A DNA stretch of 64,000 bases from Nymphaea colorata (Eukaryota; Streptophyta; Magnoliopsida; Nymphaeales; Nymphaeaceae), in NCBI RefSeq assembly GCF_008831285.2, contig NC_045146.1, forward strand, positions 24,631,703 to 24,695,702, given 5' to 3'. Shown here piece by piece: positions 1-64,000 of this stretch (position 1 is its first letter; each line of letters starts with the position of its first letter). Below the pieces are notes generated by a model. That model was not told the DNA's origin, did not search any database, and saw only the letters and a program-made list of their open reading frames with translations. Both the position numbers and the translations under genes were made by a program.

Positions 1-455
1 TCCAACTACGCAGTTCAAGAAGGCTACACAGAATTTTTCATGTATAGAACAATGTTTTATAGCTAATTTAAAAACTCCATTAATTTTTTTAACCTTTTCT
101 GATATAGGCATGACAGTTAGGCCGTTTCTCCGAAAACCTGCCATACAGGAATTGCTATTATGTAAGGGAATGAAGCGGTCGCATTTAAGCTGTTTGTTCA
201 AACATAGATCAGTCTAGGAGGTGCCGATAACAAGATAGATCAGTCCCAAGATAATAATCGTAGGCGGCAAGACAGCATAACAAACATTTTCTTATGACTT
301 TGAAAAATGGGCTTTTTACATATGTGCGTTGTATTTATTCTTTAATGTAGAAACATTTGTTCTCTTCTCATATCTCCCAAAATCAGGAGTTACCCCAGAT
401 TTTATTAGCCTGTGCTAGTCACTTCAAAAAGTTTTTCACCTGGCTTCTGGCCCTT
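1..455. other. Non-coding, nothing recognised
   Basis: I see no open frame with family similarity, no RNA gene and no clear repeat in this stretch. The last bases lead into the decayed LINE and may be its upstream part. Confidence 0.5.
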
Positions 456-459
456 ATGT

Positions 460-1790
460 ATCTTTGGAGGAAGCTGGAGGAAGTTGATTAGTCCAATTTC
501 ATAGGAAGAAGTACTTTGGGCAGTGATGGGCACTAATCTTGGTTGTGCCCAGGCCCTGACGGCCTTTCAAATGCATTTTTGTAATAAGAACTAAGACATT
601 GTGAGGACACCAGTGACTAAGGCTATCAAGATTTTTTCAAAAAAGGGAAGTTCGTTAAGAAATTAGGCAGAAGTCATATGATTTTAATTCCTAAAGCAGA
701 TGTTGTTGTACACATCTCTATTTTCAAGCCAATTACCCTCGAGAACAACGTACTGAAATTTATACACAGGATTATGATTCTTAAAATGAAGAAGATCTTA
801 GATAGAGTTATATCTAACAAGCATAGAGTTTCTTGGAAGGCAGCAATATCCATCACTGTCTTCTTCTTGCGCATGAAATGGTTCATACAATGTCCAAGGG
901 CAAATCTCCAAGTCTATGTGTAAAGGTTGACACATTGAAAGCATATGATAGGGTTAACTGGATTTTTTTTTACAGGCTGCCCATGCTATACTTGGGTTTT
1001 CATCATATTTGGATTCAAAAGTCATGGCAGTGGTGTCCAATGTCTTCTATGCTTTAGCGATTAATGACCATTAAAGTGAATATTTTGGATGCTCTATGGG
1101 CCTAAGACAAGGAGATCCATTATCTCCTCTCTTATTCCTTACAGTCATGGAAATCTTTTCGAGATCCTTACAGACCTGAAATCAGGGAGGAATTGCCTTT
1201 TTCAGTTACAGCAGATTTTCGCTCGATTTGAGCATCATGCTGGAATGAAAATTAATCAAGATAAACCATCTTTCTTTCCTTTTAACATGAAGTGTAACAT
1301 GATTTCCAGGAGGAATCTACCTCATTAAATCAGTCATGGTAGCACTTTCAAGCAATTGGATGTTAATGCTAAAAATGAACCCCCCCTTGAACAATTTATG
1401 TGTGGTTTTTCTTGGGGTGATTCTAATTCTAGTGGCAAACCTCAGCTTATAGCTTGGAATGTCTTGACGCTCCCTATGCCTAAGGGTGGCATCGGAATTA
1501 GAAAACTTAAGGAAGTTATGCTGTTATCTCTCCCAAGACCGTGGGCCACCTTATACAGAGGAAATATTTTTCCAAAAAGAGTGCATGGGATGAGCATATG
1601 GGCTCTAATATCTCCCCTATTGGGAGAGATATAATGTTGGCATGAAGACATATTTCCAAATCAGTGGCTTGGACAGTTAAAAATAGTGGGTGTGCCAAGT
1701 TCTGGATTGATCTTTGGAGGAAGGATGTTCTTTTAAAACAGATTCCTGTGGATATATATGGTGAGGTTGAGGTTTTGCTGCAAAAAAAAA
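460..1790 (+). mobile_element. Decayed LINE (L1-type) reverse transcriptase remnant
   Basis: Pieces of a plant non-LTR retrotransposon reverse transcriptase lie in the right order on the plus strand but in changing frames with stops. Near 570 the bases encode PGPDG, the usual RT-domain entry motif. At 678-800 comes LIPKAD followed by a KPITLENN-like stretch (family: FRPISLCN). At 870-960 come LAHEMVHTMSKGKSPSL and VDTLKAYDRVNW, whose aspartate belongs to the first catalytic block. At 1095-1160 come [12 protein letters not shown] and a [14 protein letters not shown] helix. At 1380-1530 come FSWGD and WNVLTLPMPKGGIGIR, and near 1650-1740 VAWTVKNSGCAKFWIDLW, typical of the C-terminal part. The catalytic FADD box is missing between the GDP block and KINQDK, so the copy is dead. 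No intact ends, poly(A) tail or target-site duplication were found. The family assignment is firm; the exact clade is inferred. Confidence 0.88.
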
Positions 1791-3841
1791 AAAGTTAGGG
1801 GAATGTTGACTCTCCATAGGGTTATTTACATCAATGGAGACACATTCAATGTATTGAAGACTGTATGCATTTTAGTCTTTCGCAGTTAGTTTTAAAGGAA
1901 ACCTTAAGGAATTGAAGCTCAAATGCCAGGTTCAGAATCATGTAAGAGTCAAAGGGCCAGAATCCAAGTCGCGAAGCAGACTTTGGATTAAGAATTCCCT
2001 CCCTAGAGCCAACTGGTTTTCTTTTGTGTGCAGCTACGAAAGCCTTTCTTCTGAAGCCAGTGGGATATGCTATTGCTTTTGTTTGCAAACTGCGTGGCAA
2101 GGCCACTGAAAATCAGTCGCACCTTCTTTGCTGATTGAGCAAGAGAGTTTTGAGGCCTAGCCTCCTTTCTTTCTTTCTTTCTATTGTGATCTGTACATAT
2201 ATATATATTTAATTTTTTTTAATTATTTGTATTCTTTCTCAATATTAATGGAAGGGAAAACCCAGCCCGATTGCATTTGGACCTCCTCCCACTTAAATGC
2301 TTCTAAACCAAATGCATCTGAGAATATTGATGAAAATTTGGTGAAATATTGAAATGTTCCTTCTTTTTCTTTCCACACATAAAGGCAGAGTACCACCTAA
2401 CCATGTGAATGGGAGGGAAGACATTCCCGGACTTCTTCTGTGACGAGACGCAAAGTTTACGGGGTTGAGCGCCGAATCCGCCGTGTGGTAAGCAATCAGA
2501 ACAGAAGTCCCCAGTTGCACCTTCGCTAAATGCGATTTCCCATCACGAGATTTTGTCTGCAACAATGTGTCGTTGTCAGATGTACTCGACTGCAGAAGAA
2601 GCCAACGACAGAGGGGACGTTTGGACTTCACTGCATGCATGGGCTGGGAAGAGAAAATTTTAAAAGCAGAAAACGAAAGTACACGTGAAACAACGGTCTT
2701 CATTAAGTGTTCTGACAATGAACACTTAAATATGGGAGAAATGCACTTGTCTCAATGTTCCTAAATGTGAAGACTAAAAATTAGAAACTAACAAAACTAT
2801 TCTGATATATGCCTTTAGTTTTAATAGAAATGCAACATTTGGGGCTCAATATTCTAATGAAATAAAAATTAAAAGGCCTAAAAAAAAAATCGAATGGCTC
2901 ATAATTCATCAACTTTGTTGGTTTCACAATTTTACATAAAAAAGGAAATTCAAAGATTGATTTCCGGTTAATCATCTCAGATCACCGCATGACACTAAAT
3001 TGATCGAAAGTATTTGTTTTTTAGCTCAACACACTAAGGCCCAGAACACCGAGTGGCACATGAAAAATCATGTAAATTACCAAAGTAAAAATTTGAATTA
3101 ATCCTCAGAATAGACACACAATCAGATTCTATAAGATTAACATGACCACAACTATGATTTATGACCTTCAATCGTGAAAATTACACTTGTAACTGAGAAT
3201 CACGTCCAAGAGGCACTTGCTTTTACGTGCTGAAATAATACGAACAACAGATCTTTCGTTCGTTCCCCATGTAATTTTTTTTTGTCCTAGTGGTAAAAAA
3301 TCGCGAGAACGTGAGAGAGGTTAAGGACTGATCGGCCAAAAAAGACGCGCCGTTAGGAGGGATCACATCGCCACGATTTATTAGCGTTCAATCGGTCAAC
3401 AGACTCGAGTTCTGGGCCCATGATCTTCATCATTTACATGAGTTCATATCACAAAACATAACGTAGACAGAAATTGTTTTGGTACTTTGGCGAACTTAAC
3501 CAACCCATAACATTACATAATTAAAAATCTATTACAACTCAACCTATTACTAACGGAACAAGAGATTTCAATTGCAAAAAATATTGTGGAACTCCATTCA
3601 CTGGAAAAAACTTCATTCATTTGATGAAGCTACCACAGAACTTACTGGTCGGATAAACCAGTGGCAACATTCAGCCTTGCCATATCCACCCATGTAAATC
3701 TAAGCAACAACACTCTTACCACAGTCACATAACAAGAAATCCACAACGTGAAATACCTTGGAACATTCCACATTAATAGCAGATCACAGGACACTAGCCA
3801 AAATGGTTTCCATTTGGATAGAACAGACTGCCAAAAGCTGA
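1791..3841. other. Intergenic, no gene recognised
   Basis: This stretch between the LINE remnant and the 3' end of the choline transporter-like gene holds a short TTTC run near 2163-2182 and an AT dinucleotide run near 2198-2207. A minus-strand frame of about 140 codons at 2293-2718 has no recognisable motif. The segment just below 3842 should contain the 3' untranslated region of the transporter gene. Confidence 0.5.
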
Positions 3842-6800
3842 TCAGACCAAAGAAGTTCTTCCCGCAAGTAAAAGCCTCTCTCTCTTAGTTAGAGTAAGTA
3901 GACCATACACTTGATGCACGTCATGCTTAGAGACCTCCCCTTTGTCCCTGTCTATGGCAAAGCAGACATATATAGTGTTGATGACATTGTCTAGGACATA
4001 GACAAAGCAAGAAAGAACCACAAAGAGAAGCAGCCATGCATGCATCGCCATAATGTATACGTTAGTTCCCAGCTTACTCACAGTCATCAATATTGCACAG
4101 ACCTATTACAGGTTGCAGAAACTCAATGTTAGAAAAGCCATAGCAAAGACTTTTTTTCTCAGAGAAACCTAGTAATGAAGCCACTTAATGAATACATAGC
4201 AGAATTTGAAGAAAGTAGTTAAAAATTTATACAAGTAGGACAAAACAGCGAAGTACACGGACAATCATGGCTCACCATTATCGCATAGATCGTTGATATA
4301 ACAAACATGATTCCCAAAAGCATATGTGTGGAGACTTCAACAAAGCCAACCGAGAGAAGATTGCGTCTAAGGAGTTCATATGTCATCTTAGAGGCAGAAC
4401 AATAGCCTTCGCCAGTTATAGCTACGAAGTGTATTGTGAACTTGTTCAAAAAATCAATAGCTGAGAGTAGGAATTCAATGCAATGCTGTAGAACAAGATT
4501 TATTCCAGTTGCATCTTCTCGTCTTGCACTATCAATGATATTTTGCACACTGCGGACAACACAGATCAACAAGCCTGAAAAGCAGACAGTGCCAAAGGAA
4601 GGACCAAATGCATTCCTGCAGCAACCAGACAGCCATAACACTTAACAAGCATGAACGAAGATAAGAAACAAAAAAAGTCATAATAGTTTTGCTCATTGAC
4701 TGGTATCATTATCGTATAATTGATTTTACAATTTCCCAAGAGACAAACTAACCTCATCATCAAGAGGGGAAGAAAAAAGAAACTGGCATGGCATAAAAGA
4801 AACAATATTCAGAGGTCATAAACATTTCTAGCTCAGCTGAGGAAAAGGGAGAAGGATAATGCACCACCCAAAAAAATCTGGCACACAGACAACAATTGAA
4901 TGGGTTAGCTAGCTTCTCAAACAGCGGCCATGCACAAAAAGGGCAGCATGTGTGATAAACATCTAGAATCCATGGGCAAGGTCCAACCATTTCGATCTAT
5001 GTTTAACTTCTAGTATTTAGAAGTTAGAACATAAAAAGAACAGAAGATTCTGTCTCTGACTGAACATATAGCTGCAACTCAAGGCCTTATTAGGATGCTC
5101 CAGTCACGCATAGGCACATAAATCAAATGAATTAGGAAAATGCACTAGGGTACTGCTATGTATTTTATCAATGTGTTTTGCTTCATAGGTATAGGTTTAA
5201 AAGCATACTACGTAACAGACTAACAGCAGATGACTGTAACACCCCTATCCAAGAGACACTCACTACAATCATAACCATGTAGCAGACAAGCTATTTCAAT
5301 CCTATAACACGTTAAACACTTCTTTCACTATTAGTTGGTCAAGAAAAACATATGCTTTTTTTTTCCCCTTCTGGAAACAGGATGATCACTATAAATCCAC
5401 GCATTTTATGTACTTAAGGGTGTACTGGATGCCTCTCTAAGTGACGGTAGTGGATGAGGCAACCGGAAGCAATTAATAAGATGCTACTAAGGCTTTGACA
5501 TAAATTTGTGAACTTGGATCCTTTCTTAAGATTTGTCAAATAAAGATTCCCTTTCCTTGATATTGATTTTATGTAAAGAAAATAACGAAGATGGTGGAAG
5601 TTCCAGAACTCATGGACTAAAAGTCTAAACGTGACATATTTTTCCCCTTATTAACATGTTCCTTTGTCTCTTAACCATCAACTTATTTAGCATTAGAATT
5701 AGAATCACTACGCTTAGGCAACATACTAGAGGTCTCTTGGTGTCCACAAGAAGAAAACTATGGAACTACTTTGTAAAGCAATATTAGGTTTCTTTTTTTA
5801 AGAGGGACAATTTCAAGAACACACCTACCAAAGGAATTTATCATAATGCTTATCTCCACTTTGATATGAACATTTAAAACCAAAAAAAAAAAAAAAGGAA
5901 GCATAAGAATTGTTGCACTGAACATCCTGGGAGGTGATCTAACTCCATAATTACAAAAGACAAGCTAAAACATGATAGCTCTTTCCTTTTCCCCTAAAAA
6001 CACTTATAAAAGGTATTAAAACCTGAAGGTTACAGGTTATCTCAATCAACCTAACATGCCTACACAATTGATTATTCATCCTCCATTATCATTGTTCCTT
6101 TTAGGCAAATTAAATTGAGTTAAGTAAGTTATAATAAAGAGGAAAAGGAGCAGTTCGCCTATATTTGCATTTCAAAATTTATGAAGAAAATAATTAGCAA
6201 TTGATATTTTGGATTCCAACAGAAAATAAGAAACTTGGCCGCCTATACGAATGTACAACTATGAATGAACGTTCCTTGTGAAGAACAACAATCATTTTTA
6301 TTATATAGCTCTTCGAGACTGTAACACACACAATTAAGGTTTCCATGATTCCATGATATAATGGCATGCATGGATATAAGAGGTAAACTTCCATGGTTCA
6401 CCATTAATAATTTCTATGACATAGCACCACATGTCCTTGTTACCTTAATAACAGAATTCAGGATGGAAACTGTTATGTAATGCACAATTTGCTTATGTTC
6501 AGTTAGTGGGATGCTGGAAGTTTATTTGTCAAACTGTATGTCTCTTTCTGTACGTATTCTGAATATATAATCTTCAAAGTTCAAAAATATATACATATAG
6601 TGTTCCAATATATATTGTCTCCTGTATATTCCCCCTTTCCGTCTTTAAAACGTGAAACTGTAGTATGCATGTATTTTAGGTCTATGTGCCTCCTATTTTA
6701 TTTTATTTTAATCAACAGACTTGGCCAACTCAAACCGACTATTCCCAATTAGCCTTTGTAGAGCCTTCACCAACCTGTGTCTCACTTCTGACTTTGGCAA

Positions 6801-8312
6801 CTAAGATTAGAAGCACCTGCATCAAGCACACTGCCATATGCAATAGGAAACTTGGATGAAAAAAAATTCTCGTTCTTTCTTTCGGCGTTAGAACTTTCAA
6901 TCGTCCTCAGCATATCAGTTCAATGGATCAACTCAACCAAAAGTACTACCACTAAGTCTATTCCCTAATCTACCTCCTTGCCACCTCATGCAACACTTCT
7001 GATTTGAGTATAGCCTTGAAGCTAGTGTGAAGTTTCAGGTTTCATTCTAAATTTGCATGTTTGGAATTAAGAGGGTAAAAGTAAAAGAAAATCACATAAC
7101 CAAATTCCAGGAAAGGATTCGGAGACCAAATATAAAAGATACTCTAGTTCTGTGCATAAAGTGCTTTACTGCCGAAGCTGGATAGAGGGGAATGCAGAAG
7201 AATGCATGCATGATTCGTAAAGGTCAATTGGGAGTTCAGTAGTCACATACTACAAAAGGAAAGGAAAGACGGGAGAAGAAAAGTTTTGCCTACTGTAGGC
7301 AACTATACCTGACTGAACTCCGAATCCTACGGCGCGTCATCGAAGCATCCTTAGCGAAGTACCATTGTGCAACAGTTCCACTGATCATATACACTTGAGC
7401 TTCAATCATCATCGCCATCGACCAAATCATTGTAATGATAGCCAGTGCATAATATGCCGGCACCCATCGGTCTTGCTTCCAGACGCACAAGTGCTCATCA
7501 TAGCTACCACTCGATCGAGGAACTATCCTGCCATTAAACCGTGCAAAAACCAGAAAAAATATTACCGGCGCGAAGAAGACGAGCAGAGCAAACATCAAGC
7601 TCGGCATGACGCCAAGCAACCCGAGATTCTCCTCCAAAGCATGCACCGAGATCCCCAAGATCTTCGAAGTGAGGTCAATGCTACGCCAATTCGCCAAAAT
7701 TATATACAAAATCACGCCCACCACTCCAAAAACGAACACTAGCACGAAGATGCGAAGCGCGAGTGGAAAGGCTTCCCTACAACTCTCGCTAAGGGTGCAA
7801 GTGATGAACCAGAAGACATTAACGAGAAGCGGGATGATCACCAAGAGTGGAAGCGACAAGAAGACCGCCTGCTTTGCGTAGTTCTTCAATAGCCGAAGAA
7901 GAACCAACATCAGTGGCGTGCTCAGCGCCAGAGTGATCGCCAGGGTCGACACCAGGTATTCCAGAAGCAGCTTGGGCACGACGTTGGCGGCATTCAACCA
8001 TGAACATGTTCCTCTTTCATCGACAATGGTCGAAGATTCGACACAGGAAGATGTACTGTTGTCGAAAGCGAAGTACCCCAACTTCCGGTAGTCGGGATTC
8101 CGGTGCGCAACGCAGAAAACGCCAAAGGCAAATGTGCAGGCGACCAAGATGAAGAAGATAAAAAGGAAAGGGAGATCGCGGACGCGCCTCGGCCCATGGT
8201 TGAAGCCGAAGGGTGGGCAATGGTATGAATCGATCTCACCCTCCGTAGTTGGTATTGATGGTGAAATCTTATGCAGAAGGGGCTGGGATTGCTCCTCCAA
8301 GCCACCAGCCAT
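3842..8312 (-). CDS. Choline transporter-like (CTL/PNS1 family) membrane protein
   Basis: Three exons: 8312-7309, 4615-4276 and 4102-3842, joined in phase at AG|GTATAG...TGCAG, ATG|GTGAGC...AATAG, giving 534 residues. That is the usual size of plant PNS1-like proteins. The family (Pfam Choline_transpo) comprises multi-pass membrane proteins; plant relatives such as Arabidopsis CHER1/CTL1 affect choline movement and vesicle traffic. The N-terminus is hydrophilic with a QPLL dileucine-like motif, then a first membrane segment near residues 48-68 (FLFIFFILVACTFAFG). Several further hydrophobic helices follow. The best family block spans the exon 1/2 join: SGTVAQWYF, then NAFGPSFGTVCFSGL, then LNKFTIHFVAITGEGYC and KMTYELLRRNLLS. 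Exon 3 ends with VLDNVINTIYVCFAIDRDKG. The ATG at 8310-8312 is chosen because it opens a MAGGLEEQSQPLL-type N-terminus. Intron 1 is 2.7 kb and holds no other gene I could see. The substrate is inferred from the family. Confidence 0.9.
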
Positions 8313-9688
8313 GGTTTAGACGATGGTTGGGAAGGGAAAGGCGAAGGGAGGGGACATAGAAGAAGAGTTGTCTGCATTGTGGGTCTGCTGGTTCGCGCCT
8401 GACAGATGGTGGGAGGATGACGAAGATGGGTGGGCTGATTTCACCATATGTAGCAACAGGGTGATGAAAACGGCGTGGACGCTGATATAACATTTTTGTA
8501 AAATTTTGGCCAAGAAGCTTCGAGCATTGATGATCACAATCACCATTGTAGCGATCTTGCGCTTACGGTTTGTACTTGGTTCGAATTTGAAGTCATCAAG
8601 CCCACAAAAACAGCTTCTTGTGTTGTCGATTTTGATTCAGACGGAAGTTTTCAAAACTAGAACCAGATCTAACTTGCATCAGAACAAACTTTTATCTGGT
8701 CTTTGTCTGTGATTGTAATTCACGTTCGGACAACTAGAACGTTATACTAAGTGATTAACTTCAAACTCAAATTACCAATCAAATATTTGATCGGATTCAT
8801 TAAGCATCGCTGGATAAGCAGGCTGAGGATCGGCAGAGTTCTCTAACTTGTGCCCATAAAAAAATAATTAACCAGAGGATGAAACTCCTAAGATTCCTCA
8901 ATTTGAAGGGTTTACATATTAAATCTATCATTGAATAAAGCTCTTTTAGGTATAAATCAAATTATAAATCAAATTCATCCACATCTTTATGCGGTAAGCC
9001 TTTTAGATCATCTTGCCCTGAAAAACAAGAAAAACGAGAGAAAATGACAGAAAAAAAGGACATGGGGCGTGTGCCATTAGGACTAGAAATCTAACCAGGT
9101 AACTTGTGGCTTGAATCTCCAACCATGCTTGCACGTCAACTTGTTCAACAAGTTAATGAACTGAACGTGACCGACCAGGGTAACAATAGTAATCAAAGCA
9201 TGAACAGGTTGTGCGCCTTTGAACCTAGGTCAATTGAGCCCATTAGTTAAATGAACTTTTAATGAGCTAGTCGACTGCCCAAATTATAGTTGATCCGCCT
9301 AAGTGATGTGCTGTTGATGCATTGGCCATTTGATTTCGTTATGTGCAAAATATGAACTGTCTTATGTGCAAAAATAGGAACTGCAAACAGTGACATGTGC
9401 AACACTCGAGTTGATGTGTAAACTAAGCTTGAATGATCCTCGTTCGTTCTGCTTTGTTCATCATTCATATTGTTTCCCATTTACATTTACTATCCTTCTC
9501 ATATGAACTGCATGATTCATATAGAAACGGCCAACTGGAAGATTGGCATCAATTTATTAATTATAAGGGCCAATACAAGAAACCAATAGAGATTGTTACA
9601 ACATCAAGAAAAAGGAAAGTGACTAGCTAATGCTCTTTTATTGAGAAATAGGCTCATTATATCGAAGGTGAAACCACAGGCATGTTCT
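8313..9688. other. Intergenic between CTL-like gene and STR-A
   Basis: The bases just above 8313 should be the promoter and 5' untranslated region of the minus-strand transporter gene. The part next to 9689 should hold the 3' untranslated region of STR-A. A SINE-like tail lies near 9374-9430. No protein-coding gene was recognised. Confidence 0.5.
9374..9430 (+). repeat. SINE-like repeat, tail portion (copy 1)
   Basis: The stretch AACTGCAAACAGTGACATGT followed by ACACTCGAGTTGA and GTGTAAACTA matches, in the same order and spacing, the tails of the repeats at 16385-16543 and 58635-58765. The head further left (about 9250-9370) is too eroded to be sure of A and B boxes. Confidence 0.55.
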
Positions 9689-11751
9689 TTACATTTTGGA
9701 TCCATCCTCTGGCTTTTTCAGCTCAAAGCCATTGCTCTCCCAAGCTTCAAACCCTCCTCCCATGTTCTTGACATTCTTGAAGTCCTGAAATCCAATTTCA
9801 TATTTTTCAATACTGCTTCAATAGAAAAAATGATATCAAGCAGCATCATAAATAATTTGAGAACTAATCAAATTGGACTAGTTTGGTGCTTAAAAACTAT
9901 AATCTGAACATAAATTACCAGAAAAAGAAAAGGAAAACACTTACCGCACTGAGGAGAGCAGTGCACGCCATTGATCCACGATTTCCAGTTTGGCAGCTCT
10001 AAAATATCGCCAGAAACAAGGATCAGGATATCAAAAAAACAACAGCAACGACAGCGGCAGGAATAATAACAGTAGCAAAAATTATAATAATGCTAATGTC
10101 AAGAAATTGATCAGGAAAAAATAAGGCAATTACCACAACAATATGGTCGTCTTTGCAGCAAATAGATGAAACCTCCTCCAAAAATTTAGGGTTCTTCTCT
10201 CGGCCTGGAAATCGAAAAGAGAAAGGAAGAGCAAATTAAGAAGAAGATCATAAATAAGAGCAGCCAATTTCTCAGTCGGAGCAGTTGAAGGAGAGTAGGT
10301 TTCACAATCAATACCTTGAGGTGTAAAGAACAAGAAAGGAACGTTGATGGAGTTTTCCAAGTGTCCATTGCTAAACTCTTCCTTGGTCCTGAAACATTTT
10401 TAATTTTCTCATGTATTAATTTCGTGACCTTATAATCCCACAAATCACTACCCTATTTTAACAAAACAAAAAGGAAAAAAATGTGATAAATAGGAAAAAA
10501 GGGAAAAGAAAATTCTGATAGTGGCTCAACTTTAAAGCAGTCGCCTGTATTCATGAAATATTCAATAAACCCATATGATTTTTTTTTTTTTCAACAACTT
10601 GTAAATGTTTTTTTTTTCATTGATTACTTTCTACCGGATCAATACTAATGAATCGAAAGTTGAACTCGTGGCCTTCTCAAGAGTCTTATTCAAAAGTCTT
10701 GGCCGACAGATTCTGGTTTTCTTCCCCAAGTCCAATTAATTACTTACATAACCAACTGTTACTTGAAATTTCACCAAGGTTTAAATAATAATTATAGAGG
10801 AGAGTAAAAGAATAATTTGTTTACCTGACATCAAGGAAGCGATGACCAGAAGCTATTAGATCCTTGGCTGCATGGACGTTTACCGTCACGATTGTTTCTT
10901 TGCTGCACAATATCAAAATAAACCTTGAGCCAATATGAACTATATACATATACATAATGGTGATACGATTACAGAATATAATTGACATTTATAAACATGT
11001 TAATGGAGAGACTATGACATAATTGGAAGCAAGAAAAGAAGGGGAGCGATCGAAATAATTAACCTGCACGGCGGGGCCGGCTGCGCAGAAGCCACCGGTT
11101 CCTTCACCGAGAGAGCGCTGAGCAACAGCGTTGCTTCCTTGCTGGAGAATGGAAATCGAAAGAAACTCATGAGGAGAGAGACTATATAAAAAATATATAT
11201 TTGGAAACAAATACAGTAGAATTTGAGAGACGAAGAAGATAGCGCAGAGGAGAGGAGAAGAAAGAACAACCTGACATCAACGGTGCTTTTTCCTGCAGGC
11301 TGTACTTCGTTTGCTGCATCATCACTGGAGCTGTTCCCGGAAACCTGTACGTCCTTTGGAGCGATGTCGCCGTTGACAGTTGCTTCATGGCTGCAGATGA
11401 TATCGTTAAAGAGACAGAAGAAGAAAGCAGCAGTTCGTAAGATGTACGTAGTCGAAGGAAAAGAAATGAAAAACGTGATGCGAATATTGAAGAAGAAAGT
11501 GAAGAGAAGAGAAATTCAGAACAACCTGCAGACATCAGGGGAACGGTGCTCGGCAGCAGCCTCTACGTCCTTTGCTGCTTTGACTTCGATGGTACTTTCT
11601 TTGGCTTCATCACTGCAGACAGAAGAAGAAGAAGAAGGAAGAGGAATAAGGCATGAGTTTCAGAAAAAAGAAAGTTAAGAAGGACAAGATGCGATTCGGT
11701 GATGGCCCGCTTAGGACGGAGGTGGAGACATTACCATTGAAGGGCCGCCAT
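9689..11751 (-). CDS. Single-domain rhodanese STR-A (thiosulfate sulfurtransferase, STR16/18-like)
   Basis: Nine exons joined in phase: 11751-11735, 11612-11526, 11390-11271, 11141-11064, 10902-10825, 10388-10315, 10204-10134, 9998-9945 and 9784-9689, giving 224 residues. The last five exons form a complete single-domain rhodanese: TVNVHAAKDLIASGHRFLDV, TKEEFSNGHLENSINVPF, REKNPKFLEEVS, the active-site loop SCQTGNRGS with the catalytic Cys, and NMGGGFEAWESNGF. Such enzymes move sulfane sulfur from donors such as thiosulfate to acceptors; physiological partners in plants are unclear. The usual plant protein is about 120-170 residues. The extra N-terminal 100 or so residues come from three Ala/Glu/Ser-rich exons that look like degenerate copies of the first rhodanese exon. 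The first exon is only 17 bp (MAALQ plus two bases). The rhodanese core is certain; use of all 5' exons in one transcript is inferred from phase and splice sites. Confidence 0.88.
11064..11612 (-). repeat. Array of duplicated, same-phase 5' exons in STR-A
   Basis: Three exons (11612-11526 of 87 bp, 11390-11271 of 120 bp, 11141-11064 of 78 bp) precede the true first rhodanese exon (10902-10825, 78 bp). All start in the same phase, most open with a KEA/HEA/DEA-like triplet, and carry an AAKD- or PKDV-like centre. Two end in a DV codon pair and AG before a GTTGTTCT donor. The 78-bp exon has exactly the length of the functional one. This indicates exon duplication followed by decay into low-complexity sequence. 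Confidence 0.72.
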
Positions 11752-13825
11752 AACGAACTTCGTTTATAGAGAGATCCCACAGGATCGAAGCTAAGATTCC
11801 CTCGGAGGCCAAAAAAAACAGGTGGTCGCGCTGATTGATTTTGCTTGCCGCTGGTTTTCTAGTTAGCGGGAGAAGGAGAGAACGAAGAGGAGACAGAGAA
11901 GGATGAATTGGTGAGCGGAAAAGTACCGCACACGTCCCGTATTTAAAGGAGACCGGCGGCTCCCTGTGATTGTGAGAAAAATAGTGTGCGCTTTTTAGAA
12001 ATAAGGATCAAGGAACTCATGTGTGAAGCCGCTTGGCACGGTCTTGGCCGTCCATCTCATTAATTGTTGGGGTCGGGGCTCCGTGTTCATAACGTGGATA
12101 AGGAAAAGGAGAAAAATTATTTCGAGGCAGATGTGAAGTGGCACTATACGATAGAAATGAGCTGTTGCTATTAAAAATGAATTCTTGTTATAAAAAAATG
12201 GAAAAAGTGGGCTTGAATTTGGAAGCCGTATTTTTTAGTAAAGCACCTCTTGATTCATGCAGCTGACTTTTTAGTGGTCAAAAGCTAATTTTTTAGACAG
12301 ATACACGTACTTAGACTAGAAGCCCTCCATAGTCGTGTAAAATTCACACGCAATTAGATGATAATTTTTCTGCGCGTTGAGATTTGGTAGATGGGAAATA
12401 AATTGCCTGCCAATCAGTTTCGAAGCTTCCAGACTTTCACTTTTTTTGTTGAACATATATTTTTTTTTAATGAGAAAACTTATAGCCAAGAACCCAACAA
12501 AGGGAGGAAACATGAAACATAATCAAATAGAAAAAAAAGAAAACCCAAACTCATGCACTGTATTGAAGAGCGAAATTGTTTCTCTGTCCCCTGATACCTT
12601 AAGAATAAGAAAATATATTAAACATTTTGGCTTTTGAAACCACCAGTTTTATCTTGCTTCTGCGAAATTCTGAACAAAAGCAAAATCTGTTTAAGCTTTT
12701 GATAGCAGAAGCCAAATATATGGCTCCTGAGCCTGACAAGAAGAGCCTGTGGCTCTCCTTAGATGCTCATCCAGTCAATCGTTCGCAAAGAGAAGAGACT
12801 TTAAGGAGTCGGCTTCGTGGGGTCACCCGTAGTTATCATCCATTAAGCAGTTAAAGCTCGATCTTCGTGGGCGTCACTCTCTGCGTAAGCGGAAACCATT
12901 TCTCAGAATTGAACGCGCGAAATCAAGGGCGTTTTGGTTTCGTTTCAGAGATTCAAGCTTGTTTTTTTTCCTTCAAAGAAGTTAATGAAAGAGCAACCGA
13001 ATGATGGAGAAATACAGAGCTGAGGATCACAATTTTAGTAGGTTTGAATTGAATTAGTTCTCCACCTAACTTTACAGTGCTTTTTCTTCGAGACCCATGT
13101 CTCGATTGTGAATGATCTTTTTAACTTTAAATGAGATGTACATCTTCAACTGTTGTTGGCTGTGCTGCATATTTGCAGTAAATCACAGGAATAATGGCAA
13201 TGACTCGTGAGTGAGGGGGCGAGGCGAGGGGCCATGGAGGGCTCCCATAATATTATCTATACAGCCAAGCTTGTCTTCCAAGAAAGGGAATAAGAGGCGG
13301 TGGGGAGAGAGAGGCGTCGACGCCATTAATATTGACAATTAATTGTCTTCACGATTCGTCAACTCAAACTGATTCAAGGCAGCTGCAATGTTTGTTTTAA
13401 AAAAAGGCAGAAAAGTGAGTCTCGGCCATTCCCCGTGAGCTGTCTCTCGTTTCCACTTGAACTGGAAGCCTTAGTAGCCCTAATAAATGAATGAGCTGTG
13501 CCTCATTGATTCCAGTTTAAATTTGGTAAATTATTTGTCTCGTAGAAGTTTGTATATTTCCGGAATAGTTGGTAAGTTCAGTCTATTATAATATTACCGC
13601 AATAGCTTGCATTGTAAGGATGATCTTCAATCATGGTATGTTTGTTTACTTGGGACTTCAAATTTAGGGTTGTTATTGCTCAAAGTGATTTTGAGATCTG
13701 AAATCCACTGTTTGTTTAAACAGTGAGTCTCAAAAGGTATGCATTTCCAATCAACTTCATATCTTGATATCTATCAACGGGTTTGGCCACCGGCAGTACT
13801 CAAAAGCTACGATGGATCATAGTCT

Positions 13826-13912
13826 TTAAGGGATACAGCGTAGCTAGTTCGTCAGATGGCTTATGAAGGCGTGTCCTCAGTTTGATTCCTGTGTATCCTT
13901 CTCTAAATTACA
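13826..13912 (+). repeat. SINE-like tRNA-derived head (copy 2)
   Basis: TTAAGGGATACAGCGTAGCT, followed by AGTTCGTCAGATGG, resembles a pol III A-box region. About 30 bases on, GTTTGATTCCTG resembles a B box. The head matches the inverted copy at 57618-57753 (AGGGTGTAGCGTAGCTGGTT, then AGACTGG). The downstream tail is weakly similar to the other copies. Confidence 0.55.
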
Positions 13913-16384
13913 CAAGAATGATCGAGCATTAGTTGTCCGATGGTGATGTTGTGTTTTTTGATGAACAAATCAGAAATACGAAGTGAATAGCAATTGTATA
14001 TGACACCAACAAATTAATTGGGTGGTCAATAGGGATTCGGGTACTTAAAGTACTCAATAATAATGTCTTTTCAACTTAGTTAACACTTGAGCAGGAATAA
14101 AATATGGGAGATGATGCCTTGTTGACGCACTTCTCGGCCGAGGGAATAATTCGTGTTCACATTGTTGTAGTTGTTGTAGCTGTAGCCCCACATGATTCAG
14201 ATCTCCTTCCTTAGTTTTAAATAATTGTTTCTTTGGAGGCATGCCCATAAATTAAAGCGAACGGAAATCTTTTGAGGGCTCTCTGCCAATAAAAGAACCT
14301 CGAAGTTCAAATTCATTACAGGCAACAAGCATGCACCCATCTTGTTGACCCGAAACAAATGCGAAATTTCAAGTGAGAAAGTTTAGTAAGCCAAGAAACA
14401 TCCGTGGGCTTTAGTGATCGGGAAATAGAGAGGGAACTAAGAGTTATGACATTATAATTAGATTGTGAGTTAGGTTCTATGTGTTTATTTAATAGAAAAT
14501 AACAGTTTTCTTTTATTGCAATTGAAAATGAAGAGCATTCAATTAAAATGTGAAACATGGCAGAATTAGTCCTGGAGTTTCGATCAAATGAGAAAGATGA
14601 CCATTCATTTACTTCGGAAGAATTGAAGAAAGAAACCAAACTTTATACGCTGTGGCAAAAAACAAATTAACTTGTTAGAGAGGCCTTCCATCAGCTGATC
14701 AGGTTCCAATAAAGCCATGTTCTTTTCACCTGTCAGATTAATTGACACTTAATTTTGGCTGCGTCGCTGGTGGCATAAGTAGGATCTAATGCTCATTCTC
14801 ACATGCAAGTTTTTATTTTTTATTTATTCTAAATCCAACAAAACTTTTTCCTCTCGATTTTCAAGGTCAAAGGGCTCTTCTGATGATTAAAGAATCAGAG
14901 AACGTCGTCCTTGAACTGATGCAGATGAATTATATATCTTTTATTATGGACTCGAATTTGGACCTGATCACACCTGCGAGCCTCGTATGCATTTGAAGAT
15001 AGTCTCGTATACTTAAAATTCATTACAAAAGATGTAAACGTGTATAACGAAAGGACTACCGTTGCCTACTGTCTAGTTCATAACTTTTTCCTGAACTGAC
15101 GAACTCAAGGAGATCTGGTGAGATTGAGAGTGATTTGCTTTTTATTTGGTCATTATGTATTTGAATCAAAGTAACATCTGACTTTACTTTAGAAATACAT
15201 AAACTTCGCATTTGTCTCCAATTTGCCAAATGATTTTGCAAATTTTTCACTTCTTCTGTAACTTTTTGTTACAAAGCAATAGAAACTGGATCAACTCTCA
15301 ACCCTGCCATTACACACGTCTGGTCTCTTTTTCCTTCTTTTTTTGAGAGAAACCTAGTGACGGAGCCAGAAAATTTGGCATGAGGGGCACTAATTATGAA
15401 ACTCATATTTTGAGCACACCTATATGTATAAAATGTTGGAGTATGGAGCTTGATCCATACTTGTAAGGGCATTTAATGTTTTTTTTTTGTCTTTGGCGAG
15501 TTTTGCCATAATCTCATGTTTATGAGGGGACTGTTTTGGCTTGTACTATGCAATTTTTTTTTATAGTGAAAACTGCTCTGTGTGGTGTGGTGGCCGTGGA
15601 TGTAGGAGAACATTGTATCCATTTTTGTACATTCTTTTTTTCTTTCTCTCTTTCTAAATCGATTTTCTTGGTGTGTTAAGAGAGTGTGAGAGAGCTGAGT
15701 TCCTAACATAAAACAACAAACATTGGGAGACACCTATGAAAATAAAGAAATTTGAAGGGGCAACTGCCCACACGTGATCCTGACAGGCTGCTACTGGACA
15801 GGCCGTTTATCTCAACTCTGCAACCCTCATTCAAACATGGCCGAAGATGTCATAAAGAAATGAAACAAGACAAGCAGCTTCTCGCATTCAAACACGGCAA
15901 AACATGTTACCATCTTTTTCTCTGAAATGGGTTTTATCCGTTTCGAGTGAAACGGGAAAACCCGACTCGTGGCCTGTGCAGTCGAGATAAGTGATATCTC
16001 ACGAAAAAGTATATACAAGAACGGCTACAGTCATATTATATCCAGCAGCTCAAGCTGTTGGATCATTTAAGCCTAATTAAAGCCTCAACAGAAAGAGATT
16101 CGGTCTAAAAATCTCTAGCCTCATAATCCAACTATTTATGTACTTGGGGAACTGAGTTCTGTCCAAATCATGTTTGTATCCCAAACTTAAGATGCAAATA
16201 TTTGACTGATTTTCAAACTTTTCACGTGATTTTCAAGAGTTTTAAGGTTGGGATATGAAGATAGAGATGAGAACAGGGTTGGACGGAAGAAGCTCCCCCA
16301 TGGACTCCTCACAAACCTCTCATTTTATGGGTGAACCCACACTTCATTTCCTTTCATTCTTAAAGTTTATAGTTACTTCGAGAT

Positions 16385-16543
16385 TTATTACGGTACACCT
16401 TTCAACTCAAGCGTCACACATGCTACCCGTTTGCAGTCTAAATAAATCCCATCCACAAGAATCAAACTAAGGATAGATCAACACTTGAATTGACTTGAGA
16501 CCAGCATAAATTAGTGAAAACCGACCAATTAAACCACACATGT
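16385..16543 (-). repeat. SINE-like repeat (copy 3)
   Basis: Read on the minus strand it has GTGTGGTTTAATTGGTCGG, then a B-box-like TTTGATTCTTGTGG, then GACTGCAAAC and GTGACGCTTGAGTTGAAAGG, TGTACCGTAATAA. The tail lines up base by base with that of the copy at 58635-58765. Confidence 0.62.
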
Positions 16544-16731
16544 CCTGTGAAAATACACAACATTCTCCCCCTCTCCTTTCTTATCCCCAAGTACAGAAGA
16601 TAAACAACTTCTCGCCTTCACAGTTACACAATAATGCAAAACAAAGTGAGAAAGAATATCTCCTTCATCTTTCTTGTGCGGGAAGCTTATACATTTAAAT
16701 ATCACAAACAAGGCCACTTTTTCTTTAATCT

Positions 16732-17764
16732 TCATCTTGTGGTTTCATCTTCTGGGCTTTCCACGTCGAAGCCACTGTCCACCCAAGCACGAAACCCTCC
16801 ACCGAGGCTTTTCACATTCTTGAAGCCCTGCGCCCATTCAATATTTCTCATTTCCACCCACATGGCAACTACCAATTAGTCCACCAGGCAATGATTTGGA
16901 AATCGTAAGCATCTAAATGTAATCGGAGAAACTTAAAGCAGTAAGTTGAAATATATTATATTACATTGAATCAATAAGCCGAAGTGCTCAAGAATTCCTT
17001 GTTCTCAAACAGGCCGATCTCCCATGTCTTTCTGACTTTAGTTTGAATTTCATTAATATTGTTTTAACATTGCATGCGGCTTGTTACGTCTATTAGCTTC
17101 TTGTTTCGAAATCGTTTACCAATTTAAAAGTACGTCTGTTTCTGATCAACTCTGAATTTCGCATGTTAATTTTCCTGCTTCAATTTGGCATCTATTATAT
17201 AAATATTACCTTGTTACAGTTGCAGAATGAACTTACCGCATTACGAAGATCGGCGGAAGCGCTCGATGATCTACCACCACCATTACAACTCTGGATCACG
17301 TAAAAATTGATTCAACAGCATTTTATCAATACAAACAAGAACAGGGAAGCTCGGAGTATTTGATTACACGATTTAAGAAAATTAATTTACCACAATAATA
17401 TGGCCGTCCTTACTGCAAACGCCTGAAACCTCTTCCAGAAACGTAGGGTTTTTCTCTCTGCCTGGAGAAGAAGTTCGAAAAGAATAGTTTAAAAATGAAA
17501 ATTAAATATATGGCATGCTTGCACTTTTATCTGGTTAGTAGTCACCGTAAATTTAGATACCTCTAGGGGTCAGGCATACGTAGGGAACATTAATGGCGTT
17601 CTTGACATGTCCCTTGCTAAATTCTTCCTTGGTCCTGAGACATCACCATCCATCAGGCAAAAAATTTCAGAAAGAAGCCACCAGTACTCCCTGGTTCATG
17701 GGTTCATAGCTGTATACGTAGTCGATTGCAATAAATTAGTCTGTGTGTGCGTGTGTATACATGT

Positions 17765-17820
<56 letters not shown>

Positions 17821-19102
17821 TGGTCTTGACTAAACGAAAGCTGCATTAGATTATAAAGACTGCTCATTATGAAATTTTTATATTACGTTCTTCGGCAAAA
17901 GTTATTGTGCTATATTTCAAACTAGACTAAGACTACTTACTATGACATTTTTAAATGTTCTTCTGCAAGAGTTATTACAGTACGGGATGCCGTATACTAT
18001 TATTTTCGTCAAAAATGACACTTGGTTTATCAACTAATTCTGCAGTATACGCAGGTTCTAGTTTATAAAGATTTGAAACTAACATCCAAAAAATTTCACA
18101 AGTATTTTACAAAAGAAAATCATATTTTAAAGAAAATGCATAGCTCAGGTCACAAATAGACCACGACGAACATGTCTACCATAATGGAAAGTGAATCAAA
18201 TAATTTTTAAATTTGTACAAGTTTCAGCTGCCACATTTCAGTATACCCATGACCCTTGTTTATGTTGTAAATCTTAGTTGCCACAAAATTCCGACTTCTT
18301 TTGCTTTCCCTATTCCATTTCTTATCCTGGTAACCGTGCCCTCGACATACTTCATTGATGTATAATTAAATGGAGGACAATCTATCCTTGGGTTGCCAAT
18401 CCATAAAAGCAATTGCAAAAAGAAAGACAGGGCTAAGATAACCAGAAATAATGATAAGAAGGGAAGTAGAGGAGCAACCTAACATCGAGGAAACTGTGCC
18501 CAGTAGCAAGTAGATCCTTTGCTGCGTAGACATTAACAGTTACGACTGCTTCATTGCTGAAAAAAACAAAAGAACTCAGAAGAAATGAACTCCATATTTG
18601 TCATAGAAAAAAAAGAAGATGAAGATTTTAGTGAGCAACAAGAAGAAGAGAACAACCTGACATCACGGAATCGGCGTCCACAAACCAGCTTGCTGGACAT
18701 CCACGATAAAAAGAAGTGTTAGAAAGAGAAAAGAATCAAACATGCGTTTCGCGCTTGCGCATGTGTGCGGTTTACTCGCTCTGTAAGTTCACCTTCCGGA
18801 GAAGAACTGCTTTGATTTAAATTCTTCTATCAGATAATGGAATGTTAAGAGCCATCAAACTGTGGAATAGAGATGAAGCTGAGATTTTGAACAAGGGAAG
18901 GAAATTAAACCATGCCTTATATCAGCCGATCCCGTTTCGGCGCTGCCGTTGACCTTGGCTGACGTTGCTTCTTTGCTGCACAACACAAGCACCATTTAGA
19001 AGAAGAAGAAGACGACGACGAATCAGAACAGGTGGGAGGTGAGAGGAAGGATGATAGAAAAGGAGAGGAGAGAGGAAGGTCTCACTGCTGCTCGGCGGCC
19101 AT
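16732..19102 (-). CDS. Single-domain rhodanese STR-B (thiosulfate sulfurtransferase, STR16/18-like)
   Basis: Eight exons: 19102-19086, 18975-18916, 18692-18657, 18556-18479, 17634-17561, 17461-17391, 17290-17237 and 16827-16732, giving 161 residues if all are used. The domain reads TVNVYAAKDLLATGHSFLDV, TKEEFSKGHVKNAINVPY, REKNPTFLEEVSGVCSKDG, the active-site loop SCNGGGRSSS and SLGGGFRAWVDSGF. Exon lengths 78, 74, 71, 54 and 96 bp are identical to STR-A, as is the 17-bp first exon (MAAEQ plus two bases). Two short exons before the domain (60 and 36 bp) again look like decayed copies of the 78-bp exon. The 60-bp exon ends at AAG|GCATGG, so it needs a rare GC donor; skipping it keeps the frame. 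The active loop keeps Cys but has Asn-Gly-Gly in place of the usual Gln-Ser-Gly. The core assignment is firm; the 5' exons are provisional. Confidence 0.86.
17766..17811 (+). repeat. (GA)n microsatellite
   Basis: An uninterrupted GA run of about 46 bases in an STR-B intron, just upstream (in gene sense) of the TKEEF exon. Confidence 0.95.
18657..18975 (-). repeat. Decayed duplicate exons in STR-B
   Basis: The 60-bp unit (18975-18916, starting KEATSAKVNGS) and the 36-bp unit (18692-18657, ending RRFRDV) share start phase, end phase and the AG|GTTGTTC-type donor context with the STR-A cassette exons. The first has a GC instead of a GT donor. Confidence 0.6.
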
Positions 19103-20980
19103 GGATTCTCGTTCAGAAAGTTAGGGGTGCTTCAGGGAATTTGTCCGCTACAGGGACAGAGAGAGGGAGAGAGATGACAGCTTTCTGTCATCCGAATCTC
19201 ATGTTTAAAAGGACGGCGGTAGCCAGCTCGTTGCACTTGTGGGGCCCACACATCAGGTCATCCGATATTGGCATTTCTACCGTCCATCTTACGATGAACC
19301 GAGGAGGATGCATCTATTCGTCAAAACGATATTACACAAGTTTCGTCATACGTCTAAAAACTATTTTTTTTGTAATTTTTAAACATATTTCAACGGTACG
19401 CAGACAAACGTAGTTTCAATACTTTTAGCGAATATTCTTCAAGCGGTCCACGATGTTCTCATAGGACTTTCTAACCATAGCACAAAATTTTTTGCTATTA
19501 TTTTATAGAAAAAGAGTCGACGAAGTCTGTGTCAGCCGATGTACGTGTATTGATATTTATAAAGCTGATTATTGTTGTGACGATTGATTTTGGCTTAGCC
19601 ATATGATAAATCAAACTGGGAAGCATGATCTTCAAATTATCTTTACATATTTTTTCAAATAGCTTTTAAATTAAGTAAAAGAATAAGCACCAACATGGAT
19701 GTACCCTAATTTTTGATAGGTTGATAAAACGATATGTAATTGTGTTCCATTAGTCCAAAGATCTTGGTTGTTTGCTGAGACAAGAATTGTGGAATTTAAA
19801 AATTAAAATTTTTAATTTTGAGAAAATGAAAATTGTGTTATAAGAATTTGAGTTTCAAAATTATAGGCTCAATTTTTAATCAAAATTTCACAATTATGAT
19901 TCTACCCTAAGGGGGTAGAATTATTATTTCGGAATGTTAAAACTTTTTCACCATATGCATGATGGTTTTAATTCATTAGCTCTAGAATTTTAATTCATAT
20001 TTTATCAAAACACGTCATTTTCAATTTTAGGATCAAAATTCCAAACTGTCAAACACAAAGGGAGAGTAGAACTAAAATTTTCTTCCAATTCCAATTCTAT
20101 TTGAGGTAGAATTTTGTTTTTAAAACTTTATTTCTCGAATCAAAATTCAGGCCATCAATTGACCCCAAAAGAAATTCTGAATAAAGAGAAATGGATCGAT
20201 CACTTAAACATAAGATATGATATAAAACTCAACGAGCGTGATGCCATGCGTCATTCAATCTGACTTCTTTAACTGTTGGCCCTTGAGGAACGCGAATCGT
20301 ACTTTTGTTCTTTCGTTTTTTGTTTTACCTTTTCGAAGTCAAATCGTTATTGACGAGTCGGGGATCGACTAATAATAAATCTGCTGTTGACATTTGCAAT
20401 CTCACGTTGGAATCATATTTTTGTTGCCTCAACTACGTAAGGTTTTCATCTTGTTTTGTCAGGCAAAGGAAATGAGTTGGTGTTCTTCAACATATGTCTG
20501 TTTTTTCCACTTTTCAGAATTGAAACCCTCGTTCTCATTAAATTATGGACGCCACTCATATCAAAACGATACTAACCACGATCACACATCAAAAGAAATA
20601 AAAAGTTTGAGGGTTGTAACTTGTAAGCATAGACATTAATCATCAACCATCTAATTGATGTGTTATAACTTGTATAAACTCATCGAACTTTTCTCGATTC
20701 TGTGAACTCTTTTGAAGGGATGATCCATCGGAGCAACTGAAGAAAGATGTTGATCCGAAGCAACTCCCCCTCTTGGATTGAATTCAAAATAGAGAAGCCA
20801 GTGCAGACAAGCTCCCCTCAACAAGAATTCGCTTCCTTTTAGCAAAATGACTTCAAAAGATGAAATTTCTATCATAAAATGGTTAGGGATTTCTCATTGA
20901 AAAGAAAGAAGAGAGAAATTTTACAGACATAGGAAGAGCACCATGCTTGAGTTTACATCAAAATTTTAATCGTTGAAATT
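19103..20980. other. Intergenic between STR-B and STR-C, with AT-rich repeat
   Basis: No gene recognised. From about 19790 to 20165 the sequence is dominated by repeated AATTTTAATT and AAAATT motifs in both orientations, as in an eroded AT-rich MITE, but I could not define ends. The bases next to 19103 are the likely STR-B promoter. Confidence 0.45.
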
Positions 20981-22072
20981 CTATTGCTGTACTTGCAGGT
21001 CAAGACCATTGTCTACCCAAGAAGCAAACCCTTTTCCTACGTTCTTCAGATTCTTGAAGCCCTGCAACAAAAGGGGAACAAAGACCAACCAACATTGTCA
21101 CTTTGAAAGCTCGATAACAGCAAATGGTTAAAACCACTGTCTTTGAAGAGATTGGAATCGCAGCAATTAACAGTACGTGGGTGCAAAATGAAGAAGCTGG
21201 CGGTCACAATAGCAAAAACATATAATTTGCATGATGAACTTACCGACTTGAGAAGATCATTGCACGCACGCGGTGATCTAACGCCATTTCGGCAGATCTT
21301 CAACACACAAAGATTTTCTTGTCAGATCTCCAAAATTGAAACTTTGTTCAAAAGGATACGATGTTGGAACATCCCAACATCCTACGGTAAGTTCTGTAAT
21401 AACAATGGTATAATCGGGAATAACTTGAAAAGGACAAAATTCTCAAAAGAGATGAAAGAAATTACCACAACAATAGGATCGTTCTTACTGAAAATCGCAG
21501 AAACCTCCTCTGTAAATCGAGGGTTCTTCTGTTTACCTGCAAAACAGGAAAACATAAGATAATATAAGAAAACCGGGAAGACTTTAACGGTTGGGCATCT
21601 CTGCAATTTTCCTCCTAGCAAAAAAGAAAAGGTTGATGATAGCTAGTACCTTGAGGGGTGAAGAACAGATAAGGAACATTTATGGCATCCTTCACGTGCC
21701 CCTTGGCAAACTCTTCCTTGGTCCTGGAACAGAGATCACCCACTCGAAATTGGGTCATTCCATATCAATCTCCTAACATAAATGTCAAAATTCTCAACAA
21801 AAGAGAGAGAGAGGGAGAGTAGAATTAAGGATGACGATGGAAGTTTAAAGAGCAGACCTAACATCAAGTAAGCGGTAACCAGAAGCAAGAAGATCCCTTG
21901 CAGCATGGACGTTGACAGTGACGATGGCATCTTTCCCGCCGGAGAGGAAGGGAACTGTCAGGGAGAGGGAGAAGAGGAAGGCGACCACCAGAGAAACCGT
22001 CAGAAAGAAAGAGAAGAAGAAGAAGGCAGCCCAGAAAATCCTCATGGACATAGCATTGTGGGAAATAGCCAT
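20981..22072 (-). CDS. Single-domain rhodanese STR-C with N-terminal membrane anchor
   Basis: Five exons: 22072-21858, 21723-21650, 21536-21466, 21297-21244 and 21061-20981, joined in phase, giving 164 residues. The rhodanese part reads TVNVHAARDLLASGYRLLDV, TKEEFAKGHVKDAINVPY, KQKNPRFTEEVSAIFSKND, the active-site loop ICRNGVRSP with the catalytic Cys and NVGKGFASWVDNGL. Internal exon lengths (74, 71, 54 bp) match STR-A and STR-B. Unlike those, the first exon is 215 bp and fuses the domain directly to a strongly hydrophobic stretch (about residues 11-42, IFWAAFFFFSFFLTVSLVVA then further hydrophobics). This should act as a signal anchor or membrane tether, so the protein likely sits in another compartment than STR-A and STR-B. 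The ATG at 22070-22072 is the first in frame. Sulfurtransferase activity is inferred from the family and the retained Cys. Confidence 0.88.
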
Positions 22073-22538
22073 GAGCGCGTGAAAAGATAGAGAAAAAGAT
22101 CAAGAGGGTGCCGGAACGGCGTTTGGCGCAGCCCAAAATCAAACAACCAAGAATTAAAAGTTTCTCTCCATCTCTCACCCAGCGTGCCACAGCTGAAGAA
22201 AGGAAAGATAGTCCAACCGCCCACTGGCAAGAATTCCAGTGAAATCCCCGTGCCTGGCCCCTCGTTTTCATGAAACGGTGCTACGAGAAAACCGAGAGAA
22301 GGGAGAGAGTTGGTCCTCTGGATGCAAAGCCTGTTGTTTTGAGCTCAGCTGTAGAACGCAATCGGCCAATCTATGTTGAATGAAACGATCCACAGAGTCT
22401 GGCAAACCATCTGCTGGAATAGGAATAGATATAATCCCTACCGCCCCGTTTTTCGACAGACGATTATCATTTCAACTATGTTCGTCTGACTTAGTAGGTA
22501 CCTTAGGTGTTAAGGCCAAATTCCTCTTTTTCACATTC

Positions 22539-23249
22539 ACGTTACGATTTGTTTGGATGGAGGGAAAAAGAATTTTTTTTAAAAAAAAGGAGAAAGTATA
22601 AATGACAATGGAACGAAAAGGAAGGAAAAAAAATAGAATTTATAATATTTTACAATAATATTTTTAATATTAAAAAATAATTATTTACAATAAAAACATT
22701 TTAAATTTGATTTTTTGATTCAATAAAAAAGTAACCACACTTACACTCAACATTTCCTTATATAGTAATAAATATAATAAAAATTTATATCAATCAAACA
22801 AAGCGCCATTTTCAAGTGCACTAATCAGATGACATAAAAATGAAAAAAACTTGATTTTGGTAAAGGGGCCGTTGTGAAATACCATCCAAGTCTCGAGCAG
22901 TGGCGAGAATGGATAAAGAGGCGAACCCGATGCCCATCGGAGTCTTGACCAACAGCAAAGAGGGAGAAAAAGAGTCACACAAGGTCGGTTGATGTCTCTT
23001 TTGTTTTGTGAGCGAGAGTATAAAAAGGAATATTCCCAATCCCTCTAATTTTGGAGGGATTGAATTTATATTAGAGCTCCTTTCATTTTCCTGTCTTTCG
23101 TTTCCCTTTATTTACAACCAAACAATTTTTTTGTTTTCCTTTCTTTTTTTTTTTAATTAATCAACCAAACAAATGATTGATTGGTCTTTCCTTTCTTTAC
23201 CCTCCAACCAATTCTTTTCCTTCCAACCAATTCCAACCAAACAGAACGT
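22539..23249. mobile_element. MITE-like element with imperfect terminal inverted repeats
   Basis: The left end reads ACGTTACGATTTGTTTGGAT then GGAGGGAAAAAGAATT. The right end, read on the opposite strand, gives ACGTTCTGTTTGGTTGGAAT, then further on GGAAGGAAAAGAATTGG. The interior is AT-rich and non-coding, about 711 bp in all. No clear target-site duplication was found, so the superfamily is left open. Confidence 0.55.
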
Positions 23250-23250
23250 A

Positions 23251-23310
23251 AAAGTTGAACTAAGTTCATTTCAAAAAAACAAAGTTGAACTAAGTTCATT
23301 TCAAAAAAAC
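23251..23310. repeat. Exact 30-bp tandem duplication
   Basis: The unit starting AAAGTTGAACTAAGTTCATT occurs twice with no difference (23251-23280 and 23281-23310), next to the right end of the MITE-like element. Confidence 0.95.
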
Positions 23311-24559
23311 TATGCACCAAGATGTACCATGGATTTAAGCTAACCCGATATATACAGAACGGGGAGAATTGAAATCTGCCGTTGCCATTGCCACATGTCA
23401 CTGGATGGCAACAACATTTGAAAATCATGGCTGAGAAAAACATAAACTGTAGCTAAAACCATCATAAAAATCGCTGTATCATACCGACAACATTCGGCAG
23501 TGGCAGATTTCAATTGCTCTATAAAATGGACCATTAATTAAAACACGTCTGTTTTTGACGTAATCGCGCTTGGCGGTAAGAGTTCATGGCTCAGGAGTTA
23601 TGCGCCTTGGTGGTGGTGTTCATGGCTCAGGAGTAATCGCATAAAACGTTTTCTGGTAGTATGGTCGATTGAAATATTCAATGTCACATGAAAAGCATTC
23701 GTTATGGAGTGTTCTAGAAGCTTTTTCCAGCATTATCACCCAGGCAGAAAAAGTAGCAGGGCATCCGTCCTCTGGTTGTGATGATCAGAGTTAAAAATGT
23801 TTTAAGAGACACACGGTGAGTAGATGAAAAAGCAACACAGTTCTCCCGAATAGTAAATCCGGTCTGGTCTTGGCCGTCCCTCCAAAATGGGCACTCAAAA
23901 ATGCAATTAGGTACACAGTGTGCCTTCTCTGCTGATCCCTACTTGCCATGGACAAAATGAGTATTTTAGCTCGATAGACCAAAAGAAAGAAAAAAGGAAC
24001 AAGCTGAGCTATTTGATAAGCATCTGGTGAACCAATTCAAAGTTCCCGTCAACCGCTCTGACAGAGGAAACCCTGTTGCCTTGGAGTCTTAGAATCGAAC
24101 GGTATTTCAACTTAAAGAAGTTTGAAGAAATTTGAAGACCCAATAGATATATCCTCACTGTTGATAAAGGTCTGGGTATGGGTACGACAATGCAGATATG
24201 TCCATTTTAAAAAATAAGGGGAGAGAGACGAACATACGAGAGGAAACATCCATTTAAACACAACAGTTCAATCTGGAAAACATCAATTATGCTTTAATAT
24301 GGTTTGATAAATCCCCACGTGACAAAGATTTACAATTGAAGAAAGATCTTACACTTTACTTGGAGAATGTCAGCACATAGCATAATAATATCTTTAATCT
24401 TCCCATCCTCCGATCCCCAGTTTGAGTGCTTCTAGTTACCTTACTGCACCACTAGAAAATCATGTACTGCAACAGCAAGCTTAGAAGCTCTTGTGCACGG
24501 CTGAGCTGGGCTTGATCACACCATGTCCGGGTTCAAATTGTGAAAACAATGAATACTCA

Positions 24560-27500
24560 CTACTCCACATTCCATTCTGCTTTCGGTATTTGACCGGAAT
24601 CAACTATGTAAACCTTTTTCCGAGGCTTCCCACTATAGGTACCCGCTCCACCCTCTATAGCATAGACTGTATCCATGCCATCAATAACCTTCCCAAAAGC
24701 TACATGCTCACCATCAAGCCTGACATGCAAGAATACCAAAAGGCAAGAAATCACTTGCAGGTCATCGAGAAGCTCCCCCCAACAGAGAGAGAGAACAAGA
24801 ACCAGAGCTAAAGAAGTTAGATACCAGTAAGTCTTCACTGTGGTAATGAAGAACTGTGAACCATTTGAATCAGCCCCAGAGTTCGCCATTGACACAATAC
24901 CTGAACGGACAAAGTTTGTTACTGAAATGCTTGAAACACAGAAATGAAAAAGTATGCTTCACATTTCACATTCACAGCTATAATACAGAAAATGTATATT
25001 AGTATTACCGTTGCATTTAGATCATTCTTAATCGCATTATGTAGGATCCTAAAGCAGATAAGGGGAATCTAGAAAAACTATAAATAGCAAGACAATAGAA
25101 AATAATTCTATTGCTATGTTACATGGATGCAGGTGAGGGTGTAGACACTGGTGTAGAACATTTTCCAAAAGCTTGAGTGCAGATATATATATAATTATAT
25201 GTGTGTGTGTGTGTGTGTGTGCGCGCGCGCGCGTGTGTGCGTGTGTAGAGCAAAAATATAAATTGCTAAACAAAAAAGACCTAAAAAGGCAAAAACAATA
25301 CAAATTATTATTTTGCTATGTCCAAGCCATATTGACGTGGGTATGCAACCTTCCAAGTGTGTACAAGTGACATCGACATAGTTCTATCGCCAGTTAAAAG
25401 AGAATCAAGTTAACCAATTCAACTAGGGAAGCATATAAATCTTCAATACATGACAGCAGCAAGAATCAAAACAATAGCAAAAACAAAGAAATTCCCCAAA
25501 CTAACCATTTGGAAGCATTGAAAGGAAAAAAAAAGGCAACAATTGCAGGTGTTTTATGCACAGATCTGTTAACAGCTTTAAAAAACTAAATAAATGTGAT
25601 GGGTCAAACAAACAGATAGCTCTATGGATTATGTTCCTTCTTCAGATGGTAGCTTCAGTTGACTATGCAAAGGACCCAAAACATATTTCCTCATGATGTA
25701 GGACAAGATTTTAAAAAAAAAAGAACACCAAAAATCAAGGGTGTTTACTTTGACAAATATATTTAAAAACAACGAACTGGCATAACAGGAGAAGGTAAAA
25801 TATGATCGCATCACATATGGAGAAAACCAAAGTTTATGGTTAAAACCCACAAACCTGGGCTAGAATGCTTTATCTTAAAATTTTCATCAGGAAAAGTGCC
25901 TCCATAAATAGATTCATTCCCTCTCCCATCTCCATAAATAGTATCTCCTCCTTGTATCATAAACCCAGGAATTATACGATGAAATGGTGTTCCCTTATAA
26001 TGTAGATTTTTTCCCCTTGATCCTTTTCCCTTCTCACCTAAGAAAAGAACAATCAGCGAAAAAAGGTCCAATTAGCTACAAAGATTTAAGGAAAAAAAAA
26101 GTTAAATCACGATATTAATGTAATTCTGATTGAACAAGTCCTACAGTTCTTTCCAGACAATAAAAGTGACAACAAAGATAAGAGCAGCTGCACATGCACT
26201 TGTTCATCATGAGAACTCAATGGAATGAAACAAATACGAGAACAAGTACCTGTGCAAAGAGCCCTGAAATTCTCTGCAGTACAAAAGACAATTAATTTAG
26301 AAAGCAGTATAAGACAAGAATATAAATGCAAGGAAAAAAAAAGGAAACTAACAAGGAATCCATACAATTCTTCATTAATCTCTGAGAATTTTCCAGAACT
26401 GGAATAAAATATCCCACAAGCTTTCACTTCTGTCGATGGTCATACCAGAAGAAATTTAAGGAAGCTATTGCAGTCTCAGAGGAGCTTAGTTGCAAAATAT
26501 AACATGGATCATCTCTTGAATTTCCATTTCTTGATGATGCAAAAAAATTAGTTCTAGATGTCAGACAGCACTTTGTCTTCAATCCAAATAAAAAATTATG
26601 TTAGAAAAAATTTCCAGGACATAATCTATGACATGAAAATAACAATTTTTTGCCAAAAAAGGAAATTTTGCCTGAACGTACTACCTACAAGTTATCTATT
26701 CTCCTCTAAGAAATTACTTAGGGAGTACTCCTTTTGAGATGCATAAATTCATATGTTTATGCATGTGTGTGTGTGTGCAACGTTATTGTTAATCTTAATA
26801 TAGTATCAACAAGAGTTTCTGTAGAGAAGTGGCTCCTGTAGAGCATTCCGAAACACATGAAACAGATAAGAGAAAATTAGAACTTGAATTTCTTCCTTGG
26901 TAGTTATTATATATTTAGATTTTAGAGACACTAAATTCATGATGCTACAATTAACAGGAATACATAACTAGAACTAGACCATCAGCCGATCGGTGGAAAC
27001 TTCCACTACATTGAGATTGTAGGGCGTAAAATTTAACCATGAAACTCCATCAATTATAACGAAGCCCTAGTAAAAACCGATCCTTTCATAAATAAATCCA
27101 TGAAAAAAAAAAATATTGTTTGTTCTCAAGAAGTTCTTGAATTAAATAACACATATCCATTTGGGTACTGCAGTGACAGAAGGAACAGGACATACCAACA
27201 GTTTTTGGCACCACCTCACCATACAAGCCTATAATGATTCTACCTACAAAAGATGAAAAAGAAGTCAAGCGAGCTATATTGAACTGAATGGGAGAAAAGA
27301 AATAGAATTAACAAGACATAAACATGAGAAACAGATAGTGCAAATTTTTAATAGGACAATGTGCTTATATCCAGTTAAAACTTCTCCAAATGAAAAAGGG
27401 AAAAAAGAATTAGCATAAACAAAATAAAAAGTTATATGAATGAAGACTTGGTGCAGAGGTCATATATATATGAATTCTAAATAACAGGACTTTCAATATC

Positions 27501-29492
27501 AGAAACCTTTAACATGAAAAGATGCAAGAGTTGATATCATTTATCTTCCTGAAATTCCTGAAACCTGCTCATGCCTGGAGTAAGAGCTACCATTTTCTAT
27601 CAATATTGGCCACAAAAGTTCACTTATTCATGGGTCATTCTTCAAAGTTCAAACTTCCAAAAAGGGTTTGTGAGTGAAATAATTATTCCCATGGTTACAT
27701 ACCTCATGAGTGAATCTTGAAAGTTCAACAAGAAAACAGCAAACAAACATAGTGTACTACCATATCGCATAGACAGATATAACCATGTACATTGCTGCTG
27801 AGCCACTTGTCCAACTGATGACAGAACAGTGAATTGTGGTCAAAATGTTTTCACACATGTTCACATAACTTTTGACTTTTTCTCTTTTATTACAATGTTT
27901 TCTAATGTTCTTGAACACAAAGAATATCTTACAGTAGTCACATGCATGCATGGCTTCTTGCTAATCATTATAGACATAGACAAAGATGGGTGAGGCAAAT
28001 ATAGTGTATAAATAAAATAGTGAACAAATGGTTAAAAAAAATATATGCAATAAAACAAAAAAGAATAAAACCTGCACAGAAGTTGTGCAATGCAAACATT
28101 ATTTTCAGTGGAAAACATAAGCAATTTGCTTACCAGCATGTTGTCCATCAATATCAACATCCAAATATACTTGATGAGTAACCGCCGGAACCTCCTCAAT
28201 CTCCACTTTCTCCTCCTAAAATCAGACGTGCAATAGATGGGTAAGATTTTTGCTACGAATCCAATATATGAAACCATCCACATTTTGAAAGACAATATCT
28301 TACGGAATGGTTCAAGTCAACAGGCAACAGATAAAATCAGAAGTAACAATTTCATCTTAACACATTAAGGTTGGCATGACAAATAACAATAAGGGTAAAA
28401 AATGTCTTCTAAATTTTAGTGCTACCTGTGGACAAATAATCAAATACGAAATCACAGGTAATGTGTTGGTAAGGTCGACAAGAATCCCACTCATCAATAG
28501 AAATAAGTTGCCCAAATCTAGCTGGAGATTATTTCGAAGATAAAAAAAGTACAAAGCACAACGCATAATGCAAATATGATTATAGATGCAATTAGTCACT
28601 TGTAGATATAAGACTACCAGTTACATGTGAATCAACACAAGAAACCTACCCAGATCATAACTCCGCGCTTCCAATTAGCAGCACTATGTAACTATTTTAG
28701 CGATGTTTCATTAGGCATATCCCATTCAGAACTCATTAGATCCAAGTACCAGCAATGTGTGAAATGGCAGGATTGTGGTCTCCGTAGATTTTCTTCCAAT
28801 ATTAAGATAAAGAGTCAATTCCAAAGGAAATAGGAAAATAAAAGAGGAAAAAAGGAATAGCCGGAAATCTGCACAACCCAGGTAATCACGCGGTCGAGAT
28901 CAAAACCAAGAATAAGTAGCATCCAATGACAAAGATCCACCCTAGAGGACCTCGGAACTCGGAAGGTAGCAAAATGTAAAGATCTGATCCAAGTTTCCAG
29001 CCCCAGCACCCTCGGGCAGAAAGCTTCCAACCTTACGTAATGGATTTCTTCAATTAATTAGCTTGCCTTCTCCACATTCTCCAATCCGCAGAACCATTTT
29101 CAAAGATGCATAGAAAAGGGCAATGAAACATAAGCAGATTCACTATATGGAGCAATAGCCACAAATTTGTCACTCCTAAACTTCACTTTCAAAGAACCCA
29201 GAGTACCCAACTGAATTAGCAGAAAATGTAGACCACCCACATGAGAAAGCACACACAAAATCCACCAACTGAAAAAAAAAAAAACTGAGAAGACCAACAA
29301 CCCAATTTCATCCATAAGGAAACGCCTTGAAAATCAAAGATGAAAACCAATGCAAAATCTATTGACAACGCAAGAAAATGTTCCAGAGATGCAAGGGGAA
29401 AGGAGAGGGGCTACCTCCTGAGGGAAGGACCACACAAGAACCACAACAACGACTACGACCGACAGCAGAATTAGCAGCCCTTTTCTCCTCAT
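24560..29492 (-). CDS. CYP21-1: Peptidyl-prolyl cis-trans isomerase, CYP21-1-like cyclophilin
   Basis: Seven exons: 29492-29415, 28215-28134, 27243-27196, 26273-26250, 26037-25855, 24900-24825 and 24719-24560, in phase, giving 216 residues, close to Arabidopsis CYP21-1. The protein starts MRRKG and a hydrophobic stretch ([14 protein letters not shown]) that should be an ER signal or anchor. A short acidic linker and the cyclophilin domain follow: [52 protein letters not shown] (catalytic Arg and Phe), [11 protein letters not shown] and [12 protein letters not shown] (the cyclosporin-contact Trp kept). It ends [20 protein letters not shown]. Cyclophilins catalyse proline cis-trans isomerisation in protein folding. 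Exon 4 is a 24-bp microexon coding NFRALCT plus split codons. Part of intron 1 and the first 19 bp of exon 2 recur at 36916-37917. Confidence 0.93.
25199..25246 (+). repeat. (TG)n/(CG)n compound microsatellite
   Basis: GT repeats, then GC repeats, then GT again within an intron of the cyclophilin gene. A run of this kind can form Z-DNA. Confidence 0.92.
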
Positions 29493-31441
29493 TGTAGTAT
29501 CAAATTGGCGCGATCCACTTTCTCATCACCACTTGTTTCAATTACAAGAGGACCGTTCTCCTTTCATGGAGGGCTCACCTTCTCCGGATTCACCCTATAC
29601 TTCCTTCGACAGCAAAGACGATGCAGCAAGATCTTCGACCAGTCTGGCCGACCGAGACTGTGGAAATGGCTGCGTCGTCAATTTCCGACTCTATGTAAAG
29701 GATAATCTGTAATTTCGGATAGTCTGGCCGACCGAGACTGTGGAAATGGCTGCGTCGTCAATTTCCGACTCTATGTAAAGGATAATCTGTAATTTCCGAG
29801 TCTTTCAAGAGTAAGACTTTCACCACAGATACACCGGCGTGTTTAAAGACTCAGTCAACTGTATTTGCTATGCTGGAATTTGCGATCTGCAAAAGGGCCT
29901 GATGCGGTTCGAGGATCATGTTCACCGTGGTCCGTGCCTGCTTTTTAACCAGAATGTCTGATTCTGGATCATGATCCAATCTAGATCCAGTATCGATTGT
30001 ACAAATCAAGTATATCTGGACGTGGGCATCGCTGAATTCAACAAAATCAGATCTTTACAGTTCTTTTTCATAAAAATTGGCCACTATATCCAGACATGAT
30101 TAGTTATTTAGATGTATCAAATATGCCTTTTTTATGTGTACTCACATTTGGATGTTATTCAAGTTCACTAGGATTCTTACAAACTCTTGAGACTAACTCA
30201 TTCCTAGTTCTTTTCGTATAATCTCTCCTTGTATATATATTATTTCCCCAAAAGGCATCCCTTTATAGAATTTGGTAGGTCCATGCCCCGTAGTCCAGTG
30301 CCACTGGCATTTCTAAATGATGTAGTTCTAGGGCTTAATAATTTCAGATCTGCGAACCCTGAAATTCCTCAGACGTTTAGAGCCTACATTTAAAATAAAA
30401 GCACCCAAGATCGATTTGAGATCAGACATGATACAAGGCATGATACTAATTGAAATGAGCTTTAGATCCCAAGACCAAGAGCTTTCGCACGTGGACTATG
30501 CAAGCCATTCGGGTTTGATCCAAACCCTGGCAAAGGCCCGACATATAACACTGATCTTGAAAGACACCCAATTTCATAAGCCACTGATCTCGAAGCCGGC
30601 AAGTCTTAGAACAGAACAGCCTAACGATTCTCATGGGAAATCTATGGGATGTAAATGATTCAGACATAAATAAGCTAGTACGTACAAGGGAATTGAGTTT
30701 GGTTCTGTTAGAAAATGGCATTTCTCAAGCACTAATGCTGGTAGCAGTCCGGTCCGTAATTTTTTTTTTTTTAACCATCTTCTCCATGCAACATAAGTCG
30801 TTTTTTTTTAACTAAGTCAAAGGTAAAGGAGCCTCATGGGAGCAACCATAAAACCTCTTGCTTGCATCTCTCCACCTCCAGAAGATAAACGTATCTTTAG
30901 GTTGCCTAAGGAGTGAAACATCATACGGATTCGACCTACAACCGGCTGCCTACTAGTCATGGCCTGCACCCACTGCACCAGCTCTTTTGGGTCTTCCACA
31001 AATGTAGTTTTTTAAAGGGCTAAGTTTCTAAGGTCTTCAAAATAAGTAGTTTCTTAGAGGGCGCCTGGAATTCTGTCCGACCACATTGTGCTTAGGTTGT
31101 TTTCTGTCGTTTTGTCTTGAAGGACGTCCATTCTCTTTTTTACTCAGGAGCACCCAAAGGAAACAAGAAGAAGAAGAACAAGCTAATCTGCTTCCATTCT
31201 AGAAACATATTTTTTACACTCTATCTCTTAGCAAAATTATGGAAGACAATGAACATTGGAAACAAAAAAAAAGAGATCACGCTTCCAAAAATTTTCCATC
31301 AACCTGTTGAATGGTGATGAACCCTCGTAGCAAAATTTGCCGTCTCTAACAAAATTATGGAAGACAATGAATAACACGAAAAAGATCATGCTTCTTGAAA
31401 TTTTCCCTCGACTTGTAGCGTGGTATTAAAACATAGGCAGA
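29493..31441. other. Spacer between CYP21-1 and MFS-A
   Basis: Contains the CYP21-1 promoter with the 80-bp tandem repeat and, next to 31442, the MFS-A 3' untranslated region. No gene recognised. Sequence from about 30286 onward recurs downstream of MFS-B in copy 2. Confidence 0.5.
29641..29800. repeat. 80-bp tandem duplication upstream of CYP21-1
   Basis: Two adjacent 80-bp units, both starting AGTCTGGCCGACCGAGACTG, at 29641-29720 and 29721-29800; only the last few bases differ. They lie about 150-310 bp upstream of the CYP21-1 start codon, in promoter or 5' untranslated sequence. Confidence 0.95.
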
Positions 31442-34400
31442 TCACAACACGTGCCGGTTATAATTCCGTTGCCACCGTTTCCGCTTAAGAAGTTGAATGC
31501 AAACTGCTGCAGAAAACAACCCAAATGAAGATAATGCCATGATGGTTGAATTCTCAAGCTTCCGATTATATCCACCCTGAAAATTTTTAGGGACGGACGA
31601 AAAGATTCAGGATTAAAAGGCGAAAAAAATATAAAAAATAAGCCAAAGAAAACGTTGCGCACCTGGATCAAAACATACAAGATTCCAGCATTTGCAGGTA
31701 CCAGAGACAGGCTCATCATGCCAGCACGCAATTCATTCGGAACATACCTGCAGTTACGAAGTGATATGAAATCACTTGCATAGATGACAGAATCAAAACA
31801 TCAGATTAATAACTTTTTAACAAATTTACATGCTCCGCAGCCTTGCAAGTGAAGGTACAATCAGGCCGAAAGATCCATGGATAATGCAGAAGAGAACCAC
31901 TAGGACTGCAATTTCCTGCAATAAATGTTTGTGGAATCTACTCAAAAAATGTCAAACATAAAGGAGATTTATTTTGCATTCTCCAAATATGAAAATGCTG
32001 CAAAAATGTGAACGTGCATATGATTTGTCTTAATTGTTCTTCGAGTAATACTCTGAAACCCAAAGTTCAAAAGATTCAAATTTTTTGAACTTCACGTATT
32101 TGAATCTTTTCACATTGCAAAATTGGATCCTTACAGTTGCCAATATGGAAATGAGACGCCAACTATTTCTAAGAGATTTAAGTGCATATGGTCCAAGACC
32201 ACATAGGTTTCTACTGTTCTACCTCCCCAAAATATGCATTGGATACAGGGAATTATATGTTTCTCATGTTGAGCTAATCCAACGGATACATCATAGGCAT
32301 GGATAAATAAATACTAAACATGGAGGTTCATGTTCAGTGTGTTGTTCTAAAAAATTTTACCTGATAGTCATAAGCTATAACAGAAAATGAAAAGCCAACC
32401 ACCATGAAAGCAATAGCCAAGCAGTCTTCTATTTCAACGGAAAAAACACCATTGAACATCCATGGAACCATCGTGCTACCAAACATTCTTGCAGCAAGCA
32501 GACATGGGTATATTAATCCTAGAGCCACTTCTCTCCCATCTGCCTGTACGAAATGAAAGAATGAGTGGCCAATTTATTTGGAAAATAAAAGCAGCTTATG
32601 TGTTGCTATGACAAATACATAAGTTCAGTTTAATATTTAAATGACGAGTTAGGATGGAACTTGTCCAATAAGAATTAGCATCTATAGCACCATCAACCTG
32701 GACCAGTGCATGGCTCAATTATATTAGTGCGAGGATCTCGTATCTGTTGTTGCAGCAAAGGACGTTCAATCAGCCTTCATGAATCACGATCCACAAAGAC
32801 ATTTTATTGCTTCCCTTTCTAGTTTTTCTTCCTTGTTTTTCTTCCGTTTTTTTCTTGGCTTCAGTGAACAGAAGTCAGGAACAGTGTCACAAATATTAGG
32901 GAAATTTTCGAAAATCTCATGATATTTAAGAGAAAATCAAATAAAACAAAAAAATTGGAAAAATTCGCTCGCAATATGTATGAGAAAATCAAATAAAATG
33001 AAAACATCGGGAAGAAGTCACAAGATTTTGAAAATCTTGCCAAAACAATAATCTCATGATTTTTTTCCAAGATTTTAATAATTTTTAATTTTTAAAAATT
33101 TTATGGGTTTTAATTATTTTTATGATTTTCTTAATTTTTAAAAAATTGTCAAGATTTTCCCAAGATTCTCCCAAGAAAAACAACTTTGCTGAAAATTACT
33201 CCAAAAAAACCTCACTGATATTTCTCCGAGAACGGTATTTGTGACAATGGTCAAGACTAAAAGAGATTCAGAACCTTAGGATCTAGATCTCAAGTGCAAA
33301 CAAGTTTCTTGTTCATTTGGTACCAACTAAATTGCTTCTACGACTGTAAGTACAAGCATGCTTTTCTGTGGCATTACATTTTAAGGTTATTAGCACTTAA
33401 AGCATAGAAAAGCCAATGGAAAAAATAATACCACTACAGTTGGTGCCCAGAGAAGCCAAAAGATTGCCATGGAGAAGTGAACAGCTGAATGAGCACAGGC
33501 CAATAGCAATACCCTTCTATCTGGCAGGAAATTACAGAACTTGCTTTATAAGTGAACAACAAAGAAACAAAGAAAGAACATAAAAATGCACAAACAGAGA
33601 CATACATGCACGAATAAAAAGAAAGAAGAAGCATGCAAGAGCATACAACACAGGCATGTATTCATGCATGATCAAGACATGCATGTCCAAGAAGCAACAG
33701 AAGAACACACATATGTATACATAAATGGAATGTGACACCTTGTTAAAAATGATTCTTTTTTCATAATACATGGAATAATTAATTATTACATAGACAATCT
33801 CTAGTTATGGGCCTAGCTGGGAATATCCATTAAGACCAAAAGTTGGACTGTATTTTGAAGATAGTGGAGACTGGAAAGTTAAATCCCAAAATTGGATATC
33901 AACAACGTAGTAGTAATTTAACATCAGTGTCATTACTCTACTACTACTCCAAACGAAAGCTTCCTTGAATATCGACATACTAAAACTTCCATGGATACAA
34001 AGATTTTCAGTTACCATTAAGAAAAAGCGAAGACAATGAAAGCTTGTAATTCTTGAAAGTAGATGTTGGTACATGTTCATCCCACCCGCTATTGATATAA
34101 AGGATGCAAACAATCGCCAGAGCAGAACCGAAAACAGTAGGGGAGGCTAGCCCACTCTCAGAACTCCATGAAATAAAGGAATTTGCCATAACCTGGCTTC
34201 CAACTAGTGAAGCTGATTCCATAAAAGTCATCAACCAAAAAGTGCCACTCAACAATTCCTTCCTGAAACCCAACTGAAAAAGAAACAACCAAGTGCACGA
34301 AACATTAACAATATAATAAACCAAAGCCTTTCAATACTAAGTTAGGAAAAGCAGTCACATTCACTGCAAACCTTTTCATGTTCAGAGACCATCCATGTCT

Positions 34401-36695
34401 CGAAGCTGCATGAATATATTGATAATGACAATGACAAGAAGATGCATGTCAACCAAACACTTGGATATTTGTTCATGCCCCTTATTATGCCACCCGCAAG
34501 TTGCAGAAGGCAAGCAAACATGCATGCTTTCTTTTGCCCTCTGCAGTGTAGGCGAATCAATCAGAACACTGACATGACACAAGGTTAGTTCTCAAAAAGA
34601 AACAAACTTAAGCCTGAGAATCATCAGAATGAAGAAACTTATCACCACAAACATTCTGAAAATAATTTGGGGAGTATACAAGATGTATTTATGATCAAAA
34701 AGAAGGAAAATGAGGTCAGTTAAAGGCCTCAAAGGCATTATTTTCCAACAAAAAATTCATGCTTAGCATGTTTTGCTTTAACAAGCCAAGAAACTGATGG
34801 TCATCCAAATTGTGATAATCAACATCACAATGACTCTCTACTACACAAATATATGTTTATGCTTATATAATAGGTTCACATAAGCTACCACTTATAAGTC
34901 TTCTTTCGCTAAGAAATTCTTCAAACATCATTTGGTGCAGTTACATATGATATTTGGCCTATATTATTAAACCAATCCTCATGTTTTCTCAACATGATGG
35001 AGCAGCACAAATGTGCTGCATTACCACATTCGTTTGATTACTCATGAAATACTCTTGTGTATCACTAAACCAAAGGAATGGAAGCACATCACATTTTTTC
35101 TGTTCATTTGGTTCCTTTGATAATGCTTACCTGCTTTGGATTCTCCTAGTGACAACGAAATGAAATCACAAAGGCATATAATGGTTGCTAACAAGATCCT
35201 TTTAGGCCCATAATTCAATCATCCAACACAATAAAGGGAATAAAAAGGGTAAAGAGGAAGCCCATAATGGTTGCTTTCAATTGCTAATTTTGTTTTGTCC
35301 TGTTTTTTTGGTCAATACACATCTTTCTTCACTTGCTATAAGCAAGTCTTTTCTAGGACTGAACACCAAGCCAACCAGTTTATGAAATATGCCTCGCAAT
35401 GAGTTTTTAATTCTTCAGGAAGGGTGTGTCTGACAACGCTATGAAACAGATTCAGTTGTAAATGGACCATGCCAAACAGAGGGTTAACAATGAGGATTGC
35501 TCCAGCTCCAGGTGATTTTTGTAAATCAGAATAAAAATCTTGCCTATACTTGAAAAAATATTGGCCATATAAAGCACAGTATTAAGAGCAACTCCCACAG
35601 CTGCTATTTCCTCCCCCTCTTAATCAGGGTAACATCAAGCAGCCATTGGATTTGGTAAATGCTATCTGAAGCAAAAAGCAAGGAGCTTACAAAATGTTGT
35701 GGAAAGCGTTATTTTGCAAAAGGGTGTGAGCATCCTTCACAACCAGAAGCGTGCTTCGCATTTAAGGGAAGCATGCTTCCTTTGGAAGGGGCGGGACCTT
35801 CTTTCGTGAAACTAACCCTTTTTTTCCAAAATTTTTAGTTCCATCAGTGCCCAAACTTAATTTTACAAAAAAAAATTGGAAATTGAAACATGAGCATTTC
35901 ATTTTTGTTAGTGTGTGCGTATATATATATATAAATATACATATATATATATATATAATCCGCTCGTGGTTCAATTCCTGTGTTTAACAGACGAAGCGAG
36001 TAGCGGAATCAGTAGAAAGGAAATTCAGAAACATGTGCAGGAAGTGGGGGAAAGTACTAGTAGTTCTAGCAGCACCTTAGTACCAGTCAACCACTAAGAA
36101 TGTCATATAAAACTCCTGACAAACTACAGAATTCAAGAAGGTAAAGATCTGAACTACAGCTACAGCGAACTAACAATTACAAATGCAGAAACGAAGACGA
36201 ATTGCCACTAAAGACACATGAGACAATAGCAAAGTAAAAACTCACAGAACATCTGAAAGAGGCCCCAAGAACGTTCCAAGAAGAAGAGAAGCAACACCAC
36301 CATGTGAGAGAACCAGAGCCATTTGCTCCCTGTTCAGACCCTGAGCAACATACTCGATCTCTCCGAAGACATTTTGAATCCCTTCGACCACTAAGCATCA
36401 TCCCAAAGGAATTGTAAATCACTAAAAAGAGGCGATACCCATCAAAGATGGAGGCCGGCAATCCGTAAAAGAGGCACAAGAAAAGCACAGTACCTGACAC
36501 CAAGCAGTACGCAACCAAGAAGCTCCATTGGAACCGAGGAAACTGAGATGGGTAGGTCGAGGAGCCAGCCTTTCTAGATGAGATCTTTGAGAAGAAGAAT
36601 GGGAAGAGGAGGATCGACGCTGAAGACGCAGAAAAGAGGAGGAAGTAGAGCCAAGGACTGGGCTCCCAGACGTCAGGCGGGATGACTACCCCCAT
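31442..36695 (-). CDS. MFSD5-like molybdate-anion transporter MFS-A (major facilitator superfamily)
   Basis: Nine exons: 36695-36494, 36390-36246, 34540-34372, 34273-34015, 33520-33432, 32543-32361, 31915-31830, 31747-31663 and 31576-31442, in phase, giving 450 residues, the usual length for this family. Related Chlamydomonas MoT2 and human MFSD5 transport molybdate; plant substrates are less certain. The start MGVVIPPDVWEP matches the family. The loop between helices 2 and 3 has GPLSDVLGQKK, a good MFS motif A. Other family blocks are NKYPSVW, FETWMVSEHEK, FWLMTFMESASLVGSQVMAN, FSMAIFWLLWAPTVV, LGLIYPCLLAARMFGST, IEDCLAIAFMVVGF, PSLARLRSMYVPNELRAGMM and NSTIMALSSFGLFSAA. It acts as a multi-pass membrane carrier. 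All junctions are GT-AG and the frame is fully open, so it looks functional. Introns hold a hAT-like MITE (32882-33249) and no other gene. Confidence 0.93.
32882..33249. mobile_element. hAT-like MITE in MFS-A intron 5
   Basis: The left end CAGTGTCACAAATA and the right end, read inverted, CATTGTCACAAATA form terminal inverted repeats around about 368 bp of AT-rich, non-coding sequence. Flanks GTCAGGAA and GTCAAGAC agree at 6 of 8 positions. The homologous insertion in MFS-B has identical 8-bp flanks, and the pseudogene copy has the empty site. Confidence 0.85.
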
Positions 36696-36915
36696 TTCCT
36701 ACTGGTTGGTTGAGATGGTATCTGCTAGGTGATGATGATGATGATGATGGGTCGGCACGCCATGACCGGAAGGCTCTCCAGGAAGCCGAATATGTAACGA
36801 GAAGTCGGAAGCTTGCCGTTTGTTTTGCAGATTCTTCCAACAGGTTAAATCGGTTTCAGGTTCTCAATTGGACCGGCTCACCGTCGTCTTGAAGCTTGGC
36901 TATCACGAAGGCCGG

Positions 36916-37917
36916 GAATCTCCACTTTCTCCTCCTGAAATCAGACGGTGCACCAGATGGGTAAGATTTGCGCTACGAATCCAAAATATGAAAGCATCCA
37001 CATTATGAGAGAGTATCTTATGGAATGCTTCAAGACTTCAAGAAACAGATAAAATCAGAACAGTTTCATCTTAACACATTAAGGTTGGCATGACAAATAA
37101 CAATAAGGGTAAAAAATGTCTTCTAAATTTTAGTGCTACCCATGGACAAATAATCAAATACGAAATCACAGGTAATGTGCCGGTAAGGTCGACAAGAATC
37201 CCACGCATGAATTGAAATAAGTTGCCCAAATGTAACTGGAGGTTATTTTGAAGATAAAAAAGTACAAAGCAGAACGCATAATGCAAATATGATTATAGAT
37301 GCAATTAGTCACTTGTAGATATAAGACTGCCAGTTACATGTGAATCAACACAAGAAACCTACCCAGATCATAACTTCGCGCTTCCAATTAGCATCACTAC
37401 GTAACTACTTTACCGATGTTTCATTAGGCATATCCCATTCAGAACTCATTACATCCAAGTGTCAGCAATGAGTGAAATGGCAGGATTGTGGCCTCCCTAG
37501 ATTTTCTTCCACCATTAAGATAAAATAGTCAATTCCAAAGGACATAGGAAAATATAAAAGGAAAAAAGGAATGGCCGGAAATCTGCACAACCCAGGTAAT
37601 CACGCGGTCGAGATCAAAACCAAGAATAAGTAGCATCCAATGACAAAGATCCACCCTAGAGTACCTCGGAACTCGAAAGGTAGCAAAATCGAAAGATCTG
37701 ATCCAAGTTTCCTGCCCCACCACCTTCGGGCAGAAAACTTCCAACCTTACGTAATGGATTTCTTCAGTTAATTAGCTTGCCTTCTCCACATTCTCCAATT
37801 CGCAGAACCATTTTCAAAGATGCATAGAAAAGGGCAATGAAACATAAGCAGATTCACTGTGGTGCAATCAGCCACAAATTCGTCACTCCTAAACTTCACT
37901 TTCAAAGAACCCAGAAC
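36916..37917 (-). pseudogene. Truncated CYP21-1 fragment (19 bp of exon 2 plus intron 1)
   Basis: The first 19 bp of CYP21-1 exon 2 (36934-36916) with its acceptor (TTTCAG) and a long piece of intron 1 are present. Exon 1, the promoter and all downstream exons are absent. It cannot make a cyclophilin. A 71-codon minus-strand frame at 37529-37744 is simply intron sequence shared with 28815-29030. Confidence 0.85.
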
Positions 37918-38407
37918 CCCGTAGTCCAGTGCCACTGGCATTTCTAAATGATGTGGTCCTAGGGCTTAATCATTTCAGATCTGCGAACCCTGAAATTCCT
38001 CAGATGTTTAGAGCCTAAATTTAAAATAAAAGTACCAAAGATCGATTTGAGATCAGACATGATACAAGCCATGATACTAAATGAAATGAACTTTAGATCC
38101 CAAGAGCTTTCGCACGTGGACTATGCAAGCCATTCGGGTTTGATCCAACCCGTGGCAAAGGCCCGACATAGAAGTAGAACACTGATCTTGAAAGACACCC
38201 AATTTCAAAAGCCATTGATCCCGAAGCCGGCAATCCCTAGAACAGAACTGGCTCCACGTAAATGCAACTTCTCTCAACTCTCACATTCTCATGGGCAACC
38301 TTTGAGGATGTAAGTGATTCAGACTTAAATAAGCTAATACGTACAAGCGGACCACCCCAGCCCACTTTCGTCGGAAGCTAATACATAAAAGGGAATTGAG
38401 TTGAAAG

Positions 38408-38510
38408 TATTTCTCAAGCACTAATGCTATTAGCAGTCCTGTCCGTAATTGTTTAACAAAAGGCATTTCTCAAGCACTTACGCTGCTACACTCCGGTCCG
38501 TATTTTCTTT
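38408..38510. repeat. Local tandem duplication specific to copy 2
   Basis: ATTTCTCAAGCACT and the following 35 or so bases occur twice (38408-38453 and 38464-38510) with several differences. The corresponding part of copy 1, near 30718-30760, has a single unit. Confidence 0.8.
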
Positions 38511-39164
38511 TTAACCATCTTTTCCATGCAACATAAGTAGTTTGTTTAATAAAGTCAAAGGTAAAGGACCCTCATGGGACCGGTCATAAAACCTCTTGGG
38601 TGCGTCTCTCCAACTCCAGAAGATAAACGTATCTTGGGGTTACCTAAGGAGTTGATGCTCATGAAGGTTCGACCTACACCAGCCATGGAACCCATCTTGT
38701 GGATCTTCGACATGTATATCTTTTTAAAGAGCCCTCTGGGACATCAAACTAAGTAGCTTCTAGGCCGTTCAAAGTAAGTAGTTTCTTAGAGGGCGTCCAG
38801 AATTCTGTCCGATCGCATCGTGCTTACGTTGTTTTCTGTAGTTTTTTTCTTGAAGAAAGTCCATTCTCTTTTTTCCTCGAAAACCCAAAGGAAAGAAGAA
38901 GAAGAAGAAGAAGATCATCTGGTTCCGTTCTAGAAACATATTTTTTAATCTCTATCTCTTTAGCAAAAGACAAAGAACATTGCCAAAAAAAAAAAGAGAG
39001 AGAGAGAGAGAGAGATATCGCGCTTCCTAAAATTTTCCATTAACCTGTTGAATGTTGATGAACCCTCGTAGCAAAATACTCCCTCTAGCAAAATTATGGA
39101 AGACGATGAACATCACGAAAAAGATCATGCTTCCTGAAATTTTCCGTCAACTTGTAGGGTGGTG

Positions 39165-42100
39165 TTAAACATAGGCAGACCACAACACGTGCCAGTTACA
39201 ATTCCGTTGCCACCATTTCCCCTTAAGAAGTTGAATGCAAACTGCTGCAGAAAACAACCCAAATGAAGATAGTGCCATGATGGTTGAATTCTCAAGCTTC
39301 CGATTATATCCACCCTGAAAAATTTTAGGGACGGATGAAGAAATTCAGGATTAAAAGGCAAAAAAAAAAAGTATAAAAAATAAGCCAAAGGAAACGTTGG
39401 GCACCTGAATCAAAACATACAAGATCCCAGCATTTGCAGGTACCAGAGACAAGCTCATCATGCCAGCTCGCAATTCATTCGGAACATACCTGCAGTTACA
39501 ACGTGATATGAAATCACTTGCATAGATGGCAGGACTAAAACATCAGATTAATAACTTTTTAACAAATTTACATGCTCCGCAGCCTTGCAAGTGAAGGTAC
39601 AATCAGGCCGAAAGATCCATGGATAATGCAGAAGAGAACCACTAGGACTGCAATTTCCTGCAATAAATGTTTGTGGAATCTACTCAAAAAATGTCAAACA
39701 TAAAGGAAATTTATTTTGCATCATCCAAATATGAAAATGCTGCAAATGTGAATGTGAGCAAAATGCATATGATTCATCTTAATTGTTCTTCGAGTAATAC
39801 TCTGAAACCCAAAGTTCAAAAGATTCAAATTTTTTGAACTTCACGTATTTGAATCTTTTCACATTGCAAAATTGGATTCTCACAGTCGCCAATATGGAAA
39901 TGAGACGCCAATTATTTCTAAGAGATTTAAGGGCATATGGTCCAAGACCACACAGGTTTCTACGGTTCTACCTCCCCAAAATATGCATTGGATACAGGGA
40001 ATTATATGTTTCTCATGTTGAGCTAATCCAACGGATACATCATAGGCATGGATAAATAAATACTAAACATGGATGTTCATGTTCAGTGTGTTGTTCTAAA
40101 AAATTTTACCTGATAGTCATAAGCTATAACAGAAAATGAAAAGCCAACCACCATGAAAACAATAGTCAAGCAGTCTTCTACTTCAATGGAAAAAAAACCA
40201 TTGAACATCCATGGAACCATCGTGCTACCAAACATTCTTGCACCAAGCAGACATGGGTATATTAATCCTAGAGCCACTTCTCTCCCATCTGCCTGCACGA
40301 AATGAAAGAATGAGTGGCCAATTTATTTGGAAAATAAAAGCAACTTATGTGTTTCTCCGACAACTATTTCAATGATGAGTTGGGAGGGAACTTGTCCAAT
40401 AAGAATTAGCATCTATAGCACCATCAACCTGGACAGGTGTATGGCTCAATCATATTAGTGTGAGGACCTCATATCTGGTGTTGCTGTAACAACCCGACCC
40501 TTTGGGGTGTTACAGTTGCAGCAAAGGACATAATCAGCCTTCATCAGCCATGATCCAGGAAGACATTTTATTTTTTGCCTTTCTTTTTGGTTTTTCTTTC
40601 CCTTTTCAATTTTCCCCTTGTTTTTCTTCCTCTTATATTTCTTGGCTTCAATGTATACATAAGTCAGGACCAAGGTCGCAGCACATATCATGATGACTTT
40701 TGAAAATCTCATAATATTTACGAGAAAATCAAATGAAACAAAAAATCAGGAAAAATTCATGAGATTTTGAAAATCTTGCCAAAATGCATGATGGATATTG
40801 TCAAAAATATTGCAATATTTACAAGAAAATCAAATAAAACGAAAAAAATAAAGAAAAAGCCAAATTCTTGCCGAAACAAAAAAAAAATCACGATTTAATA
40901 GCAATCTTTTCCCAAGATTTTAATATTTTTTAATTTTTAGAATTTTTAAAGATTTTTTTGGTATTTGTATGATTTTTTTTAATTTTTAAAAATTGTCGAG
41001 ATATTCCGGAGATTCTCCTGAGAAAAGCAACTTTGCTGAAAAATACTTAAAAAAAACTTCGCTGATATTTTACTGTGTGACAATGGTCAGGACTAAAAGA
41101 ATTTCAGCACCTCAGAATTTCCATCTCAAGTGCAGACAAGTTTCTCGTTCATTTGGTACCAACTAAATTGCTTCCATGTGACTGTAAGTACAAGCATGCT
41201 TTTCTGTGTGCAGTACATTTTAAGGTTATTAGCACTTAAAACATAGAAAAGCCAATGGAAAAAATAATACCACTACAGTTGGTATCCAGAGAAGCCAAAA
41301 GATTGCCATGGAGAAGTGAACAGCTGAATGAGCACAGGCCAATAGCAATACCCTTCCATCTGGCAGGAAATTACAGAACTTGCTTTATAAGTGAATAACA
41401 AAGAAACAAAGAAAAAACATAAAAATGCACAAACAGAGAGCCATACACGAATAAAAAGAAATAAGAAGCATGCAAGAGCACACAGTACATGCATCTTCAT
41501 GCATGGGCAAGAGCATGTCCAAGAAGCAACATGAAAAAACACATACATATACATAAATGGACTGTGACACCTTGATTAAAATGAAAAAAAAAATCCCATA
41601 ATACATGGAATAATTAATTATTACATGGACATCCTCTAGTTACGAGCTCAGCTAGGAATACACATTAAGACCAAAAGTTGGATTGCATCACAAAGAGAAC
41701 TTTTAAGATAGTGGAGAGTTAAATCCCAAAACTGTGTAGGATGAAATTGGATATCAACAACGTAGTAGTAATTTAACATCAGTGTCATTATTCTATTACC
41801 CAAAAGGAAAGCTTCCTTGAATATCAATATACTAAAGCTTTCATGGATAAAAAAAAATTCAGTTACCATTAAGAAAAAGTGAAGACAATGAAAGCTTGTA
41901 ATTCTTGAACGTAGATGATGGTACATGTTCATCCCACCCGCTATTGATATAAAGGAGGCAAACAATTGCCAAAGCAAAAGCAGAAACAGCAGGGGAGGCT
42001 AGCCCACTCTCAGAACTCCATGAAATCAAGGAATTTGCCATAACCTGGCTTCCAATTAGTGAAGCTGATTCCATAAAAGTCATCAACCAAAAAGTGTCAC

Positions 42101-42723
42101 TCAACAATTCCTTCCTGAAACCCAACTGAAAAGAAACAACCAGGTGCAACAAAGATTAACAATATAATAAACCAAGGCCTTTCACTATTAAGTTAGGAAA
42201 AGCAGTCATATTCACTGCAAACCTTTTCATGTTCAGTGACCATCCATGTCTCGAAACTGCATGAATATATTGATGATGACAATGACAAGAAGATGCATGT
42301 CATCCAAACACTTGGATACTTGTTCATGCCCCTTAATATGCCACCTGCAAGTTGCAGAAGGCAAGCAAACATGCATGCTTTCTTTTGCCCTCTGCAGTGT
42401 AGGTGAATCAATCAGAACACTGACATGACACAAGGCCAGTTTTCAAAAAGAAACAAACTTAAGCCTGAGAATCATCAGAATGAAGAAACTTGGCACCACA
42501 AACATTCTAGAAATAATTTGGGGCAAGTATAGAAGATGTATATCTGTATTTATAGAAGATGTATTTATGACCAAAAAGAAGGGAAATAAAGTCACTTATG
42601 GCCTCAAAGTCATTATCTTCCAATCAAAAATTCATGCTTAGCAAGTTTTGCTTTAACAAGCCAAGATATTGAAGGTCACCCTGATTATGATAATCAACGT
42701 CACAGTGACTTTCTACTACAACC

Positions 42724-42802
<79 letters not shown>

Positions 42803-44245
42803 GACTTGTATAATAGGTTCACATAAGCTACCACTCATAAGTTTTCTTTCTCTAAGAAGTTCTTCAAATATCATATAGTGCAGTTATATATGATATTTGG
42901 CCTATATTGTTAAACCTCTCATATTTTCTCGACATAATGGAGCAGCAAAATTGTGCTGCATTATTACATTCATTTGATTGCTCCTTAAATTATCTTGTGT
43001 GTTGCTAAACCAAAGGAATAGAAGCACATCACATTTTTTATGTTCATTTGGTTCCTTTAAACTATTTGATACTGTTTCCTGCATTATATTCTCCCAGTGA
43101 CAAGGAAATGAGATCAGGAAGGCATATAATGGTTGCTAACAAGATCCTTTTAGGCCCATACTTCAATCATCCAGAAAAATAAGGGGAATAAAAAGGGTAA
43201 AGAGGAAGCCATAATGGTTCCTTTCAGTTGCTAATTTTGTTTCGTTTCTGTTTTTTTTTTTGGTCAATACACATCTTCCATCGCCTACTATAAGCAAGTG
43301 TTTTCTAGGGCTGTGGACACTAAGCCAACCAATTTACAGATTATGACGAAATATGCCTCACAATGAAGTTTTAATTCTTCAGGAAGGATGTTTCCGAAAC
43401 CATATGAATGAGATCCAGCTGCAAATGGACCATGTTAAACAGAAGGTCAACAATGAGGAGCTCCAGCTCCAGGTGATTTTTGTAAATCAGAATAAAATCT
43501 TTACCCATACTTGAAAAATATTGTCCATATAAAGCACAGTATTAAGAGCAACTCCCACAGCTGTTATTTCCTCCCTCTTAATCAGGGCTACCACAAGCAG
43601 CCATTGGGTTTGGTAAATGATATTCTGAAGCAAAAAGCAAGGAGCTTACAATATCAACAGTCAAAAACTGGTAAAGATCTGAACTACAGCTACAGCGAAC
43701 TAACAGTTACAAATGCAGAAACGAAGACAGAATTGCGACTAAAGAAACATGGGACAATATCAACAGTCAAAAACTCACAGAACATCTGAAAGAGGCGCCA
43801 AGAACGTTCCAAGAAGAAGAGAAGCAACACTTCCAGATGAGAGAACCAGAGCCATCTGCTCCCTGTTCAGACCCTTACCAACATACTCGATCTCTCCGAA
43901 GACATTTTGAATCCCTTCGACCACTACGCATCGTCCCAAAGGAATAGCAAATCACTAAAAAAGGCGATACCCATCAAAGATGGACCAAAAAAAAAAAGAA
44001 AACAACGCCGGTCCGTAAAAGAGGCAAAAGAAAAGCACAGTACCTGACAACAAGCAGTACGCAACCAAGAAGCTCCTTTGGAACCGAGGAAACTGAGATG
44101 GGTATGTCGAGGAACCAGCCTTTCTAGACGAGATCTTTGATAAGAAGAATGGGAAGAGGAGGATTGACGCCGACGACGCGGAGAATAGGAGGAAGTAGGA
44201 CCAGGGGTTGGGCTCCCAGACGTCTGGCAGGATGACTACCCCCAT
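39165..44245 (-). CDS. MFSD5-like molybdate-anion transporter MFS-B (recent paralogue of MFS-A)
   Basis: Nine exons of the same lengths as MFS-A except the last: 44245-44044, 43923-43779, 42391-42223, 42125-41867, 41359-41271, 40292-40110, 39657-39572, 39489-39405 and 39314-39165, giving 455 residues. All GT-AG junctions and the full reading frame are kept. Three features differ. The MFS motif A reads APLSDVLGQKK, with the first conserved Gly replaced by Ala. The C-terminus changes from LLKRKRWQRNYNRHVL to LLKGKWWQRNCNWHVL, losing several basic or polar residues. The MFS-A stop codon TGA has become TGG, adding WSAYV before a TAA. The 6-bp and 30-bp differences, (TA)n and insertions are confined to introns. 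It looks expressible. Whether transport is altered is unknown; family function is as for MFS-A. Confidence 0.92.
40485..40514. mobile_element. 30-bp palindromic insertion with 5-bp target-site duplication
   Basis: The insert begins TGTAACAACCC and ends GGGTGTTACA, an imperfect palindrome bounded by TG and CA, and is flanked by GTTGC on both sides. MFS-A has the uninterrupted site with one GTTGC (near 32748-32753). It looks like a drastically shortened LTR-type or inverted-repeat insertion, or a footprint of one. Confidence 0.85.
40671..41085. mobile_element. hAT-like MITE in MFS-B intron 5
   Basis: Same insertion as at 32882-33249. The left end is eroded (CAAGGTCGCAGC), the right end keeps GTGTGACAATG. 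Both flanks are exactly GTCAGGAC, a perfect 8-bp target-site duplication as made by hAT transposases. Confidence 0.87.
42726..42799 (+). repeat. (TA)n microsatellite in MFS-B intron 2
   Basis: About 37 TA units. The matching place in MFS-A (about 34845-34870) has only a few TA units, so the run expanded after duplication. Confidence 0.95.
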
Positions 44246-45735
44246 TTCCTATCGGTTGGTTAAGATGGTGAATGCTAGGTGGTGATGATGATGATGGGTC
44301 GGTACGCCATGACCAGAAACTCTCCAGGAAGCCAAATATGTAACGAGAAGGCGGAAGCTGTCTGTTTCGTTTGCAGATTATTCCAACAGGTTAGTTCGGT
44401 TTCAGGTTTTCAACGGACGGGCTCACCGTCTTCTTGAAGCTTGGCCGTTACGAAGGGCGAGCAGGCAGGCATGCTAAACAGGTTAGCTTTCTGCTGCTTC
44501 TAGTTCACACTATAAATATGTGAGGAACCCAACCCATGTTATCAAACACCTTTTATCACTATTAATCTCTGTATTTGCAGTTGATGCGTGTGTCTGTGTG
44601 AGTTTTCTTTAAAATTTACAACGAAAACTACAAGTTAGGTAGAAGGAGATTGTCCCTTGTTCAGATGTGGGAAAATCATGTGGCCCTTACTTTAGCCTTA
44701 GGGTAACCACCTGCTTTGGCCTATCTATACAGAAGGCGTTAAATGAAGTTTAACTTTACAAGTTTCAACATCCTGCCTCATAGAAATGTATGGTCTAGAT
44801 ATTATCTGTTTCTGAAAAAGTAGGACACGAAGGTAAATTAATTTGCACTTGATTGAATTTTAACTGCTAAAGAACAGTCAGGAGGACCTCTAGATGGGAG
44901 ACTAAAACTCTGGTTTCATGTTAGATCCGATCTCACGGATTCTGACCTTGGCCTAAGCAGATGCCATGTAATTGGATTCAAATTTAGAGGCAGAGTTCAT
45001 TTTTGAAACCAAATTTGGATCCAATTTGCACAAAACCCAATATTTATTAGTGCAGGGGTTGAGTTTTTTTGTCAGGCCTGAAATCAGAATCTTTTATCTG
45101 CGAAAACACAGGGCAGATATGAGTCTGATTAGTAATGAAAATTAATTTAAATTCAATTTAAAGCGTCATGGCTGATATGATATACCATATTGGTATATTT
45201 TAAACATTGCTTGTGGCTAAAAGGTCAATAAGGCTATGATACACCATATCGGTATATTTACAGAGTACCATGTGGATAAAACGTGATAATTCAAAAGCAA
45301 GCAATATTTCACGTTTCAGGCGAAAGCACCTGCCTTCAAGTATTGCCAGAATAGTTTAGAAAAAAAGATGCTCAACTCTGGAAGGAAACAGGTTTCAATA
45401 TTTTTTTGTCTCTCTTGATCGTTTTCCAAAGAAATCATTCAACACGTATTCCAACGGAATGTTTCAATATAGCCAATATTATTTGCGCAGGAGCAAGATG
45501 AAGAAAATCCAATTTGGACCCAGTTTGCCAGTTACCCTATGGATGTACAAGTGCATCCTCAAGTTATACATCTTACTAGATTTAATATTAATCTTATCAA
45601 AGTTTATGTTCCAACTTAAAAAAATATATACTCATAATGTAAGGCTAGTAGTTTCTTTAAATTTGAGATTTTGATTTTGCTATTTCAATCAGCAGTTAGT
45701 TCCGGAAATGGCAAACTAAGACAGAGTTAGACTAT
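44246..45735. other. MFS-B promoter and upstream flank
   Basis: No gene recognised. The part just above 44246 is homologous to the region above MFS-A. From about 44400 it continues as sequence homologous to the flank of the pseudogene exon 1 (near 48920). The stretch 45636-45735 matches 49671-49765. Confidence 0.55.
45636..45735. repeat. Flanking direct repeat, left copy
   Basis: AATGTAAGGCTAGTAGTTTC and the following bases match AATGTAAGGCAAGTAGTTTC at 49671, with CAGTTAGTTCC against CAGTTGGTTCC further on; about 80 percent identical by eye over some 88 bp, same orientation. These are likely the outer edges of the older MFSD5 duplication. Confidence 0.75.
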
Positions 45736-45910
45736 TTCATTCTTCCATTTGCCTTGTTTTTGGGAACTAAATACGTCTTAGATAGTTCCCTCAAATTGTT
45801 TTTAGACGATAAGCCTCTTCATTCTGTTGATCCTCAAGCTCAAGCCTGTGAGTTTCTTTCTTTCTGAAAACTGACGTAGCAATATTCTGATGGTTTCACC
45901 TACATTGCGG

Positions 45911-48178
45911 AGGGGAAAAGAAAGCGTCGATTGTTGCGTGCCTTCTGCAATTTGTGAGTGGCACAGTAAGGGGAACGAACAAATATCCAAGTGTTTGGAT
46001 GTCATGCATCTTCTTGTCATTGTCATCATCAATATATTCATGCAACATTGGAACATGGATGTTGGCTGAACATGAAAAGGTTTGCCTTCAACGTGACGGG
46101 GTTTTCCTAAATTCAGTGTTGGAATGCTTTGGTTTATAATCTTGTTAATATTTGTGCACATGTTAGTTGCTTTTTCAGTTGGGTTTCAGTGAAGGCATTG
46201 TTGAGAAATCTGCTTCACTAGTTGGAAGCCAGTTTATGGCAGATTCCTTGATTTCTTGGAGTTACTGTGGGTGGTCTGGTCTCCTCTGCAGTTTCTGCTT
46301 CTGCTCTGGCAATTGTTTGCGTCCTTTATGTCAACAGGGATGTGATGAACATGCACCAGCATCTACATTCAGGAATTACAAGCTTTCATTTTCTTCACTT
46401 TTTTAAAGTGGTAACTGAATATCTTTGTTTCCATGAGAGCTTCAATATATGATATTCAAGGCAACTCTCTTTTGGAAGGACAGAACAATGACATTCAATA
46501 TATGATACACAATTATGGGATTTAACTCCCAGTATCTTCAAAGTTCTCTTTATGTTGCAGTCCAACTTTTGGTCTTAAAGGATATTCCTGGCTAGGCTTA
46601 TTATTACAGGATATCTATTTAATACTTAATTATTCCATGTATAATGGGAAAAATAACTTTGCAAGCACTTGCTTTTGTAATATGACTTTAAAACGTAATG
46701 CACGCGTGAAATCATACCTGTACTTGTATTCTCATCGAAGCAATTTAGTGGTACCAAATGAACAAGAAACTTGGCTATGGTTCTCAATATCTCTTTCAGT
46801 CCTGACATATCTATCCACTGGAGCGGGGAAAAAAGGAGGAAGGAAAATAAGAAACGAAAGGCAAAAGAAGAAGGGGAACAAGAAAAGAAATGTCAAAGAT
46901 AAAATGTCTTCGTGGATCATTATTCGTGAAGGCTTATTAAATATCATTTGCTGCAACGATGCAACCACATGCAAGATCTTCACGTTAATAGGATCGAGCC
47001 ATACACATGTCCAGGTTGATGGTGCTATAGATGCTAATTCTTATGGGAAAAAAAATCCCCTCTTAACTCGTCACTGGAACAGTAAACTGAATTTATGCAT
47101 TTCTTGTTTTGCAAAGAACACATGAATTGCATATATTTTTCAAATAAATGTTTGCTCATCCCTTCATTTTCGTGCAGCAGATGGGACAGAAGTAACTACA
47201 GGATTGACATGCCCATGTCTGCTTGGCGGAACACGGCGGTTTGAAGGATGTTGAGCGGTGTGCTGCCCACTGAAATGGACGGCCGCCAACTGCTTGACCA
47301 GCACCTTCATGGTGGTTGGCTTTTCTTTTCCTGTTATAGCTTACAACTATCAGGTAAGTTTTTTACAACACACTAAACATGAACATCCATATTCATTATC
47401 TATTCGTGCCTGCCCATTGTGTAGCCATTTGATTAGACCAAATAAAAGGAACGCACAGTCCGCTGTATCAAATTCGTCTTTCGGGGGAAATGGAAACCTC
47501 TCTGGTATTGTGTGAATCCAAGTTTGCAATGTGAAAAGATTCAAACATGTGAAGTTCAAAACTTTCCGGCTTCTTGAACCTAACGTTGAGAGAACTTTTT
47601 GCGTAGACTTGAAGCATACATTAAGACGAACCATATGCATCCCTATTCACATTCACATTTGCAGCATTTTCATATCTGCAGAATGCAAAATAAATCTACT
47701 TCACGCTTGGCACTTTTTAAGAAGATTCCACAATCATTTATTGCAGGAAATTGGAGTCCTAGTGGTCCTCTTGTGCATTATTTACAGGTCTTCTGCCTGC
47801 TTGTACCTTTACTTGCAAGGCTGCGGAGCATGTAAATCTGTTACACAGTTGCTGATCTGATGTTTTGTTTCTGTCATCTATGCAAGTAAATTTCGTATCA
47901 TGTTGTCATCGCATTTATGTTCCGAATGAATTACGTAATAATATGATGGGCCTGTCTCTGGTACCTGAAAATGCTGGGACCTTGTACGCTTCCTTCGGCT
48001 TTCTGTAGTTTTTTGCCTTTAAATCCAGACTTTCTTCATCCGTCAGTAAAAATTTTCAGGGTGGATGTAACCGGAAGCTTGGGAATTCAACTATTATGGC
48101 ATTATCTTAGTTCGGTTGTCTTCTGCAGCAGTTTGCATTCAACCTCTTGAGCGGATATGGTCGCAACGGAATTATAAC
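45911..48178 (+). pseudogene. MFSD5-like pseudogene, inverted 3' part (exons 3, 4, 6-9)
   Basis: On the plus strand, opposite to its relatives, exon-like pieces of the MFSD5 gene lie in order: exon 3 (45911-46079, same 169-bp length, NKYPSVWMSCIFLSLSSSIY), exon 4 (46179-46410, 27 bp short and internally frameshifted), a badly eroded exon 6 ending FMVVGFSFPVIAYNYQ near 47355, exon 7 near 47748-47832, exon 8 near 47915-47998 and exon 9 from about 48060. Exons 2 and 5 are missing, the exon 3 acceptor is damaged (TTGCGG for CTGCAG), and exon 9 has an in-frame TAG at 48108-48110. Introns are also homologous to those of MFS-A and MFS-B. Divergence is far greater than between MFS-A and MFS-B. Confidence 0.92.
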
Positions 48179-48579
48179 CAGCAAGGTGAAGGAAAATTTC
48201 TGGAAGCACGATCTCCTTTTTTGGTATGTTCATCGTCTGCCATAATTTTGCTAAAGGAAAAGAGAGAGTATTTTGCAAAGGATAGGCTTCATTCAACAGG
48301 CTGATGGAAAAAATCTCAGGAAGGATGATGTCCTTTTTTTGCAATGTTCATTGTATTCCATAATTTTGCTAAAGAGAGTGAAATATTTTGCTAGAGGGAA
48401 GCAGATAATGTTTTGATTTTATTTGGTATTCTTGAAGAAGAAAATCAGCATAATATAATATGATCGGACAACGTTAGGGATCGTCCGAAACCAGTAGCAA
48501 ATCGCTAAATAGGCGATACGCGTCAAATATGGAGGATAAAACGACGGCAATCCGCCGGAGGCAGAAAGACACAAAGCAC

Positions 48580-48765
48580 CTAACATCAAGCAGTACGCGG
48601 CCAAGAAGCTCCTCTGGAAGAGGAAATTCAGATGGGTAGGTTGACGAACCAGCCTTCTTGGAGATCTTCCAGAGGAAAGATAGGAAGAGGAGGATCAGCG
48701 CGGAGAAGAGGAGGAAGCAGCGAGAGGTTGGTCTCCCAGAAATCCGGCGGGATGACCACACACAC
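48580..48765 (-). pseudogene. MFSD5-like pseudogene exon 1 (start codon lost)
   Basis: The minus strand carries the first exon of the same family: VVIPPDFWE, a hydrophobic helix, then KKAGSSTYPSEFP and LLGRVLLDV. The ATG has become GTG (48765-48763), and the exon is 186 bp instead of 202 bp, so it is also frameshifted. It points away from the rest of the pseudogene at 45911-48178. The break lies near 48420-48490, in intron 1, so the 3' part was inverted in place. Confidence 0.88.
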
Positions 48766-50033
48766 TTCCTATCCGTTGGCTGAGATGGTGAACGCTAGGT
48801 GATGAGGGATGATGATGGGTCGGTCTGCCATTACCATAGGCTCTCCCCAAGAAGCCAAATAACCATCCGGTATTCGGCTGCTCTGTTTGGTTTGCAGATG
48901 AGTCCAATTGCTTCGTTCAGTTTCCGGTTTTCAACGGACGACAGGCATGCGAAACCAGGACTCTGGTGTCAAAACGATACGTTAATCGTGTTTGCATTGT
49001 TGAAACATGAGATCAAGCATATGGCTTTTCACCACGGAACGCCACCATCGTCCTATGAACATTACAGCCTTCAATATTTATATGATGTTATTTGCTCTTT
49101 ATATACTAAATATCGCCAACATTAAATCTAGATTTTATATAATCACAGTCAGATGTGATAAAGATGGACAATCTTATCGATGCTCGCAACATCAGCTTTA
49201 CTCTTATCAACAGCATAATCTTAATAACCTCATTTTTATTCGCCATTATCTTCTTTGCACTATTTTCCTTAAACAATTACAATTTAATTACTTCCCTTAA
49301 TGATGGCATAAATATAGTTCTCATGCATTTCACGAAAATGATTGGACTTGAGGTCCTGAGGAAGTTACGCAAACTTTTATTAAAACCTTCATGTTTTCCT
49401 TAACAGAAAAGTCACAGATGTGCTTTTGCGATGTAAAGTTTCAAGAACATTATTCCATTTGATTAACAGAAAATATCCTGAAGATATTTTCACCCTAATC
49501 CGAATCGAACAAACGATCAAATACGTGGCACCATCAACGAGTTACAAAACACCATTTTACAACAGAATTAGAACAATCACGCAACCACAAGATGCAATGG
49601 CGAACGCCATAGCCATGAAACTTCACACAAGAGAAGCTTCTTTTACCCGCAGAAATGAACGGGAGTGCCTAACAATGTAAGGCAAGTAGTTTCTGTAACT
49701 TTAGGATTTTCACTTAGCCATTTCGATCAGCAGTTGGTTCCCTAAAATGACAAACCAAGATGCTGCTTCAAGCAATATGTGTAATCAATAAATCTGATTT
49801 TCCTGAGAAAGAGAGCACGTATATTCATAATCACATGCATAACACCAATCAGTTGCTTCCAGAATTATGTCCTGGAGGTTATTAACTTGGAACAAACTAG
49901 ACCATGTACACAATACCACAATTATCAACACTTTGACATACCATGCAGATAGGCATGGGTTGTTATCCTTGACGAATACTCCAGGGCCTCAGAGAGTCCA
50001 GAAACCAGGCAGTGTCCTCAAGGCTGGGAATGA
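48766..50033. other. Spacer between MFSD5 pseudogene and ACBP3-like gene
   Basis: Old MFSD5 promoter region and flank (with the right direct repeat at 49671-49765), then the probable 3' untranslated region of the ACBP3-like gene. No coding gene recognised. Confidence 0.5.
49671..49765. repeat. Flanking direct repeat, right copy
   Basis: Partner of 45636-45735; see there. It marks where the older MFSD5 duplicate joins the ACBP3-side sequence. Confidence 0.75.
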
Positions 50034-53000
50034 TTAGACTGAAGAAGAATCTACTGCATGCTCTGAAAAATCAATACCAGAACAAATGAAAACCAAAGGA
50101 AATGTAGGGTCAAACAAAACCAAAACTAGAACCAACAATCGACAAAAGAAAAGGTAAGAGAGTGGGAAAGAGGCCTATTTGTCTTCACGCACCCCACTAT
50201 TGTCAGAGTTGACTAGGCCTGGCGTAGAGAGAGCCAAGCACCGAACCCAAATTTGGTACCCATATGAATGATTTAGAGCATATCGACAAACTACAGTAAC
50301 ACAAGGATCATATAGCCTATGTTTATGTTGTACTTGATGGAAGCATGCAACTCGACCAACATCAAAAGCCACAAATGCATATGGTTATAAGACTGTGTAT
50401 CAGCCATATATCATGTAGCTTTTATCAGTACATCAATTTTTATTTTCTAAAAGCTTAATAACTAAAATCTCTAGAAAGTATAAACAGATAAAAACAAACA
50501 CCTAAGCACTACCACACCAGAGGTGAGCATCTTACCGATGCCATAACTGGCTAATTGCTGTGCAGTAAAACTTTAAAGTTGTTATCTATCTAAGATCTCG
50601 TATATCTCAAGATCAACTGGCCTACACACACACACACAGAGAGAGATTAAAAAAGGAATAATCAGAAAAAATTGCACTGAAAGCCAAACTCTGTTGTTTA
50701 AAGTCCTCCCTATGGCATCATAGCAATGGCCAATAATACGATCACAAACAGTTCAGTAGCTGATCTTCAATTTTTCATTGTTAGCAATTTCAGTATGTGA
50801 AGCTAATTAAATCTCCACAATGAACTTGCCCGGTGTGGAAAACCGACTGAAGTAAACGAGTAAAGGCTGGTGCTGGATGGTGTAATGATCCCGGCACAGA
50901 GGTTCGCTTACCCCTCCTCAGCCACCAGCCCCACCATGCTTGCTGGCCATGTCTCGGCCAGCTGGCCAGCCAAATTTGGCTCAATCATCGTGCTAATGAC
51001 TTCAACTTGTAGCCTACACATGGTTGCCATTAACGTTATGGTGATGCAGGTATCGACATGGCAATTTACAAGAGGTGGGCACGAGGTTATGGCAAGGTAT
51101 GTGTGCCCATTCACAAAAAAATCAAAATTTGAAGCAAAATTATGGTTGTGTCGCAAATTATGTCATCTTCATAGTTCATATGCAGCTCATAAATATAACC
51201 ATACAGCAGAATTTGCTTAAAAGATAGAAAAGTAAATCATTAAAAAAGTAAAACATACCCCAGGTGTATCTGCGTACCCCTACCTGTGTATTGGTACTGG
51301 TACTCCAGGGTTTCCTAGGCACCCATGTGACTTAGTATTGGAGCAATGTAACTTGACAATGGACCGCAAGCAAAATAATGTGATGGAGCCATAACTTAGT
51401 GGTCCCACGTAAGACATCAGTATTCAAAATTTGTTTGAGACTGGAAATGGGAAAAGAAAAGGCAGGACAGAAAGAGTGGCAACCAACATTGGGAGATAAC
51501 ACATGAACAATGACCATCACAGTATACAAAGCCTAGGAAAAGAAGAGGAATACAATAGGGTAATACAACAACCAGTCCTTGATGTTGTGAATATGTTGCA
51601 AAATAAATTTATTAATATTTTGAATAAGAGCTGAACTTTAAGAGATGTAAAGCGTCGGACAATTCTTCCTTCAAATTCTGTTTTTCTTACCAGGTGAATC
51701 CATATGACTGCTCCTTTCTGTGAACTTTAACACAGGAGAATCAGTGCCTCCAACATTGCATGCGTGAACGTTTACCTTTCTGCAAATAAAAAGTAGCTGC
51801 TTTTACAATATATATTATGTTGGCAGAAAAGGAAGTACATCCTAGGTGAAAAGAAAAGACAAGCAACAATTGGGTAAGCTATAAGGCATAGAAGACACAA
51901 GAAACAACAATTTGTGAAGGTACAAGCTAACTATTTAAACTGCTGCTCCCCATAAAGCCTGACAGGATCTAAAGCTTTTGAATGGATAAACTAGCAAAAA
52001 AAAAAGACAAACAAAGAACCTTATTGTTAAGGTCACCAATGAACTGAATCATACCATGATCAAGAAGAAGCAACACATAACTTGAGATAAAGAAAACACA
52101 AACCTCATCTTCTAAAATTCAATGATTTCCAAGGTCTTAGATGCATCTACTGCTCATGTAAAAATGAAATGCCAAGACATGTTCCAATGCTACAAAAAAC
52201 TAATTTCAATCTCTTCAGGCCATGATTCATCTATGATCATATGAAGAACAAGTAATTTTTTCAAAACCAACAAAAATGAATGCACGTTACACCAATGCCT
52301 TTACTTCACAAAGTAGCATTGTAAATGAATGCAGGTATACTCAGACAACTATAATTGCGGGTACAAAAAGGGATGATAGCAATAGGCCAATGTTGCTCAT
52401 AGAAAACAAATTAGGGCATATCCAACTTTTGTAATGTCCAGACTTCAAGTGCAAGACAGACCATTCTACCACAGGAACAGTATCGCTTAAATTTCATCAT
52501 TACAACTGTTTCAGTTATTCTTGTACTTGACACACCAAACATATAGACGATTGCCCACTAGGCTGAAAGTCAAAGCTAGTGTTTCCTAGCCCTGGTTAGT
52601 TGCCCTTGTGCAAGAGATGAGATCCAGAAAGTTAGCCACCAATTTCAACTAAATGTCTTCAAACACAACATTGACAAATCCTTTTAAGATTCGTATAATT
52701 TATATAAAGCTCCATATAGGCGCAACTAAACCTGTATTCATCCATGGTATAGCAGTGCAGGCATACGAATGACAAGAACAAGGGCTTTCCATGAACTTAC
52801 CTTTGGGCATCTAAGATTGTGTTGTGACCTGTAGATGAGCTTGAATCTGGAGTTGCCAGTACAGGTGCTACCATTCCATCATAGTCTTGATTCCCCTGAA
52901 TCAACAAGGTGTGAAAATGCTGATCTTGCATTTCCCATTAGAAAATAAAAGTAACTAGCTACAACATTCTTTAAAGAAACACTTGCAACCTACCAGTGAT

Positions 53001-54631
53001 ACTGAGGCTCTCCACTCGGGAATGCTTTCAGAAAGAAGTGCAATATACTGCTCCATTGCCATCTCCGGACTTATGCTCCCCACCTTTTGCCAAGCATTCC
53101 TTGCACACGTAACCAGTGTCCTCCATCACTCAAAGATCGCAGCTCTCTACCCTGTTAGTATGACTAGCAATCAAACTACACCCTAAAATGTAGGGTAAAT
53201 AACCCCCTACACATCCCCTGGCTGTCCAACGTCAAATGGAGATAGTGTTGCCAATGCCAAATAGGACAAGCTCACCACCTAATACACATTACATTTAGCT
53301 CCCATTTGTCCTATACCTATCGTAGACGCTTACAGCGTCAGCTATGAATGACAGGTGTCTTCTTTAATGACGTTTGAATCCCACCAAACGGCAGAAAAGG
53401 AGATGGAGGAAGATGATGAAATGGGAGAAATCATCATCTAAGAAAGAGTATAAAGAATCGGCAGAATCCATCCAGATAATGGTAATACACTTCGAAAACT
53501 TTCATCCTATCCCTTCTATTTATCGAGGTTATCTATAAAAAACTGTACCTGGTTGCACTATAGATATCGCTACCTCGCAAGGAACGCAGTAAAAAGTAGG
53601 AATTTAAAGAGAACAAGAGGTATTAGTAGTTAATACCACTTTGCACGAGCACCCGGCTTCAGTGCCGAGGGCGAAGACTCATAGCAGGGCCCTTCTGTGG
53701 CCGCCTTCTGCAGCCCGTACAGTTGCATTTGAACATCGTTTTCCAACTTGGATAACATCTCGTTGCCGTTGGGAGAAGCAATGAACCTCTCTGCAACACT
53801 GAATTGCTTAGACACTTCGCTTCTCTCGATCCCTTCCCAATCCTCCTCGTCACTAATCTCTCCTCCCTGCCCATGTGCTTCAGACTCTCCTGCTTCACCC
53901 TTCTTGCCGCTTCCTTCCTTTTCTTCGGCCTCCTTCGGCGATTCGAGATCAAATTCACGAGCAACATTCGGCTGCTTCTCTGCAGTTTCTTCTTTGCAAA
54001 CGTCCGTCGTTCCAATCTCGCGCAGTTCACCAGCTACAGACTTGTCACCACGATCCTCTGTCTCCATCATCTCCGCCGACAACGCAGGTGGGGATTGTCC
54101 TCCCTTGGTTTGCTCTTCGACCGCCAATTTTTCTTCACTAATCACATCCGAAGGTGAAGAAGCCAACTCCGACACGTGACCCCCAAGGACATCCCGCTTC
54201 TCCTCCTCCTCTAGTGCGACGACCCCGCCCTTCTCCTCCTCCGCGTCTCCCCCCTCGAAAACCCGTTGCAAACCACAACCTTCACCCCCTCCGGTCCCGA
54301 ATTCCGGCAACTCACGAACCACCACCGTCTCCGTCGTCTCCCTCACCCCCTCGTATACAACGTCCCCAAACCTCGCCGCCTCCTTCTCCTCCTTCGCGAA
54401 TTCAAGAGCCGCCACCTGGCGGCTCTCACCTCCTTCCAACGTCGCCGGGACCGTTTCCATAGCACGACCGAACAGCCTCTCTCCAACCACTGCGGGCAGA
54501 TCATCGTCAGTCGTGGTCTGCTTCCGGGTCTCCTTGTCGGAGTCCGCGGCCACAGAGACGAGCTTCGCGAGGAGGAAAGCGAACAGGAGGGAGAAGAAGG
54601 CCGTCAGAAAAATCTCCTGCAACACCTCCAT
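50034..54631 (-). CDS. ACBP3: Acyl-CoA-binding domain protein, class III (ACBP3-like)
   Basis: Exons: 54631-53637, 53099-52994, 52895-52801, 51779-51691 and, less surely, 50062-50034; 437 residues. The N-terminus MEVLQEIFLTAFFSLLFAFLLAKLV is a single membrane segment or signal anchor. Residues about 30-250 are Glu- and Ser-rich, probably disordered. The C-terminal acyl-CoA-binding domain starts near EEDWEGIERSE and reads DVQMQLYGLQKAATEGPC, then KPGARAKWNAWQKVGS and MAMEQYIALL. The Tyr and Lys of YGLQK, the Lys of RAKW and the Tyr of EQYI, the ligand contacts of the family, are all present. Class III plant ACBPs bind acyl-CoA esters and phospholipids in the secretory pathway and have roles in lipid turnover and autophagy. 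The exon 1/2 join splits the Trp codon of KWNAW. The 29-bp last exon (EHAVDSSSV) rests only on a good acceptor and phase; a different ending is possible. Confidence 0.9.
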
Positions 54632-54650
54632 CTCTCTCTCTCTCTCTCTG
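54632..54650 (-). promoter_or_regulatory. GA-repeat 5' leader of ACBP3-like gene
   Basis: A CT run on the plus strand (GA on the sense strand) of about 19 bases ends right at the start codon. GA runs in plant 5' leaders can bind BBR/BPC factors; a role here is only inferred. Confidence 0.5.
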
Positions 54651-57617
54651 TCAACAAGACGTGGGGAGGAAGAGAAAGAAAGGAAGGGAAGGAAAATAGT
54701 GAAGGGGAGGTTGAAGTCGGGTGAGAAGTGCTAGGAGCAAAGCATATTCTCTTGCGCTTTGTACCTCTCCTGCAGGAAGTTTTAGAGAGAGAGAGAGAGG
54801 GACTATTCCGCCACCTCCTTTTGATCGGACGGCGATTGATGGGGAGAGAGAGGAGGCAATTAGAGAGCGAACTGAATTGTTATGGGGTGTCGCCCAAGAG
54901 AGACAGTTGGTGGGCAGTTCTGTTCTCGTTTGGGATTTTCCTAGTTCCGGATCGCGCCTGCCCACAGCCTAATCTTGAGAGGAAAGTCCCGATTTCGTTC
55001 AAATTTGGCAACGATAATCAGCATTTTTAGATTAAAGTTCTCCGGCTATTCTATTTTGTTGCCACGTTAAACGAGGAAGAAACTTTTCTTCGTTATCCAC
55101 GGCAGTTAAAAGGCGTGTCTCCCGGCCCCGGGAGCTTTTTTAACTTTTGGGGGCTTCCTAAAAAATTGGCCCTCAACTTCGATCCCATCGTTGCTCCCAT
55201 CTTCCCTGCAATTTAGTGAAGATTTATAAGCAGCGAAATGAATCCGATTTAATGCGTATAAAAATATCGACACCCTTCTGCATCCCTGCCTGCACCATGA
55301 AATTAAGATCATTTAAAAGAAACGAGAACAATCGTGTATAATAATATAAAAAGATCAGGAGGAGTTCTGCTTCTTGTTGTTAAAATCGGATATGCAGCCC
55401 GTTTTCGTTATTTTTTCTTAATTTTGTTTATTTAGCAATTTTTTACTTGACTTGATTTGGCCGATTCCCAACCAAAACCGAACATCTTGTGTTTATCCTT
55501 TCTTTTCTTCGAACAAACGAAGATAAACTTGTTATGGGTAACGCCTATCTCGCCAAACCTAAAACTTGAAGTAATAAACTTTTACCCAAAGCCGGCAGCC
55601 ATTCATCATAAAAAGAGAGAGAGTGTGTGTGTGAATGATTTGAGGAGGAACACCTATTAACTTAGTCATTTTTGTTTACTTTAATCATGTTTTTCTAATA
55701 ATCATGAAATCAACTGCTCTTGTAGAATAAAAAATTTTATACCGTTACAATCAAATTTCTTTTACAATAATAACTTGAATTAAAACATGATATAATCTTA
55801 CATTTTCTACAGTTTTAGCAACCTAGCAAAACAGTTAAATAATTAATTTTGTAATGCCAAAAAAGGACGTGACGATCTGTATCTTGGTTAGGAAAGAAGG
55901 AATAATAACACTGCAGTTACAAACTTCCCATTTTGTGAAGACCATGATCTAGTTCCGATATATATATATAAACAAATGTGATTTAATAAGAAGATGAATA
56001 TGGTTGCAAGTGCCTTCTATTTGTAGGTAAAGCATTAATAACGGGCCTTGAATAATTAGCAAAACTAAATTTTGATGCGTTAATTATTAATAAAATTTGG
56101 TGCAAGCTTGCTCTTTCCCAAATGGGTTGAACAAACATGGAAGCTTGAAGTCGACTGCAAATTCAACCTTACGCTACCTTCCTTTTTTCTTCTTTTCTAA
56201 ATTACATTTGTATTAGTTTTTATTTGACATTTTTCTTGATAATTACAAAAAAAAAAAACACGATAAATGAAGTTATTTAAAAATTATAAACAAGAAAATC
56301 TAGAAAAAAAATGAGACGGGTGCATGTCACGTCAGGCGTGGTGTTAGGCCTTATCCAACCGACCCATATGGAATAAAACGTAGCGTCGTCCGTTTAATGA
56401 ATGTTTCGCAAATGAACACCTAATTTCAACGGAATAGTAGAAACAGGGCCCGCCTCCGCCTGCCATTTCATTTTATTTACGTCTGGAAAAATAAAGCCAC
56501 CTGATGAAAGGGTTTATATCACCTGACTATATGCGGCGCAACTAAATACTTTAATAATCCAAGTGGCTAAATGTTAAAAGCAGCACTTTTATGTCATTAC
56601 TTGAATATCAAGTTAAGGTGCTGAACTATTTTACGTTGAGTCGCTCTGCACCGACGCTCCGCCGTTAACATCCACTTCAACTTTCTTTCTAGAATTTAAA
56701 AAAGTATCAAATATTAGATCTTCAAAACTGATTTGCTCCACTGCGACCTTTCCAAATCTTCTTTTAAACTAAGTTGATCCAACGCGTATTACCTTAATTA
56801 TTTTTCTATTTGAGTAATATGTTTGTAATAATAAAAATGAACTATTCCTGTTGCATGAAATTTGTGATAGCAGAAAAAGCAATATTTTTTTTTTTTTTGA
56901 ATAACTTGAACTAGAACACCAATTATATTTAACTAGTGTTTATATAAATAATTTATGAAAAATTAGAAGGTATACTCCAACCCAATGATCTTGCCCCCTC
57001 AAAAGTGGTGGGAATGCTTCGTGATTGGTGTAATTAGAATGCCAAACAATGTTGAAAACTGAGTATTATTAGTTTTTAACAATACTTTAGGAATCTTTTG
57101 GTCGGCCCACTCATTGCGACCGCCCCCACTCATTCCACCCATTTGGAAACAAGGTCCACCCGTGACATATCGTTTATATATATATATATATATATATATA
57201 GCTTTTTTATATCTACCCCTACAAGTATATTTATAAAAACTTAAAAACTAGTATGCAACTCCAAATACAAATCTTAAATCTAGGTGCATCATACATATCT
57301 ATACTATACGTATTTAATGAAATGGTTTAAAAAATGATATTGATTGAAGCCCAAAAAGAGTCACTTCAAATGAGCTTCCCAATGGACCTAGCTGCCCCAT
57401 TATGCACATGAACTAATTGCTTTGCTCTCAAGAATATTCCAAACCAGTCACCAATGATCCAAATCCAGTACTTTCTCACCCAACTAGACTCTTCCCACCA
57501 CAAAACAGTTAATGGAAGTCATAGATCCATCACATTTTTGAGGATACTCCTGAAGCTCTTGTTCTTTTCCTTCTATTTCCAGGTGTAGGACAGCTTCGAG
57601 ACCTAAGTGGGGAGCAG
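54651..57617. other. Intergenic upstream of ACBP3-like gene
   Basis: The first few hundred bases are the probable promoter. Beyond that the sequence is AT-rich with a TA run at about 57176-57201. No gene recognised. Confidence 0.5.
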
Positions 57618-57753
57618 TACACCCATCAAGCAGAGTGTCGTGCATCAACGCTACTCTACCTTTTGTAGTTTAAAAGAGTGGTGCTCGTAGGAATCCAACT
57701 TACTACAGATTTTTAACAACCTTCCAGTCTAACCAGCTACGCTACACCCTTTA
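57618..57753 (-). repeat. SINE-like repeat (copy 4)
   Basis: On the minus strand: AGGGTGTAGCGTAGCTGGTT then AGACTGG (A-box-like), GTTGGATTCCTACGAG (B-box-like), AAACTACAAAA, then CACGACACTCTGCTTGATGG and GTGTACT. Order and spacing match copies 3 and 5. Confidence 0.65.
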
Positions 57754-58134
57754 AAGAGAGGTCGATCGGATTGGTTTGAGATCCATTTGGTGCATATGCA
57801 CATGCACGAGAAAGTAGTTCACGTGGCCGTCCCTTTCATTCCATGGGAAAGATATGAAACTATTTACACTTCATTTAATGAGGGGGACATGAGATGTGTC
57901 TCCTCCAAACATTATAGAGCCTTTTTGGAACATTTGTGGCCTATTTCCCATAAGTACTAACTACACCTATGACTGTGACAATGATCGGCTGAAACTAAAT
58001 TTCTTCATTTTCTTTTGAAATTTGTTCTCTATAATATGCAATTGTTTTGCTTACATCTCTTTGAATTTCAATGTGCTTTTGATGCGGTCCATGCATCCTT
58101 AGGAGCCACACTTTGGAAAGCAATATGAACTTGG

Positions 58135-58217
<83 letters not shown>
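58135..58217 (+). repeat. (TA)n microsatellite
   Basis: About 40 TA units without interruption, in gene-free sequence. Confidence 0.95.
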
Positions 58218-58218
<1 letters not shown>

Positions 58219-58634
58219 CAAAATGAAAAGGTTTTCATTCCAATTTGATTGATTGATGAAAAAGACATGTATCACTAATCGTGAAAAGCATAACACAATA
58301 TTTGTCGCAGTTATGCGTCAATAAAATTGTTTTGGTCAATAGCCAAGTTGCTTTAGATATATATTGAAAGGAACATATTTTATAAAATAAAAAAAAAACA
58401 CGCTTACTAAAAGTACGACCATATATAATATATTTTTTAACGGTCTTTAATATGATACTTTATTTAATATGTAAAAAACTAAAGGAAAATTTTAGAATGT
58501 ATGTTTGATTACAAAAAGTCTTGTCTTAAAAGAAACAACTTACTATTAATGCAATTAATAGTGAGCAAGGAAGAAAGAAGGGAAGTTATTCCTTTTTGCT
58601 TTTAGGGTTTAAGGTTGTTTCAAGACTTGAATAG

Positions 58635-58765
58635 TTTTATAGTACATTTTTCAACTTGAGTGTCGTACATGTCATTATTTGCAGTTTTCTAATACTCATA
58701 GGAATCAAGTTCAAAACGCACCGTCAATACGACACTGCGACCAACCAGCTGTGCTACGTCCCTTA
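58635..58765 (-). repeat. SINE-like repeat (copy 5)
   Basis: On the minus strand: AAGGGACGTAGCACAGCTGG (A-box-like), AACTTGATTCCTATGAG (B-box-like), AAACTGCAAATAATGACATG, then ACGACACTCAAGTTGAAAAA and TGTACTATAAAAC. This is the clearest tail of the family in the window. Confidence 0.66.
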
Positions 58766-61700
58766 AGCACTATTAATGTAATTGAACTTTCCTGCTTTCA
58801 AGTAAATACCACAGTTATGCTCAGGACACTGTTAATACAATTGAAGTTTACTGTTCTTAAGGGAAATACCACACTTACTCTTCTGAAGAAGAAAACGAAG
58901 AATTGGTTGAGGGAACATGAAAAGTGCCCATGTCTAGAGGAGTCCTGGTGGGACACATAGAGAGCACTTTGTACAAATGATTAACAGTGCTAAAGGGAGA
59001 ATCTATCACATCTGATGTTGAAGTTCAGTAATTTCTGTCTTGTCGTGTTTGATCTTAATTTGGGGAATACTTCATCTTAGCAAACACCAAAATTTGATAC
59101 CGCATACAAGCTCTGTCCTTTCATAAAGATGTGAAAAGGAGGGGAATTATAGATCGTGTTTGCAAACTGGAATGAACCACAACACAACCCCGGGAAGTCA
59201 GGCCCAAATAGGGACATACGGTACTTGTGTAGGTAAAACAGCTGAGACTGAATATCCCAATCAAACAAGTAAGCTTTTTTATTATCTTCATTGGCCACAT
59301 AAACCTAGTTTGAGATAGGTAAAATTATGTCTCATATCACCATATGACCTATGTTTTACGTAACATAGTATATGCTTTCCTTCGAACTCATTCAAAGACA
59401 AAGGCAGGAAACGTGCAAGCAATTAAGTTCCCGGATTTTGTCTCATTTGTGGTCGAGCCGTTTAATTAACTTGTTTTCTAGTGTATGCCCATATATGCCG
59501 CCGAATAAAAACTTGCTTAATTAAATAACAAAAAGTAAGAAATTTCATTTATCTTCGAATATTGGTAATGCTCCAAGAGATTAGCTGTCATCTTCCGGGT
59601 GACATAAATTCATTTATAAGCGTATTGCAGAGCGACGTTCATTTTACTTAGTAATTTAAATGACAGTAAAAAATCGAACACTTGCATCTCCCAATGTTTG
59701 AATTCAAACAATTAGTTTGGAATCGGTTTTTGTAAGTAAGGGGATTTGAACTTATATCGGAATCGTGCACCCGTCGTGTTTGATAAGAAATTTTGTGTAC
59801 CATGTTGAAATGCTATTACTAATCTGATTCGAATTCTCGTATGAAATTTGGCGAAAACAAGCTGGATCTGAATCGGTTATCTTGTCTTTAATATTTCAGG
59901 TGAGCGAGAAGTTCATCCTCCCGCTCGAAGCGAGGCCCCAAGACCCCACCTCTCTTTTCCTCTGCCTTTGGGACCTCAAGTTGCGTTTGCATCAGCAATG
60001 GTAGCAATACACCATATCACACACCACCATCTTAATCCATAGAAGTTTAACATTCATTAGAATCGAATTAGAGACCTACTTTTTTACACTCCCATAATTC
60101 GACCAGCCTCTCTCGAATCTTTCAATCAAAAACTCACTTCCCCTTGAGGTAACAGTGATCTTAATATTAAAAAGGTTTTGTACCATTCCAGACAAGAATG
60201 CGACAAAATTGTCCGTGATTGTATCCGGAAAAGATTCGAATACTTTTCCTTTCCTTCATAATCAATGCGCAGCTAATACCTAACTTGGCTTGGCCAGGTG
60301 ATAAGTCTTTTTCTTGCGGGGAGAAACTTTGATGGTATAAGTGTTTGACAAGCTTCTCCGAAGGACCTTCCCTTTCGTTTTTCTTTGTGTTATAATTGGC
60401 AAATTAGGTTCGACCAATGCAACTTAATTCATTTGAATTAAAATAAGGAGTTTTCCAATTTCAACCCTGTTTTTCACTTGCAATTTGAGAACAGACAGTC
60501 GCTTTTTTATGATTTTCTAATAACAGCCTCACTTTTCATAAAAATTATGAAAAAAGTCGTTCACTTGGGAAACAAAAAAAATGTTAGCCGCAACCTTTTC
60601 CCTACGCCATATTATACTACTAAATTGTATTCTTATCCTCTTGGCGAATTTGTTTTTGTTTCTCAAGTTAGCCAAGTGTAATTTTATTTGACAGTTACGA
60701 AAATTGGGTCTTCCATAAAAGATTATAAAAATCGGCTTCTTTTTTAGAATTATGGCTACTTTTAAAACCAAGAAAGAGAACTATATATATATATATATAA
60801 ACGGAGAGAGAGAGAAAGAGGTCGAACTCGGTTCGAACTCTAGTTGAGTTTCTTATAGCAATCTCGAGCTTAACTCGAGTACACAAAATCGAGCTCGAAC
60901 TCATCTCGTTCAACTCGTGTAACTTGTGAAAATTTGTTTTTATCTTATAAATTAAAGCTGGTAAACCGATTTTTGTAATATTATATAGAATACAGGTTTG
61001 CTAGTTGAGTCGAGTTTTTGAAACTCGAACTCGACTAGTTTATCGGTTCAAGTATCTTTGTAACCTCAAATTCAATTCGTTTATAAACGAGTCAAGCACA
61101 AGCCGAGTTTTTTCGAACGAGTTCGAGTCGAACCCGAGTTGGCTTAACTGGTTGCACAGCCCTGGTGTCAGGGCAAGTGGGTTGCTGAAAATCCATCAAA
61201 TTTTGTAGGTTTAGAACTTTTGCGGTTGGAAGAGCTGTCGAAATTCGGCCGAAGCTGAGCAGATTTTTTTCTTTGGTGAAGTTTCTTAGGTAAGAAGAAA
61301 GTATGTTGAACACGTTCGTGGGATGAGATTGGATCAAAACAAGTGGCATTTTATGTCTAATTTCACGTATCCATTAGTCAATAAACCGACGAAATGATCA
61401 ACAATTCTTAAGCCACACTTTTCAAGCAAGTGGAAGATGTGAACGACAGGGAAAAATCATCAACTGTTTGAGAAAATGGGATCATTTCCACATGGCGATG
61501 GAATTTTGGCTTCTCTTCCAATCAAGCGAATGATGTTCTTACCCAAGAAAAAGAAGAGAGGTTCCATTATGTGGACCCACACCTTCAATGGGCTTATGTG
61601 TAAGGAAAATGACTCGTCTTCTTCCTTTAGTGGCTATCAATCGGTCTGCTTACGTGTTTCACTGCTACCAGTTTCTTGGTGTGATGGGAGATAGGCGAGG

Positions 61701-62065
61701 ACCGCCATTGATGGCGTATTCAACATCCTGGTGTGTATCTATGTATATGTTTAATATAATACAGGAAACTATATAAATAATCAAACTGTACATATGAAAA
61801 CCGGCGTTGAGTTTTTTCAGCAAAAAATTTCTAGCTCAACTGCTCTATCTGCATGGGAGTTCTTTTTTCTTCTCGTCTTCTTCTTACATTGACTTCTAAC
61901 TACTAAAAGAAAAGGTAAGGAAAAGGAAAGATTGTTTGTAGCTTAAGCCTTCTTTGTTTGAGGTATTATCCATGTATCTGTTAGCGTTTTGAGCTCATTC
62001 AGGGCAGTGGGGTAATCACATTGTGACTGGTGTGGCCAATTGCCCACTCCAATCTCTTAAAAGTT

Positions 62066-62106
<41 letters not shown>

Positions 62107-64000
62107 TTATCTAGATAAAGAGGCACTGAGCCAGAAGATGGGAAACTTCGATTAAACACAACAAAAGCACAAAATTCATGAGGAAACAAAAGGAGGACCA
62201 TCATCGTAAGGGGGGAAAAGTTGGATGAACTTTATGTGGAAGAAATGGCATAAAGGAAAAGGTGAAGGGCTCCCAAGTTTTGGAGAAATCACAGGCGCCA
62301 GAAGCAATGTTGATCCAGTATTGACTACTAAGGGGGCATTCGATTGCTTCGAATTTGAAACCTATAAATATAATGCAGATCTACATGCCATTGTTGATGT
62401 GGGAGAAGATCCATGGTTCATCAAACTGATGATCTTAAGTCCTGATCTAAGATCCTTACTTCACTTCTTTGCATTGAGAAAAGTTTGTATTTAAGAGCGA
62501 GGTTGCAAGAGAGGCTGAAACCGCGGTTCTCAGATCTCAAATTCGAAGCTATCAAATGTCCATTAAAGGCTGTTTGCCTTGAAAATTTAGTTGAAACTTC
62601 CTTTTAAAAATATTTCTACTGGAGGATGAAGTTTCTATCAATAATTGAATATGAGGGTTTTGCTATTCATTATGAAATTGAATGTTGTGCTTTTATCAGG
62701 AAGGTCAACAGATTGGATTCCAACGGATATAGCCTTATTGTATCTTATTTAGCGGATGGTGGCACATTTAAATTTAAATTCAGATTCAAATAAAAAAAAA
62801 CAATAAGTTTAGCATACAAAACCGAACCCGACTTTGAAATTTATAAACTGAATCTTACCCAATTCAATTTTTAAATTCACAACAAAAAAAAATCCAAAGC
62901 TGACTTTTAAATACACAACTGTATTTGAACCACATCATAATGATATGTTAAGAACCAAATTTCTAAATGCATGGCTATTGGTATACCAGATATTTATTTA
63001 AAACTGAATTCATATCCAACAATATATCATTCCTAATTAGCTTTGAATTGGATTTAATTTCTTAATCAGATGTTAATTTTTTTTCCATATCGGATTTCTT
63101 TTTTGAAGCAGTTTGGTAGGATGTATGTTCCGACTCTACTCAGTCGACATCCCTAACTTTTATTAAATATTATGTTTTATCAAAATCATTTTTGAAGAGT
63201 ACATCTTTTTGGGGAGAATAAACATTTTGTCAATTCAAAATTCATTTGTGGAACTCCTTATAAGTAGGATAAAATCTTTGTTACAAAGTGACACCGAGAC
63301 TGGTTTGAGTGACATGATTAGTCGCCTGCCAATTGTTGATTTACGGGTGGATTTGGCCTACAGGATATAACATAATCACTTTAAATTTCGTGAAAGGAAT
63401 ACTTTAAGGAGCTGTTTGGCAAAAATGTTATTGTTTCATGAATCTAATCTAAAGTTTGACATAGACATATGGTACACAGTATTGCACGAACAAGCTGCTT
63501 CAAACTTGGGAGTAAATTCATCAATTCAGCACAAAATCAATTTTCTCGAACTTGGTTTCTAGCGCAGAAAAATATCTGAATCTGATTGAGCATTGTCATT
63601 TGTTCATCTGAATCCAAATTAGACTATGGAAACCTGACAAGTTAGATGTTATAACAGTTATATCCGAGGTTCCATCTAAATCCTTATTCAGACCCTTTTC
63701 GATACTGCCAACCATAAAAGGAAATGGACATGAATTCCTCTAACTCGATTCAAGCGCCAGTTTGGACTCGAGCTCAAAAATCACACACAGATATATATAT
63801 ATATACATATCTGTGAGCGCGGTCTGCTCTTAAGACTTTAATGGAATCATGTTTTAATTAGATTACATGGGATAGATATTTATATGAAAGAAATCTAAAC
63901 GTAAGCGTGTTTGCAGAAAATACTTACGCATCTATTTTGAAAAGTTCATTTCTGCAGTATTCAGACTTGGTTATAATTTCCTCATCTGAATCTTCAAATT
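58766..64000. other. Gene-free AT-rich sequence
   Basis: No coding gene, RNA gene or intact mobile element recognised. TA runs occur at about 60782-60800, 62069-62102 and 63789-63806. A TCGAACTCG-rich stretch lies at 60820-61165. Confidence 0.5.
60820..61165. repeat. TCGAACTCG-rich dispersed repeat
   Basis: Repeated short motifs such as TCGAACTCG, AACTCGAGT and CGAGTTCGAGTCGAACCCGA end with TTGCACAGCCCTGG. This style of sequence is common in plant non-coding dispersed repeats; I could not assign a class. Confidence 0.5.

Follow-up and report, generated by a model that had tools for sequence, protein, structure and literature searches.

The window analysed here is a stretch of 64 kb that appears, judged by its genes and the make-up of its introns, to be plant DNA. 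It holds three tandem rhodanese genes, STR-A, STR-B and STR-C, all on the minus strand (Table 1). Their models were built from splice dinucleotides, reading frame and a comparison of the three genes, using genomic sequence alone. The translations match the Pfam Rhodanese family (PF00581) at 70, 71.5 and 65 bits, respectively, against a cut-off of 22.2. The active-site loop of rhodaneses starts with a cysteine and follows the pattern CxxGxR; it is found in all three translations, as CQTGNR in STR-A, CNGGGR in STR-B and CRNGVR in STR-C, and the predicted domain of each gene looks intact. Past the exon that opens the domain, STR-A and STR-B both continue with exons of 74, 71, 54 and 96 nt, and STR-C is a near-match with 74, 71, 54 and 81 nt. 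Ahead of that exon, STR-B has the same layout as STR-A: a 17-nt start exon, then extra exons (60 and 36 nt in STR-B), then the 78-nt exon that opens the domain.

Table 1. Genes and predicted exons of the STR cluster, with positions in the window; a slash in a donor sequence marks the end of the exon
Feature	Position	Strand	Size	Description
STR-A	11751-9689	-		Rhodanese gene
STR-A exon 1 (A1)	11735..11751	-	17 nt	ATG; five codons and two bases; donor ATG/GTAATG
STR-A exon 2 (A2)	11526..11612	-	87 nt	Proposed duplicated unit DEAKESTIEVKAAKDVEAAAEHRSPDVC; donor CAG/GTTGTT
STR-A exon 3 (A3)	11271..11390	-	120 nt	Proposed full unit plus partial second unit, peptide HEATVNGDIAPKDVQVSGNSSSDDAANEVQPAGKSTVDV; donor CAG/GTTGTT
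STR-A exon 4 (A4)	11064..11141	-	78 nt	Proposed duplicated unit, peptide KEATLLLSALSVKEPVASAQPAPPC; donor CAG/GTTAAT
STR-A exon 5 (A5)	10825..10902	-	78 nt	Intact copy, first exon of the rhodanese domain, peptide KETIVTVNVHAAKDLIASGHRFLDV
STR-A exons 6-9 (A6-A9)	10388-10315, 10204-10134, 9998-9945, 9784-9689	-		Remaining rhodanese domain, including the CQTGNRG loop
STR-B	19102-16732	-		Rhodanese gene
STR-B exon 1	19086..19102	-	17 nt	ATGGCCGCCGAGCAGCA; size and place as STR-A exon 1
STR-B exon 2 (B2)	18916..18975	-	60 nt	Proposed shortened unit KEATSAKVNGSAETGSADI, opening with the shared CAGCAAAGAAGCAAC; least certain exon
STR-B exon 3 (B3)	18657..18692	-	36 nt	Proposed shortened unit KLVCGRRFRDV
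STR-B exon 4 (B4)	18479..18556	-	78 nt	Opens the STR-B rhodanese domain
STR-B exons 5-8	17634-17561, 17461-17391, 17290-17237, 16827-16732	-		Remaining rhodanese domain
STR-C	20981..22072	-		Tandem paralogue without duplicated exons

An initial annotation of this DNA had drawn attention to STR-A, where three exons were said to precede the domain's first exon in matching phase. Our models agree, with A2 to A5 all lying between phase-2 introns. The further details hold as well: one extra exon is as long as the domain exon (A4 and A5 are both 78 nt) and two of them, A2 and A3, finish in AG ahead of GTTGTTCT. Skipping was predicted to be frame-neutral, and all 16 of the 16 include/skip combinations of A2-A5 do leave an open frame. 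Their products range from 103 to 224 residues, and the subsets without A5 lose the start of the domain. The eight subsets of STR-B exons 2-4 are likewise all open. That annotation overlooked the matching array of STR-B (18975-18657), as it did the composite structure of A3 and the weak donors of the first domain exon in STR-B and STR-C.

Similarity between the extra exons and the exon that opens the domain

By local alignment, with 2000 shuffles for each pair, every extra exon (A2-A4, B2 and B3) was compared with the three domain exons (A5, B4 and C1). At the protein level, 12 of the 15 pairs reached p <= 0.05 and the three misses all involved B2. DNA alignment reached the same level in 12 of 15 pairs, with A4-B4, A4-C1 and B2-A5 (p 0.058) as the misses; B2 scored p 0.02 with B4 and 0.0025 with C1. 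Among the extra exons themselves, three of the ten pairs were at p <= 0.05 in protein and three in DNA. End-to-end alignment with 10,000 shuffles gave p values of 0.0002 for A2, 0.0001 for A3, 0.0003 for A4, 0.0001 for B3 and 0.007 for B2. The best-scoring domain exon was A5 for A2, A4, B2 and B3, and B4 for A3. When A4 and A5 were laid side by side in register and without gaps, 38 of the 75 inner bases were the same, a figure that none of 20,000 codon shuffles reached; over the full length, 41 of 78 bases are identical.

Summed protein scores were also set against a background of equal-length open six-frame stretches taken outside the STR genes at every third codon. Background stretches scored as high in 0 of 9243 cases for A2, 0 of 5464 for A3, 100 of 10717 for A4 and 9 of 21682 for B3. 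The protein score of B2 against the domain exons was equalled by 7933 of 14421 such stretches and is not above chance. Values of dN/dS were 0.33/0.97 for A2 against A5 and 0.71/1.16 for A4 against A5; we do not lean on these ratios below 1 because they rest on about 25 codons.

An HMM made from the three domain exons only, run over the whole 64 kb, found no unit significant (best A2, E 2.4; a reversed-window control gave E 0.37). The case therefore rests on the tests made at the proposed exons, and a blind scan would miss the units. At those predicted exons the similarity is secure. A six-frame HMM of the domain exons plus the units (without B2) was derived from a manual alignment that omitted one A2 alanine and cut the head of A3 at 25 residues. 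Among its best 25 matches in the 64 kb there was no further convincing unit; the best other match (E 0.73, plus strand, 32728) was level with B3 at E 0.72. Since this second HMM contains the units, its scores for them are no evidence, and only the HMM of the three domain exons is independent.

The similarity does not convincingly extend into the introns. In 21 intron pairs, with 300 shuffles each, three values fell below 0.05 and none was convincing, so that the intron bodies are not convincingly homologous. Among 28 pairs of 38-nt flanks past the donors, three were below 0.06: B4-C1 (0.005), A3-A5 (0.006) and A2-A3 (0.017). Aligning the four STR-A exons together with their flanking intron bases, as the initial annotation had proposed, upholds similarity above chance in the exons but not convincingly in the introns.

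The proposal of an array of homologous, phase-matched exons between the start exon and the domain is supported, but A3, as predicted here, is about one and a half units and not one. A word of 23 nt around GCAGCAAAGGACGTA has one copy in A2 (11556-11578) and two in A3 (11340-11362 and 11295-11317), with 70-83% identity; the two A3 copies are 45 nt apart. The tail of A3 closes in a unit-like way, with GTTGATGTCAG. When this tail is aligned with A2, the shared AGCACCGT lies in different reading frames (the frames were judged by eye), and it is flanked by gaps that restore the net frame by the end of the exon. This one short stretch hints that the open frame was under selection and the residues themselves hardly so.

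Similar neighbouring exons, matching phase and length differences in multiples of three are the marks by which we judged tandem exon duplication. Similarity to a neighbour was found for A2, A3, A4 and B3; for B2 it was found only through the first bases, two of the three DNA comparisons and the end-to-end test. Lengths of 87, 120, 78, 60 and 36 nt, against 78 nt for the domain exon, differ by multiples of three, and all these exons are in phase 2. Based on these comparisons, we read the extra exons of STR-A and STR-B as being, for the most part, old tandem copies of the domain's first exon.

Open frames, splice sites and predicted tails

The length of each extra exon is a multiple of three, and none of the five carries an in-frame stop. 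Acceptors are AG in five of five and donors GT in four of five. In Markov shuffles at the exons' own composition, the probability of finding no stop was 0.07 for A2-A4 and 0.029 for all five; at intron composition, it fell to 0.0038 and 0.00095, respectively. The GC content of the extra exons is 53-67%, compared with 30-48% in the adjoining introns. The peptides of A2-A5 contain no methionine, which makes exon 1 the natural place for the extended form of STR-A to start. There is no ATG in the 209 nt upstream of the exon-1 ATG in STR-A, and there are three other ATGs in the 158 nt upstream of STR-B exon 1. Ahead of the STR-A ATG there is a TTTAAAT element, at a distance of about 196 nt, and a TATAAA at about 17 nt.

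These features suggest that the extra exons are probably translated. Against this stand the open frame of A2-A4, which is weak by itself (p 0.07), the upstream ATGs of STR-B, the stop-free intron 3 of STR-A, and B2, which can barely be made out as a copy and depends on a GC donor. The B2 donor, AAG/GCATGG (18910-18916), would need a GC-AG intron, a rare donor type. Donors were scored with a plant matrix. On this scale the non-consensus donor CAG/GTTGTT, common to A2, A3 and B3, scores 5.8, below all nine later domain donors of the three genes (6.5-9.3), and the A4 donor is fair at 7.8. The donors of the domain's first exon are weaker still, at 2.8 in STR-B and 4.1 in STR-C. As these first domain exons are needed, a weak donor is by itself no sign of skipping; it is a family trait.

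A 152-aa ORF on the plus strand (11220-11678), antisense to exon 3, most of exon 2 and nearby introns, was considered as a gene and rejected, as its two Pfam matches were both below the cut-off. The plus strand is T-poor there (22%), which makes stops rare and explains the ORF.

With all exons joined, STR-A would encode 224 aa. Its best solved relative is 1tq1 (E 5.4e-28), listed as a senescence-associated family protein, which we take to be Arabidopsis STR16. The alignment covers residues 107-216 only. Like STR-A, 1tq1 and STR18 have a single rhodanese domain, but 1tq1 has 18 residues ahead of the aligned part and so offers no counterpart of the 100-residue extension. The description of this extension as rich in Ala, Glu and Ser was accurate: these residues make up 39% of STR-A residues 1-100 versus 23% of its domain. 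The predicted STR-A tail, of about 95 residues, is acidic (pI 4.4, net -9); that of STR-B, of about 32 residues, is near neutral (pI 8.0, net +1). Chloroplast transit peptides are unlike such an acidic N-terminus. The charge-hydropathy rule puts the STR-A tail just on the folded side (0.466 vs 0.446), and we therefore do not call it disordered. Arabidopsis STR18 is described as a cytosolic protein that is present only in dicots and receives sulfur from ABA3 (PMC8931425). We infer that STR-A is a cytosolic sulfurtransferase carrying an added, loosely constrained tail.

Origin and use of the extra exons

Two words are shared between the arrays of STR-A and STR-B, both of them picked after the exons had been seen. 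An exact 17-mer across the donor, TGATGTCAG/GTTGTTCT, is common to A3 and B3. These are its only two sites in the 64 kb at <=3 mismatches, where 0.28 are expected, and 3 of 100 shuffles reach two. The exon-start pattern CAGCAANGAAGCAAC is exact at A4 and B2, with one mismatch at A3 and two at A5 and B4; at <=3 mismatches the window has 22 matches versus 7.1 expected. The domains of STR-A and STR-B have a dS of about 1.07 and a dN of 0.23 over 117 codons, with 74 of 117 residues identical. The simplest account would be that at least one copy of the unit is older than the split between the two genes; gene conversion of the A3/B3 junction may be an alternative source of the shared 17-mer. In STR-C, neither the gene model nor the HMM scan of the window revealed duplicated exons. 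Its first exon (21858-22072) runs from a strongly hydrophobic N-terminus into the domain with no intron between. This N-terminus suggests that STR-C is secreted or anchored in a membrane, next to two soluble paralogues.

We consider it probable that the extra exons arose by old tandem exon duplication, and that the copies decayed but stayed in frame and now encode an N-terminal tail. An STR16/18-like gene would have gained tandem copies of the exon that opens the domain (78 nt, between phase-2 introns), placed after the 17-nt start exon and ahead of the domain. Because inserting a symmetric exon leaves the frame unbroken, such copies would be tolerated. The intact domain exon (A5 in STR-A, B4 in STR-B) would keep building the fold, and the copies would have shed their domain-like sequence through substitution and net in-frame length change while the open frame and splice sites stayed. 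Translated, they would form a tail under low constraint. We predict that the extra exons are spliced in, mostly constitutively, and that the tail would tether a cytosolic sulfurtransferase or act as its spacer, and would not be part of its catalytic machinery. The parts of this account borne out directly at the predicted exons are homology (weakly for B2), phase, open frame, splice-site dinucleotides and the matching layout of STR-B.

The same anatomy could serve cassette splicing, the view taken in the initial annotation; regulated inclusion or skipping of A2-A4 would then yield as many as eight STR-A proteins that differ in tail length. Every subset of A2-A4 is open, and A2, A3 and B3 have one and the same non-consensus donor, with 17 nt identical around it in A3 and B3. 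However, frame-neutrality comes with any tandem copy of a symmetric exon, the donors of the required domain exons are weaker than this one in both STR-B and STR-C, and the A4 donor is not weak; we regard regulated cassettes as possible but unlikely. An extension of this idea, which we rate as improbable, is that STR-A and STR-B have a conserved, splicing-controlled length dial, where differing numbers of units would give tails of differing length and charge that decide the partners of the enzyme. Its basis is the weak CAG/GTTGTT donor in three of the five extra exons and the A3/B3 junction, which is identical despite the extensive turnover at synonymous sites in the domain. If true, a fragment of a catalytic domain would have been copied, freed from folding and turned into a regulatory tail. 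The great divergence of the units (dN 0.71 and dS 1.16 for A4-A5) could instead mean that the copies are decaying relics, pseudo-exons out of use, with the working transcript splicing exon 1 to the domain exon. Joining exon 1 to exon 5 does give a complete protein, of 129 aa, and B2 is barely recognisable and has its GC donor. Yet lengths divisible by three, the open frame, every AG acceptor and all but one of the five GT donors were kept while the A/B domains reached a dS of about 1, and we find it rather doubtful that the copies are out of use.

Other exon limits for STR-A seem very unlikely. Transcripts could begin at 10988 within intron 4, with MSIIFCNRITIMYMYIVHIGSRFILILC leading into the domain exon, and the protein would then have a hydrophobic N-terminus resembling that of STR-C. 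The frame is open from an ATG at 10988 into exon 5, and in STR-C a single exon encodes both the hydrophobic N-terminus and the beginning of the domain. STR-B, however, has no in-frame ATG between the last upstream stop and its domain exon. Alternatively, intron 3 might be retained. It is 129 nt long, a multiple of three, and stop-free, so that A3, intron 3 and A4 form a single open frame of 167 codons on the minus strand (11012-11515); retention would leave the protein unbroken, and A3 and A4 can be read as one exon. The composition of intron 3 (36% GC, 49% T) is nevertheless intron-like, similar to the neighbouring introns and unlike the exons, and A4 is preceded by an AG and opens with the exon-start pattern CAGCAANGAAGCAAC. 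Least credible to us is a set of mutually exclusive exons, with one of A2-A5 selected so as to alter the start of the rhodanese fold. Homologous tandem exons of a single phase are the usual anatomy of such arrays, and each single choice here leaves an open frame. Even so, A2 ends in RSPDVC and A4 in APPC where the domain exon has FLDV, and in our judgement neither seems fit to replace A5; the ten inverted repeats in 10800-11760 (10-16 nt, 75-100%) include no paired selector sequences.

Related cases and the surrounding DNA

Tandem exon duplication has precedents among plant genes. In grass CENP-C, exons 9-12 arose by tandem duplication of short exons, with repeated gain and loss and with diverged copies of 25-38 residues, and in rice exon 9c the first 14 codons are repeated internally (PMC549713). 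STR-A resembles this case in having short tandem exons in a plant gene, and the partial internal duplication of rice exon 9c resembles that of STR-A exon 3. Unlike the STR units, the CENP-C exons come in pairs, lie mid-protein and belong to a centromere component; they have the support of cDNAs and, in wheat and barley, of positive selection (PMC549713). The proposed STR units are unpaired, sit at the N-terminal side of an enzyme, derive from a piece of its catalytic domain and come from gene models only. Five duplicated post-LRR exons have been described in the Prunus TNL gene Ma (PMC4851768). Several duplicated exons were added there beside conserved domains, as in STR-A and STR-B, but in Ma each of the five corresponds to a domain and they lie in the C-terminal region (PMC4851768). 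The STR units are in contrast fragments of about 11-39 residues in which the domain pattern has been lost.

We also considered the claim that no such case had been described in plant STR proteins. It is consistent with the open-licence PMC literature, where none was found, partly among the top matches listed; for Arabidopsis STR18, the word "exon" is absent from the main text of the report (PMC8931425). Tandem exon duplication in plants has already been described, and we regard the STR arrays as a real new instance of this known process. Provided that the exons are expressed, STR-A and STR-B would be a clear example of an enzyme turning part of its own domain, duplicated as a symmetric exon, into an extra tail while the protein stays whole. 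Two paralogues with the array and one without it lie side by side, which allows comparison. For gene prediction, the start codon in a 17-nt exon is easily overlooked, and the domain exons of STR-A and STR-B contain no in-frame start codon.

Elsewhere, the window contains large duplications within 28198-48940. Here, 37917-42746 matches 30286-34869 at 82%, and 36917-37915 matches 28198-29202 at 93%; inverted copies of these duplicated stretches lie at 45746-48406, with 68-76% identity. An ORF in the duplicated region (36180-36698, 173 aa) is hydrophobic and has no Pfam match. Downstream of STR-A, a minus-strand ORF of 341 aa (7293-8315) has a choline-transporter-like domain (PF04515, 81 bits). 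Another minus-strand ORF, of 366 aa (53633-54730), encodes a long Glu-rich stretch followed by the start of an acyl-CoA-binding domain (PF00887, 35.7 bits).
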